From positions 14,138,501 through 14,202,500 of the forward strand of contig OY727094.1 of the NCBI GenBank assembly GCA_963402885.1: a stretch of 64,000 nt of DNA, read 5' to 3'. This DNA comes from Antedon bifida (lineage: Eukaryota > Echinodermata > Crinoidea > Comatulida > Antedonidae). The number at the start of each line of letters is the position of its first letter. Position 1 is the first letter of the stretch. Below are positions 1 through 64,000 of the stretch, in pieces. Under the pieces are notes generated by a model. It was given only the letters and a program-made list of their open reading frames with translations. It was not told the origin of the DNA and ran no database searches. The position numbers were made by a program, and so were the translations under genes.

Positions 1-218
1 AAAATGTAATTTAAAGCAAAAAATGGTCAAATTGTCTGGAAGACAATGAGTTTTTGGGTAATTTAACTGTTTATTTTGTCTTTTTATAGGTGAAATAATT
101 TTTTTCCCCCGTTTTTTTCTTATGGAAGTGAACAACTTCATTAAAACTGCAAAATGGCCTATTCAAAGTCCGATTTTAAAAATCTTTATTTTTCATGATT
201 TTGGGGGACAATACATCT
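1..218. repeat. MITE copy 1 (cut by window edge), TTAA type
   Basis: This is the right-hand part of a copy of the 328-bp repeat that follows at 223-550. The same landmarks occur in the same order, and it ends in the terminal repeat GGGGGACAATACATCT at about 203-218, followed by TTAA at 219-222. It is non-coding. The left end lies outside the window. Confidence 0.75.
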
Positions 219-222
219 TTAA

Positions 223-550
223 AGATGTATTGTCCCCCTGAAAACATATTTTTTTAAATTTTTTTTTTAAATATGCCATTTTAATGTCACATAATAGTTA
301 TCCACTTTGACCAAAAATTGGACCGAAAAAAAAAATGTATTTACCTGAAAAATCAGTAATTTAAAGCAAACAATAGTCAAATTGGCTGCCAGCCAATGGT
401 TTTTAGTTTAATTTAACAATTTATTTTTGTCATTTTGTCACATTTTTTTTTCTATGGAAGTGATTAACTTTAGTAAAACTACAAAATAACCTATCCAAAG
501 TCTGATTTAATTAATCTTCATTTTTCAGGTTTTTGGGGGACAATACATCT
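223..550. mobile_element. MITE copy 2, 328 bp, TTAA target sites
   Basis: The element starts AGATGTATTGTCCCCC and ends with its exact reverse complement. TTAA lies on both sides (219-222 and 551-554). It is AT-rich and has no open frame. It abuts copy 1 head to tail with a single TTAA between them, so the junction 203-238 reads as a perfect palindrome. TTAA duplication is typical of piggyBac-like and Kolobok-like transposons, but the superfamily cannot be fixed from the ends alone. A diverged third copy is at about 28618-28927. Confidence 0.8.
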
Positions 551-769
551 TTAAGAGCTAGGAAGCCTAAATAATTTATTATTTATTTGTCATCTTTAAT
601 ATTAAAAAATGATATTAAGGGTCCGCTAGCTAAATGACGTAGATGTGTATTTCACGAAATTCAATCCACTTTGCGTGGTAATGAAATGTTGTTTAGAACC
701 ACGCATTCACTGTATTTGTCATAACAGACGTGAAATAACATGTTTAATAAAGGAATCTCTTTTATTTAG

Positions 770-1417
770 GAAATTAGCCCCGTTCGTCCACGATCAGTAG
801 AAAAGGAAGTTTTTGATGACTTGAAGACGAAGAAGTCGGACTTACCTACATCGTACCGCAGTTCAACAAGTTCTGATCAAGGATTTCATGAGTTTAGTCC
901 TGATTCTCAGATAGAAGGGAAAAACATTTACATGGTTGTACCGTCTATTGACCAAGTTTCACCAGTTACGAAAAGTGGTTTTATAAACTCATCACCAGTT
1001 ACCACTGACAAAATGGCAGTTAAAGAGGGAAGCACGGCATACTTTCGCCTGCAACAAACAGGTGAGGATGATGCACTGCAATTGTCTCCATTACTCGTGG
1101 AAAGCACAAGAAATGTGCAGAACTCGAATCCTTACACGCCAATGACGTCAGTTTCCTCAGATAAACCTCAGAAGTCAGAAAAATGTGGACGAGAGAACGT
1201 TACAGATCCTTACTGGAAATTAGATGAGGTTCTACGTGTAAAAGTAGACAACGCACACGCTGGTTTGACGGAGTTTATTCCAGTCTCTACATGCGATTAT
1301 TACAGCAGAGAGGAAGACATAGGGGACATCATTGGAGAAGACGAAATTGATAATCTTCTGAATGGTATGCCACAGACAAATGTAGAACTTATTGAAGATG
1401 GCCATTTTATATTCTAG
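770..1417 (+). CDS. Last exon of an unrecognised protein with a tyrosine-rich tail
   Basis: An acceptor (TTTATTTAG, AG at 768-769) opens a frame that runs to the TAG stop at 1415-1417, giving about 215 residues. The exon begins in phase with EISPVRPRS. No upstream exon is visible in 1-769, so the 5' part of the gene is outside the window. The sequence is polar and low in hydrophobics, with no membrane segment. It holds several tyrosines in short acidic or proline contexts: IYMVV, AYFRLQQ, NPYTPM (a YxxM-type motif), DPYW and CDYYSREE. The C-terminus is acidic. The pattern would fit the cytoplasmic tail of a type I cytokine-like receptor, but this is a guess from motif style and no family was recognised. 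No AATAAA is seen shortly after the stop. Confidence 0.55.
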   Translation, partial: EISPVRPRSVEKEVFDDLKTKKSDLPTSYRSSTSSDQGFHEFSPDSQIEGKNIYMVVPSIDQVSPVTKSGFINSSPVTTDKMAVKEGSTAYFRLQQTGEDDALQLSPLLVESTRNVQNSNPYTPMTSVSSDKPQKSEKCGRENVTDPYWKLDEVLRVKVDNAHAGLTEFIPVSTCDYYSREEDIGDIIGEDEIDNLLNGMPQTNVELIEDGHFIF

Positions 1418-1618
1418 AATTATTAAATGTTTTAGTGTACGGTACTGACTTTATTTGTATATAAAATAATTATTGGAATTAGGCCTATATTTTGTCTCGT
1501 TAGTCACAGGCTAAATTCTAATTTCATGATGAAACATGATGAACTAAACAGGCGTCTCCTTCCAAAGAACTAAATCGTTAATGATATTTTTTCCATTGAC
1601 TAGAGGTTATATCCTTAT

Positions 1619-1901
1619 TTAACCTTTTGAAGACGTGATCCGTTTCCCATACGGGGTAATTTACTCTCCCAGGACGCGAGGCCCGTATATGTACGGGTTG
1701 ACTTTTGGGGGTCACTGAAATTGCACTTTTTGAGCATTTGACTTTGACCTAGGTAAAAAAATGACATTTTTTGGAAGGCAGAAAGTAGTTGCAGAAAGTT
1801 ACAGTTAAAAATGTATTTTGAATTTTTCCTAAACCTATTAAAAATACCTTATTTTAGCCTCAGTGACTTGGGGTAGAAACCTCGCGTCTTCAAAGGGTTA
1901 A
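1619..1901. mobile_element. piggyBac-like MITE, 283 bp
   Basis: The left end reads TTAA-CCTTTTGAAGACG and the right end CGTCTTCAAAGGG-TTAA, so the terminal inverted repeat is CCYTTTGAAGACG with a TTAA on each side. Ends of the form TTAA-CCY are characteristic of piggyBac non-autonomous elements. There is no coding frame. The family is unrelated in sequence to the MITE at 223-550. Confidence 0.75.
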
Positions 1902-2490
1902 TCTTTATTTATAACCTACGAAGGGTGTCTATATATAAACTCAGATCTCGGATATATATCTCAGATCTCTGATATATATGAGTTTCTAGATTCATCTAGA
2001 AAACTCATAGGCCAACATCTGTGTTTTTCTAGATTTAATTTAGAATACTCAGATTTTCTGAGATTGTTTCCATTTTCTAGAATTCGAAAACACGGGATCC
2101 ATATTAACCAGAGGGTATATGTCTAATCTTTATGAAACGAATTAATGGTAATGTTTTAATTAGAACAATCAATAGTTATTATTTTGTAAACGATTTCTAA
2201 CTATACCATAGGTAAATTAAATTAATCTATCACTCATTTGGAGTGTGGGCCAGGTCTAGTACTGCTGCAGTAGTATTATGATACTTTCAGAATGGATTTT
2301 TTTGTTTGTTTTTGTTTTTCTATACTGTATGTATCTTTATATGGATATTTTAATCAGAATGAATTAAATGAACAATGTATATATATTATAACCTATGGCG
2401 ACATAATATGTAATCATTTACATTCTCATCATTGTCACAAAACAGAAAAGAACTTGGTGAGGGTAAAACTAATGCGGTTCGTGCGGACGC
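1902..2490. other. Gene-free stretch with a palindromic TCTAGA/GATATC-rich patch
   Basis: No gene is visible. About 1930-2100 is a patchwork of short inverted words (CTCAGATCTC, GATATATATC, TTTCTAGA) that can fold on itself. A related patch rich in GATATCCGAGTTTTT and TCTAGA words occurs at about 8095-8235. The remainder is AT-rich and featureless. Confidence 0.4.
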
Positions 2491-2496
2491 ATGTAT

Positions 2497-5125
2497 ACAA
2501 ACACCCACTAATGTAACAATCTACCAATGTAACATTAACAAAAATTAACAACCAACGTGCGTGCGCGTAACAAACTCCATTAACCACCAACGTAACAGTA
2601 AAAAAAGGTTAAGAAATCTTAGACTTTAAAAACTGTTTCGTCATATTTTTTGTTAAGAAAGTTGACAATTTTCAAGTTCAGTTATGTTTTTCTGTTGGAT
2701 GAAGGTGGGTGAAGTTTAATGATGCGTTACGAGGCCTAGTCTGTGGTTCCCATCAGTCTCTTTCATTTTTCTCATCATTTCATTCATTCTACTACAACCA
2801 TTTTTTATCCTGTTACTCTCCTGTACTGGTATATGGCGGATATATTACAGTCCATTGGGAATTTATATCCTTTCTTTTTACAAGTCCTATTTCACAACCT
2901 TCTCGTCGGTACGGTACCCGCTGTAAGCAGCTACTATTGCGACTAGTGAAACTGATGTGGAAAGGGCTACAGAAGAACAGGAACCCGATAGAAGGTATCT
3001 GGCGCATGGCCCACCGGAGTGTGGACACGCCCTGGCCCACCTACTGTATGGGCAAATAGGCCTGCCTATGGGTAAAATAGGCCTGCCTATGGGTAAAATA
3101 AGCCCACATGAGTAAAAATGCACACCTATAGGTCATTAGCACCCACTACCTTGTGGATTAGGCTAGGTAAAGCTAAAAGCTAAGGGAGTTAACTGCAACA
3201 GAAAACTGAAACGGGATCGCATCATCCTTCTATTGAAGTCAACTAATGATAGCAAATCGATGCTGCAACCAACCTTGTACCAAATGTATAGCATCGGTCT
3301 TTTTTGGAATTCGCAGGAGGGGAAGGCAGAGAGAGGACTCGTGGCGCTTGGGTAACCCATGGATTCTTAACATCACCCAGACAAACACACACCGGAAAAG
3401 AAAACTCTGGCATCTGAGGATGGAAATAAATCGAGAAGTAATTGTTACGAGTTATAAGTCTAGATTGTATTGGCGTGACATTTGGACGCTACGAATTATT
3501 TCTGACGGTAGGAGAGGTTATTTAATCCCAGTGATTAGTTACCGCCTGCCTCAAGCTGAACAGCCCTTGACCAATTAGGTACTGATCCGTCATAGTCCGC
3601 CTTCTCTGATTGGGTGGTTAGAGATTAGAGCCTGCAAAATTGGCAAGTAGACCGCACTATAACACTGAATGCTGAACTGAGAAAATCATCGATAATCGAT
3701 CAAGAATTACAGCGATTAAATATCGACTTAGCTGCACTCCAGGAAACCAGACTTCCTGGCCTTGGTTCAATTGCAGGAAAAAAACTATTGGCCTACCCTT
3801 TTCTGGAAAGGTGAAAATAATGGAGAGAAACGAGTAGATCTATCCTGCCATTTATAGAACTACCTACTGATGGAAATGAACGGACGATCTCAATGAAGCT
3901 TCACACCAATCTTGAAGTCGTTAGCCTAATTAATATCTATGCTCCGACTATGCAAGCTCCGACGGAAGTAATTGATGGGTTCTATACTCAATTAGATCAA
4001 GCTGTCATGAAGATCCTGAAAAATGAACAACTACTTATCTTTGGAGATTTCAATGCACGTGTTGGGGCAGATGTTCTATCCTGGTCCCCTCACAAAGGAT
4101 GTTTTGGTGTTGGGAAATTAAACAGTAATGGACGTAGACTCCTTGAATTCACTGCACTTCTAACGCCGGTAACAAGGACAAACAGCATAGATTTCAGTCT
4201 GAGTTCCAGAAGAAATTACTAAACACAAAAAACACAGACAATGTTAACCATCAATGGCAAAACATCAGCAAGGCCATACACATTGCAGCAATTCTATCTT
4301 TTGGGAAACAAAACCCCAATTTTAAAGGTACGAAGATTCTGCCACTGTGCTAAATCCGCTTCGAGAAATCAAAAGACAAGCATTCCTTCGCAACAAATAT
4401 CATCCTCCTACCAGAGGATAAATAATAGTGTTAATTTTAACTAAATTTATTTTTTAGTCGCGTGCAAAGCCACTCTACAGCTCACTATGTCGGTCGGTTG
4501 GTCGGTAAACACTAACTTGAGCATGCGACTGCAGCCATGTATATGGCCTCGTTTATATCATACTGACAACGTTGGTGTGTCTATCCTTCAATGTGTTGAT
4601 CTTTAGACGTATGGTGTGTTGATTTACAGCTGAAAATGTAAATTTCAATCTTAAAACTTCAGCCTATTTTAAATTATCTGTCTTAGTCCGACGGGCAATA
4701 AATGTTGTATCCGTAAGACACACATTGTATTCCGTATGGAAACCTTATTGTGATGAAGCCGTTCCATTTCCATTTGTATATGTCCAAATACTTTAAACTT
4801 CAATGGCTGGACACTGTTTGATAGAGAATAGACAAACACAAACGGACGGAAACTGAAGTTTAAAAAAAAGATTTTTAACTTACATGAATTTTCTACTGTT
4901 GTTACGTTAGTCTGTTGTTTTGTTAAGCATGGTTAATGAAGTTTGTTACGTTAAGCAGGGAGATTTTTTTTTTCATTTTACATCTCTCTGCGTTAAGTTA
5001 CGTTATTAAACTGTTGTTTAAAAACTGTTGTTACGTTAGTGGTTAATGAAGTTGGTTACGTTAGTGGTTAAACTGTTGTTACCTTAATGGTTGATTGTTA
5101 TTATTATGGGGTGTATGTTTATAGT
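2497..5125. mobile_element. Candidate element bounded by diffuse inverted repeats
   Basis: About 2497-2620 contains words such as CATTAACCACCAACGTAAC. About 4890-5125 contains their reverse complement, GTTACGTTAGTGGTTAATG, repeated several times. The outer edges also mirror each other (ACAAACACCCA near 2504 and GGGGTGTATGTTTAT near 5106). This suggests terminal inverted repeats made of short subrepeats around 2.4 kb of DNA, with a LINE relic inside. The repeats are imperfect and no target duplication was identified. Confidence 0.35.
3600..4330 (+). pseudogene. LINE relic: AP-endonuclease fragment
   Basis: The longest open part (3893-4222, 109 codons) contains INIYAPTM, LLIFGDFNARVG and LLEFTALL. 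These are hallmarks of the apurinic-type endonuclease of non-LTR retrotransposons; GDFNARVG is the conserved catalytic stretch. Upstream, near 3700-3760, another frame contains LNIDLAALQETRLPG, matching the N-terminal LQETR motif of the same domain. After 4222 the match continues weakly in shifted frames. No reverse transcriptase follows, so this is a truncated and frameshifted copy. The RTE/CR1-like assignment is tentative. Confidence 0.75.
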
Positions 5126-5630
5126 CTGATGGGAGTGCAACTCTCTCAACGTTGACAGGAAAGAAATGTGATGGTAATTATTTATAATCACACGTTTTTA
5201 ACCGGTTGTTTTGTTTTTTTTTGTTTTTTGTTTTTTTTGTTTGTAGCGAAAACAGAACCTAATAAGAGCCCACATTTAAAAATGCATGACCTCCACTATA
5301 ACGATACGGTAATAATGTATACAAAAAATATAAATAATTATGACGACAATTTTTGTTTACAATTACACAACCGTAACTGTTAATTCAAACAAACTTCTAT
5401 TATTTAGGCTCTCTTATTTGTGAAAAACGGAAGGAGATTACAAGGTCAAATGTACAAAAGAAGTTGATATGGTTGAATAATCAGATCACGCTCATGAATG
5501 ATATTCAATTGACTCTTTGCACGAACTTCGTTGACATTAGCATTGCAGCCGCTCCAGTCACTTGATAATACCAGAGAGTTGCAACTCCCTGATAATACTG
5601 TAGAATTAAATTGTTCTACTAAAGCTAAAG

Positions 5631-8600
5631 ATGGCTTTAACAGTGTATTATAATCCATTATCTCAACCTAGTCGTGCCGTAGTATTGTTCTGCAAATATA
5701 ACAAGATACCCTACCATGAGAAAGTCATCGACTTGGCAAAAGGTATGCTTTTTTATTTTAGTCACTATTAAAATATACTGTTGCTTTAAACGTATCCGGA
5801 CAACTACCCCTAGACAATTACCACCCGAACAACTACCACCCGGACAATTACTCCCATAGTACAACCACCACCCGGACAATTACCCATAGGACAACTACCC
5901 TATAGGACAATTACCCCCTTAGGACAACTACCACCCGGACAATTACCCCCATAGGACAACTACCACCCGGACAATTACCCCCATAGGACAACTACCCTAT
6001 AGGACAATTACCACATTTCAATTTAACACGAATGTAAAATATAGGATTTTTTACTCTTTCGTTATTGCTCATCACATTAAATAGAGCGCATACCACCCGA
6101 ACAATTACCACCCGGACAATTACTCCCATAGTACAACCACCACCCGGACAATTACCCATAGGACAACTACCCTATAGGACAATTACCCCCTTAGGACAAC
6201 TACCACCCGGACAATTACCCCCATAGGACAACTACCACCCGGACAATTACCCATAGGACAACTACCACCCGGACAATTACCCCCATAGGACAACTACCAC
6301 CCGGACAATTACCCATAGGAAACCTACCCTAAAGGACAATTACCCCCTAGCACAACTACCCCCCCCCCCCACCCATGTATGCTGCCTTGGCAAGTGAAAC
6401 ATATTTTTTAGAAACAGCACTCTAATAGATCACATTCCAAGTTATCGTAGCATTTCTCAGCTCAAAAAGAAAAAATGAGTTGACGGCACGTATGTCCACC
6501 TTAAAAATCCTGAATCAGGGTGATGACGGAGAGGGGAAAAAATAAGAACCCCTTCACTTTGCGTCCAAGACCAAGACCTCCTCACCTCTATTATGAATAC
6601 ACATGTGCACATGAAATAGTTATATGGAGTTTCTAAAAAAACCCAGACAAATTTGCTTAATCATGCTTGAGTCAGTGATTTTCATTTATTCATAGGAACA
6701 AGGTTTACAATGAAAACCCTATAGTATGCCTGGTTTGATAATTAGGTCTACAAATATTATAGGTCTAATTATCGATGTTACAGGTCCCTTTGCTGTGGTT
6801 TTTAATAATAGTCAACATTTCAGAGCCACAAAATATTTGTTATCTCAAGGATAATCAAAATTGCGGAAAGAATCAGCAAAAAGAATATTGTAATTTTAAA
6901 CATTCATTTCATTATATAATTATTCATACATTTACTACAATACTCCAATTATGTAGGTTGTCCAGAATATAATTCTTCGTGATTTAAGGTCCGGTTATAC
7001 TACGAAAGATAACGAACGACGATAATATATAAAACAAAGATATTTATTTTAAAAATAAAATTAGAAAATTTTCGAAACTATAACACTTATGCTGCTGTCT
7101 TTGGCCTAAAATAAGATTTTTTTTTTAATCAAATGAAAATGACGTCATGATCAATAAGAACAATAAAATTGTGATATCGTCACGATAGTATTGCTATTAC
7201 AAATCATGACGTCATTTAATTGAACGAAAATAGAAAAATAGCAAAATGTATATTTACCTTTGTAATCGTCCTAGTACAATGAGCCTTTATTGACTGAATG
7301 TAGTCCACTGTCTTAAAAGTTGTTTAATTATTTTCAAAAATTGTATTAGACATTTTGTATATACTGTAGAAAATAATAACGTATAATGTTGTTTGACAGG
7401 TGAGCATAGAATGCCGGAATACACTGCAATCCAGCCAGCTCAGTCAGTACCAGCAATTAAAGATGGTGATTTCACACTTGGAGAAAGGTATGCCTTACTC
7501 CCCTTGTCCAACCTTGTAGGCTACATTGTAAAGAATAAAGCAAGTGTGAAGAAGTTTTTTTTTTTAATTTTATGGATCATTTTCTCCAATATCCCCTAAT
7601 TGCAGGTGATACAACACAGAAATTACAAGTTGACAACATAGTGTTTACTAACGAACACTTTCCCATATCTATAGGCCTAAACATTTTAAACTTGGTAACG
7701 ACAGTCTATAAATAATAAGGCCCTTTTGAATTCTGGTTTGTTTCTTTGTAGTACTGCAATAGTGAGATATCTGGCGGCAAAATACAACGTAGCAGATCAT
7801 TGGTATCCTAAAAATATTGAGACTCGGGCTGAGATTGATGCCTACTTAGCCTGGCAGCATACAGGTATTAGGAAAGCGGGAATTAACGTCATGGTGAATG
7901 AGGTAAATAACAATGTAATGTTTCATTTCAATGTTATGCTGCTAATGTGTGGTATGAAGAACTAACATTACGGTCATATGACTAAATTCGGGAAGATGAC
8001 GTAATTAAAGGGAAAATGGGCTGGAATAAGGCGAAACCTAAGTCAGTGTCCTAAACGTTATTATTTTTCATAAATATTGTTACTCAAAAACTACAGTCAT
8101 ATCCGAGTTTTTAGATCTAGAAAAGCCAGATATCCGAGTTTTTCAGATGTATCAAAAAAGATATCCGACTTTTGTAGATCTAAAGAAGATATCTGAGTTT
8201 TTATAAGAAGAAGAAATCTCTAGAAAAGTTAGATATCCGATATCATAATTTAAAAGTAAAGTTTAAAACATACATAACTCATGCAACCATAAAAAACGCT
8301 TGTTACAAAAACGACGGCTAGATTAATGAGATATACGGGAGCAACTTAAAACTTACACAACCAGTCAAAATAAGACCACTGTTATATTTGTATACAGATA
8401 TTTGTTCCAAAACGTACCGGGAAACCAAAAGATCAGGAGGCAGTCGACAAGTTTGTCAAAGAAGCTGAAGAGTCCATCGGCAAGATAAATAGGTTATTTC
8501 TCAAAGGAAAACGGTTCTTGTGTGGAGACGAGATATCTGTTGCTGACTTGTTTGCTATTTGTGAGGTAATCACTAGATTTAAAAGAAATTTAGGTTGTGG

Positions 8601-11600
8601 TTAATATTTTGGTTTGGCATGCGCAGAATCAGATAATGTGCATGTTACCTCAATACAAAAATAAGTAATTCGAAATTTTGATCATTTTCCTCCATAGTTG
8701 TACATAATGTACCATACATTCCACTGTCTGAATCAAGTATCGTTCATTTAATGTAGGCCACTATGTAATTTCGTGTCATTTTTTTGTTAAAAGCAAAATT
8801 CCAGCTGATTTAGTATCTTTAGGATGTAAAGTGATGAAAAAAATATGTTGCCATTTTTTTAAAAAAGCTTAAGGGTGTCAAATCCAAGATGGCCGCCAAT
8901 ACGTAAAATATCCAATAAATGTACCATATTGGACAAAGTAACACCCTTTATGAATAATATTTCAAGTTCATATGGGTTCTCTGCTATATAAGAATTATTA
9001 TAAACCTATATTCATTAGTATTCTGACATTTTGAATTTCAAAATGGCCGCCATTTTTTTAAAATGGATTAAATTTCTTATTAAAACATGTGCAAGTTATG
9101 ACGTTGATTGAAATCACATAAAATGACAGGCCTATGACAACAACATTGGTGATTAACACAAAATGGCGGCCATTTTGAATTTCAAAATGGCCGCCATTTT
9201 TTTAAAAATGGGTTAAATTTCTTATTAAAACATGTGTAAGTTAAATAAAATTAGATTGAAATACACAAAATGATATGCTTATGACAACAACATGATGATT
9301 AACACAAAATGTTGACCATCAGGAGGTCTGAACAGTACACTTCTTCATATTAAAACATCTCATAAACTTCTTCAGTTAAATGACAACTAACTCTGCCAAA
9401 GTCCTTCAATGAAATATTTCTAATCTTGAATGCGATACAGTAAATTGACCTTCCTTCGTTTTCTACTACTGTATCCATCAAACTTTCACAGACTGATCTG
9501 CGATCCCAACAAGCTTGTTCAGAAACAAATTGGAAAAAGTACTGAAATACATCATTTCACCGCCAAATAATCTCTATAGGAGTCCTCTTTTACTTTAATA
9601 AGTTTGTCACCTGTATTCACCGTCATATATATTTTTTGCCAATATTCATCTTTTTCTTAGGATCCCATATAGACAGTTTGCCTTCTACAAGACTTTTACT
9701 AATCCCTCAAACATTTTCTGTCCAATTTCATCATGCCATGGCCAACAAACACCTTTGTGCAAATTGCAGCATTCTTCATTAATCGGGATATCATCTCTCT
9801 TTAAATGTTGGCTTTCAAACTCATCAACTAGCTTTGCCAGCTCTGATGAAATCATTAATTTGTGTTATTCCAATGATACCACGCTCAATGACCCTGATCA
9901 ATTGATGTAAACCCAGCAAGTCCCACACATACATGTCCTCTCATAAACTCCAATATCTGTAATTTGTTTCAGTAATCTGTTGAAATTGATACAGCGGAAG
10001 TAACCGGTCGTAGTTCAGGTGGTCATGAGCGAAGAAATATTTGATAAAAGCATGTGTACTTTTCATGTGTGCAGATATCGTTTTCTTGTGTCTCGGACAT
10101 ATATAGGAATATAGTTTAACCACATCATTTAGATTTCGTCGACTCTCTGTATCCAAGTTAATATCTTTATGATCAGCCTCTTTCAAACAAAATGATACTT
10201 CACTTAGAATCTCTTTCTCTGTCTGCATTTGTAGAAGCAAGTTGTAGAGAGAAAGCAGAATTAGTGTGCTTCTGTCCTTCCTTCGTTTTCTACTACTGTA
10301 TCCATCAAACTTCCACAGACTGATCTGCGATCCCAACAAGCTTGTTCAGAAACAAATTGGCAAAAGTACTGCAATACCTCATTTCACCGCCAAATAATCT
10401 CTATAGGAGTCCTCTTTTACTTTGATAAGTTTGTCACCTGTATTCACCGTCATATATATTTTTTGCCAATATTCATCTTTTTCTTGGTATCCCATATAGA
10501 CAGTTTGCCTTCTACAAGACTTTTACTAATGCCTCAAACATTTTCTGTCCAATTTCATCATGCCATGGCCAACAAACACCTTTGTGCGAATTGCAGCATT
10601 CTTCATTAATCGGGATATCATCTCTAAGATGTTTTCCATCTAAGATATTTGTGTCACTGGTTGTATAGGTAATACAAGTTCAGTTTCAACAAAAGCACTG
10701 GCCTCAACACTATTTTCACAATGCTACAGTCCAAAAGTCATGTAGTTTACCGGGTCGACATAATAATTGCTTCTTGATGTCATCTCTGTCCACCTCCACT
10801 CATCTCAGGCAAGAGTCATCACCAGGCATTTTTGTCTTTCCCTAGTACATGAGTTTTTATACCACAACCATGTGCACTCATCAAACCAGTGTATAATGGT
10901 GGTCTATCTGTAGGGGTATATATCTAATGAAATCGGTTGAGATTGTAGAAGATGAGAAGTAGGAGTTAATGCTGCCTATGAATAACCTTGTGAATGAGCT
11001 GTATCTTTATTTCCTTCAAGCTTCTGCCAAAAGTTGACAGGTTGAAAACTTACCAACCATACTGGTGACTATGGCCCTGAAGGACATTGAATTACATAGC
11101 AATAACGCATTTATTATTTAACATCATATTTATACAGGATTTCACAATAAGGTATAAATGCACTTGTTTTATATTGTGGTCCTGTCTCCTGTCAAGTTTC
11201 AGTTTCATGAAAAGAAATGAGATCTGTAATTTAGACTCTATATATAAATTATGGTTAATTCTGACATAGGCGAGCACAATGGAAAAACTTTGGAACAAAT
11301 CTCTGCCTTGGATACCTACCTGAACTATCTCAGATGTACCGCGAAATGTAAATTTAATAACAGTTTTTACTATTACGATATTGTTCCATATTTCTATCTT
11401 AGGAATATATTATAAAGAGTTTTAAAACAAAAGTTCTGATTTCATCGGTAGATTTTCAACTCAATTTCAATTGTACGCGGTCAAAGTAATTTCCGGGTTC
11501 ACGATGAGTTCACAGGTTCACCTTGCAACTACACAATTATACTATTTGTAATAGAATTCATCACACTGTTAACTACAATTTACCAAGCATTTGTTATTAT

Positions 11601-13832
11601 TTTTTACCACTTTTCATATATATTAGAAGATTGCATTTGATCATAAATGTTACGATATTATTAAAACTAAAAAATCCCTCGAATAAGCATCTCCCTCAAA
11701 TGAACTCTGCCTCCGCCCTATAAGGGCCCTACAAAACAATAAACACTATACTTTAAAATGTTATTAATCATCTAAGACACTGTGATACAGAGTAGGTTTA
11801 GTTTTTCGAATGTCAAGCATTTTCAATAATGGTAACCGACAGAAAACGTACAAAGAGAACGTCCTTCTAAAACCTTTTTACCCGAGTCATTATCATTCCG
11901 AGAACCATCGTTTACACTCCTAGCCCACCCTCTAGTTAGACGTAATTGTTGATGAATATTTGATATAAATTGGTAAGTTGTTCCATACTTTTGCAACTCC
12001 AAATTTGAACGATTAGTTAATTTAAGAGTCATAGTGGGTATTATATATCTGTTATATAGAGAACATTGACAACTTTAGACAGCCTTATATTTAGACAATC
12101 CTGTGAGAAGTGACAATTTTAGAACATTGTGTACCAACAACAATTTATGCACACATATTTAAAAAAAATTATTTAAAGAATTTAATTTTTAGTGGCGGCC
12201 ATTTTGAAATCCAAGATGGCCGACAGATTATCGCTTTACATAGTTAAGACTGTATAATGGGTACAGTAATACCATCAAAACGGACTTGTTCCACATTCAT
12301 AATTTGTATTATTGGTGATATTCTGATTTTTAATAGGGTTATTTGAATGCTGGCGGCCATCTTGAATTTGGTCCTTTAAATGTCTTTTGAAAAAATGGCA
12401 ACATATTTTTTTTCATTCCTTATATTATCAAGATATGAAATAAAGTTAAAGTTTGCTTTTAACAAAAAATATACACGACATTCATATAAACGACATACCA
12501 GCCTACACTAATTAGGCTATTCATCAACCATCAATGGACAACCTTCCGACGGAGCTATAGTTCATTTTATACGATACATTCCCATTGTCCAAATCATCCT
12601 ATCGCTCTTTATTCATCAACCATCAATGGACAACCTTCCGACGGAGCTATAGTTGATTTTATACGATACATTCCCATTGTCCAAATCATCCTATCGCTCT
12701 TTATCCATAACCTATCAACGGACAACCTTCCGACGGAGCTATAGTTGATTTTATACGATACATTCCCATTGTCCAAATCATCCTATCGCTCTTTATTCAT
12801 TAACCATCAACGGACAACCTTCCGACGGAGCTATAGTTTATTTTATACGATATATTCCCATTGTCCAAATCATCCTATCGCTCTTTATTCATCAACCATC
12901 AACGGACAACCTTCCGACGGAGCTATAGTTGATTTTATACGATACATTCCCATTGTCCAAATCATCCTATCGCTCTTTATTCATTAACCATCAACGGACA
13001 ACCTTCCGACGGAGCTAGCTGATTTTATACGATACATTCCCATTGTCCAAATCATCCTATCGCTCTTTATTCATTAACCATCAACGGACAACCTTCCGAC
13101 GGAGCTATAGTTGATTTTATACGATACATTCCCATTGTCCAAATCATCTTATCGCTCTTTATTCATCAACCATCAACGGACAACCTTCCGACGGAGCTAT
13201 AGTTGATTTTATACGATACATTCCCATTGTCCAAATCATCCTATTGCTCTTTATTCATTAACCATCAACGGACAACCTTCCGACGGAGCTATAGTTGATT
13301 TTATACGATACATTCCCATTGTCCAAATCATCCTATCGCTCTTTATTCAACAACGGACAACCTTCCGACGGAGCTATAGTTGATTTTATACGATACATTC
13401 CCATTGTCCAAATCATCCTATCGCTCTTTATTCAACAACGGACAACCTTCTGAAGGAGCATGGTTTGATTTTATAAGATGCATTTTTGTCATATCATTGT
13501 TTATTCATCAACCCGAAACAATATATCGATTAAAAAAACGAAATTCTTGGAAATATTTGGAGTTTATGTTACATGATTAGTGCATGCATTAGTAAGAAAA
13601 AATTTCATTCGTTCCAATTAAAATATTTCATTATAGTATTATAGTATATTCCATTATAATAGTAGTATTTTTAAAATTCTTTCAGCTTGTTCAACCGTTG
13701 GCCTGTCCATCTGGTAAAGGTTTACTGAAGAACCAGCCGGAAATTGCTGACTGGATGAAACGTGTGGAAGACAAATTGAATCCAGATTACGATGAATTGA
13801 ATAAACCACTGAAAGCAGTTTGCCAACAATGA
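5631..13832 (+). CDS. GSTT: Theta-class glutathione S-transferase (complete, 5 exons)
   Basis: Exons: 5631-5742, 7400-7487, 7752-7902, 8398-8565 and 13686-13832. All junctions are GT-AG and the phases agree (1, 2, 0, 0), giving 221 residues; theta enzymes are usually 220-245. The start ATG at 5631 gives MALTVYYNPLSQPSRAVVLF, with the theta-type N-terminal Ser of SQPSRAV that activates glutathione. VPAIKDGDFTLGES (residues about 54-67) is the glutathione-binding beta3-beta4 region ending in the conserved ES. DAYLAWQHTGIR marks the start of the helical C-terminal domain, and GDEISVADLFAICE is the conserved N-capping and hydrophobic-staple region. The enzyme conjugates glutathione to electrophiles in the cytosol. 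The fourth intron is 5.1 kb because of a transposon and a tandem array. An ATTAAA about 90 bp after the stop may be the poly(A) signal. Confidence 0.93.
5798..6365. repeat. Minisatellite of GGACAAYTACC-type words in GST intron 1
   Basis: Words such as GGACAATTACC, CATAGGACAACTACC and CACCCGGACAATTACC repeat with periods near 16 and 32 bp. There are two blocks (about 5798-6010 and 6091-6365) separated by 80 bp of unrelated sequence. The second block restarts with nearly the same word order as the first (CCCGAACAA.. then CTCCCATAGTACAACC), so it looks like a duplication of the array. It ends in a C-run at 6360-6370. Confidence 0.9.
7133..7218. repeat. Inverted repeat carrying two TGACGTCA palindromes
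   Basis: AAATGACGTCATGAT near 7137 and ATCATGACGTCATTT near 7203 are inverted copies about 50 bp apart in GST intron 1. Each holds the full CRE-type palindrome TGACGTCA. It may be a small foldback remnant or a regulatory site; nothing in the sequence decides between them. Confidence 0.4.
8095..8235. repeat. GATATCCGAG/TCTAGA word patch
   Basis: Four or more loose copies of (A)GATATCCGAGTTTTT followed by AGATCTAGAAA-like words lie in GST intron 3. The same vocabulary occurs at about 1930-2100, so it may be a dispersed, decayed repeat family. No coding signal. Confidence 0.4.
9455..10625. repeat. Internal direct duplication of about 350 bp inside the transposon
   Basis: About 9455-9800 and 10275-10625 are near-identical direct copies. 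Both begin CCTTCCTTCGTTTTCTACTA and run through ATCGGGATATCATCTCT, differing at only a few bases. They are separated by about 475 bp that holds the longest surviving open frame. Confidence 0.85.
9941..10339 (-). pseudogene. Decayed coding region of the TIR element, unrecognised family
   Basis: An open stretch of 132 codons on the minus strand contains CLKEADHKDINLDTESRRNL and FIKYFFAHDHLNYDRLLPLY. The phrase AHDHLNYxR..P.Y resembles a group of multi-copy uncharacterised proteins that I recall from invertebrate genomes, but I cannot name a family or confirm it. Related coding-like sequence continues on both sides in other frames, for example EECCNxHKGVCWPWHDEIGQ in both copies of the internal duplication. 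The gene is therefore frameshifted and broken. Confidence 0.45.
12515..13450. repeat. 92-bp tandem array, about 11 copies
   Basis: The unit contains GGACAACCTTCCGACGGAGC, then TTTTATACGATACATTCCC and AAATCATCCTATCGCTCTTT. Copies are 91-92 bp apart from 12536 on. The last two copies have a shortened spacer (ATTCAACAACGG), and a diverged half copy follows to about 13510. The array starts within about 20 bp of the right end of the 3.76 kb transposon, in the last GST intron. Confidence 0.95.
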
Positions 13833-14574
13833 ACTAAATAGGCCTCTGTAAGAGATAGCCGTTTATGTTCTTTCTATCATTTTCCAACAACTAAAGTAGT
13901 TTAAGTTTCTTTCATTGTTGTTTATTAAACATTTCCAACAATATGTTACAATTAGTTCTTCTTTCGTTTTATTAAAACATTTTTCTAACAATTTTACAAT
14001 TAGTTCTTTATTTTCGTTTGTTTATTAAAACATTTTCCATCAACAATATATTAATTACTTTTTATAAATTATTAAACAATAATTAAGCTTATTTTCAAGG
14101 GGTTTTTTTGCACAAGTGTCACTAGTTTGGAACCAGCTTCCACTCCATACCCGTCAATGTAAATCTCTTAAGTAAATCAAGTAACTTCTAAAATCTCACC
14201 TTTTTAATAATTCTTGTTGGTCTTTTAGCGCTGTAAAACATCAGTAAATAGCGCTTTATAAAAGTTTATTATTCTTTTAAATATATAATATATATTTATA
14301 ATAATATACTAATGTATATACAGTACTATAATAGTTCTCTTTAATGGAGACTATGTTTTCCCATATTCTATCTCCTCCTAAACCTCACAGTCGACACACT
14401 TTTTCAAACAAAAAACGCTTCAAACCAATGTCTCTGCTACATCTTTATGCCTTAACCATTCTTGACATCTTTACATATCACATAGTTAGGTCGCAGAGAG
14501 GTCATAATTACACATGTCCATTGGAAGAATCTTGTAAATATATTATTTGAGTTGTAAAATTGTTGAGCTATGCA
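13833..14574. other. Intergenic region between convergent GST and OGFOD2 genes
   Basis: This 742-bp stretch holds the 3' UTRs of two converging genes. An ATTAAA at about 13924 may serve the GST gene. TTTATT at 14265-14270 (AATAAA on the minus strand) may serve OGFOD2. A short repeated word, TTTATTAAAACATTTTCYA, occurs three times between 13920 and 14045. No other gene is visible. Confidence 0.6.
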
Positions 14575-17500
14575 TTATAAAGTACAACAAACATCGACAG
14601 TTGTATTTTCTGGTTGAGTGAATCCATCTCCGAATCCAACAGTCTTAATAAGTTCAGGTTTATTATCACACATTGGACACACTTTATTCCTTATTTTGGA
14701 AGATCGCATCCAAATAATTAGATTGTACCGTTCACCATCTGCTACTGGAAGAGCACCGTGCATGTGTTGTCCTCGATGAATTAAACCATACGTTGGCTTG
14801 TGGCAATATTCAGTACGCTGTGGTTCTTCTATTCCTCGTTGCTGTTAAAAACAACACAAAATTAACAAACCTGCTATGTTGCTATATAAAAGACAACCAT
14901 GTCAATTCAACAGAGGTATACAAAAGCCAAAATGGAAGCCTAGTGTGCAATATTTTATATGACTAATGTTAGACTGGCTTTAGACTGCCACGAGGAAATG
15001 ACATTAGGAACATCTTGTCCTTATCATGTGTATGAACAGAAAAGTTCAGGTACTCAAAACAAGAATCTGAGGGTGGTTGGGAGAATATATACAATATGAT
15101 TGTCACCAATATAGCTACATTTTTACTTTAAAAAATTGTATTCGGGTCATAATAACAAAATTGTATCGGTCATAATAAAAAAATCATATTGGTCATAAAG
15201 TATTACTTAAAATAGAATATAAACCATTTAATTATGGTATTCAGTGCCAAAATTATACAAATCGTTGCTTTGTTTTTTATAACCAGATACATTCAGGCAT
15301 TGTTTTTACTTACATGACGCATGCCTCCAAAATACAATGAGCCCTCAGTGAAATCACTTGTAAGTGATATATTAAGAGTGACCTCTGCATTATCATAATG
15401 ATAGTTAAGGTCCAAATCTTCTCCAATCTTGTACTTTACAACAAAAGCTTTGTGAGAGTCTAACAAGTCTCCACCACAGTCTGGATACAAGAGCCTAGCA
15501 AGTGGAGTTATGTAATTCTGACGTAAAGGTGTGATGAAGTAGTCATCAAATCCCAATTCATTCATTAATACCTACAACAAAATACATTTTGAGAATTTTA
15601 AGCAAGTCTATGCTTTACTAATAGTAGTGGCTTTTATTTTATTTTTATTTATTTTCAATCCTTCTACATAACAAAGAAATCAAATAAATTCTTTAAAAAC
15701 AAAATCAATATCAAGAAGTGATAAAATACAGTAAAAATCACAATGCTTAGTCAATTGTAGATCATGGAAGTCAATGAATTCTACTACATATTATACAAAT
15801 GTGTTATAATACAATATTGTGTGTAATGCATGTGGTGGCATTTATTTGAGGAAAAAAGTAAATGTTCCGGGCTGTTTATGAGAGGGCATTTATACCAAAT
15901 GATGTTCTATGGGGTAGGGGAAGTTAATTTGAGTTTGGGGTGGGGGGTTTGAGTAGTTTATGCAAAGCAGGGCATTTACGGTAGCCACACTTACACCATA
16001 ATTGTTCATTGTATTTGGTCTTCCTTTTGGTAAATCTGTGTTTTCAAAATGTTCTATTTCTTCTTTAAATGAATTACAAAACTCTTCAGTAAATATTGGA
16101 AAAGAGTAAATACGCTCTCCTACATAAAAAAAAACAGTTAAATGTGAAACATGAAACGTAATTACAGTAAATATGCAAGTTTTTGAATGCCATTTTGAGT
16201 TATAGAACATCCATGGTTCACAAAATAACAATGCAAAAACATGTAATTTTACCATTTTTTGGGTGCTTGACTTTCCTTTAATGTGTTTGAAATATGCCTT
16301 TTTGTCAAATAGTTTTAATCATATAGGAAAGCCTGCTATACTAGTGTGGAGCTTTGATTTTTATCTTTTTCGATTACTGTTCCATGGCAGAATGAGCTTC
16401 ACAATGTACAGTTATTATATGGCAATCAGAGAATCCTTTACTAACTTTTTATAGAATTTGATTAGGTCAACTATCAACAAACCTTTTTCAGTACTTATGA
16501 GTTTTATCAAACTTTGCATTGATGCATTTTTCTGCTTGCTATGTTCAACCAACTCCAGAAATGTTAGGCTCAGAAATGAAATCTACAACAATTTCAATGA
16601 GAAAATATAATACCATAAAGAAGAAAAACTTTCCAACTATTTCAAATATTTTTAGTCAAGATATTTAACTAAAAATATAACTAAAGGGGGAAGTTGTCCT
16701 TGTCCGTTGTAGTGAGACAAGTATTCAAGATAAACGTTTGTTGTAATAGTTGGTCTTTACAAAATCAGACATGCATTCATAGTTGTATTCCATCAGCAAG
16801 GTGTAGTTAACAGGTAAAATATTCTTTTCATTTTTGTACTACTTAATTCCATACCTTTAGTTTGTATATCTCTTGATTGAGTGGTGTGTAATGTTTTAAA
16901 ATTGTCTCTTTTCTCTTTAAATAATCTCGGCCAAGTGATTTTCTACGTTCTACTTCTGTTTTAACCTGAAATGAATTGTTAGTGAGATAACATGTGTTTA
17001 ATGGTATGAAATAAAATAAAGAAAATATAGTTTTGCATTTGAAAGTCCCACTATGAGGAAAATTGTCTGCATGAGCCAAATTCTGTTTTATTCCTAGAAG
17101 AGTTTATTGACAATTCACATTTACTGATATATGTTTATAATATAATAATTATCACAACTTGTCTTCATTCATAACTTGTCTACGTTTCTTGTTTGTTACC
17201 ATTATTCTGCTACACATATACAATTATTCTGCTACACATGTACAATTATTCTGCTACACATGTATAATTATTCTGCTACACATGTACAATTATTATGCTA
17301 CACAGGCACTGTATTCTGCTAAACAGGTACCGTATTCTGCTACACAGGTACCGTATTCTGCTACACAGGTACCGTATTCTGCTACACAGGTACCGTATTC
17401 TGCTACACATGTACCGTATTCTGCTACACATGTACACTATTCTGCTACACAGGTACCGTATTCTGCTACACATGTACCATATTCTGCTACACAGGTACCG

Positions 17501-20500
17501 TATTCTGCTACACAGGTACCGTATTCTGCTACACATGTACCATATTCTGCTACACATGTACACTATTCTGCTACACAGGTACTGTATTCTGCTACACATG
17601 TACCATATTCTGCTACACAGGTACCATATTCTGCTACACAGGTACCATATTCTGCTACACAGGTACTGTATTCTGCTACACAGGTACCGTATTCTGCTAC
17701 ACATGTACACTATTCTGCTACACAGGTACCGTATTCTGCTACACATGTACCATATTCTGCTACACAGGTACCGTATTCTGCTACACATGAACTGTATTTT
17801 GCTACTTGTACCATTATCAGCCAGATAACTTAACATAATTACATAAATTAAAACATCAATTACTTACGACTCTCAGAACGTCTGTGAATCCTTCTTCATT
17901 GTCACACCCTTTGTTTTTAAGAATCTACAAAATAATACAAACAATTCACATTTTATTATTATTATATTAATGTACTATACAGTAGCTCCAATTTGAAGCT
18001 TGTTTCTCTCTATTTCCCATTCACATTTAAATTACATACCATATATGTACTCACTCAGTGCATGGAGGTATATTTTTATACCTCCATGCTCAGTGCTTGA
18101 ACGGAGCACTTAATATCATTATGGAAGCTACTACCATCATAATGTATAATTTGTTAATTTTGTGGAAGCTACTACCATCATAATGTATAATTTGTTAATT
18201 TTGACCTGTGCATGTAAATTATGAAAATACTGCATACCCCTAGACTAAAGGCCTAGGTCTAGGGTAGGGTTAGTTTAGACAGGCCTACTAGTTTTACTTA
18301 ACTAGGACCAGACCAGGCTCTGCTGTCTATGCCTAGGTGTCTGGTTAGAAAGAAGATTTGGCAGCAACAGGTTTTACCGGTTCCCAAATATCAGCAAATA
18401 TTTTATCATCTATATACGTCACATGCAGTTTAAACTTAGGTAAAAATATGTTATGGGTGTAGTAACAGCTACAAACATAGAAGCTCTTTCTATCATCAAG
18501 ACTCATTTTATTTTCTAGGCCTACGTAACTGTACCCTTACTGTTCTGTAGGATTTCGATCCAAGTCGGCCCTAAACCGTCTCGGCCAAAGTCAAGTCGGC
18601 CCCAAGTCAAGTCGGCCCCAAGTCAACTCGGCCCCAAGTCAACTCGGCCTCAAGTCAACTCGGCCACACGTCAACTCGGCCAAAAAATAATCGGTCAACT
18701 CGGCCCCATTAAAGTATGGAACGCAAAAAGTGCAAAGGAAGGGATTGATATTTCTTCACATTTTTTTACCTATGAATAATTCTGACTTTTAATGAATATT
18801 ATTATTTAGACAATGATACATTTAGCAACAAAAATAAGAATGATAAGCAATCATACTATTACTAATGATTACAATGAACATTTGGATAATAAATAGGAAC
18901 ACATTGTAGGCCCAATAATGATGATGCACGTACGTCGGCGCGTATGTTCGTCTGTGCGTCAAAATTCAATGTCCGATATGCGAGGACATGAATTATTAGG
19001 TGTAGTAAGATTGTTTGGTTGAATCATTGAGGTATAAAATATTAATGTTAACTCCATGGTTGAATCACACGTAGATTTTTTTCAGTGTATGCATATCCAT
19101 TTGATTAGGCGACAACATCTGAAACCAATTCGTAGCTGCGCCTCCCTGCGCCTTTGGTAGCTATTTCGATATCTACAACTGCTACATGTTTTCGCTGACC
19201 GGGGGATTCCCCTTTTTTAAAAACGCAAATCATGGACAAAAACGAGGCACGCCAAAACGATGTACGATCATTTTTTCTATGGCCAAAAGGTGGAACGTAG
19301 GCCAACGTCTTCGATTTACTAAAATGCGGTACCTGCACATGTTTTTGTAACACGCGGGTACTTCTATTCATATCGGTAATAAGATCATTTTTTTTATGAG
19401 TATTTTTCTTATTTCTTCATTTTTTTAAAGTGTGGATAGTAATAATCATAATAATATTAAGCACTTTTTGCGTTCCATACTTTAATGGGGCCGAGTTGAC
19501 CGATTAGTTTTTGGCCGAGTTGACGTGAGGCCGAGTTGACTTGAGGCCGAGTTGACTTGAGGCCGAGTTGACTTGGGGCCGACTTGACGTGGGGCCGACT
19601 TGACTTTGGCCGAGACGGTTTGGGGCCGACTTGACCTGCACCCTTCTGTTTGGCTTCTATCTTGTTGATTGATTGATCGCAAAAATCATAACAAAAACAT
19701 GTGTAATAGGAGCTAGCTGTTGTTTATTTTAAGGTCACCGAGTCATAACAGAGAGGGCGGTACACAGCGGTTTTTTATTTTTTTATTAGGAGTAAAGATA
19801 GGACACTCTCGGAATTTTACGTGCAATTTATGTAACACACATGGAGCTCATTTTATAGGGCGCCCTCTCGCTCAAACAAGTAGATTTATGGATCAGATAT
19901 GTCTACTGTATTGTAACTGAATACTCAATTTTTTTCATCACAATAATTGCGGTAATGTGCGATTAAATTATAATAAATTATTTCCTGTACTTTGTATATC
20001 TCTATTTGTTTTAATTACTGAATATTGTTGTTATTATTGAATGTTTATCATCATCCTCAAAATCATCATTTAGGAGTAATCATCACTCACATCACTACTA
20101 CTTATTTATGCGAGTCGGTCCCTCTGGTATTAACAACACTAAGCGCATCGTATTCCGTTTTTGTTCTTGATATGTTCTTCCTTTTCATCCAGCAGCAAAA
20201 CAGTATAGATTAGGAAAATATAGTAGTCAAATAGTGTGTTATAAACAATTAAAAAAGAACAAGAAGTCACTTTTTGAAAATCCCTACTTCGACTATTTTA
20301 TTGCAGTAATTTGTAGGAATATATTTATAAACAATCATTGGCTTAAGCCTACAGTCATGACATGAAACAGATTATGATAGTCAATTCTGAGACAATTCAT
20401 ACTAGGCTAGGACTACTGTATTATGTACCCATCATTCGCCATGACATTTATTTGTTATTATAATTTATTTAAAACCTGAGATAGCAATTAGTTATGTTAT

Positions 20501-20946
20501 AGTAGTCTCAGTTTAAAATTAACTCAAAAGCTATTGCAAAATGATGCACGGGCCACCCAGAGGAAATATAAAAAATGTAGAAACATTGAAATAAAATCAT
20601 CATATTTATAATTATTCAATCATCATACCAGACCGTCGTAATGATCATCATTTCTAGCCGATAATGCACAGACTGAGGCGCGTACAGACCTCCTACAACT
20701 TTATGGCATACCTCATAAATGTGATACTTTAATTAATTTTTCACTCTTCTTCTTATCACTGATTATGTCTCTGTTGAAGAATTTAACAGCATAGAATATG
20801 CGTAGGTTTACGTACGTTTCAATTAGCAATGTTTCAATTGCTGGTGAACAAACATTCAACTTCATATAGGAACTAGCTGCTTTGGGTCTTCCAGTTTTCG
20901 ATTGGTTTCTCGCATCGCACTGTTTACAGATATCGCAATTGTGCAT
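14575..20946 (-). CDS. OGFOD2: 2-oxoglutarate and Fe(II)-dependent oxygenase domain protein 2 (complete model)
   Basis: Minus-strand exons in reading order: 20728-20946, 17868-17924, 16855-16965, 16483-16582, 15995-16119, 15314-15571 and 14575-14841. The junctions are GT-AG with consistent phases, giving 378 residues against about 350 in the human protein. Recognisable parts are the N-terminal region ending VKFFNRDI, TEVERRKSLGRDYLKRK, then ERIYSFPIFTEEF and the signature DLPKGRPNTMNNYG. The oxygenase core contains LYPDCGGDLLDSHKAFVVKY. Its iron ligands are HYD (His about 262, Asp about 264) and the His of HMHGA (about 318), and the Arg of GERYNLIIW (about 328) should bind 2-oxoglutarate. CPMCDNKPELIKTVGFGDGF and TVDVC at the C-terminus match the family closely. 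The substrate is unknown. The first exon (MHNCDICKQCDARN..) is the least certain; it was chosen because its phase and end fit the next exon. Confidence 0.9.
17205..17815. repeat. 21-bp minisatellite (ATTCTGCTACACAGGTACCGT), about 29 copies
   Basis: Units alternate between CAGGTACCGT, CATGTACCAT and CATGTACACT endings around the constant ATTCTGCTACACA. Because the unit is 7 codons long, frames stay open on both strands. This is an artefact of the period, not a gene. It lies in an intron of OGFOD2. Confidence 0.97.
18060..18089. repeat. Perfect hairpin, 13-bp arms
   Basis: GCATGGAGGTATA (18060-18072) and TATACCTCCATGC (18077-18089) are exact inverted copies around TTTT, inside OGFOD2 intron 1. 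A 42-bp direct duplication (GTGGAAGCTACTACCATCAT..) follows at about 18120-18200. Its function is not evident. Confidence 0.7.
18559..19636. mobile_element. Foldback element built from GGCCGAGTTGAC words
   Basis: Inverted arms of about 175 bp (18559-18733 and 19461-19636) consist of short tandem words, CAAGTCGGCCCC and CAACTCGGCCCC on the left and their complements on the right. The inner arm ends (CATTAAAGTATGGAACGCAA and its complement) are unique and match perfectly. The roughly 730-bp core is AT-rich with a short GC-rich patch (19105-19371) whose open frame shows no recognisable domain. It lies in intron 1 of OGFOD2. Confidence 0.8.
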
Positions 20947-22809
20947 TACACTTGCTTTCTTGACGACGTATAACCGGCTACATATACTAAAGTATTTAGC
21001 TGAGTCATCTCAAAGTCTTCTAAGCAGCAGTCGTCGTCAGAGCATCGTTGTCAACATGATGCGATGATGATGATGATGATGATTGGGCCATCATTATTGC
21101 ATCAATTCCATTTAGCTGTCGATCAGTGTCTTCTAGGCAATTCGAATTCCCTGACGGAATTAACATCCTGTTGCACATAACTTCCTTCAGGGAGGCTCTA
21201 AATTCATCTGCCATCGGGTAATAGCGATGACCCCCTCTCCCTCTGACAATAGAAAATAAGTTCTCAAGGCAATCTTGATTTAGTCTGCCTGTGAGTATAA
21301 ACTTAAAGGCGTGATTGTTGATTAATCAGTATTTGAGATTCTTCGAAATGAATATTGCACAAGAAGTGGCAATTACGTGTAAATAGGAACTTGGTTTCCT
21401 TCTCAAATCCGCGCGTCGTGTGTTCTGGGCCCATTTTGCGCACCTGTAAATTAATAATTGTCTAGTGAGTTTTTGCTTTATCATAATTAACGTTTACGTA
21501 ATTATAGGACGTCTACGTGCATGCTAATTGATTTTCAAATTGGTTAGGGCTTAAAATCAAATACTTAAGCCTAACCTAAAACCACTAACTAACTAACGGT
21601 TGAATTTCATAAATATTAAGTATAAGATTCAATTAAAAATTGTTTGTTAGGGCTACTCAACGGATAAGTAATATAACCAGGGAACAATAAAAATAGTGTA
21701 ATTTCACTGATATTATAACTAATCATAATGTCCTAGCCTAATAATGAATTATTTCATGCGTTAATATACTGTAATGTAAACGGCTAGTTAAATTAAACGA
21801 AATAAAATAACCATGAGACAGAAAGCAAATATTAACCATGAGACGGAAAGCATGAAATAATCAAGATCACAATTTGTTTATATTAAGTATTATTATTATT
21901 ATTTTTTGTATAATGTAAAAAGAGGGACTAGGCCTACAGCGACATGCCAATTGGGCTTCTTGTAGTCTTTCGACCAAATTTTTACTTATATGCCAACAAT
22001 TGTAATGATATATATTTGGTCAATAAATGTTTCTTGAATTGAAAGTTTTAAAAATTGTTTGTTAAGGGTACTAGGCCTAGCCTAAATGTTAGAGGATAAG
22101 TAATATAACCAGGGAACAGTGAAATTAGTGTAATTTCACTGTTATATAACTAATGTACTAGCCTAGTAGGCCTAGCCTAGGCCTAGGCTAGTAGCCTAAT
22201 AATGATAATAATAATCATTTCATACGTTTAATTATTAATAATAGGCCTAACTAGCCTAGTTTATTAATATAGCCTAGGCCTAGGCCTAGCCTATGTATAA
22301 ATTGAATAGTAAAAAAAAGTAAAGTAAGATTAGGCTAGTCCCTATGCCTACATAGTCATAGCATATGTTAAGATGTACTAGGCTACTTAGGCCTATTTAA
22401 TTACATAAATTTACCTGATCTTGTCTTTGGAAAAATTGTAAAACTTAAGTTCTGGGTTGGCCTTTCAATTGCTTTTACAATTAATTGCAGCACAGTACAT
22501 CCCTCCACTTTTTCTCTTTTCATTCAGTGTTTCTTAACCATACAAACTTTGGCGCGACTTCTCAATCCCATTTTATAAAGAATATTGCGATCGTCACGCA
22601 AAAGTTCGTTACTTGTTTAAGCGAGGGGGCGCACTATAATTTGACGCTTCTAAAGTGTTACGCGTAAACGCGGGTAGTGTCACATCTTTAGATTATAAGA
22701 TCTTTGATTAGGAGGCTACTTTATTATAGGTGGCGCGCGGCGGTGTTTTTGAAAAAAAAAGAAAGAAACTGTTGGTTTTGGGGAAGTGAGAGGAGGCGCG
22801 CCTATCAAA
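20947..22809. promoter_or_regulatory. Divergent upstream region shared by OGFOD2 (-) and MYO19 (+)
   Basis: The two genes are transcribed away from each other from start codons at 20946 and 22810. The 1.86 kb between them should contain both promoters and 5' UTRs. It holds a diverged direct duplication (about 21625-21775 and 22045-22215, both with GGATAAGTAATATAACCAGG and GTGTAATTTCACTG). There is also a short duplicated word, ACCATGAGACRGAAAGC, near 21811-21855. CCTAGG-rich low-complexity sequence covers about 22150-22300. GC-rich, CpG-containing stretches near 21405 and 22730-22805 are candidate core promoters by composition only. Confidence 0.45.
21020..21214 (-). CDS. Small open frame upstream of OGFOD2, uncertain
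   Basis: A 64-codon frame begins ATG GCA GAT GAA (MADEFRASLKEVMCNRML), continues through a six- to seven-serine run encoded by a TCA repeat, and ends at TAA/TAG near 21020. It lies on the same strand as OGFOD2, 75 bp upstream of that gene's first coding exon. It could be an upstream ORF, a first exon of another transcript, or chance. Nothing is recognised in it. Confidence 0.15.
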   Translation of the reverse strand: MADEFRASLKEVMCNRMLIPSGNSNCLEDTDRQLNGIDAIMMAQSSSSSSSHHVDNDALTTTAA

Positions 22810-25800
22810 ATGACAACTATTTTGATGGAAAAAAGCAATAATTACATTCCAGTAGACAAAAAAGTAAGTTACTAAATTAATGCAATTACTAGGCGGCGCC
22901 TAGCTAGGCTAGGTACAGGCAATGTAGGATAATGCAGGTCAGGTGCAATAAATCTAGGCTAGGCTACGCCTAGGCCTAGGCCTAGCCTAGCTTTGCCCCG
23001 GCCTAGGCCTAGCCGGTTCAGGGACGATTCGGCCCTGAGACGATTCGGCCCGGGACTATTCGGCCCACTTTTGGTGGGACGATTCGTATGGGCGGCCATT
23101 AGGGCCAAAATAGACAAACGTTGCCGTACGAACAATTCCGCTCCCGTAAGGCAAACTAATGGCGTTAAAGACATAATTCCTCGAGTGACAAACAAATATT
23201 GCCGTACGGACACACAAACACATTGCCATATGAACAAATTGCCGTATGGTTAAATTGGCGTAAGGACAAACATTGGCGTAAGGACAAAAATTGGCGTAAG
23301 GACAAAAATTGCCGAAAGGACAAAATTGCCGAAAGGACAAAAATTGGCGTACAGTCTAACTAAATATAAACGTTGAGGGCAGCATAGTAATTTAAAACCA
23401 CGTGACTGAAACCACTCTGTGTGTCCAGTCTAGTCCTGATGGGGAATAAAAACATAATCATGGAAGGCCAACAATATAGGCCAGCCGACAATAAGCCTTC
23501 CCACTTTTATTTTTTCCAGCCACACCAATAACTATGAAACACCGTTTGTGTATTTTTTACATTTTCAGTGTTACTTATGGTTTTTATGGTATTAGAAATG
23601 TAATATTTGTGAGAAAACGGCGGATTGCTCCTGGGAGTCACTTGGTGGGATTATACTAGGGTACCCTTAGTCGTCCAGTATAAGTTAGAGTAGGACCGCT
23701 GTAGTGTTCCCGTTTACTCAGCCTTCATCTTTTAAATCTGAGTGTAACTCAATTATGATTTTTAATATTATAGTGTAATTTGATACTGTATTTGTGAGAA
23801 AACGGCGGAATGCTCATGGGAGTTACTTGGTGGGATTATACTAGGGTACCTCCTTAGTCGTCCAGTGAAAGTTAGAGTATGACCACTGGTCCCGTTTACT
23901 CAGCCCTCATCTTTTAAATCCGCCGTTTTCTCACAAATACAGTATAAAATTCAAAAGATAAATGCTGAGTAAACTTCACTATAATATTAAAAATCGTAAT
24001 TGAGTTACACTCAGATTTAAAAGATAAATGCTGAGTAAACGGGACCAGCGGTCCTACTTTAACTTATACTGGACGACTAAGGAGGTACCCTAGTATAATC
24101 CCACCAAGTGACTCCCAGGAGCAATCCGCCGTTTTCTCAAAAATATTTCATTTCTAATACCATAAAAACCATAAGTAACACTGAAAATGTAAAAAATACA
24201 CAAACGGTGTTTCATAGTTATTGCATGTTGGCTGGAAAAAAAAAAGTGGGCTGGCTTATTGTCGGCTGGCCTATATTGTTGGCTAGCTTAACACAAGCCT
24301 TCCATGATTATGTTTTTATTCCCCATCAGGACTGGACACGCAACAGAGTGGTTTCAGTCACGTGGTTTTAAATTACTATGCTGCCCTCAACGTTTATATT
24401 TAGTTAGACCGTACGCCAATTTTTGTCCTTACGCCAATTTTTGTCCTTTCGGCAATTTTGTCCTTTCGGCAATTTTTGTCCTTACGCCAATTTTTGTCCT
24501 TACGCCAATGTTTGTCCTTACGCCAATTTAACCATACGGCAATTTGTTCATATGGCAATGTGTTTGTGTGTCCGTACGGCAATATTTGTTTGTCACTCGA
24601 GGAATTGTGTCTTTAACGCCATTAGTTTGCCTTACGGGAGCGGAATTGTTCGTACGGCAACGTTTGTCTATTTTGGCCCTAATGGCCGCCCATAGATTCG
24701 GCCCACTTTTGGGCCGAAACATCCCACTTTGTGGGCCGAAACGTCTCACTTTAGACCAAATTCATATTCATTTTTTTTTCTTTATCAAGTTTTTAAAGGT
24801 GTTTAACAATCCGTATTTTATTGATATTGACAAAGTTGATATAATATATATAATAAATTACTAAAAAAACGTAATTTTATATTCAATTTATTACTTCGAA
24901 AACCTTGTTTATTTCGTGCATTCGCCAAGCGGCCAACAGAGGGCGTAACTTGTTTACATCGTTCGCGTGACTAAAAAATGATTATTTTCGACAATGTTTT
25001 CAAAATGTTTGCTTTATTGCATCTTTATCCCTAGTAGTGCTACCCCATAGTCTCTCTGAAAATAAAGTTTGGGGAAAAAAGCTTATTTTATGCTTATAAA
25101 TGCTTATCAAAGCCGATAAATGTAAGTGTGCCGAATCGTCTCAGGGCCGAATCGTCCCGGGCCGAATAGTCCCGGGCCGAATCGTCCCAGGGCCGAATCG
25201 TCCCGGGCCGAATCGTCTCAGGGCCGAATCGTCCCGTTACCGGCCTAGCCTACTAGACCTACTAGGTAGGTAGGCCTGGGTAGGGTATTATTAGGCCTAA
25301 CCTAAGTCTAGGCTATTTCTAAGTCTACGGTTATCACAGTAAAATTTTTTTATTTGCTGCCCGATCGTCTTGGTCCCAGAAAACGTGGTCCCAGAAAACG
25401 TGGTCCCGATCGTCTTCAGCGTTTGGCCCGACCCCAATCGTCTCATGCGTTGGCCCGATCGTCTCATGTGTTAGGAACCATTTTGGTCTCTATCGTCTCA
25501 TTTGCTGGGCCTGATCGTATTAGCGCAGGGCCCAATGCGGTAGTTTTATGTTTGATATATGGTAAAATCGATAGCGTTTTATTTTGGTTCCGATAAAATC
25601 GGGTATTCGGTATGGAGCGTTGCTGATACGCTTTTGTGGTTGTAATTGGTTCTGGTCAATATTTGTTTGGTATAAGGGATGAATGTTTATTTAGGCCTAA
25701 TAATGTATATAAATGTTTGTTTTCAATTTATTTTACAGGTGGTGGCAAAAAGTTTGTGAATATGTGCTCTTGAAAATCATTGTAAAAATGTTATTTCTGG

Positions 25801-28800
25801 AAAAAATATCAGAAATTTAATAATAGTTAAAATAGTTTATAATTAGTAATAGAGTATTTATTACCATAAAGACGTTCTTTCTATGCCTACAATACAAGTG
25901 AATATACTAGAGTACATGTTTTAGGGTAGGCCTATTATAAACTGATGTGTTGATTGAGGAATGAATCTACAGTACCATAGCGTATTGACAAGATATAATA
26001 TTAATATGGATAGAAGAATGAGTGTTATCCATTTAAGTGTAGCATGAAAGCAAACATTTTAAATTATTATAACATATTTAATTGTTATAATAATGTTAAT
26101 TAATACTTCAGGTTACTATAACTAACAGTGGGGGAAAAAATACCCGGAATGTCGAATAAGGAATAAGTAACCAACTTCACAACGCTTTAGGCCTAAGCTT
26201 TTTGGGCTATCCTGCAAAATCTTTTTTGTATTATTTGTAATGTCAGTAATTTATGTTATCACTTTCTTTTGTATGTATTTTTTATGATGATTTTCCTAAT
26301 AAATTGAAATCAAATCAGGCCGACTACACTTTTCTGCAAGCCTAGCCTGAGCCTAGTACTTAGTAGGCAGGCCTGTCAAGGCTATAATAGTAGTAGGGCC
26401 AAATAACCATTTAAATTCTCCGGGTCCTAGCTAGGCTAGGTCACAGGTGGTTATATGTTTATAAAAATTTGTTTGTACAAATTTACCATTTCGCTATTTT
26501 TTTTTCAGATTATTACTAAATCTAGGCCTAGATGCATTCCACCCCAAGTTAAAAAGAAACCAGCATGTCGTTTCAAAAAGGTAAAGGAAAATGCTATTGA
26601 TATTCTCTGTGTCATGCATAGTAGGCCTACTTTAGTAGACCTGAAGTGAACATTCTGACACTTGGCACAGTTATTCATTAGGGTATTAAAAACATGGAAT
26701 GAAATGGTTGCCCACACATTGGCTGGTTAATTTACTAATTCCATCTGTGTAAGCCGTTCTTTAAGTCAGTAGATTGTTTAAAAATAATACGTACATGTGC
26801 AACGTTTCAACTTGTTTTCAATAAGTCTTCATCTGGCAACTGACTAGATGTTAGTGGTTACTAGGAGTACTGTAGCTTTGCTAGTTGTAGATTAGTGCAC
26901 CCTAAAAAAGCAAAGAACTTCGGAAAATCACAGACTAAGGTTACAAATAGTCATTGCCAGACTTCTTAAAAACAAGTTGAAACGTCACACACGTATGTAT
27001 TCATGAATGATTTATACAGAATAATTACTATTAGATCCTTCAAAATGAAACACATCCTCTTTTCAATAAATATTAATTAGGCCTCAAAGCTCCAAATGAA
27101 TTCTTTAGAAAGACATGTACTGAGCGCTACAGAAAATAATTTATTCTGAAAGCTGTAAGATTTTACAACAATTACTCTTTAGCAATAATTTATATACATG
27201 TGTATTTTAAACATTTGTTTTAAATGTTTGTCTACATTTCTGTAACTGTAATTTCAGGGGTTAATGGTGTGGATACATGATGAAAAAGAGGTTTGGGTTC
27301 CAGCGTGTGTTAATTCATGTTTTAGTGATGGCAAGATTATAGTCACTAAATCTAATGGCCAGGTAAGAGGTTTGGGTTCCAGCGTGTGTTAATTCATGTT
27401 TTAGTGATGGCAAGATTATAGTCACTAAATCTAATGGCCAGGTAAGAGGTTTGGGTTCCAGCGTGTGTTAATTCATGTTTTAGTGATGACAAGATTATAC
27501 TCACTAAATCTAATGGCTAGGTAAGAGGTTTGGGTTCCAGCGTGTGTTAATTCATGTTTTAGTGATGGCAAGATTATAGACACAAAATATAATTGCTACT
27601 AAGTATTCTATATAATATATTTTAAATATTGCTTGTAACTTCATTGTCTAGGAGGTTGTGATACGTGGTCATGCTGGCTATCCAGTGCTGTGTACTCAAA
27701 CAGATTGGATCAATACAGATGATCTTGTTTTGCTTAATCCTCTCTCAGAACCTGCTGGTAAGTGAATTAATAGTAGACACATGTTTCAATGGTTGTTAAT
27801 AATATACAGGTCTTCCTCCAATTAAAGACCCCTTTAATTAAAAGCTCAATCTAATTTAAATCTTTTACCATTAGCTGCTGCCTCCCTCTAATTAGAGATC
27901 AGAGACCACAATTTGGATGAATCCAACTGAACAATTTCCTTCAAATTTCCCTGCAATTAAAGACCACTTTAAAATAAAATGTTATAATTACAGTATTAAT
28001 ACATTTTTAGAGTAGAACAGCGGACAATTTGAAGAAAATTAGACAAAATACTGGCAACACACGTTTGTTACTTAACCTAATGTTTTCTGTTCATAGTGCT
28101 GAACTGTATACGTGAGCGGTAGTTAGCTGGTAGATACCACACTCAGGCTGGTAAATACCACACTCAGACTGGCAACACACTTGTTACTTAACCTAATGTT
28201 TTCTGTTCATAGTGCTGAACTGTTTATGTGAGCGGTACTTAGCTGGTAGATACCACACTCTGACTGGCAACACACTTGTTACTTAACCTAATGTTTTCTG
28301 TTCATAGTGCTGAACTGTTTACGTGAGCGGTACTTAGCTGGTAGATACCACACTCAGACTGGCAACACACTTGTTACTTTGAATCCTTTCAAAGAAACTG
28401 GACATTTTGATGTTCATATGATTCATCGTTACCATAGTAATCAAAAGGTAAACAACGATTTGCTAGTATACTATTGATTTTCAGGAAAATTGATATGTTT
28501 GTGACATCACTATTAAAATCTTGACTTCACTTTAATCTTCAAATAATATTGGGCAAAAATATTAATATGTCCTCAGTTGCACTTAGAAGTGAGAACTTAG
28601 AGATATATGCTGAGCTTCCCTGAAAAGATAATTGTTTTGCTGAATATGCCATTTTATGTCACATAATACTGTAGTTATTCACTTTTTGACCAAAAATTGG
28701 GAAAAAAAACATTATTTACCTGAAAAACTGTACTTTTTTAACAGTCACATTTTCTGTCGGAAAATGGGCTTTTGGTTAAATTTAACCAATAATTTTGTCT

Positions 28801-31800
28801 TTTTTTAAAGTAAACCACTATATTTGTTTTTTATTTCTTTAAAATGAATAACTTTATTAAAAGAGCAAAATGGCTTGATTTTATTAATCCTCATTTTCAT
28901 GTTTTTTGGGGAATATACATCTTTATTTTATATATTTTGTCAGGCACACCCACCACATGTATTTAGAGTTGCAGAAATAGCATTGTGTAATCTTAATAGA
29001 AGACTAGACAAGATTAATCAGTCAATAATTGTCAGCGGTGAAAGTGGTTCTGGAAAGGTAATTCAACAATTTCAGTTTTACGTTTGTTTTCACCAATGTA
29101 ATCAGAGTCAATTTTCTACCTTTAAAACCATTTCTTGTTTATTTTGATAATACAAAGGCCCAAACTTGAATAAAAATAGAGAGGCTAAAGCATAGACAAG
29201 TAATAGAGAGTGCTATAATTTGTTTTTACTGTTTCAAAGGACACTGTTACAAAATCAGCATGTATTGAATGTCACTAAATGCTTGCCAGACGTGCAAAGA
29301 GGGAATGTTGGCAACCCATTTTCACAAAGGCAGTTTAGTCAATATTTTTTGTGAGCATACAAAAACGTTTGTTATTCTCTGTTATTTGCTGTAATTACAA
29401 ATTAATTATTGTTTTATTACAGACATGGAATGCAAGATGTTTACTAAAATATCTGACAACAGTAGCAGTATGTAACCCTGGGTATGAAAAATAAACACAT
29501 TTAATTTAATATCAATAGAAAACATTGACTCATGTGTGTAAAATTACAATTTTTATTTCTTTTTTGTTACTTATTTGTGATAACTTGTTGTCTTTTTTGT
29601 TCATAGTGGTTTTACACCATCACCAGCAGATTGCATTGAACGTAGAATATTAGACTCAAATCCTATTCTTGAAGCATTTGGTAATTATTATGTTTATCTT
29701 TAATCAAGTACAGTAAGGTACACATGTCATTCTCAAAGTGTAAAAACATCTATGTACTGTTATGGTCCTAAGATCGCTAGAAATTGGACCTTTATTTTTG
29801 TTAATATACAAAATCAGCATTTTTATATCATATCAATATATCAAATTTTCTTTAATCATCATCACCACCCAGTATCCTACAACTCTCTGTTAGACAACTA
29901 TTATTTCATTTTCTTAGGCAATGCTAGCACGTCCAGGAATCACAATAGTAGCCGCTTTGGAAAGTACATTCAGCTACAATTCAGTCGGTAAGTTTAAACT
30001 TTCCTTATTTTTATTTGTTAACGTTCAACCAACATACTGTATACAGGCCATGAATTTTGAGTTTCTACATATGCCATTTTGTGTGTCATAGCAGGGAAAA
30101 ATGAAATTACACACAATAGGAATTCTTATTTTAACTTTCCAATTTTGTTTTCAGTGGAAATCATGTTGTTGGTGCTTCTATTCAGACATATCTTCTTGAG
30201 AAAACTAGAGTTGTTTATCAATGTGATGGTGCCAGGAATTTTCACATCTTTTACCAAGTTAGTATTAGTTATGTTTCATTTTTGTGTACCTTTAAACCGG
30301 ATAACCAACTGTGTAACTTAACTGCTGGAAACTGTGATACATTTGCATATTTTCTGCAGGTTAGAGAAAACCCTTTGGTTGTAATCAGGTTGTCCAAATT
30401 CTACTGATATTCATAGGGGCCTGTTCTATTATACCCTTTGGTTGTAATCAGGTTGTTAACATTCTACTGATATTCACAGGGGCCTGTTCTATTATACCTT
30501 TTGGTTATAATCAGGTTGTTAACATTCTACTGATATTCACAGGGGCCTGTTCTATTATACCCTTTGGTTGTAATCAGGTTGTCCACATTCTACTGATAAT
30601 CACAGGGGCCTGTTCTATTATACCCTTTGGTTGTAATCAGGTTGTTAAAATTCTACTGATATTCACAGGGGCCTGTTCTATTATACCCTTTGGTTGTAAT
30701 CAGGTTGTTCAAATTCTACTGATATTCACAGGGGCCTGTTCTATTATACCCTTTGGTTGTAATCAGGTTGTTAAAATTCTACTGATATTCACAGGGGCCT
30801 GTTCTATTATACCCTTTGGTTGTAATCAGGTTGTCCAAATTCTACTGATATTCACAGGGGCCTGTTCTATTATACCCTTTGGTTGTAATCAGGTTGTCCA
30901 AATTCTACTGATATTCACAGGGGCCTGTTTTTTTGTTTGTTCTGTGCATGTGTGCTTTGTCCTGGTATTTAACTGACCGTACACCTGTTTGAAAGTATCG
31001 AAGCGTGACGTTTTTTTTCTCACAAACTTGAGGTTGCGCTAATGATAGCACCCACAACTGTACAATGACAATACTTCTCCCGTGATTTCACAAGGTTTGC
31101 GTGTGAATATGAAAACATGTAATAAGTCTGGAGATCAATAAAGGCAGATGTGAAAAGGATCTTTCTGGTACTGATATTAAACATCTTGGAACAAAATTGT
31201 CACTTTGTAATATTTTGTAGTATAGCGAAAGAAAGCACTCACTCTACTAATTTTATCAAAGCATGAAATATATTATTAGTTTATATTATTCTCATTACTG
31301 TATTAGTTTTTTTAATAATATCATTAACATTTCTTCTTTCAAATTATCATAGATGCTGTTTGGCGCAAATGAAAGGGAAATGAGGAACTGGTTACTAGGA
31401 AATGTATTGAGTTCAGACAACTTAAACTATGTGCCACTAAACCATTCAGAAGATGCATGTAATCAAAAAGATAAACAAGATTTTATAGTAACAAAGCAAG
31501 CAATGTCTAATGTTGGACTTAGCAGGTCACAGCAACAAGAATTATTTAAAGTAAGAAACTTTTACTTAATTAGAACTGGTTACTTAATAAACATTGTTTT
31601 ACCAGGGAAGAGTGAAATTCTCTGGTAAAACATGGTTAAACTTAGTGGTGATATTATTAGTAGAACCTGAACCAAAGCAATGTGTTTAGATGCCTTGGTT
31701 GAACTAATCCAGCACATGTGGACAGTAAACATCAGTGAACTTTTACCTAGTTTTTACAATCATGATAGTATATTGATTCAAAACAACTTTTACAAATTTA

Positions 31801-34800
31801 TGGTTTGCCTTTAATGAAAAAATAACTGGTAGGATATAAATAAGTGTTTTAATAGACTTTGATGTTTTTTATACATAAATCTAATAGTAATGTTATAATT
31901 CTATTTTTTGAATTATTGAATTGAATTTGAAATGTGTTTATTTGTAGGTTCTAAGTGGTATACTTCATCTTCGAAATGTAGAGTTTATTAGTGATGATGA
32001 TGTTACTGGACCATGTGAAATTGATTCTGAAAAACAAGGTAAATGATATAAAGGTTATGCTGTTTAATTATTTTCTGTATTATACCAATAAAAAGATTGC
32101 ATACAGTATTTATAGTTTAGCTTAAAGTAGTTGCGACCTTTAAGATTGCATACAGTATTTATAGTTTAGCTTAAAGTAGTTGCGACCTTTAAGATTGCAT
32201 ACAGTATTTATAGTTTAGCTTAAAGTAGTTGCAACCTTTAAGATTGCATACAGTATTTATAGTTTAGCTTAAAGTAGTTGCAACCTTTAAGATTGCATAC
32301 AGTATTTATAGTTTAGCTTAAAGTAGTTGCGACCTTTAAGATTGCATACAGTATTTATAGTTTAGCTTAAAGTAGTTGCAACCTTTAAGATTGCATACAG
32401 TATTTATAGTTTAGCTTAAAGTAGTTGCAACCTTTAAGATTGCATACAGTATTTATAGTTTAGCTTAAAGTAGTTGCGACCTTTAAGATTGCATACAGTA
32501 TTTATAGTTTAGCTTAAAGTAGTTGCGACCTTTAAGATTGCATACAGTATTTATAAATAAATAATTTTGTTTGACAAATCCAAAAGAAATTACTCACATT
32601 CTTTAGCTTTCGCCATCTTGTCTGATGGCTTGATCACAAGTGATCCGGTCGACTGCTACTTCCTGGAAATCTGTTGTTATTGTTTCTAGGTGACGTCATA
32701 CTTTTTCGTAGCAATGATGTGTATACGTGATCGAGATATACAGCCCCTTCGTCGCGGTTGATTGCGTTAGCCCCCCTTCTTCTGATTTGGATTGCCTCTC
32801 TGATTCTACGCTTGAATGGGTTAGAGTCTCTGTCAAGAATTTTGGCCCCCTCCCAATCGATGATGTGGTTTTCTTGCGCTGCATGGTCTGTGATGGCGGA
32901 TTTGTGGATTTCGGATGTTGATTCCTTTTTAGTTGCCCGGGTGTATTTACGATCGGTGACCGTTTCAGTGTCTTTTTGGTGTTCTTTCCGGAATCACTTG
33001 TGATCAAGCCATCAGACAAGATGGCGAAAGCTAAAGAATGTGAGTAATTTCTTTTGGATTTGTCAAACAAAATTATTTATTTATTACCTACAACAGTCCT
33101 ACAAAATGCGCTTATTCACGGATACAGTATTTATAGTTTAGCTTAAAGTAGTTGTGACCTTTAAGATTGCATACAGTATTTATAGTTTAGCTTAAAGTAG
33201 TTGTGACCTTTAAGATTGCATACAGTATTTATAGTTTAGCTTAAAGTAGTTGTGACCTTTAAGATAGCATACAGTATTTATAGTTTAGCTTAAAGTAGTT
33301 GTGACCTTTAAGATTGCATACAGTATTTATAGTTTAGCTTAAAGTAGTTGTGACCTTTAAGATTGCATACAGTATTTATAGTTTATCTTAAAGTAGTTGC
33401 GACCTTTAAGTTTGCATACAGTATTTATAGTTTAGCTTAAAGTAGTTGCGACCTTTAAGATTGCATACAGTATTTATAGTTTAGCTTAAAGTAGTTGTGA
33501 CCTTTAAGATTTCATACAGTATTTATAGTTTAGCTTAAAGTAGTTGCGACCTTTAAGTTTGCATACAGTATTTATAGTTTAGCTTAAAGTAGTTGCGACC
33601 TTTAAGATTGCATACAGTATTTATAGTTTAGCTTAAAGTAGTTGCGACCTTTAAGTTTGCATACAGTATTTATAGTTTAGCTTAAAGTAGTTGCGACCTT
33701 TAAGATTGCATACAGTATTTATAGTTTAGCTTAAAGTAGTTGCGACCTTTAAGATTGCATACAGTATTTATAGTTTAGCTTAAAAGTAGTTGCGACCTTT
33801 GATTGCATACAGTATTTATAGTTTGCTTAAAGTTTGATTAAGTTTTAATAGATTATATTTATAATAAATTGGCGTTTATTTATGATTCAAAATATTCTAT
33901 CAACAGTTTATATATCTTTTTAGTATTTTTTAAATTGTTTTTATTTCTACCATAATATAATATATGAGAAATAACTAAAAACAGACATAAGGAATAGCTT
34001 AATATTCTGATAGGTTGGCCAAAAAATATATTAAAAAATATCATTAATAATTATGTCATTTTAAAATCTTAAATAATCTTATTAATATTCTTCTCCATCT
34101 TCAAAAAATGTTGATAAAATATTTCAACCAAAGAAAGATTTTATAATTTACTAATTATTCAATATATCATATTGTTGTACTATTGATGTTGCTTCATCAG
34201 GAGTTGACACCTCTGTTAATGCTGCTGCACAGTTACTTGGTCTTGATGTTGATGCCTTAACTAGATGTCTAGCATTCCGACAAATCACTGCATCTCACAA
34301 GCGTAGAAAGAGTGTCTTTATGAAACCTTGCTTAAAAGATGAATGTCACACAAGGAGAGATTGCCTTGCAAAGTTACTCTATGCCAGGTATTTTACAAAC
34401 ATTATAAGTATAATATTTGTTTTTTGTAGTGAAAGGAACCTACTTACTCTTTTTAAAATGATCTTGTTGTACAGTATTTGCCTTTTTACTGACATGTTAT
34501 ACATTCAAAACAAACCAACAGAAGATGTTGTACATATCCAATAACTTTTATTTGCTTCCCCATATGCATGCTGGGCTGCACCAAGGTGAATTGCCCACAG
34601 CAAATCATACATACACCTTTAAACATTCACAAAAATAAAATGAACATACATACATTACATGCAAACTCTAATACATAGTCAATTTAATTTCATTTATTTT
34701 CTGCCTAATCTCTCTTTCTGTCATGGCCTGACTTCTTTCTGCCTAATTTCTTTCTTTGTCATGTAGTTAGTATGTAACAGGAGAAAATGTTTACATGCAA

Positions 34801-37800
34801 ACGTTTTCAACCCTGCTTTGGTTTTACAAAAAAAACTAGCTTTGAAGACTGTGACTAAATTTATGTTTTAATGTTTCAGAGTTTTTGATTGGCTTGTTGG
34901 ATTCATCAATGACAGTACCATGGCCAGGAGTTGGCAGTCTTACATTGGTCTACTGGATGTCTACGGATTTGAAAGTTTTTCATTTAACAGTTTGGAGCAA
35001 TTATGCATAAATTATGCAAATGAGAAGCTTCAGCAACATTTTGTGCACAACTTCCTCAAAGCAGAACAGGTATTCCAACAAACTTATTTCTATATATAGA
35101 GTATGCTAATATACAGTTGGTGCAACAGTGTTTTATTTTCACCATATAAGAGTGGTAATAACAACAGTTCTTTTATTCATTAAAAAAAGTGAAGAAAAAT
35201 AATATGGCACTTCTTTTAGTTTATATCAAACGAATCTTGTAAAAACTTAATAATATCAAAATACTAGTATAATTATAATACAATATAAAATAATTAAGAT
35301 AACAATAATAATTAAAGTTTATGAGAATTATCGTTCACTTTTGTTATCTAACAGTGATAATTTATAAACATAATTATACTGCTGATTAAACAGCTATGTT
35401 TATATTATTCTAGAATGACTGTCAATCTGAGGGAATTCCATGGAAATTTGAAGACTTTACTGACAATAAAAGATGTCTTGATATTATTGAAGGCAACATC
35501 AGTATATTTGCACTTATGAATCAAGTAAGTGTTGCTATTCCACAGCAAAATACAAAAAATAATTTGTCATAGTTTTTTGCCAATTATGGTTGGAAAAGAC
35601 CTGTATTCTGTAGTCTTTTTATTGAAAGATAAACTTCTGTAAAAAAAGATGTATTAAGAATTCGCCTTTCTCAATCGTAGTACAGTACGTCGTAAAATAA
35701 TAACTCCTTCCTATTTTGAATTTGACATTTTGAGAAACAGTGATTTTTACCAGACAGGCATAGTTTGTCTTACAAACCATAGTTTGTCTTTCAATAAAAA
35801 TAAACTGTAGTTTGTAAGAAGATAAACAATGGACTTTTGAGCCTAGTTTACACTAGAAAACCTGGTGCTGATGTACTTTTGCACCTCAAGCTTAACCCCA
35901 ATTTAAAAATATTCACCTGCTGCACATCAGTGATGGTGAGTGACCTTATGCCCAGTGATTTCAAGTTAGGTGTAAAAGTACAGTAGCACCACAACCAGTT
36001 GCAAACTACAAGTTGTTGTGCTTAGTGGAGACTGTCCATCTAAGATCACAATCATGTTATTATGTCATTTACTTTCTATGAACTAATTGCAAGTTTATCT
36101 TGTTTATAGCAATGCAAGTTAAACAGACATTCAGATCCAAGTTCATTTTGTGAGTTTCTTCATGACACCATCAGCAGTGCAAACTTATCTCGTGCACGCA
36201 TGTCAGTGACATCACCAGCTTTTGTTGTGCATCACTATGCAGAGAAAGTTACGTACCAAGTGGATGGTCTAATTGAAAAGAATAAGGTAATATTTTTAAA
36301 ACTGAAAGCCAGTTTTACAGTACATTCACAAAAATGGGGGATAGAAATAGTCATTAAATCATAAATAGTTTCTCAAAGCATTACAATTATTGGATACTGC
36401 ATCTGCTTCGTTTAAACTCATTTCTCATAATCTTATAACTGAAAATAAAAGCCACAGGAAAATGTATCAATGGCTGTTTGTAGCTATAGGGAATGCTCTA
36501 TCACCTGTGTAAGAAGAGAAGACTTAAGTGGGAAAAGCTTTTGCTAAACTATTTTAGCTCATTTGTTAAAAACTTGTTGTGAGATCAAGGAGGAAGGACC
36601 AGACAATTTAACTATCAACTTTAGAATACAACATAGTGTATAGAAACAAATTAAAGGTTAGCCTGTCATTAATAAAAACAATGGTCAGCAGTCAAATTGT
36701 TTATATTTGTTTTATACAAATATTATATTATATAGCCGAAGGCTAGATGTCAAACTACAATGTTATCGCAGTTCAAAAGGTGATTCTCCATGGAGAGGGA
36801 ACCAACAAGATGGCGGCTGCAATCGACCAATCAGATATGCCCTACGCAGTACGCAGTGCTATATGCCTGTGTTGAGCCTATCTGCGTGAGAACAATACGC
36901 AACGCAGCGTGTTAAGCGTATAAACGCGAACGCATTCTATATGATCCTCGTATACAAAAAATGCTAGATTACCAAGAAATTATTCATTCCATTGCGATTA
37001 ACAATAATTTTATAAATCTTTACTGTGACAAGAATATGTGTTGTAATTTATGTTGTCTTAATGTATTATATTAGATTATTATTTTTTATATTAAATAATG
37101 TTTTTGAACACATTTACGGCCGCCATCTTGTTGGTTCAAACTCCTGTTTGAATCACTTTTCAGTCTGGAGTACGTGCTCTAGCCTTCGGCTTATTACATC
37201 TCTCTGGTTTTATATCAAAATAAGAATTGGTTCACTAACACAATTCTATTTAGAAAACGACTAGAGTGTTTCAACCTATTTAACCACACATCCTCTGCAT
37301 TATTACAATTGCATCAAGTTAAGAACAATCAATTTACCATCTTGCCCTCCTGCCCTGTTGGGGCTTTTTTTTTCTGAGCATCCCTATACTTCAAATGGAA
37401 ACCTTATATTGCTATTACATTATATTTGCTCATTAGATTTAATGTGCAGTGTACACAGGTGAATGTTCATTTACTAATTAATCTATTGTGTATCATTTGT
37501 TGTTTTTAGGATGGTATTCCAGCAGAACTTGTAGATTTGCTTAGAATGAGCAGCAAGAAGTTTGTGCAACAACTAGTTGATGCTAATGTTACCAGTTTAC
37601 AGGTGATTGATCTTGTCATTTGTTTTTAAACACCATAGTACTATACTAACACCATACTAACATCAAACTAACAATGTAGTGACTAACACTATACCATTGC
37701 TTTTTAAGTTCTGTCTTCATCAATGTTACATCATGAAACTTTTAAACAAAGAATAATGCCGAATAAATGTGTGATATTTATAATGCCATCTTGTCAGTTA

Positions 37801-40800
37801 TGTCAATAGTTCTGTTTAACCTAAAATAGGTTAATTTTATGATTTTTTTTTCAGAGTCCAAGTAAAACAAAAGGCAAAAAGACTACTTTTACAGTGGTAT
37901 CAAAATTTAAGGTACAGAATCCTGAAAATTGAAACTCATACAAACTTAATTTAGAATCTTGATGAATTTTAGTATGGAACATCAATTAAAAAAATACCTT
38001 CAAGACCGAGCTCTTGCTTTAGGAGTAAGATAGGTTTTTTGCTTTGTTGTTGTTTTTGCTTTCTTGACCATTTTTTTTCTTGAAAGAGGAGAAACAGGGA
38101 AACAAGGACTTTTATGGGTTTTCCTCAGCATCCCTGTTTTTGTATATTGTTGATGTTTCGATATTTTGTTTCCTGTATATTATATTAATTATAATTTATC
38201 TGTAAATTGTTTTTATGATGCTGAAATAAATCAAATAAACATCTGCAAGATCACTCAAATTATTGCTTCCCAATTTTTTTTTTACTTCTGTTGAAAATGT
38301 AACTTATAATATATGCAAGATATTTTATTTTTTGATTATCAGACATATTTCCTCAATCCATTTTGTATTTACTATACTTATTTTGGTTGATACCATTTAG
38401 TTTTTACATGTAATCTTCGGGGTAACAATCTAACAATTGTATCTTATATCTTAGAATTCATTGGACAGTCTTATGGCTACTTTACATGAAACAACACCTC
38501 ACTACATCCGCTGTATCAAACCAAGTCTTGAGTGTCAACCAGACAGCTTTGATAACGTTCATGTTATAAATCAACTACGTGCTTGCGGTGTTCTTGAAAC
38601 AATTCAGATTAGTGCAACAGGCTTCCCTACCAGGTCAGACAGCTATTGTTGTGTGTTCTTTTTATACTAACAATGCACCCATCTATGACTGGTTGATACC
38701 CTTGTTAGTTAAGTTCACTTGAAACAATTCAGATCAGTGCAACAGGCTTCTTCCCTACCAGGTCAGCTTACAGGGATTGTTTTGTGTTCTTTTTATACTA
38801 ACAATGTACCCATCTATGACTGGTTTATACCCTTGTTAGTTAAGTTCACTTGAAACAATTCAGATTAGTGCAACAGGCTTCCCTACCAGGTCAGCTTACA
38901 GCTATTTGTTTTCGTTTGATACCTTGGCTAAACATTTTCGATATTGAATAATTAAGCAAAAACTAAAATCGTTGTGTTGTATTGTTTTATAGGTTGCACT
39001 AAACATGTTACAACCTTCTTATTTGTTGTAATTTGTATTTTCCTGTATTTTTTACTATTACAATCCCAATTAAACAGCTTGCTCTAGGACTTACAATACA
39101 TATACTGAAAGATGAGGGCGTATCAATTTGATCTCTGATGAGTGTGCCTACAACTGAGGGACTAGTGCTGTACCGCCGTACCACGACGATCCAATCGAGT
39201 TTGAACAATACCATGAAAGCCCCAGTGGTCTAATGGTTAGGACATCTGCATATCAAGCAGAAGGTTCCGGGTTTGAATCTTGGTGGGGAAGACTTTTTCT
39301 CATTCTCACAGATTTCCTCATCTTCATCGTTTCAAATAAATTAATTAAATTTCAGTATATCACCAGGTGGTTTAGAATTTATTCTGTGCCTGTGATGTTT
39401 ATAATATGTACTATATATATCCCTGTGCATACTGTACATGTTGAACACCTACACTTGCCAGTGTGTTGTTTGTTATACTTGATTCTCAACGATAACTACA
39501 ATTTTCTTATAGAATGTTGTACAGTGATTTTCTTAAGAGGTATGAATTATTAATAAGGTCAAACTCAGAAGATGTAAAAGATTTGGATACAAAAAGTAAA
39601 TGTGCTGTTATTACGAATCTGGTTTTAGCTGAAGCAGACAAAGAAAATAAAATGAAAAGCTTTTTGTTTGGAAAAACAAAGATATTCCTAAGAGAGGGAC
39701 AGGTACTTAAAAGTAGTTTAATAATAATTTAATTATTTTATATTTGCAGTAGAATAAATTAAATTTTAATTAGTTTAAGTGAATATTTTATGGCAAAGGA
39801 ATCATTAGCAATTATTTGACTTTATACGGTCATTTTTCGCCAAGGTAAGGTGAACTAGGCAGTCTTATTACTTAGGATAGCCGACCCAGCCAAGTTTACT
39901 TACACTTTGCTACATATTTTAATATAACAGATGTAATATAGTTCCTCGAGAAAAATATCATTCCCTCGGGGATGTCAATTTTTATATTTCACCTCTAAGC
40001 CGGCAATATCTGTATAATATAAACCTTTGCAGTAGAGCTGAATGAGTGTCGTAAAATAAACCTTTATTTTTAAAAGTAGTGCTACAGAATTATTTTTGTA
40101 GTATAAGATAGGAAATTCACCAAAATTGACTAAATAATTATGTAAAATTGAGGCATTTTTCTTTTAAAAAAAAGTATATAAATATAAAAAAGAAAAGAAC
40201 AATCAATTTGACACAATTTAATAAATACCATTTTATTAAAAAATTGTTACCCAGTTAAATGTGTGTAAGTCATTGAAAATCAGTAAAATTCCTATCTTAT
40301 AACATTATGAAAAAGTTGTAGCACCAAATTATAATACTTTTAGCTTTTAGTTTTTAGCTTGTCAGTGTAAAAAAGTAAGTAAGAATCTGCATCATTGTAT
40401 ATTTATTATATTCCGTTATTTTTCATTTAGTTGGATAAACTTGAAGTTGCAAGATTGAAGGAATTCAATTTAAGTGCTGGTGTAATACAGATATGGTGGA
40501 GGAAGATCCTGGCAACCAAAAGTAAACAAGAGGCAGCTGTGGTCATCATTCAAGCAGGTATTGATTGTAATAGTGTTTTGACAAATATCTTGCAGGCATC
40601 ATGCTGTTACCAAACCAAGCCACTAATTGTCACTAATTAGAATTGATATGTTGTAGGTTTTAGAGGCTGGAAGGTGAGAGAAGATGTAAAGAGACGACAT
40701 GAGGCAGCACGTGTCATATAGTATGCTATGATGCTGAGTCACTAATTAGAATTGATATGTTGTAGGTTTTAGAGGCTGGAAGGTGAGAGAAGATGTAAAG

Positions 40801-42073
40801 AGACGACATGAGGCAGCACATGTCATACAGTATGCTATGATGCTGAGTCACTAATTAGTAATTGATATGTTGTAGGTTTTAGAGGCTGGAAGGTGAGAGA
40901 AGATGTAAAGAGACGACATGAGGCAGCACGTGTCATACAGTATGCTATGATGCCAAGTCACTAATTAGTAATTGATATGTTGTAGGTTTTAGAGGCTGGA
41001 AGGTGAGAGAAGATGTAAAGAGACGACATGAGGCAGCACGTGTCATACAGTATGCTATGATTGGATATTCAATTCGTTTACACCAACGCAAGTTAGATGA
41101 ACAATTAAATGAATTGAATTCAGACGAGGTAGGCCTTTACTTAAAACTCGCAATTTACAATCTTCGCTGCACCAACAAACTTTACAATGTGAAGTATGTT
41201 CCTTCATCACTAACACATCCTCATTTACATGTACTTACTTTAATGATGTTAAATTAACACATCATCATATGTACTGTGCTATAAAACTAATAATGTTGAA
41301 TAGAGTATATTTCATTTACTGAGAGATTGCTTGTGCTTGGTTCCGCCTCATTAAATGGTCAATCAGTTAATTTTCATGAAATATTCTCCGTATTCAAATC
41401 ATAAACATTCAGTTTATGATTTTTAATCTAATAATTTTTTTCTTGATACAATTTAATACAATTTAACATTTATTTTTACCAGTTTGCTGATTCTGATGTG
41501 CAAGAATGCAATGATGAACAATCACAACAAAACAATAGCATATTAACAGAAGGTATACTGTCAGCAGTATCACTGGATAATGAACCTCATGACAGTAACC
41601 TGTCAGTGATTAGTTCAAGCAATGGCACCAAAGAAGTTGAAGATCAAGACAAAAGCGATAAGTTTACCAGTAAAGGAATTGAAGATCAAGACAAGAGAGA
41701 TAAGTTTACCGATAAAAGCATCAATGAAATTGAAGAACCAGAAAATGTAAATAACAATTATAGAATACAATTTCATGAAAATGGTAACCTGAAATGTAAT
41801 AGTGGTAGAAGTGAGGGAAATACAATAGTAAACATTGAACAAAAAGATGGGGATGAAATATCTCAAAAGAAGAGCTCAAATGAACAATGTGGTACACATA
41901 AACCAATAGCTAGTGAGCAACAGAATGGTAGACGTGTTGAAGAGGAGCCTGTAAATCAAGGAACTACTACCATCATTAACAAGTTTGTGCAAGTTGCAAC
42001 AACTCCTGCAGTTGATATAGCTTTTGGTATTGTGTTACTTGGTTTGCTGTATCATGGTCCAGTTAGGCTATAA
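22810..42073 (+). CDS. MYO19: Class XIX-like unconventional myosin, 23 exons, hydrophobic C-terminal tail
   Basis: Exons: 22810-22863, 26509-26580, 27258-27362, 27652-27757, 28308-28447, 28944-29057, 29423-29481, 29607-29680, 29918-29987, 30155-30257, 31353-31550, 31948-32038, 34201-34387, 34880-35069, 35414-35524, 36110-36286, 37510-37602, 37855-37911, 38455-38633, 39513-39702, 40431-40557, 40986-41128 and 41483-42073. Phases agree throughout; about 1076 residues (human MYO19 has 970). Residues about 48-105 ([13 protein letters not shown]..) look like a myosin N-terminal SH3-like fold. The P-loop is GESGSGKTW (about 190-199). Switch I lies within [14 protein letters not shown] and switch II is [10 protein letters not shown] (about 485). 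[14 protein letters not shown] is the actin-binding region. TWNARC after the P-loop and [18 protein letters not shown] match MYO19 best. Three IQ motifs lie at about 800-865. The known family role is an actin motor on the mitochondrial outer membrane. Exon 1 and exon 2 are assigned from splice signals and phase only. Confidence 0.9.
22905..23010. repeat. CCTAGG/GGCCTA low-complexity stretch
   Basis: Overlapping CTAGGC and GGCCTA words (for example GGCCTAGGCCTAGCC) form a self-complementary low-complexity tract. Similar tracts occur at 22150-22300 and 25245-25320. The tract directly abuts the left end of the outer foldback element. Confidence 0.6.
23013..25240. mobile_element. Outer foldback element of GGGACGATTCGGCCC words
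   Basis: The left arm (about 23013-23080) and right arm (about 25127-25240) are inverted and built of tandem words (CTGA)GACGATTCGGCCC and GGGACGATTCGGCCC. The outermost parts match, with CCGG followed by GGGACGATTCGGCCC on both sides. The right arm has more word copies than the left. The core (24700-25127) is AT-rich and non-coding. The element is split near its left end by the inner foldback at 23087-24694. It lies in intron 1 of the myosin gene. Confidence 0.75.
23087..24694. mobile_element. Inner foldback element, 1608 bp, with 6-bp target duplication GATTCG
   Basis: The element starts TATGGGCGGCCATTAGGGCC and ends with the exact reverse complement. GATTCG is present on both sides (23081-23086 and 24695-24700), and that word belongs to the host foldback. 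The two arms mirror each other for roughly 600 bp, through repeated GGCGTAAGGACAAAAATT and GCCGAAAGGACAAA words and then long unique sequence. The centre holds a module (GAGAAAACGGCGG.. to GGGTACC) twice in direct orientation and once inverted. No transposase is visible. Confidence 0.85.
25355..25530. repeat. Decayed array of GGCCCGATCGTCTCA-like words
   Basis: About eight loose copies of words such as GGTCCCGATCGTCTT, GGCCCGATCGTCTCATG and GGGCCTGATCGTATTAG occur in a row. They resemble the foldback words (GGGCCGAATCGTCTCA) but are not identical. No inverted partner was found, so it may be one arm of a decayed related element. Confidence 0.55.
26783..27000. mobile_element. Short element with inverted ends containing GTTGAAACGT
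   Basis: TACGTACATG..CAACGTTTCAACTTGTTTTC (26790-26822) is mirrored by AAAACAAGTTGAAACGTCAC..CGTATGTA (about 26965-27000). The left arm continues with AAGTCTTCATCTGGC and its mirror GCCAGACTTCTT. The reverse complement of the left arm reads GATGAAGAC..AAGTTGAAACGT, a pattern seen in terminal regions of Penelope-like and other hammerhead-bearing elements. The core has no coding signal. Confidence 0.45.
27288..27603. repeat. 79-bp tandem duplication of the 3' part of myosin exon 3 plus its donor
   Basis: The unit starts inside exon 27258-27362 at GAGGTTTGGGTTCC and runs through the donor AGGTAAGAG. It recurs at 27367, 27446 and 27525 with few changes. The copies carry the donor but not the natural acceptor, so only the first copy can be a normal exon. 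The last copy has lost its donor. Confidence 0.9.
28052..28378. repeat. Tandem copies of a myosin exon's acceptor and 5' half
   Basis: The real exon starts at 28308 after TTCTGTTCATAG. Copies of the same acceptor and following exon sequence (TGCTGAACTG..GGCAACACA) occur at 28097 and 28213, spaced 116 and 95 bp. The 28097 copy has an in-frame stop and the 28213 copy runs into TAA, so neither can replace the real exon. They remain as decoy acceptors. Confidence 0.88.
28618..28927. mobile_element. MITE copy 3 (same family as 223-550)
   Basis: ATGCCATTTTATGTCACATAAT, TTTTTGACCAAAAATTGG, TTACCTGAAAAA and TTTTTGGGGAATATACATCT follow the order of the element at 223-550. The ends are diverged. The right end lies about 18 bp upstream of the acceptor of the myosin P-loop exon (28944). 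Confidence 0.75.
30367..30925. repeat. 62-bp tandem array, about 9 copies, myosin intron
   Basis: The unit contains CCCTTTGGTTGTAATCAGG, ATTCTACTGATATTCACAGG and GGCCTGTTCTATTATA. The copies are very similar. It lies in the intron between exons 30155-30257 and 31353-31550. Confidence 0.95.
32095..33835. repeat. 49-bp tandem array, about 24 copies in two blocks
   Basis: The unit reads TTTAAGATTGCATACAGTAT and then TTATAGTTTAGCTTAAAGTA. It repeats from about 32095 to 32555 and from 33122 to 33835. The blocks are interrupted by a Penelope-like fragment. The left block favours GTTGCGACC and GTTGCAACC, while the start of the right block favours GTTGTGACC. It lies in the myosin intron before exon 34201. 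Confidence 0.95.
32555..33085 (-). mobile_element. Penelope-like element fragment with GIY-YIG C-terminus
   Basis: Inverted arms of about 88 bp (32555-32644 and about 32992-33083) match essentially perfectly, including CATTCTTTAGCTTTCGCCAT and CAAGCCATCAGACAAGATGG-type segments. Between them the minus strand (about 32960-32700) reads [20 protein letters not shown], followed by [12 protein letters not shown] and NAINRDEG. This is the typical C-terminal part of the GIY-YIG endonuclease of Penelope-like elements. No reverse transcriptase remains, so the copy is heavily truncated. It sits within the 49-bp array. Confidence 0.75.
36734..37191. mobile_element. 458-bp MITE with AGCCGAAGGCTAGA ends
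   Basis: The left arm (36734-36823) and right arm (about 37108-37191) are imperfect inverted repeats. Shared landmarks are AGCCGAAGGCTAGA, AAGTGATTC-like and AACCAACAAGATGGCGGC. The core is richer in CG (AACGCAGCGTG..AACGCGAACGC) than the surrounding intron. No open frame of note. It lies in the myosin intron before exon 37510. Confidence 0.75.
38596..38905. repeat. Tandem copies of the 3' end and donor of myosin exon 38455-38633
   Basis: GAAACAATTCAGAT and then GTGCAACAGGCTTCC..ACCAGGTCAG, the end of the exon and its donor, recur at 38721 and 38852 with about 90 bp of intron in between (period about 125-131 bp). The copies lack the upstream exon part. Confidence 0.88.
39218..39298 (+). tRNA. 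tRNA-like sequence, Asp(AUC)-like; pseudogene or SINE head
   Basis: The cloverleaf arms can be drawn. The D arm is GTC..GAC around TAATGGTTAG. The anticodon arm is TCTGC-ATATCAA-GCAGA with anticodon AUC. The T arm is CCGGG-TTTGAAT-CTTGG. Only five acceptor pairs form (CCCCA with TGGGG). A T-run (CTTTTT) follows at about 39293. The A and B box positions fit Pol III promoters. An AUC anticodon is unusual for Asp and the acceptor is imperfect, so a functional tRNA is doubtful. The preceding 39060-39214 may hold a minus-strand tRNA-related repeat (TGGTACGGCGGTACAGC), but this is weak. Confidence 0.5.
40645..41065. repeat. 110-bp tandem copies of an IQ-exon acceptor and 5' half
   Basis: TATGTTGTAG acceptors followed by GTTTTAGAGGCTGGAAGG.. 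occur at 40657, 40766, 40876 and the real exon 40986. The first three copies run into stop codons soon after GTCATA or ATGATG and have no donor. Only the fourth continues into the complete exon. All four are very similar, so the event is recent or homogenised. Confidence 0.9.
41483..42073 (+). other. Myosin tail exon with C-terminal hydrophobic segment
   Basis: This final exon encodes 196 residues of mostly acidic and polar tail (two near-copies of EDQDKxDKFT at about 41640-41715). It ends in [18 protein letters not shown], then LYHGPVRL and a stop. The hydrophobic stretch of about 15-18 residues next to the C-terminus, with one Arg after it, resembles a tail anchor. I did not recognise the MyMOMA region of vertebrate MYO19. 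AATAAA at 42406-42411 may be the poly(A) signal. Confidence 0.7.
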
Positions 42074-45042
42074 TGCAGTTTATGTCCGGATTAAGTATGT
42101 TAATCCAGGAACTACCACCAGTATCAAGGTTGTGTCAAATGCCGCAAATTGTCTACTGTATATGTTGAAAGAAAAATGAATATTGACACAATTCACAATT
42201 TACATGCGTGTGCTGTCGTACCAATTTGTATTCAAAATACAAACAATAATACAATTACAAAACTTAAGATCCATTACACTGTAAGAATTCAGGGTCTTTG
42301 TGGAGGTCTTTCAGCTGGTGTTCACGCATGAGTAAATATGAAATTATCCAAATATTAAATTTTATTATAAACAAATCATGTAAAACTAACGATTTAATTT
42401 CAGTAAATAAAAATTATTCTCAGGAATATGATTTAATTTGCGGATTTAAACTTTGTGTTACTTTTTTTCTCTTAGTTTAAAAAAACTTTCCAACCCCATT
42501 GGAAATACAGTAAGTCAAGATTGTATGTTTGTTCTGGCCGTTCTGTATTCGTCATTCCTATTTGCATGAAAACGTTACTATAGTACTAGACATTGTTATT
42601 ATTAAATGGCCGCATTTTGACCATTTTATTTCTTGACATAATGGTTAAATATAACAAATAGATATAATAAAGCCAAAAAAGATATTCTATCTTTATGATT
42701 ATAACACACCTAAAGGTAAGCTTATATGGAAACAACAAACTCATTGCTATACTGGTCGTGACATGATTTAAAGTTGCACTTAGTTCCTTTCAGTCCCAAA
42801 AGAATAGAACAAAACTGAAAGGAACTGAGCTTATGGCCTTTTGTGTGCCTGTCAGTTCAGGTCAGTTACTCAGATTCTTGTCATTTCATCGAGAGTGAAA
42901 TGTTTGAAAACTACACATTGTCATGCCATGTCAACTAAAAATCATTTCTAATGTTCCTTTTCTTTCTCCAAATTTTCCTAGATTTAATTAGCCAAGTACT
43001 ATGACAGCAGTATAGTGTAATTTTATTGTATGCCAATCAAGACAATATTAGTCCTATAGGGCTTGTTTACAAAAAATCAAATACAATTTAATATTTTTTT
43101 GATGAGTTTTAATAAATAAAAGCGTTAAGTACATCTCAAGCCTTGGAAAACAGTTATTATAGCAATATAGTATTTCAAGGCTTTATCTATGCCAATCAAG
43201 AGAATGAAGTACATAATTTGCATAATCAAGTGGTGTATCAAAGTATGAACTATGTTCTTTTGGTAAATAGGTCAGATTTATATATAAATTATTTAAAAAA
43301 AAAATTATTTCCACAAACAAAATAAAAGTAATTTCGCCATAAGTTCTCAAATACAAAATATTTAATGTTTATAGATATAGTGATACTTAGAAAAAAAGGT
43401 CCCATACCTGGGCAACCATTATTGAAAAATGACACACCGGGGGTAAAAAATAATTGCTGTTATACAGTAAATTATCCCATCTCCGCACCTTTTGTTCTGT
43501 TTAGCAAGTCTGTCAACTATCAAAAAAAGATGATATGGCCATCAATCAACATTTGTAAGTCTAATTACTACAAATTTGTAAGGCTTCTGTCGAAAAAAGT
43601 TAGTCTGTCCTAAATTAAGTGCATAAAAATCAATAGCCCAATCATTTACTAAATTCAGAAATAATGTAATAATAATCATTTATGTTTGCAAGATTGAAAC
43701 CAATTTACCTTAGCATTATATGAATTTACTTGTGACTCGCATTGAGATTTAAAAGAAAATAGACAAACAAATATACAATACAAAACAAAATATATATTGT
43801 ATATCATTTATTAAAATAGAATATGAAATATATATTTATGCAGTAACTAACTCAACTAATTTGGCTTTAGTAAATGTATATATTCGATGTATTTAATTGT
43901 GATTAACGCATAAACCACAAAATTGTACATTAGTTACCAGATAAGTTTAAAATTTTTGTCAAGTCAATAAAAAAGATTGAAAAAAGCTATGCCATGAAAC
44001 ATTTAAATCTTTGACTTTTAATGGTTTTAAATTTATGTAGCGCAATTATGAATGTTAACAGTCAAGTATATTGCTAATTAATATACAGTGTGTTATTATT
44101 TACACATATGTCCCATGTAAAACTTTGGGTACACCACAAGCGCTAACACTAACCATAGCCACCATAGCCGCACAAATTGCTAAGACTCATCTTGGACAAT
44201 GTATCTCTATCATTGACATGACTGACTGTATATATATAAAAAAAAGCCAAAAAAAAGTCAATTACTTATTGCAGTTTCATCACAATATAGCATAAATGAG
44301 TCAAGCTACATGCTAATATTGAATGTGATTGGAGGCATCTGTATGGCTAGTAAAAATATCTTATTTTGGTGATGAATGGGGAGAAAGGACCATTCTGTTT
44401 TAGGTTTTCAGAAGCGTGTTGATCAGTCACACACACTAGTATAGACAGCAGCTGATAATTGTTTTGTTATAATACAGTATGTGGTATGGATTTTTGAGTA
44501 CACATCTTAAATCACATGCACATTGTGGGTGATATGACAAATAAATATACTACAGTATGGCACTGTATGTGGCATCAGACAATTGAATACTGCAATTTGG
44601 TTTTGCGCATTTATTTTTGTTACAGAGATTGAGTAACCACACACTTGAGAAGAGTCTAGGCTGTTGACTGATCATGTTCAAGCAACCAGTAGTATTACAC
44701 TGTCTATTAGTTCTACTCCACGTCCAAAATTGGAGCACTGCCTTTTTGAAAGGCATTATTTTTTATTTAAGATTTAAGCAGATACAAAATACCCACACAT
44801 ATATAAATATTTTGTCATTCACGTACTTGAAATCTCATGTCAGGTACGTGACCTATATTAGAGTACTTGTATTCCTTTGGTCTATTAAGACATAGTTAAA
44901 GACTTCTAAAAACATTGTTTCAATAGATCTTCTTTATTGTCCTTTATTAACTATGTATCTCCTATTGTTCATATAAATTGTTTAACTGAGTTACCATACA
45001 ACTACAGTTCATATGGTCTACTGTAGGTTTTCAATAGACACT
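42074..45042. other. Intergenic region between convergent MYO19 and ROCO genes
   Basis: This AT-rich stretch of nearly 3 kb has no recognisable gene. It should hold both 3' UTRs. On the minus strand AATAAA occurs at 44943-44948 and 44933-44938, about 95-110 bp past the ROCO stop codon, and is the likely poly(A) signal of that gene. Short open frames in it show no protein-like composition. Confidence 0.6.
42406..42411 (+). terminator. Candidate poly(A) signal AATAAA of the myosin gene
   Basis: This hexamer lies 333 bp after the stop codon on the sense strand. There is no evidence for the actual cleavage site. Confidence 0.4.
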
Positions 45043-46819
45043 TTAGACTGTTTCTAGTAATTCTACAATATCCATTCTCTCAACTGTTCTCAAGGCTTTT
45101 ATTACTTCCTGTCGTTGGTTCACATCTCTTCCTTGCTTACATCGCCATTGTACCAGTGATTCAATAGTTGCTTCTACAGTAAGCATTGAATATTTTCTCT
45201 CATTTTGTGTTAGCTCAACATCAGCAATACCAAGACCCCTGCAAAAACTCTTCCATTCTGTCATCTTCTCAGAAATTATCAGGAAGTCCAAGTCTGTTAA
45301 GCATCCTGTAAAAACACATTTAATTGACTTCGTTAAATAAAATACATTTGGTTGTTTTTCTTCAAACACTGAGGTGCTGAAATTGTTTTGTTTTTATATA
45401 TTTAAGCAAATTTCCAAGGATATCTATCATTATTTAAGTTGGCAATCCATTCACAAGACAAACATATACACAAGATGCTCTACATAAACAAAGTCTTATT
45501 ACAAATCTTTGCGAGTGGAGTTGTATTTGTCATTAGAAAAAATCCTGACATATGACAGGACTTGAACCCAGGACCCATGGATTGGTAGCCAAATTGGTAG
45601 CAAGCTTAATCATGTTTAAACATTTCTTGTTTATTAAATGATTGCTGATGACAATATAAAATAGTGATTATTGCTACAGTAGTATCAGGTATACAAATAA
45701 TATTTTTTTAAAAATAATAATCATTACCCACCTTGTCCTGATTGGTCTGTAAACACTGGAACTTCTGAACTGACATCATCTTTGTATTCATGCCTTGTAC
45801 ACAGGCTATCAGCTAAATCAACTCGTCCTTGTTGTTTTAAAGCCTTTATCATTGTAGGTAGTTGATATGCTTCTGCATGTTGCCAGCTATTTCTCCATTG
45901 AACCAAAACTTCCATCATGGCATCTTCTACATGTTTGTTTTTGCCTGCAATTTTACCAACGTTTTCCCATTTGATTCCAAGTCGCACTGCTAGTCTTCTC
46001 CAACTTTCACCTAAGTTGTCACAGATGAATAGAAGATCTTGATCATCAAAACAAGCTGTGAAATAATAAAAATAATATCAAGAGAATGCTTTGTTAAAAT
46101 TAATATATTATTGATTAATTATATCATAAGAAGGAAATTTATTAAACAATAAAACATTTAATAGACATTCTATTTTTATTGCCGGTAAGAGTGATTTTTT
46201 TCTTATCAGGTTAAGGTAGAAATCATAATAATCCATGAGCCTACAGTAATTATTAATTATTTTCTATAAAGAACTATAAGATAGCTGCCCTTCCTAAATA
46301 TAATTAAGCACTCTAACCCTCTAAAAAATCAAGGATTTTGATATGTTTCAAACCCAGGGATTTCAGTTTCATAGATTGCAGAAAACCATTGCTGTATGCT
46401 TATTAGAAGCACTTAAAATGCCCCAATTAATGGCATAATCAACTTCATGAATTCATGATTTCTGAGAATTATAGGAAAAAAGTAATGATGCTGGCATTCA
46501 GGCTATACATATGAATGCAATATACCTGAATGTTTGATAATCTCTGGCAGTTCATCCTTAATGTATTTCTCAAACTGCTTAGCAAGATCATTACGACCAT
46601 GTTGTCTTAGTGCAGTACATAATACTTGTTGCTGATTAAGGTCACTACCAATGCCGCTTCTCCAATGTTCTACCATGTTTGCTGTAGCTTTATCTGTCTG
46701 TTCTTTATCAAATATAGTATTCACCTTAGACCATGTAAGCCCCAAACGAACACCAAATCGTCTGCAGGAAAGATCCATCTCTCTGGACACTTTGTCAATA
46801 GTTAGGTCATCCACATAGT
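45043..46819 (-). other. Three consecutive single-exon death domains of the ROCO protein
   Basis: Exons 46526-46819, 45732-46055 and 45043-45305 each encode one death fold. All share the core pattern W/C-R-x-x-x-x-x-L-G (CRRFGVRLGLTW, WRRLAVRLGIKW, WKSFCRGLGI), then a W-R pair (VEHWRSG, LVQWRNS, LVQWRCK), and end in an AL(R/K)..GR.DL(A/V) type helix. Each begins two bases into a codon after a one-base overhang, so all exon borders here are phase 1. The last exon ends the protein at LLETV. Confidence 0.85.
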
Positions 46820-49800
46820 CTGTATCAAAAAGCAAAATTATGAATCAATTGTGTTTTTAATCCTATTAAAAAAGTAGGTTAAACATAATCATTATTTTAT
46901 CCTAATTGATACCTTTGTTATCCTTGACATCTGACATCTTCCTTAGTTTACTAGATCCTTTAACTTTTAATTTTAAAGATGTTTTATGAGCCTTAGCAAC
47001 GGTATCGGTATCGTCAGTATCAGATTCTGGATCTATGTTGTTCTGTCTACCAGCTTCTTTTGAGGTAGAAGCTACAATGACAATATAAAAACAAAATAGT
47101 GATAAAGTTAAACCAAGATGTACAATTGCTTGTTTTGTATTGTTATTTTATGTATTGTTACTCTTTTAGATCTAATAATCATACACTTAATTTAGCAAAG
47201 TAAATTATGAATGCATTAGTTCGGCAATTCAGGAATTTGATTTAAAAATGATGACCTTCAAAAATATACACTAATGATAATTTCTGTATCAGCTGAACAG
47301 TTTTTCATTTATAATAAATCCTTTACCATCAACTGTAGACTTGTTGGCATATATTGTGCTGTATAGTGTATAGTGAATTCAATTCAATTGCATTCAATCT
47401 ATCGCATGGTTTGAACCTAGCATTGTGTATGATAATGACAAATATTCATAATAAATCTTTTACCATCAACTGCACCTTTGTTATCCTTCTTGTACTTGGA
47501 GGAAAATAATCTCTTCACTTTATGAGTGAATCTTTGAAGTCTTGAAGTGGAAGCTTGTGCACTGCTATGACCATCACTGTCAGAATCTAGAGCTATGCTT
47601 TGTTTTGTACTATCTCTCGATTCAGATGCTAAATAAAAATAAATTGAAAAGCAACATTTTAAAAACTGTATAAAACTAGATGTACATTTACAATAACATT
47701 TTTTTTAAATCTGTGGATTATCACAAATGATGATGGCACAGACTTATTATATAAATCTAAAAAAGGTTTGGTTTTTTTTACTTCAATCATTTTATGGCAT
47801 TTATATAATAGAACAAATAATATTCATTTTTACATGAATGATGCAAATAAAATGTCTTATTATAATATCCATTAAGTATACTTAATTAAATAAAGAATAT
47901 ATATATTCTTTATTTTCAAAATTGTTAACTTGAATCCTCATACATTTTGTTTGGGTTGAGAAAAAAGTTTTTTTTTTATTTTACATCATCCTAAAATTTT
48001 AACCTATATCAGTGAAACTGATGGATAATACAAACACAAATTCTCTACCTTTTAGTACATTGTCTCCAAACAGATTACGGTAACGTTTCACTTCCATTCC
48101 TCTGCTTCCACATGGCAACACATCTTGATCAAATTTGCGTACAACATGCATATGAGTAGGTTCACCTTTTGAAGCACACACACAAGGGATGTACATCTTT
48201 ACTTTAACACCATGTGCATTCTTCTCACTCAAAAAGTGTAATTCTTTTTCAAGAAAAGTTAGTACCTAGAAAATAAAATAATTTGATTTGGTTGATTATA
48301 TTGCTACCCACAAAAAAAGTAGTATTTATTATTTAAAATAATTATACAAACTAAAAATTACTAAATGGAGCAGAATGACAACATGTAAGCATGCTTCAGA
48401 ATGGGATCACCAAAACATATTCAAATACAACATACATTTATTAAGTGTACATTACAGTACAACAAAAAGTGTACTCTAATATTCAAAATTTGCTTTTCCA
48501 TTATGTATAAGTTTTATAAATGATCAAAACAATTTTTAATTATTAATTATTATATATTGTTTAATTATCTTTAATAATAAAAAATGTTAATACTCTACAT
48601 ATCCAACTCATTAATATTATTTTTACATTAACTTACCTTCTTACATATGCTAGGTTTTGGATCATCATCTTCAGGAAGGCCAGCAGCATTCATGATGTCT
48701 GTTCTAACTATTGTTGTCTGCAATATCAAAATTAATGTAGTAGTTGTTTTATAATTGTTTCTCTTTAATTTTCATGAAATAAATTGCCACTAATTCTATA
48801 ATCTCTATAGATAAGTGCTATATTTTTCACCGATATTCTGCCCTATGTTTTTGTCTGCCCTATGTAATGCTTAGTGTTTTCTATTTATATTTATAATAAT
48901 TTTTACGAATTAATAGACGCTTACTATATAACTTTACAATAAAATTTAATGTTTTTTGTTATTAAATTTTATTGTAAAGATATTAATTTTTGTTCAGGTA
49001 AAGGTTGTACAAGCGTTTGTTCTTTATTTTAGTCTCTTTCCATTTTACTGTTAATTTGATATGTTATATCTAAAATGGAGAATTTAACTGAAAATGATAA
49101 TGTTTCTATTATAATTTTATCTGAGACTGATATTTTCTGAGAGGTAATTAAACTTTTAGATTTATGTTTTGTTTTAGCAACAGTATTATAGCATCAATTT
49201 TATAATAGAAAACGAAAAAACGCAATCATTTTATTTGTCATTGACTTCTGCTATCAACACATTCTTCCCGGTTAAATCCATTAAGATACATCCAACTGAT
49301 AAGCCATGGATTTCGCAACAAGCAAAGGATCTTATAATGAAACGTCAACACGCTTTTACTAATCATGGTAAATCGCTGCAATGGAAATTCTATAGGAATA
49401 TGGTACAAAAAGTGATCAAGAAAGACAAAATGAACTTTTACAATGAACGCTTATTAAACTTAAAAGCCACTAATCCCCATAAATGGCACCAAGGCGTGCA
49501 GATGTTAGCTAATAAAACTAAACCCCAACCACTTATTAGTGTAGAGGATATTCCGCAGGATGACTATCATGGTATAAGTAATTTTGTAAACAACCATTTT
49601 GCTATAACTTCCCAAAGCAGACCTAGTATTGATTTATGTAAGCTTCCTACGTATTTACCTGCCAATAAACCCCCTAATGTAAAAGAATGGGAAATGTACA
49701 ATCAATTAAGAAAAGTTAAAGTAAATAAGTCCCCGGGCCCTGATAATGTGCCTAACAGATTAATAAGAGATTTTGCATGCGAACTAAGCATCCCTATGAC

Positions 49801-52800
49801 TAATATCTTAAATGCCTCCCTCAGTGAGGGTCATGTCCCAACTATGTGGAAGGATGCTATTGTTACTCCGGTTCCCAAAGAAAATGGTTGTACTAGGGTT
49901 GACAAATTTCGACCAATCTCGCTTACATGTATCCTAGCTAAGGTAGCTGAGGGCTTCATTAAAAAATGGCTCTTAACAGATATCGAGAAAAATCTTGATA
50001 ACAACCAATATGGTTGCCGTAAACACTTTTCTACAACCCATAATTTGGTTGATCTACTAAATGTGTTCTATGAAGGTAGTAACATTCCCAAATCTGTTGG
50101 TCAGTTAGTTTTAACTGACTTTAGTAAAGCATTCGATTGTGTTGACCACACAATAGCAGTTTCTAAATTAGTAACACTTGGCTGTAGACCTGAAATTGTA
50201 CCGTGGTTAATTAGCTTTTTGTCAAACAGAACCCAACAAGTACGCTATAAATCTACATTATCAATGAGTGTTAATCTAACATGTGGCGTCCCTCAAGGCA
50301 CACTCCTTGGGCCTATGATCTTTCTTGCTCTAATTAATGATGCCATGCAAGACTCGCCATGTAAAACTTGGAAATATGATTTGTGCATAGGACAGATAGT
50401 AAAAAAGGATGAAATTTCCTCAATTCAGAATGATGTTGCTTTACTGAATGTATGGTCTAATGAAAACAAACTAAAACTTAACCCAACTAAATGTAAAACT
50501 ATGTATTTTAACTTTCAAAGAAATCAATATGAACATGAACCCCTTTTGATTGGTAATGCTACAATTGAAATCGTTAATGAAACTAAGTTACTAGGTTTAT
50601 GGATACAAGCCAACCTCAAATGGGACCGTAATGTTAAAGAAATTGTATCCAAAGCCAGCAGACGTCTGCATATATTGTGTAGATTAAGAAAGTTCAATCT
50701 TCCGAAATTTGATCTTGTAGATGTATTTAAGAGTTACATAAGACCAAGTGTTGAATATGCTGTCCCAGTATGGCATTCTAGTCTCACTAAGAAACAAAGT
50801 GATATGATAGAATCTGTCCAAAAAAGGGCTTGCAGAATAATATTGTGTAATGACTACATATGTTATGACCAAGCACTCAATGATCTTTCTTTAGACACTT
50901 TATCTGATAGAAGGCATAATCTATGCTATAAGTTTGCTCTGAATTGTTCAAAAAGTATTCATTTTGGAAAATGGTTTCCAGTGAAGAATGTAAGTAACAT
51001 GAAACTAAGACGTGTAAAGTATCAACAACCCAAATGCAGAGTTGAAAGATATAGAAAAAGTGCAATACCATACCTTATCTCGCTTCTAAATGAATAATCA
51101 TTATATATCACCCAGTACAGCTATGCAATTCTTATTGGTCCTTTTTGGTGTTTTTTTTTCTATTTTAATATTTTAATGCTAAACTTGTTGAATGTTCCTG
51201 TATTGTATTTCTTGTGTAAATTGCCTCCTTTTTTATATATAATTATCATTGGTTTTATACTTTTATACAAATTTTAATATTGAGAAAATGTAAATATCTT
51301 TGTAATTCAGCTAAGGCTGCGATGATGATAGTGAAATAAATGAAATGAAATGAAAATGAAAATATTATCAAGTCAAGTCTACCTGGAACAAACGGCAATT
51401 GTTGATGGTAGCTACATTTAGAACCACAAGATGATGGCCATCAACATTCAGTTCTACATGCTCATAAGACAATGTAGGCTCAACATCTTCCATTTGAAAT
51501 TCCTCGATAAATTTAGTTGCAACACGTTGGAAGAGATCATCTGGTAGGTAGCCATCAAAGTCATGAAAGAGAGAAATAGCACGCTTCTCTTCATATTTAA
51601 CAGCCTTTGTATTATCACGTTGGGGCTTTAGGCGTGAAAGAACATAGAACGTTCGTCCAACATTCTATAGAAACAAAAATGAAACTTAAATAGTATTAAT
51701 GGAATATATGAAAAAATAATTGAACTAAATATTTTAAATAAAATAAAAATACAGTACCTCTTTACTCCTTTTTTCACACATTAACCCAAAGGTTTGCATG
51801 AGAGACACAAAGAAAATAATCATCTCATCTGACTCATCCTTCCATATTTCCTGTAACAGTTTTTCATCTAGTTTTCCCCCATTTAAATTTCTCCAAAGCT
51901 GTTTCAGAGATGGCTAAAAAAATATATAAGCACAAAAGTGTAATTTGTCAAAGCAACAAAGTAATTATTATTCTTCTGGTCAGTAGAACCTCTCCTTTGG
52001 GAAAACCTTATTGAAACTTACTTGTGAAATGAATGAGAGGCAGATTAACACCACAGCTAACCTCTATTAAGGGGACACTTTGGTGGGTCTTCCCTTAAAC
52101 CTTATTCAAACTTACTGGTGAAATGAATGAGAGGCAGATTAACACCACGGCTAACCTCTATTAAGGGGACACTTTCTTGGGTCTTCTCTTAAACCTTATT
52201 AAAACTTACTTGTGAAATGAATGAGAGGCAGATTAACACCATAGCTAACCTCTATTAAGGGGACACTTTGTTGAGTCTTCCCTTAAACCTTATTAAAACT
52301 TACTTGTGAAATGAATGAGAGACAGATTAACACCATAGTTAACCTCTATTAAGGGGACACTTTGTTGAGTCTTCCCTTAAACCTTATTAAAACTTACTTG
52401 TGAAATGAATGAGAGGCAGATTAACACCATGGCTAACCTCTATTAAGGGGACACTTTGTTGGGTCTTCCCTTAAACCTTATTAAAACTTACTTGTGAAAT
52501 GAATGAGAGGCAGATTAACACCACAGCTAACCTCTATTAAGGGGACACTTTGTTGGGTCTTCCCTTAAACCTTATTAAAACTTACTTGTGAAATGAATGA
52601 GAGGCAGATTAACACCACGGCTAACCTCTATTAAGGGGACACTTTGTTGGGTCTTCCCTTAAACCTTATTAAAACTTTCTTGTGAAATGAATGAGAGGCA
52701 GATTAACACCATGGCTAACCTCTATTAAGGGGACACTTTGTTGGGTCTTCTCTTAAACCTTATTAAAACTTACTTGTGAAATGAATGAGAGGCAGATTAA

Positions 52801-55800
52801 CACCATGGCTAACCTCTATTAAGGGGACACTTTGTTGGGTCTTCCCTTAAACCTTATTAAAACTTACTTGTGAAATGAATGAGAGGCAGATTAACACCAC
52901 AGCTAACCTCTATTAAGGGGACACTTTGTTGGGTCTTCCCTTAAACCTTATTAAAACTTACTTGTGAAATGAATGAGAGGCAGATTAACACCACGGCTAA
53001 CCTCTATTAAGGGGACACTTTGTTGGGTCTTCCCTTAAACCTTATTAAAACTTACTTGTGAAATGAATGAGAGGCAGATTAACACCATGGCTAACCTCTA
53101 TTAAGGAATTACTTTGTTGGGTCTTCTCCTAATGAGAGTGCTACAGTAATATGTTTACAAATACATATTTTAATATTAGAATATAATAGAATTAATAAGG
53201 TATAATTTCGTTCTCTGTGTGGCAGATTTTAGAGCTAAATCCATCACACTAAAAAAAAATTACCACAATGTTTACGTCTGATATTCACCAATGATTGACA
53301 CCACTCAAAGGAGTGAAGTTTGCTAACCTGAATGCTGGGATCTATAACTGTGATGATTGTTTTAAACTTGTCAACTACTCCCATCAAATCTATAACAATT
53401 TTTTCTTTGAGGATCTTGTCATCTGGGTAGAACAGAATTTCGCCGATGTCGTGCAAGTACTCAAGAAACAGTTTTCTGTCAGTTATCTTACAACGAGCAA
53501 GTAAACCATTAATCTAAAACGTAAATAAATATCATAATGAAAAAAAAAATGTTGATTAATTACAAACTGGTTTTCTGTTGATGTTATCATTCGTTTCGTT
53601 GTTGAAAGGTTGTTTATATAGGACATAATACTTTATCATACAAGGGTAGATTTGAAATCTAAAATTTTCCCAACCAACAGTAAACTCAAGGTTCACCACT
53701 TATTTCAATAATTATTAAAGGACAAAAAATGTTCCTTTTGTTTTGGTACTTGGTACTCTTAAACTAAAACTGCACCGTTCCTGTTTGATAAACATTTGTT
53801 GAAGATTCACCATAAACAGTCAATTAACACAGACAAAAAAGCAGGGATTACTGTTATATTACTATCAATAACAAACTTGTATCCCACACAATTTCAAATG
53901 TAATGAAACAAGTTTGCTTTTTTAATTTAATTAACACCATTCAATGCAACACTCAGAAAACAGGGGTTATTGCTTCAAATGTAATGGATGTTAAACATTA
54001 AAAGACACATTCATCAATCAATTTGTTAAAGAAATTTATTCTAACCTCAGATGTTGGTAGATATAGTTTGTTTTTTCGTAACTGTTGTATTTCCACCAGT
54101 ACTTGTAGCCATTTGATTGGCAAAGTAAGAATCATCATCTGGACTAATTTTTGTATTTGGAGGATGATTTTAGAGGCACCACTCTTTTCAAATGAGACAC
54201 TGTTTTCAATGGTAAAGAGCTCTCCTTGATACACCATGTCCTCAAATGGTTTTCCTTCCAGGGCTTTCCAAAGTATATTCTCTATTTCTTTTACCTAAAA
54301 TAAATAACATCATATTGGAATTATACTTACGTCAGGGGAAGATTTAGAGTGTGCCTAGCCAACCCCAACCTCTTTTGTAAAGTGCAAAAAGTGTTTCATT
54401 TAAGTTATGTTACGCATTTACTTACCCAGTGTACATTATATAATTATGCCAATATAAGAAAACAAATTCAAAATGTGTGCTAAATCATAGATATTTGTAT
54501 ACCCTTTTATTTGTTTTATTATATCCAAATGAAAAATAAAATTAAGTTAAGTTAATCAGTTAATCATAAGCCAGAACAGTACAGTAGTATGCGCATGACA
54601 TGACGTATATAACAATCATACATGATTGCCAATGTTAGAGATGAAACTACATATTGTTTCCAATGAATTAATGACAATATACAATTTTGTACTGTTTAAA
54701 AGGAAATGTGATGACATATGTACCCTTTGTTGTCTTTCTTGTTCAGTTTTACCAAGGCTCTCATAATGTGTACCAATCAGCATTATCTTGTTATTTTGCC
54801 CTTTTCTTACGTTTACAAAAACTGAACGAATCCAAAACAGAATGAAGTCAAGATTTGTCATTCGATGTTCATACATTTTTCCCTAAATAAAAAAAAAATG
54901 AACAAAATTTACATTTTAAATTCTTAAAGTTCTATAGTTTGAAACATTGTGCTAAATTATCTATTATTATTAGCTGCAGCACAAATTTATATAGAAAAAC
55001 AACACTATCATGGAAGTGGAAATAACAACAATCATATATCAGGCATCTGCTATTAACAACACTATCATGGAAGTGGAAATAACAACAATCATATATCAGG
55101 CATCTGCTATTAACAACACTATCATGGAAGTGGAAATAACAACAATCATATATCAGGCATCTGCTATTAACAACACTATCATAGAAGTGGAAATAACAAC
55201 AATCATATATCAGACATCTGCTATTAATAACACTATCATGGAAGTGGAAATAACAACAATCATGTATCAGACATCTGCTATTAACAACACTATCATGGAA
55301 GTGGAAATAACAACAATCATATATCAGGCATCTGCTATTAACAACACTATCATAGAAGTGGAAATAACAACAATCATATATCAGACATATGCTATTAACA
55401 ACACTATCATGGAAGTGGAAATAACAACAATCATATATCATGCATCTGCTATTAACAACACTATCATGGAAGTGGAAATAACAACAATCATATATCAGGC
55501 ATCTGCTATTAACAACACTATCATGGAAGTGGAAATAACAACAATCATATATCAGGCATCTGCTATTAACAACACTATCATGGAAGTGGAAATAACAACA
55601 ATCATATATCAGACATCTGCTATTTGCACAGTTTGTGTTAAGGTGAAGGATAACATGAAGGAAACATTTTATTTATGTACAATTACATAAACATTTGAAA
55701 TTTGTAAAATCTACTTACAGTTGTTGGATCACAAACTTTAGCTGGGGCATTAAGACCTTCATTCAGGTTGAATACCACACATACAACAGCATAAGATACC

Positions 55801-58800
55801 ATGAATATCTAGTAAACATAATCATAATAGTCAATATTACAAACTGTTTATACACATGTGTCAGATACTGGCACAACTGATTATTTGATACTTTTGTTTT
55901 CCTCACAAAGTGTATGTTCACCTTGGAACATTTACAATCTTAATCATTGGTTTAATAAATAATGAATGTTTAATATCACATTCTTTCTTTTCTATCCCTC
56001 TCTGCTAATAATACATTATATTACATCAATTAATACTATTTTACTTAAAGTCTCCCAAAACTGGACACCCTTTGGCTGGCAATATGTCTGGGTTTACAGA
56101 AATTCTGATATTCCAAATGTATTTTTAAAGGTAAAACAGAATTTGGAACTTTTGACCTCAATTCTGGTTTTGGTTTAAGGTAATCAGAGACTAGAGACTA
56201 AGTTGATTGTATTCAAATTAAATGAAGAATAAAATAATTTATAATATTGTAATAATAATTGTATTTTATATCTGATACTGACATATTGTACTATATTAGA
56301 TCCACCTTGGAGGAAGATTATAGGTTCTTAACTTCAAATCAAGTGAGCAAGCTTTTTGATTTCAGTGCTGATATTGTAACAAGGCCAAAAGACAAAGTAT
56401 ACATTGAAACTAACAGAAGCTCAGAAGAAGGCATGTATATTGAATATTGACGGCAAAACTAATCTCTATTAATAAAAATTAAATACACCAATAAAATTTA
56501 CCCGTTGTATCACATGGTAAATTGGTTGACCACCAAAGTCCCAGATATTCATAACAAACTTGTTGCTATCCACTTTAGAGTCACCACCTTCTCTTGCAGA
56601 GCGAAGTTTGCTTACAAATTTGTTCCTGAACCCTTTAGGAATTTCTGGTTTTTCTTCATACACTGGTTCTGTTGTGATAAAACACATACAACAACTTGCA
56701 TTAGGTCTCATATGTGATTACCAACTATAACTTTTTTATTTAAAGAAAAAGTATTTCCAATGCAATATTTAAGTATTCTAAACCTTATCCTTTCCAATCA
56801 ATAGTTTAGTGATGAGTTTATTTAACCACATTGTACTGCAAGTTGAATAGATTACACAGCAGTGTCATACAATATACAAATATTAATATTAACTGTCAAA
56901 GTAACTTGCAAGATAATATATGTTCATTAGCAGACACTGATGATTATGATTAAATTTCCGCTCCTTTAATCATTTCAATATTTAGCACTTTAGTCTTTAT
57001 TTCTGATATCATTAATATGTATGAACAGCAAAATCAAACACATTTCAAAATAAATATTTACCCTCTTTTTGTGGGCTTGGCATTGGATTTGTTCTTTTTG
57101 ATGTTTCACCAGATTTGGCTTCCTGTTTTGATGTTAATGCTTCTGTGGGGTTTTTCTCTTTCTCAGGTCTACTTTCTGAAAAATGTGTTAATATAATTAA
57201 AGATGCTACCTTGTTATAAATAGCATAATGTATTAACATTCATCATTATGCTTTATAATCAAATTAACTTGGCAAGAACAAAGTTTAGTGTAATGAATCA
57301 TTTGTTGCCGATTCCAACCTGATCCAATTTGCCATCATTATTATAATATGTGTATCTTTTGCATTCTCTATTTGAATTCAAATGTCACAGAAGTAATCAC
57401 AGCAAAATGTTGTATAAACCTCTCTTTTATCCACTTCTATATTAAATTTATTTAAAAAAATCTCTTTTGTACCAATTTTATATTGACTGGTATTTTGTGC
57501 CTTTTATATTTATACTTTTAAATTTATTTTACAGCAGATTACTGAATTAACTTTCATTAAAATCTTTTACCAGATTTTGTTTCCTGCTTTGATGGTCCTG
57601 CTCTTGGTGTGTATCCTTTTGTATGGCGTGGACTTTTCAACATTTGTTTAACTGTGACATCAGTGACGGCATCCTGATACATGTCTAAAGCTTTTAAATT
57701 AAAAAATGTTAATAAAATCATGTATATATTATTTTATTTCTTACACAGTTACATACTTTGAAACTATTTTTATGATGTTGTTGCAATAATTTAAAAACTA
57801 ATTTATCCTCAAATTGAATTTAAATAACGTGTATGTTTATATGGTAGTGGTTTTCTCCATGCATTTATGAAATATCAAAGTGTGTGCAAGAACTAGTCAC
57901 AAATTGTCACGCAAATATTAAACCTAGAGTGTCTTTTAAATTGATTTACAATGACATGATATAAGAACAACAATTATTTGGTAAAAAAAATAAAAAACAA
58001 GTTGTGACATGACAGTGCATGAGTCAGGGGTGAATTTTAAATTTGGAGTGGAGTTGTGGCTTGGTGGTTATGGTGCTTGGCTACCAATTCAAGGGTCCTG
58101 GGTTCAAGTCCTGTCATATGTCAGGATTTTTTCTAATGACAAATTACAACTCCACTCCCAAAGACTTGTAATAAGACTTTGTTTATTGTTATGTAGAGCA
58201 TCTTGTGTATGTTGGTCTTGTGAACAGGATTTCCACCTTTAAGAAGGATAGTGAATTAATTCGCTTATGGATATACTTGGCAATTTTGCAAAATAAATTA
58301 AAAAATATAAATAAATCATCTATTTTGGTTGCAGCATGTATCTGAATAAAGTGAATACTTACAAATATCCTGCGTTGTTTCTTTCAACATTTCTTTGTTA
58401 CTGGCATCTGGTGTACACACCGTTGTTTTTACCATTGCATCTGTTATTATATGCAATGGATTAAACCTATGACAAAATGACATTATATAATTATAAAAGA
58501 ATGTTTGCATTAATAATAAAACAGAAAATAATTTGATGGTATACTGCAATTACATTGTTTTTACGTTGCATTAAAATCTTATTTTAAACCCTCAACATAC
58601 CAAGAACACTAAAGGGCCAAATACTTTAAAAACAATTTTAATAGTAAATTTTAATCAACTATATTCTTTCTCTTTTACATTGTGATATTTAGATTATTTA
58701 TATTTAGATTATGAGGATCCCAATAAAAATAAGATATTTAAGCTATTTTGGCTAGCTATGTGTATGGGTGACCGGAATACAAGCTTTACTTTGATGGTCA

Positions 58801-61800
58801 CTCTCATCAATATTTGCTATGTATTTTGATATTATTTTATGGTGAAATAAATTGAAACTATTCAGGAAAAATGTTTCAAATGTCTTATTCTTGTAATTAT
58901 ACAGTAACAACTGTATGTAACAGTGGTTAAATGTAATAGTTGTAATTGATATAAAGTATGCTTACTGTTTTCTTAAAAGAGAATTGATAGTAGAAGTTTT
59001 TCCAACATTCTCAAGTCCTACAAAAATAGTTCTTCCTTGATTAAACTCTGTTTGTCCTTCTTCAAGTGCATTTTGAAATGCTTTCACCGCATCAGGTCCT
59101 CGTGCCAATATCTCCTCTGGAACATGCACATCTTAAAAACAAAATATAAGGTACAATAATTATTGTATAACTTCCTGATTGTTTGTATACTACTGGATAG
59201 CAATTAATACTCTTTATAAAATTGAACAGTTTAATATGCACTAAGAATGTCTTATGAATACCTCAATCATTACTTGAAATAAATTAAGGTCATAATAGCA
59301 GAGTACAAAGATTAAGGTATACTCTATATAGAATAAAATACTTCAGCAATTCGTCACAAAAAACAGATGACTGATTTTCATCAAATGCAACAATTGGTTT
59401 GATAAATATGTGGTACTAATAAGGTATATGCCAACACTTAAGCTTATAAGCCGATGCTCACAAATGCGACCAAAATTTAGATGTAGACATTTCTGCATAT
59501 TCAAAAGTTTTTTCATTTATTATTATAAACACACAGAATATTGTTACAAAGCCTTTAAGAACCTTATAAATGAGAGAGTTCATTCTGAAGGCTATCTTAC
59601 GGTTTTATTTACTTACTTTCAATTTTATCAGCCACATCTTTTTCCTCAGCTTTCCTGAGTGCTGCAACAAGTTCTGAACGCATGGACTTCTTAGTAACCT
59701 TATACTGCCATGCATCCAACATGTCATAAGTCCTTTCAGAAATGTTTCTATCTGGTAGTTCAAATGAATTTATATCTTCTTGTGTCATTCCAAGATTAGC
59801 TGCTATTAGTTCCCATTTATTGTCGGCGTTATTGGCAATGTATATTAATTCTTTAATTGTAATTTCTAAATAAAATATAAATATTATACTGTTTTTAAAA
59901 TATTCTAATAAATCCTAAAATATTAGTATTTTGTTTGTTTGATTCCACCTACCCATCTCAATTTCTAGATCTAAATTACCCAAATGTAATTTTGTGAAAT
60001 GTTGACTTTGTCTATAGTTGTTTTATAATTTGTAAATAAAATAATAGTTCAATAATGATAAACTATTTATTTTCTAAAAAAAAAATACTTTTTTATATTT
60101 CTTATGTAAAATAATATTTAAGTAACTTTTACAACCAGTTTATTTATAGATATTGTGAATACCAAAATCTCCATAACAAATAGAACATAAAAGATAGCTA
60201 ATGTTATAGACCAAGATTAATTTTTTAATTCATTTTTTTATTGGAAACAATAGCCCTATTGTGGGGCATTGAAATTGAAGAATATTCATACCTGACGATG
60301 TCATTTCGATGTAAGGTAAAGGTCCACCTAAACAAGTAAAATGAATGTGTATATCAAGCTTTTCAGTGCAGAATTACAGATTGGAAATAATTTAGGATAT
60401 AAAGGACAAACATATTTTTAAATTACCTTTGGGACCAACATGTAGATATTTATAACAGAATTAGTAGCACACAAAATAGAAGACAGGATAAAATGCACAA
60501 CTGAAACCATATTACACATTGGCATGCCATGAAGTACCGTACGCCTTGTGTTAGATAACAAACCTAACGCTGCGAGTCTGAACATACCCTGTACCAACTG
60601 TGTTGAGATGAGCCGCTATTTGAATCAATCTACTTTTTTTTTTATAAATCATATTTTTTAATTTGTTTGATTATATGACTGACTACAAATACTACAGGAT
60701 AAAAAGTGATCATTAATTCTATTTTTAGAAGTTCATGGTTTTATTTGAGGCACAATGTGTTTTTTAACTTACCATTCAAAATTGCAAGTATTTCTGTTTT
60801 TTTCTGTTCACCATCGTATTTATCGCACACATTTTCATTATAGATATCAGATGCAGACATTCCATTCTGACAATCAAAGTGTTTGTGATTTAAAATAACA
60901 ATATTAGCAATTCTAGTTATAAGCATAAGTTATGATACATCCCTCAGCTACTCTTTTAAAAAAAATTTAAAAATTCAGCTTAATTTCATAATTTGCAAGA
61001 ACATACTAAACCAAAAGATAAGCCAAACTAAATAATACTAATAGGTAAAATAACCCTGGCCATTAAAAAAAATCAAATTATGACAAATATATTTCATAAT
61101 AGTTATGCAAATTCCAGATATTTCAAAGGTCAATAACTTTACTATTGGCCATATCTTGGAAAAAATATGCCACTGGACTAAATCTACTTCCACTCAATGC
61201 GATTTTATGCATTAATATCACTAAACCCATTTTTCACGATATTTTTCCCAGGGTGCCGGACACGTTAATCCAAAGCACGATGTGAAATCAGCTGAAATAA
61301 AATATTTATGGGTTTTTTGGGCCAAAATCATTTCATAAGCCATATAATAACCACACATGCCATTAGATTTAAACTAATTAAATACATGCTCTGAAAATAA
61401 ATCATTTTTGGTCTAAATCATGTAGCTTACTAATAGTCCAAAAGTAATAACCTGCAACTGAAATAAATGTTAATGATGAGCAACTGAGAAGATAAATTTA
61501 ATATCAAATGATATGTCAACTATAATTTAAAGAAATATAGAACAAATACTTAATGTAGTTTCAATATTTATATTATATGTATTTATTTATATAACGTATA
61601 CTTCAGTTTACAGTAAAATATGAGACTAAAAGTAAAAATAATGGAAGCATGCTGTTTAAACCATTCAATTTTTAGATTTACAATTTAACAATACAATGTG
61701 AATACTGTAATGGAAAAATAAAAAAGAAATGTTAATAACTATAAATATATACTATATTCATTTTAATATTTCTGTAATTAATCATTCCATCAAAAAAATA

Positions 61801-63235
61801 TACAGGAACATGTGAGAAGGTGGATGGGCAATAGACTGCTTGAGGGTCAGACAAGAAGAAAATAGCCTGTAATATTTTCAATGATAGTTCTCCTGAGGAC
61901 GATCAAAGCATATTGATCGAAACGTCGAGAAACTCAACAGTTTCTTTCAGAACTAATATACATGGTATACCGCAAACTTGATATCAACAGATAATAATAA
62001 ACCTTTTTGTTTCTATTTGTTTTATTTTATATAACTTTAAAAAAAAAAGAATAGAACTAAACTTTATTATTAAAATAATTGCATTACAGTACTTAATAAC
62101 AAACTAACCTTATCTTTCTTGCAAATGTCCATACGTCCTTCCTTTATGAAGAACACAAAGGCATTTTTGTGCTCTTCATAAGTAAGGTTTTGTTGTGCAA
62201 TTATATGCAGAGCGTTGTCTCCATTCTTGAAAAAAGTGAAAAAAAAAACAATGTGCACAAGCTGTACTAATACTGTGAATATTATATTTTGATTGTACAT
62301 ACAACCCTTTAGTAAAAACTCTCCAATTTCATTTACGAAACATGGATGATTTATAAATGATATAATCAAAACCTACTGAATGTTTACCATTACTTATCTA
62401 TCATTTGATTGATTATATTGATTGATTATATTTACTGAATACAAAAAGAGCATATTTATTTAGCAAGATATCTGGAGAGAAAAAACCTTTTTATTTAAAG
62501 GACATAGTTCTTTAGTGAAATTTCAATATACTTTGCAAATTGCAGATGATAAAAATGGTATACTTGGATATCAGTTATAATACTTTATGATTGATTCAGC
62601 TTAGAATTTTATTCATTATAATGCTATATAAAAGCTTCTTGTCAGCTTTTTAAACTATTTTACATCAAATCTTTTTGAATCAAAATATAAAATATTTGGT
62701 TTTATCTCAATATCTCTATGGTTTTATATACTTTTTGCTTTAAGATTCTATAAATAGGTTGGTGAATTTACAGTGGAATCAATAATACCTACAATAATAG
62801 TCTGGTACCAGCCAGGTACAGATATAAGAAGTTTGCATAGAGTGTGGTACACAAATAGAATGAACTAATTTGAGGATAACAAATATAGGCCTAAAGAACA
62901 TTTAACATTCAGGCTTGAATGGTGGTAGCTGATCAACTTGGATTATAATGTGGTAAAAAAAATCCAGATTATTCTGTCCTAGTGATGGAGCGAAAGGGTG
63001 AGGGGGTAGGTGCATCAAATAGTATAATCCTCACAGTATTGTGCAATACCTGCATACACTGTGATATTTACAATACGATGCAATAATACATGCATAATTA
63101 TGTGAAATTACTAGATATACTGTGTATACAACTTACTTTGTTTTGCTGGTTCACATTAGAACCAGCATCAACTAATGTCATACAGCATGCAGTTTGACCA
63201 TTGGCTGCAGCATCCAATAGTGGTGAATTTCCATC
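45043..63235 (-). CDS. Ankyrin-death-Roc-COR-death-death-death protein (5' part outside window)
   Basis: Minus-strand exons in reading order: 63137-63235, 62109-62225, 60773-60866, 60292-60327, 59617-59865, 58966-59131, 58363-58466, 57571-57690, 57062-57175, 56502-56668, 55719-55808, 54724-54882, 54046-54294, 53328-53513, 51758-51913, 51383-51664, 48637-48717, 48049-48265, 47464-47628, 46913-47071, 46526-46819, 45732-46055 and 45043-45305. Junctions and phases are consistent; 1296 residues are visible. In order: ankyrin repeats (1-103), death domain (about 116-198), Roc GTPase with P-loop GLENVGKTS (about 239-247), WDFGGQ (about 412) and GTHYE, a COR-like region to about 896, two Ser/Asp/Lys-rich linkers, then three death domains (about 1004-1101, 1102-1209, 1210-1296). 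The architecture recalls DAPK1-type and NLR-like ROCO proteins used in cell-death or innate-immune signalling. No kinase is visible; one could lie upstream. The role is inferred from domains only. Confidence 0.88.
45445..45605 (-). mobile_element. tRNA-derived SINE, copy 1 (5' truncated)
   Basis: On the minus strand it reads GGGTCCTGGGTTCAAGTCCT (B box GGTTCAAGTCC), then GTCATATGTCAGGATTTTTT and AATAAGACTTTGTTTATGTA. It matches the copy at 58041-58235 over about 150 bp. The head before the B box is disturbed. It lies in the intron between exons 45732 and 45305. Confidence 0.8.
46913..47628 (-). other. Two paralogous linker exons
   Basis: Exons 47464-47628 and 46913-47071 encode similar polar linkers. 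Each starts in an A-S-x-S context, has an acidic run (DSDSDG; ESDTDDTD) followed by a Lys-rich stretch, and ends in KDNKG or KDNKD. The equal phases (1-1) and parallel layout indicate a tandem exon duplication. No fold is expected. Confidence 0.65.
48985..51362 (+). mobile_element. CR1/L2-like LINE, 5' truncated, antisense in a ROCO intron
   Basis: A near-complete reverse transcriptase frame runs from about 49209 to the stop at 51097 (about 620 codons). Motifs in order: SPGPDNVPNRLI, FRPISLTCILAKV, NQYGCRKHFSTTHNLVDLL, LTDFSKAFDCVDH (motif A), GVPQGTLLGP (motif B) and KLLGLWI. At the motif C position, where WKYVDD is expected, it reads WKYDLCIG; two residues including a catalytic Asp appear to be missing, so the enzyme should be inactive. 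Only scraps of endonuclease (IIILSETDIF near 49100) precede it. The 3' tail is a GAAAT/GAAAAT repeat (51330-51362). The clade assignment is from remembered motif style. Confidence 0.88.
51985..53125. repeat. 95-bp tandem array, about 12 copies, ROCO intron
   Basis: The unit contains AAAACTTACTTGTGAAATGA, ATGAGAGGCAGATTAACACC and TATTAAGGGGACACTTTG. Copies are highly similar with few substitutions. The array lies between exons 51758-51913 and 53328-53513 and shares no exon sequence. Confidence 0.95.
54995..55624. repeat. 57-bp tandem array, about 11 copies, open on both strands
   Basis: The unit contains AACAACACTATCATGGAAGT, then GGAAATAACAACAATCATAT and ATCAGGCATCTGCTATT. Since 57 bp is 19 codons, long frames stay open on + (about 226 codons) and on - (about 169 codons). 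It lies inside an intron of the ROCO gene and is not considered coding. Confidence 0.95.
58041..58235 (+). mobile_element. tRNA-derived SINE, copy 2
   Basis: The tRNA-like head has an A-box-like TGGCTTGGTGGTTATGG and a B box GGGTTCAAGTCC. It is followed by the body shared with 45445-45605. GGAGTGGAGTTGT (58045-58057) and ACAACTCCACTCC (58146-58158) are exact inverted copies that would pair and enclose the tRNA-like part. It lies in the intron between exons 58363 and 57690 on the opposite strand to the gene. Confidence 0.8.
59617..59865 (-). other. N-terminal-side death domain of the ROCO protein
   Basis: This single exon reads ITIKELIYIANNADNKWELI, then AANLGMTQEDIN, then MLDAWQYK and SELVAALRKAEEKDVADKIE. 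The W-x-x-(I/L)-A-x-x-L-G core and the final helix fit the death fold. It is directly followed by the P-loop exon, which is unusual because death domains of ROCO proteins commonly lie C-terminal. Confidence 0.8.
60773..63235 (-). other. Ankyrin-repeat exons at the visible N-terminal side
   Basis: Exon 63137-63235 reads DGNSPLLDAAANGQTACCMT and VDAGSNVNQQNK, a canonical ankyrin repeat. Exon 62109-62225 (NGDNALHIIAQQNLTYEEHK..) and exon 60773-60866 (NGMSASDIYNENV) are diverged repeats. All start in phase 0 after a repeat boundary, the usual exon plan of ankyrin arrays. More repeats are expected beyond 64000. Confidence 0.8.
61800..62035 (+). mobile_element. Penelope-type terminal fragment with hammerhead-like motif
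   Basis: About 61895-61985 reads CTGAGGACGATCAAAGCATA, then TTGATCGAAACGTCGAGAAA and CTCAACAGTTTCTTTCAGAA. CTGAGGA, the stem GATCAA..TTGATC and GAAACGTC have the order of a hammerhead ribozyme core (CUGANGA, stem II, GAAA, NUH). Hammerheads are known in the terminal repeats of Penelope-like elements. No coding part is present. It lies between the two ankyrin exons 60773-60866 and 62109-62225. Confidence 0.5.
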
Positions 63236-64000
63236 CTAAAAAAATAGATTATAATATGTCATACAACAAACTTCTTTAGCAATGCACAGTAGAAGCATGA
63301 CCATTAATAATTGTGGTATAATTAAAAATATTTTTTAATATATATATATTGTTAGATTATTTAATGTAATCATGATCATAATAAAAAGTTTACCCAGTGA
63401 ATGTTTATTGTGCAAACATGATGTTTTTCATCGCTATTATATTGTAACTTTCTATATATTTTGGTATTAATATGTTATATGTAATATAAATAATCAAAAC
63501 ACATATGACCATTGTAAAACTTTTGATGAAGTTTTATAAATTGCACTAAATGAATCAATGGTTAAAAATGTCTAAAATGGCATTTCAACTAAGTATTAAA
63601 TAGGCTGTGTACATCATAAGTTAACAGTTTTTAGTCTCATTGAGCTTTATACTGTAGCTCCATGATTTGGTAGACTGCAATTGTATTTTAAGAACAGCAC
63701 AAAAATATAAATACAATTCAAAGTTTTTAATGTAAATGATTTTAATTAAGATAATTTACATTGGCAAATCTCACTCTGAATACATTTAACCATTTCACAT
63801 TAAACATCAGTGTGGTAAAAGACCTACTTGACAAACAATAAATTATATGGACACATTTAATATTAAAAACTCATTATAATCCAGCATTTGAGCAGAGAAA
63901 TATTATTTAGAAAGGTTTTCAATTAATTTTCTCCCTGTCACCTTATTCAATCTGTGACAATTGTATTTATCATGGCTCTGCACAACCATGAACAAACATC
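63236..64000. other. Intron of the ROCO gene, nothing recognised
   Basis: AT-rich sequence upstream (on the minus strand) of the first visible ankyrin exon. No exon, repeat or mobile element was recognised. The next exon must lie beyond the window. Confidence 0.5.

Follow-up and report, generated by a model that had tools for sequence, protein, structure and literature searches.

Why does a single myosin gene carry four tandem arrays that each repeat one of its splice sites, and how does its reading frame survive them? The gene lies in a stretch of 64,000 nucleotides, here called the window (C7:14138501-14202500, within an assembly of 315.6 Mb in 27 contigs), and was modelled by hand; its first Met may fall within exon 1. 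The second part of the modelled protein matches Pfam Myosin_head (8.7e-106), an IQ motif falls slightly below the Pfam cut-off, and myosin Va gives the top matches among solved structures. The gene may be myosin XIX-like. The reading frame of the model stays open across all four border arrays. The gene and the four exons concerned, placed by sequence and model, are as follows.

27258..42073, forward strand: myosin gene, 21 exons modelled, frame open over 1068 residues, 5' end provisional
27258..27362, forward strand: exon 1, donor GGCCAG/GTAAGA
28308..28447, forward strand: exon 3, acceptor TTCATAG/TGCTG
38455..38633, forward strand: exon 17, donor CTACCAG/GTCAGA
40986..41128, forward strand: exon 20, acceptor TTGTAG/GTTTT

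The arrays were located with Tandem Repeats Finder (TRF) and then by reading of the sequence together with the hand-built gene model.

27286..27593, forward strand: exon 1 donor border array, TRF 79 bp x 3.9, coding copy first
28050..28379, forward strand: exon 3 acceptor border array, TRF 116 bp x 1.9 overlapped by a second row of 95 bp x 2.5, coding copy last
38593..38906, forward strand: exon 17 donor border array, TRF 131 bp x 2.5, coding copy first
40629..41061, forward strand: exon 20 acceptor border array, TRF 110 bp x 4.0, coding copy last of four

A preliminary description of this DNA had reported four such arrays, two carrying donors and two carrying acceptors. TRF finds all four within 1-16 bases of where they had been placed, and both sequence and gene model bear out the two donor and two acceptor arrays, which follow one another along the gene in the order donor, acceptor, donor, acceptor. 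Each unit includes a splice site and the adjoining piece of exon; in the exon 17 array the unit length is about 128-131 bp. The copy that is joined to the remaining exon is the first in the donor arrays and the last in the acceptor arrays.

The window gene is one of many. When the exon-20 array was used as a query, at least 46 matches were found in the assembly, all on the forward strand, and these group into at least 10 loci on C7 (11.6-17.8 Mb) and at least 18 loci on C10 (11.2-16.1 Mb). The C7 loci, the window among them, hold the myosin gene and the C10 loci hold parts of it. Exon 17 (at least 195 bases of a 201-base query) is found at at least nine C7 loci and at no C10 locus among the matches listed, and the last exon is stop-free at at least 10 C7 loci and present as short pieces at at least 11 C10 loci. 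We examined nine other C7 copies (A-I) in part and one C10 copy. Among the nine, exon 1 was mapped solely in C and H and exon 3 solely in A, C, D, H and I, so arrays at these two exons may have been missed in the remaining copies.

Units per array, counted with blastn, differ widely between these copies. At exon 17, nine C7 copies including the window have 2, 3, 3, 5, 6, 7, 18, 19 and 25 units, and the tenth (D) is without the exon. At exon 20, the ten C7 copies have 1, 1, 1, 1, 2, 2, 4, 5, 5 and 7 units and the single C10 copy read has 10; in copy H the final exon-20 unit is separated from the others by about 1.5 kb. Across the ten C7 copies there are border arrays at seven exons (1, 3, 5, 9, 15, 17 and 20). 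Three of these positions were found in copies other than the window: a donor array at exon 5 in copy F only (81 bp x 2.0), a donor array at exon 9 in copies B, D and F (81 bp x 2.3, 1.9 and 8.9) and an acceptor array at exon 15 in copies A and I (98 bp x 3.1 and 2.1). Both sides of exons are affected, with donor arrays at exons 1, 5, 9 and 17 and acceptor arrays at exons 3, 15 and 20.

When we compared the nine C7 copies with the window gene, using 11 to 19 exons per copy and leaving out the last exon, exons not aligned over 90% and exons of changed length (8 and 18 in A, 18 in C), we found a pooled pN/pS of 0.60. Eight of the nine copies are stop-free in the compared exons; copy D has two stops and is without exons 14-19. 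From these values we read the C7 copies as young and weakly constrained. At exon 10 (window 31948-32038), the window copy reads LHLRN and seven other readable copies (A, B, C, D, G, H and I) read LHLGN.

Could the assembler have created or inflated these repeats, as the preliminary description had suggested? Near-identical loci assemble poorly, so that the copy numbers given here may be off, and one amphioxus array of this general kind seems to be misassembled in a draft genome, according to the portion of that report available (PMC3087553). Against this, the identical exon-20 unit junction is found in C7 loci separated by megabases as well as in the single C10 copy read, the outer flanks are common to single-copy and multi-copy states, the units differ by substitutions, and a myosin-I-like gene on C15, which belongs to a different myosin class, has the same structure. 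The suggestion was not borne out, and we give an artefact almost no probability: the arrays are real.

Are exon borders special sites for such arrays? The window gene holds three larger arrays wholly within introns, so the border arrays are not the sole kind there, and its last exon holds an in-frame coding repeat.

30370..30929, forward strand: intronic array, 63 bp x 8.9, beginning 11 bp beyond exon 8, not a border array
32093..32555, forward strand: intronic array, 49 bp x 9.4, beginning 55 bp beyond exon 10, not a border array
33122..33833, forward strand: the 49 bp unit again, in a second block, x 14.6 (TRF), intronic
41630..41710, forward strand: in-frame coding repeat in the last exon, 42 bp x 1.9 (TRF)

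In the other nine C7 copies the last-exon repeat has units of 45 bp (x 2.9-11.3, eight copies) or 42 bp (x 3.9, one copy); with 1.9 to 11.3 units over the ten copies, the length of the protein tail probably differs between them. Elsewhere within an intron (window 39218-39291) there is a tRNA-Asp-like sequence with anticodon ATC, which may be a piece of a tRNA-derived repeat.

We compared the observed arrays with a random model in which units of these lengths were placed anywhere in the gene with its arrays collapsed (12,239 bases, 3,207 of them exonic). The array lists were hand-picked and omit the last-exon coding repeat, arrays beyond the last exon, a 66-bp row beside the 63-bp array in copy G and rows with 30-33-bp units in copies E and G; the 30/148-bp array of copy E was entered as 148. 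In the window, four of seven arrays span a border as compared to 1.7-2.0 expected (P 0.06-0.10), or four of six as compared to 1.5-1.8 when the two 49-bp blocks are counted once (P 0.04-0.07). For the family, in sequence judged alignable to the window copy, the count is 7 of 11 with 2.7-3.1 expected (P 0.006-0.014), and when arrays in copy-specific insertions are added it is 7 of 17 with 4.9-5.8 expected (P 0.19-0.35). The comparison of border with non-border arrays that the preliminary description had proposed thus gives an excess near chance in the window, and in the family an excess that depends on which arrays are counted. The excess of arrays at borders is weakly above chance, modest at best. 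Chance alone is hardly rejected for the window (P 0.04-0.10) and is a borderline case for the family.

These values bear on an explanation in which transcription, R-loops or the splice consensus would make exon edges hot spots of breakage and duplication. The 7 of 11 alignable arrays speak for it, the intron arrays begin near donors too (11 and 55 bp), and the exon-1 unit has its boundary only a few bases from the donor. Pure chance does not fully explain the 7 of 11 placement. The founding junctions point the other way, as do the window counts and the 7 of 17. Four junctions can be read against single-copy loci (exons 5, 9, 15 and 20); they are of mixed type, each at a distance of about 24-80 bases from its splice site. 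We consider splice-junction-linked breakage unlikely. The preliminary description, which had raised it, finds weak support at best: the alignable family arrays favour it and both the window and the wider family count do not.

The junctions themselves can be read because single-copy and duplicated states of exons 5, 9 and 15 are both found among the loci and four of the ten C7 copies (A, E, F and I) keep exon 20 as a single unit whose outer flanks match those of the arrays save for single-base differences. In the exon-20 arrays a filler, about five bases long and slightly variable, lies at the unit junction and is common to the C7 loci and the C10 copy. The exon-15 unit has TAGATTT or TAGATTTG at both ends in undivided copies, which amounts to 7-8 bases of homology. 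At exon 9 there are about five to six inserted bases at the junction, and at exon 5 about two. For exon 1, no single-copy state was found against which its junction could be read. No common motif was seen at the founding breakpoints in the four junctions read, and this mixture of types would fit ordinary break repair or slippage better than one special site. The paired states give readable birth junctions of young minisatellites.

What became of the extra copies? We measured the diversity of the exon-derived piece in coding and extra units, with units covered to less than 85% and the C10 copy excluded. At exon 20, diversity is 0.0026 in coding units (10 units) as compared to 0.0348 in extra units (17 units). 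At exon 17 the values are 0.0167 (9 units) and 0.0475 (70 units), and at exon 3 they are 0.0204 (6 units) and 0.045 (17 units). At exon 1, where there are only 3 coding units and the first units of two cut stretches were counted as extra, they are 0.0173 and 0.0576 (24 extra units). Coding copies are therefore 2 to 13 times less diverse than extra copies, and the surplus behaves like intron sequence. Units of one locus diverge from each other about as much as units of different loci do, which indicates no strong homogenisation of the arrays within single loci.

Use of a surplus site would lead to a stop before the next site in all cases checked, which are a subset of all extra units: donors in 12 of 12 cases and extra acceptors in 16 of 16. 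In the window, a stop is met on reading past the exon 1 or the exon 17 donor, and on reading in from two extra exon 3 acceptors and three extra exon 20 acceptors. The earlier claim that the extra copies are unusable as full exons is thus upheld by stops in all 28 cases. Constraint and stops together suggest that splicing uses the outermost, coding site.

The splice signals of the surplus units are largely intact, which raises the possibility that they are kept as decoys or as stepwise splice points that tune splicing. Among extra C7 units covered to 85% or more, the splice dinucleotide is altered in 1 of 70 at exon 17, 0 of 24 at exon 1, 0 of 17 at exon 20 and 0 of 17 at exon 3. Such retention is ordinary within these units: 64 of 124, 41 of 84, 82 of 103 and 67 of 92 dinucleotide positions, respectively, are conserved equally or more. 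With half or more of the unit positions conserved to at least the same degree, the dinucleotides bear no sign of selection, and we rejected selection preserving the extra splice sites. Copy numbers also vary widely, and in the C10 copy two of nine extra acceptors are altered. A function for the arrays is, in our estimate, very unlikely.

The AG or GT signals in the units also recall intron gain by tandem duplication (the Rogers model) or duplication of an exon, in which case the arrays would be nascent introns; the lancelet authors saw comparable arrays as raw material for new introns, in the portion of their report available (PMC3087553). In the window gene no new intron lies within a formerly continuous exon, as the 21-exon frame is open without an extra one, and the surplus copies that were checked run into stops. 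This makes intron gain or exon duplication extremely unlikely here.

Taken together, these data make it very probable that the arrays are exon-border minisatellites of the type called mirages, tolerated because splicing would keep to the outermost site and passed on to the recent duplicates of the gene. Some segment of about 80-130 bp, lying across an exon edge by chance, would have been duplicated in tandem, probably by ordinary break repair or template slippage. The duplication would have been tolerated because the spliceosome would go on using the outermost site, the one joined to the remaining exon: the first donor in donor arrays and the last acceptor in acceptor arrays, as exon definition would choose on both sides. 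Surplus copies would then have become neutral intron, lost coding constraint and expanded or contracted as minisatellites do; over the same period the whole gene was duplicated again and again on one chromosome. The preliminary description had counted four independent cases with a shared mechanism; the arrays are indeed of one kind, but the count of independent cases has to be amended: recent whole-gene duplicates have the arrays in common, and another gene is affected too.

That other gene came from a control in which six further myosin genes were read over part of their length, 67 kb in seven stretches. The stretches contain three arrays with units of at least 40 bp, and one of the three is a border array.

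455-1061 of stretch L032 (reverse complement): acceptor border array in the myosin-I-like gene on C15, 98 bp x 6.2, coding copy last

Border arrays are therefore not confined to the window gene. Their generality across this genome is uncertain, with one of the six other myosin genes sampled carrying one; the C15 array was found by reading the sequence and lay beyond the reach of the exon search, so that others may have been missed.

How do these arrays compare with known ones? The nearest known structures are the mirages of amphioxus. In amphioxus globin genes, mirages occur on acceptor and donor sides, with haplotypes of 6 and 3 units, RT-PCR results suggest regular splicing despite them, and earlier cases in Adh3 are mentioned in the available part of that report (PMC3087553); a second report, likewise available in part, adds PGBD5 and cites troponin C (PMC3902484). 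In both sources, as far as they were available, the unit lies over an exon border on the donor or acceptor side, splice signals stand in many units and the number of units varies (PMC3087553, PMC3902484). The present arrays agree: their tandem unit spans the exon-intron boundary, many units retain AG or GT signals, and array length is unstable, here between duplicated genes. They differ in that there are seven border positions in one gene family, with up to 25 units, spread by gene duplication. Also, the lancelet cases include RNA and haplotype data in the parts of those reports available, whereas the present ones are known from genome sequence alone.

The hosts differ as well. On the mitochondrial contig C27, AAA reads as Asn, AGA as Ser and ATA as Ile at ND1 sites that we take to be conserved, which is the echinoderm/flatworm code, and the COX1 frame (Pfam) and a frame that is presumably COX2 are open under table 9. 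The character of the COX1 sequence makes an echinoderm the likelier host. The lancelet mitochondrial code differs from this type. By its mitochondrial code the present host is not a cephalochordate, as the hosts are in all mirage cases described in the available portions of the literature. In our view the taxon describes the cases known so far and does not define the structure; should the name be reserved for lancelets, the arrays described here would be mirage-like and not mirages.

Other systems share single features with these arrays. In human segmental-duplication genes, minisatellites vary in number between near-identical duplicates and some are in-frame coding; the units there average 30 bp, and the part of the report available makes no mention of units that span splice borders (PMC2812944). 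In a potato RdRp gene, according to the available part of the source, a tandem duplication includes splice signals, as here, but a new intron arises, whereas here existing introns lengthen (PMC4974935). A sea urchin immune gene family combines tandem repeats with segmental duplications, in the excerpt available (PMC5103432). Border arrays outside lancelets were not found among the literature matches listed, of which parts were available, and this is weak evidence of absence.

The kind of structure is thus already known from lancelets, and it is the setting, the number and the natural dose series that seem to be new; a structure known from lancelets seems to extend to another deuterostome phylum. 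In the donor arrays the first, coding site is followed by near-identical copies closer to the acceptor, and in the acceptor arrays near-identical copies precede the coding one. A rule of taking the shortest intron would go wrong at donors and acceptors alike, and a rule of keeping the exon intact would work at both. With 2 to 25 donors at exon 17, or 1 to 7 acceptors at exon 20, these near-identical genes form a natural dose series for splice-site choice. More tentatively, and with somewhat less confidence than doubt, we propose that in this probable echinoderm, outside lancelets, border minisatellites keep arising across the genome, that they may be tolerated on both sides only through exon definition, and that arrays of 2-25 sites with single-site sister loci could serve as a ready-made test of splice choice.

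The surroundings of the gene gave further observations. An open frame of 639 residues (window 49178-51094) resembles the reverse transcriptase of a LINE-type element. The upstream flank (window 20300-21500) belongs to a dispersed repeat, of which several chromosomes carry near-identical copies. The downstream flank (window 57000-58200) is unlike it: among the matches listed, it is repeated many times in the same regions of C7 and C10 as the myosin loci, on the forward strand. The regions C7 11.6-17.8 Mb and C10 11.2-16.1 Mb hold a large family of duplicated segments in the same orientation, an amplification on the megabase scale.
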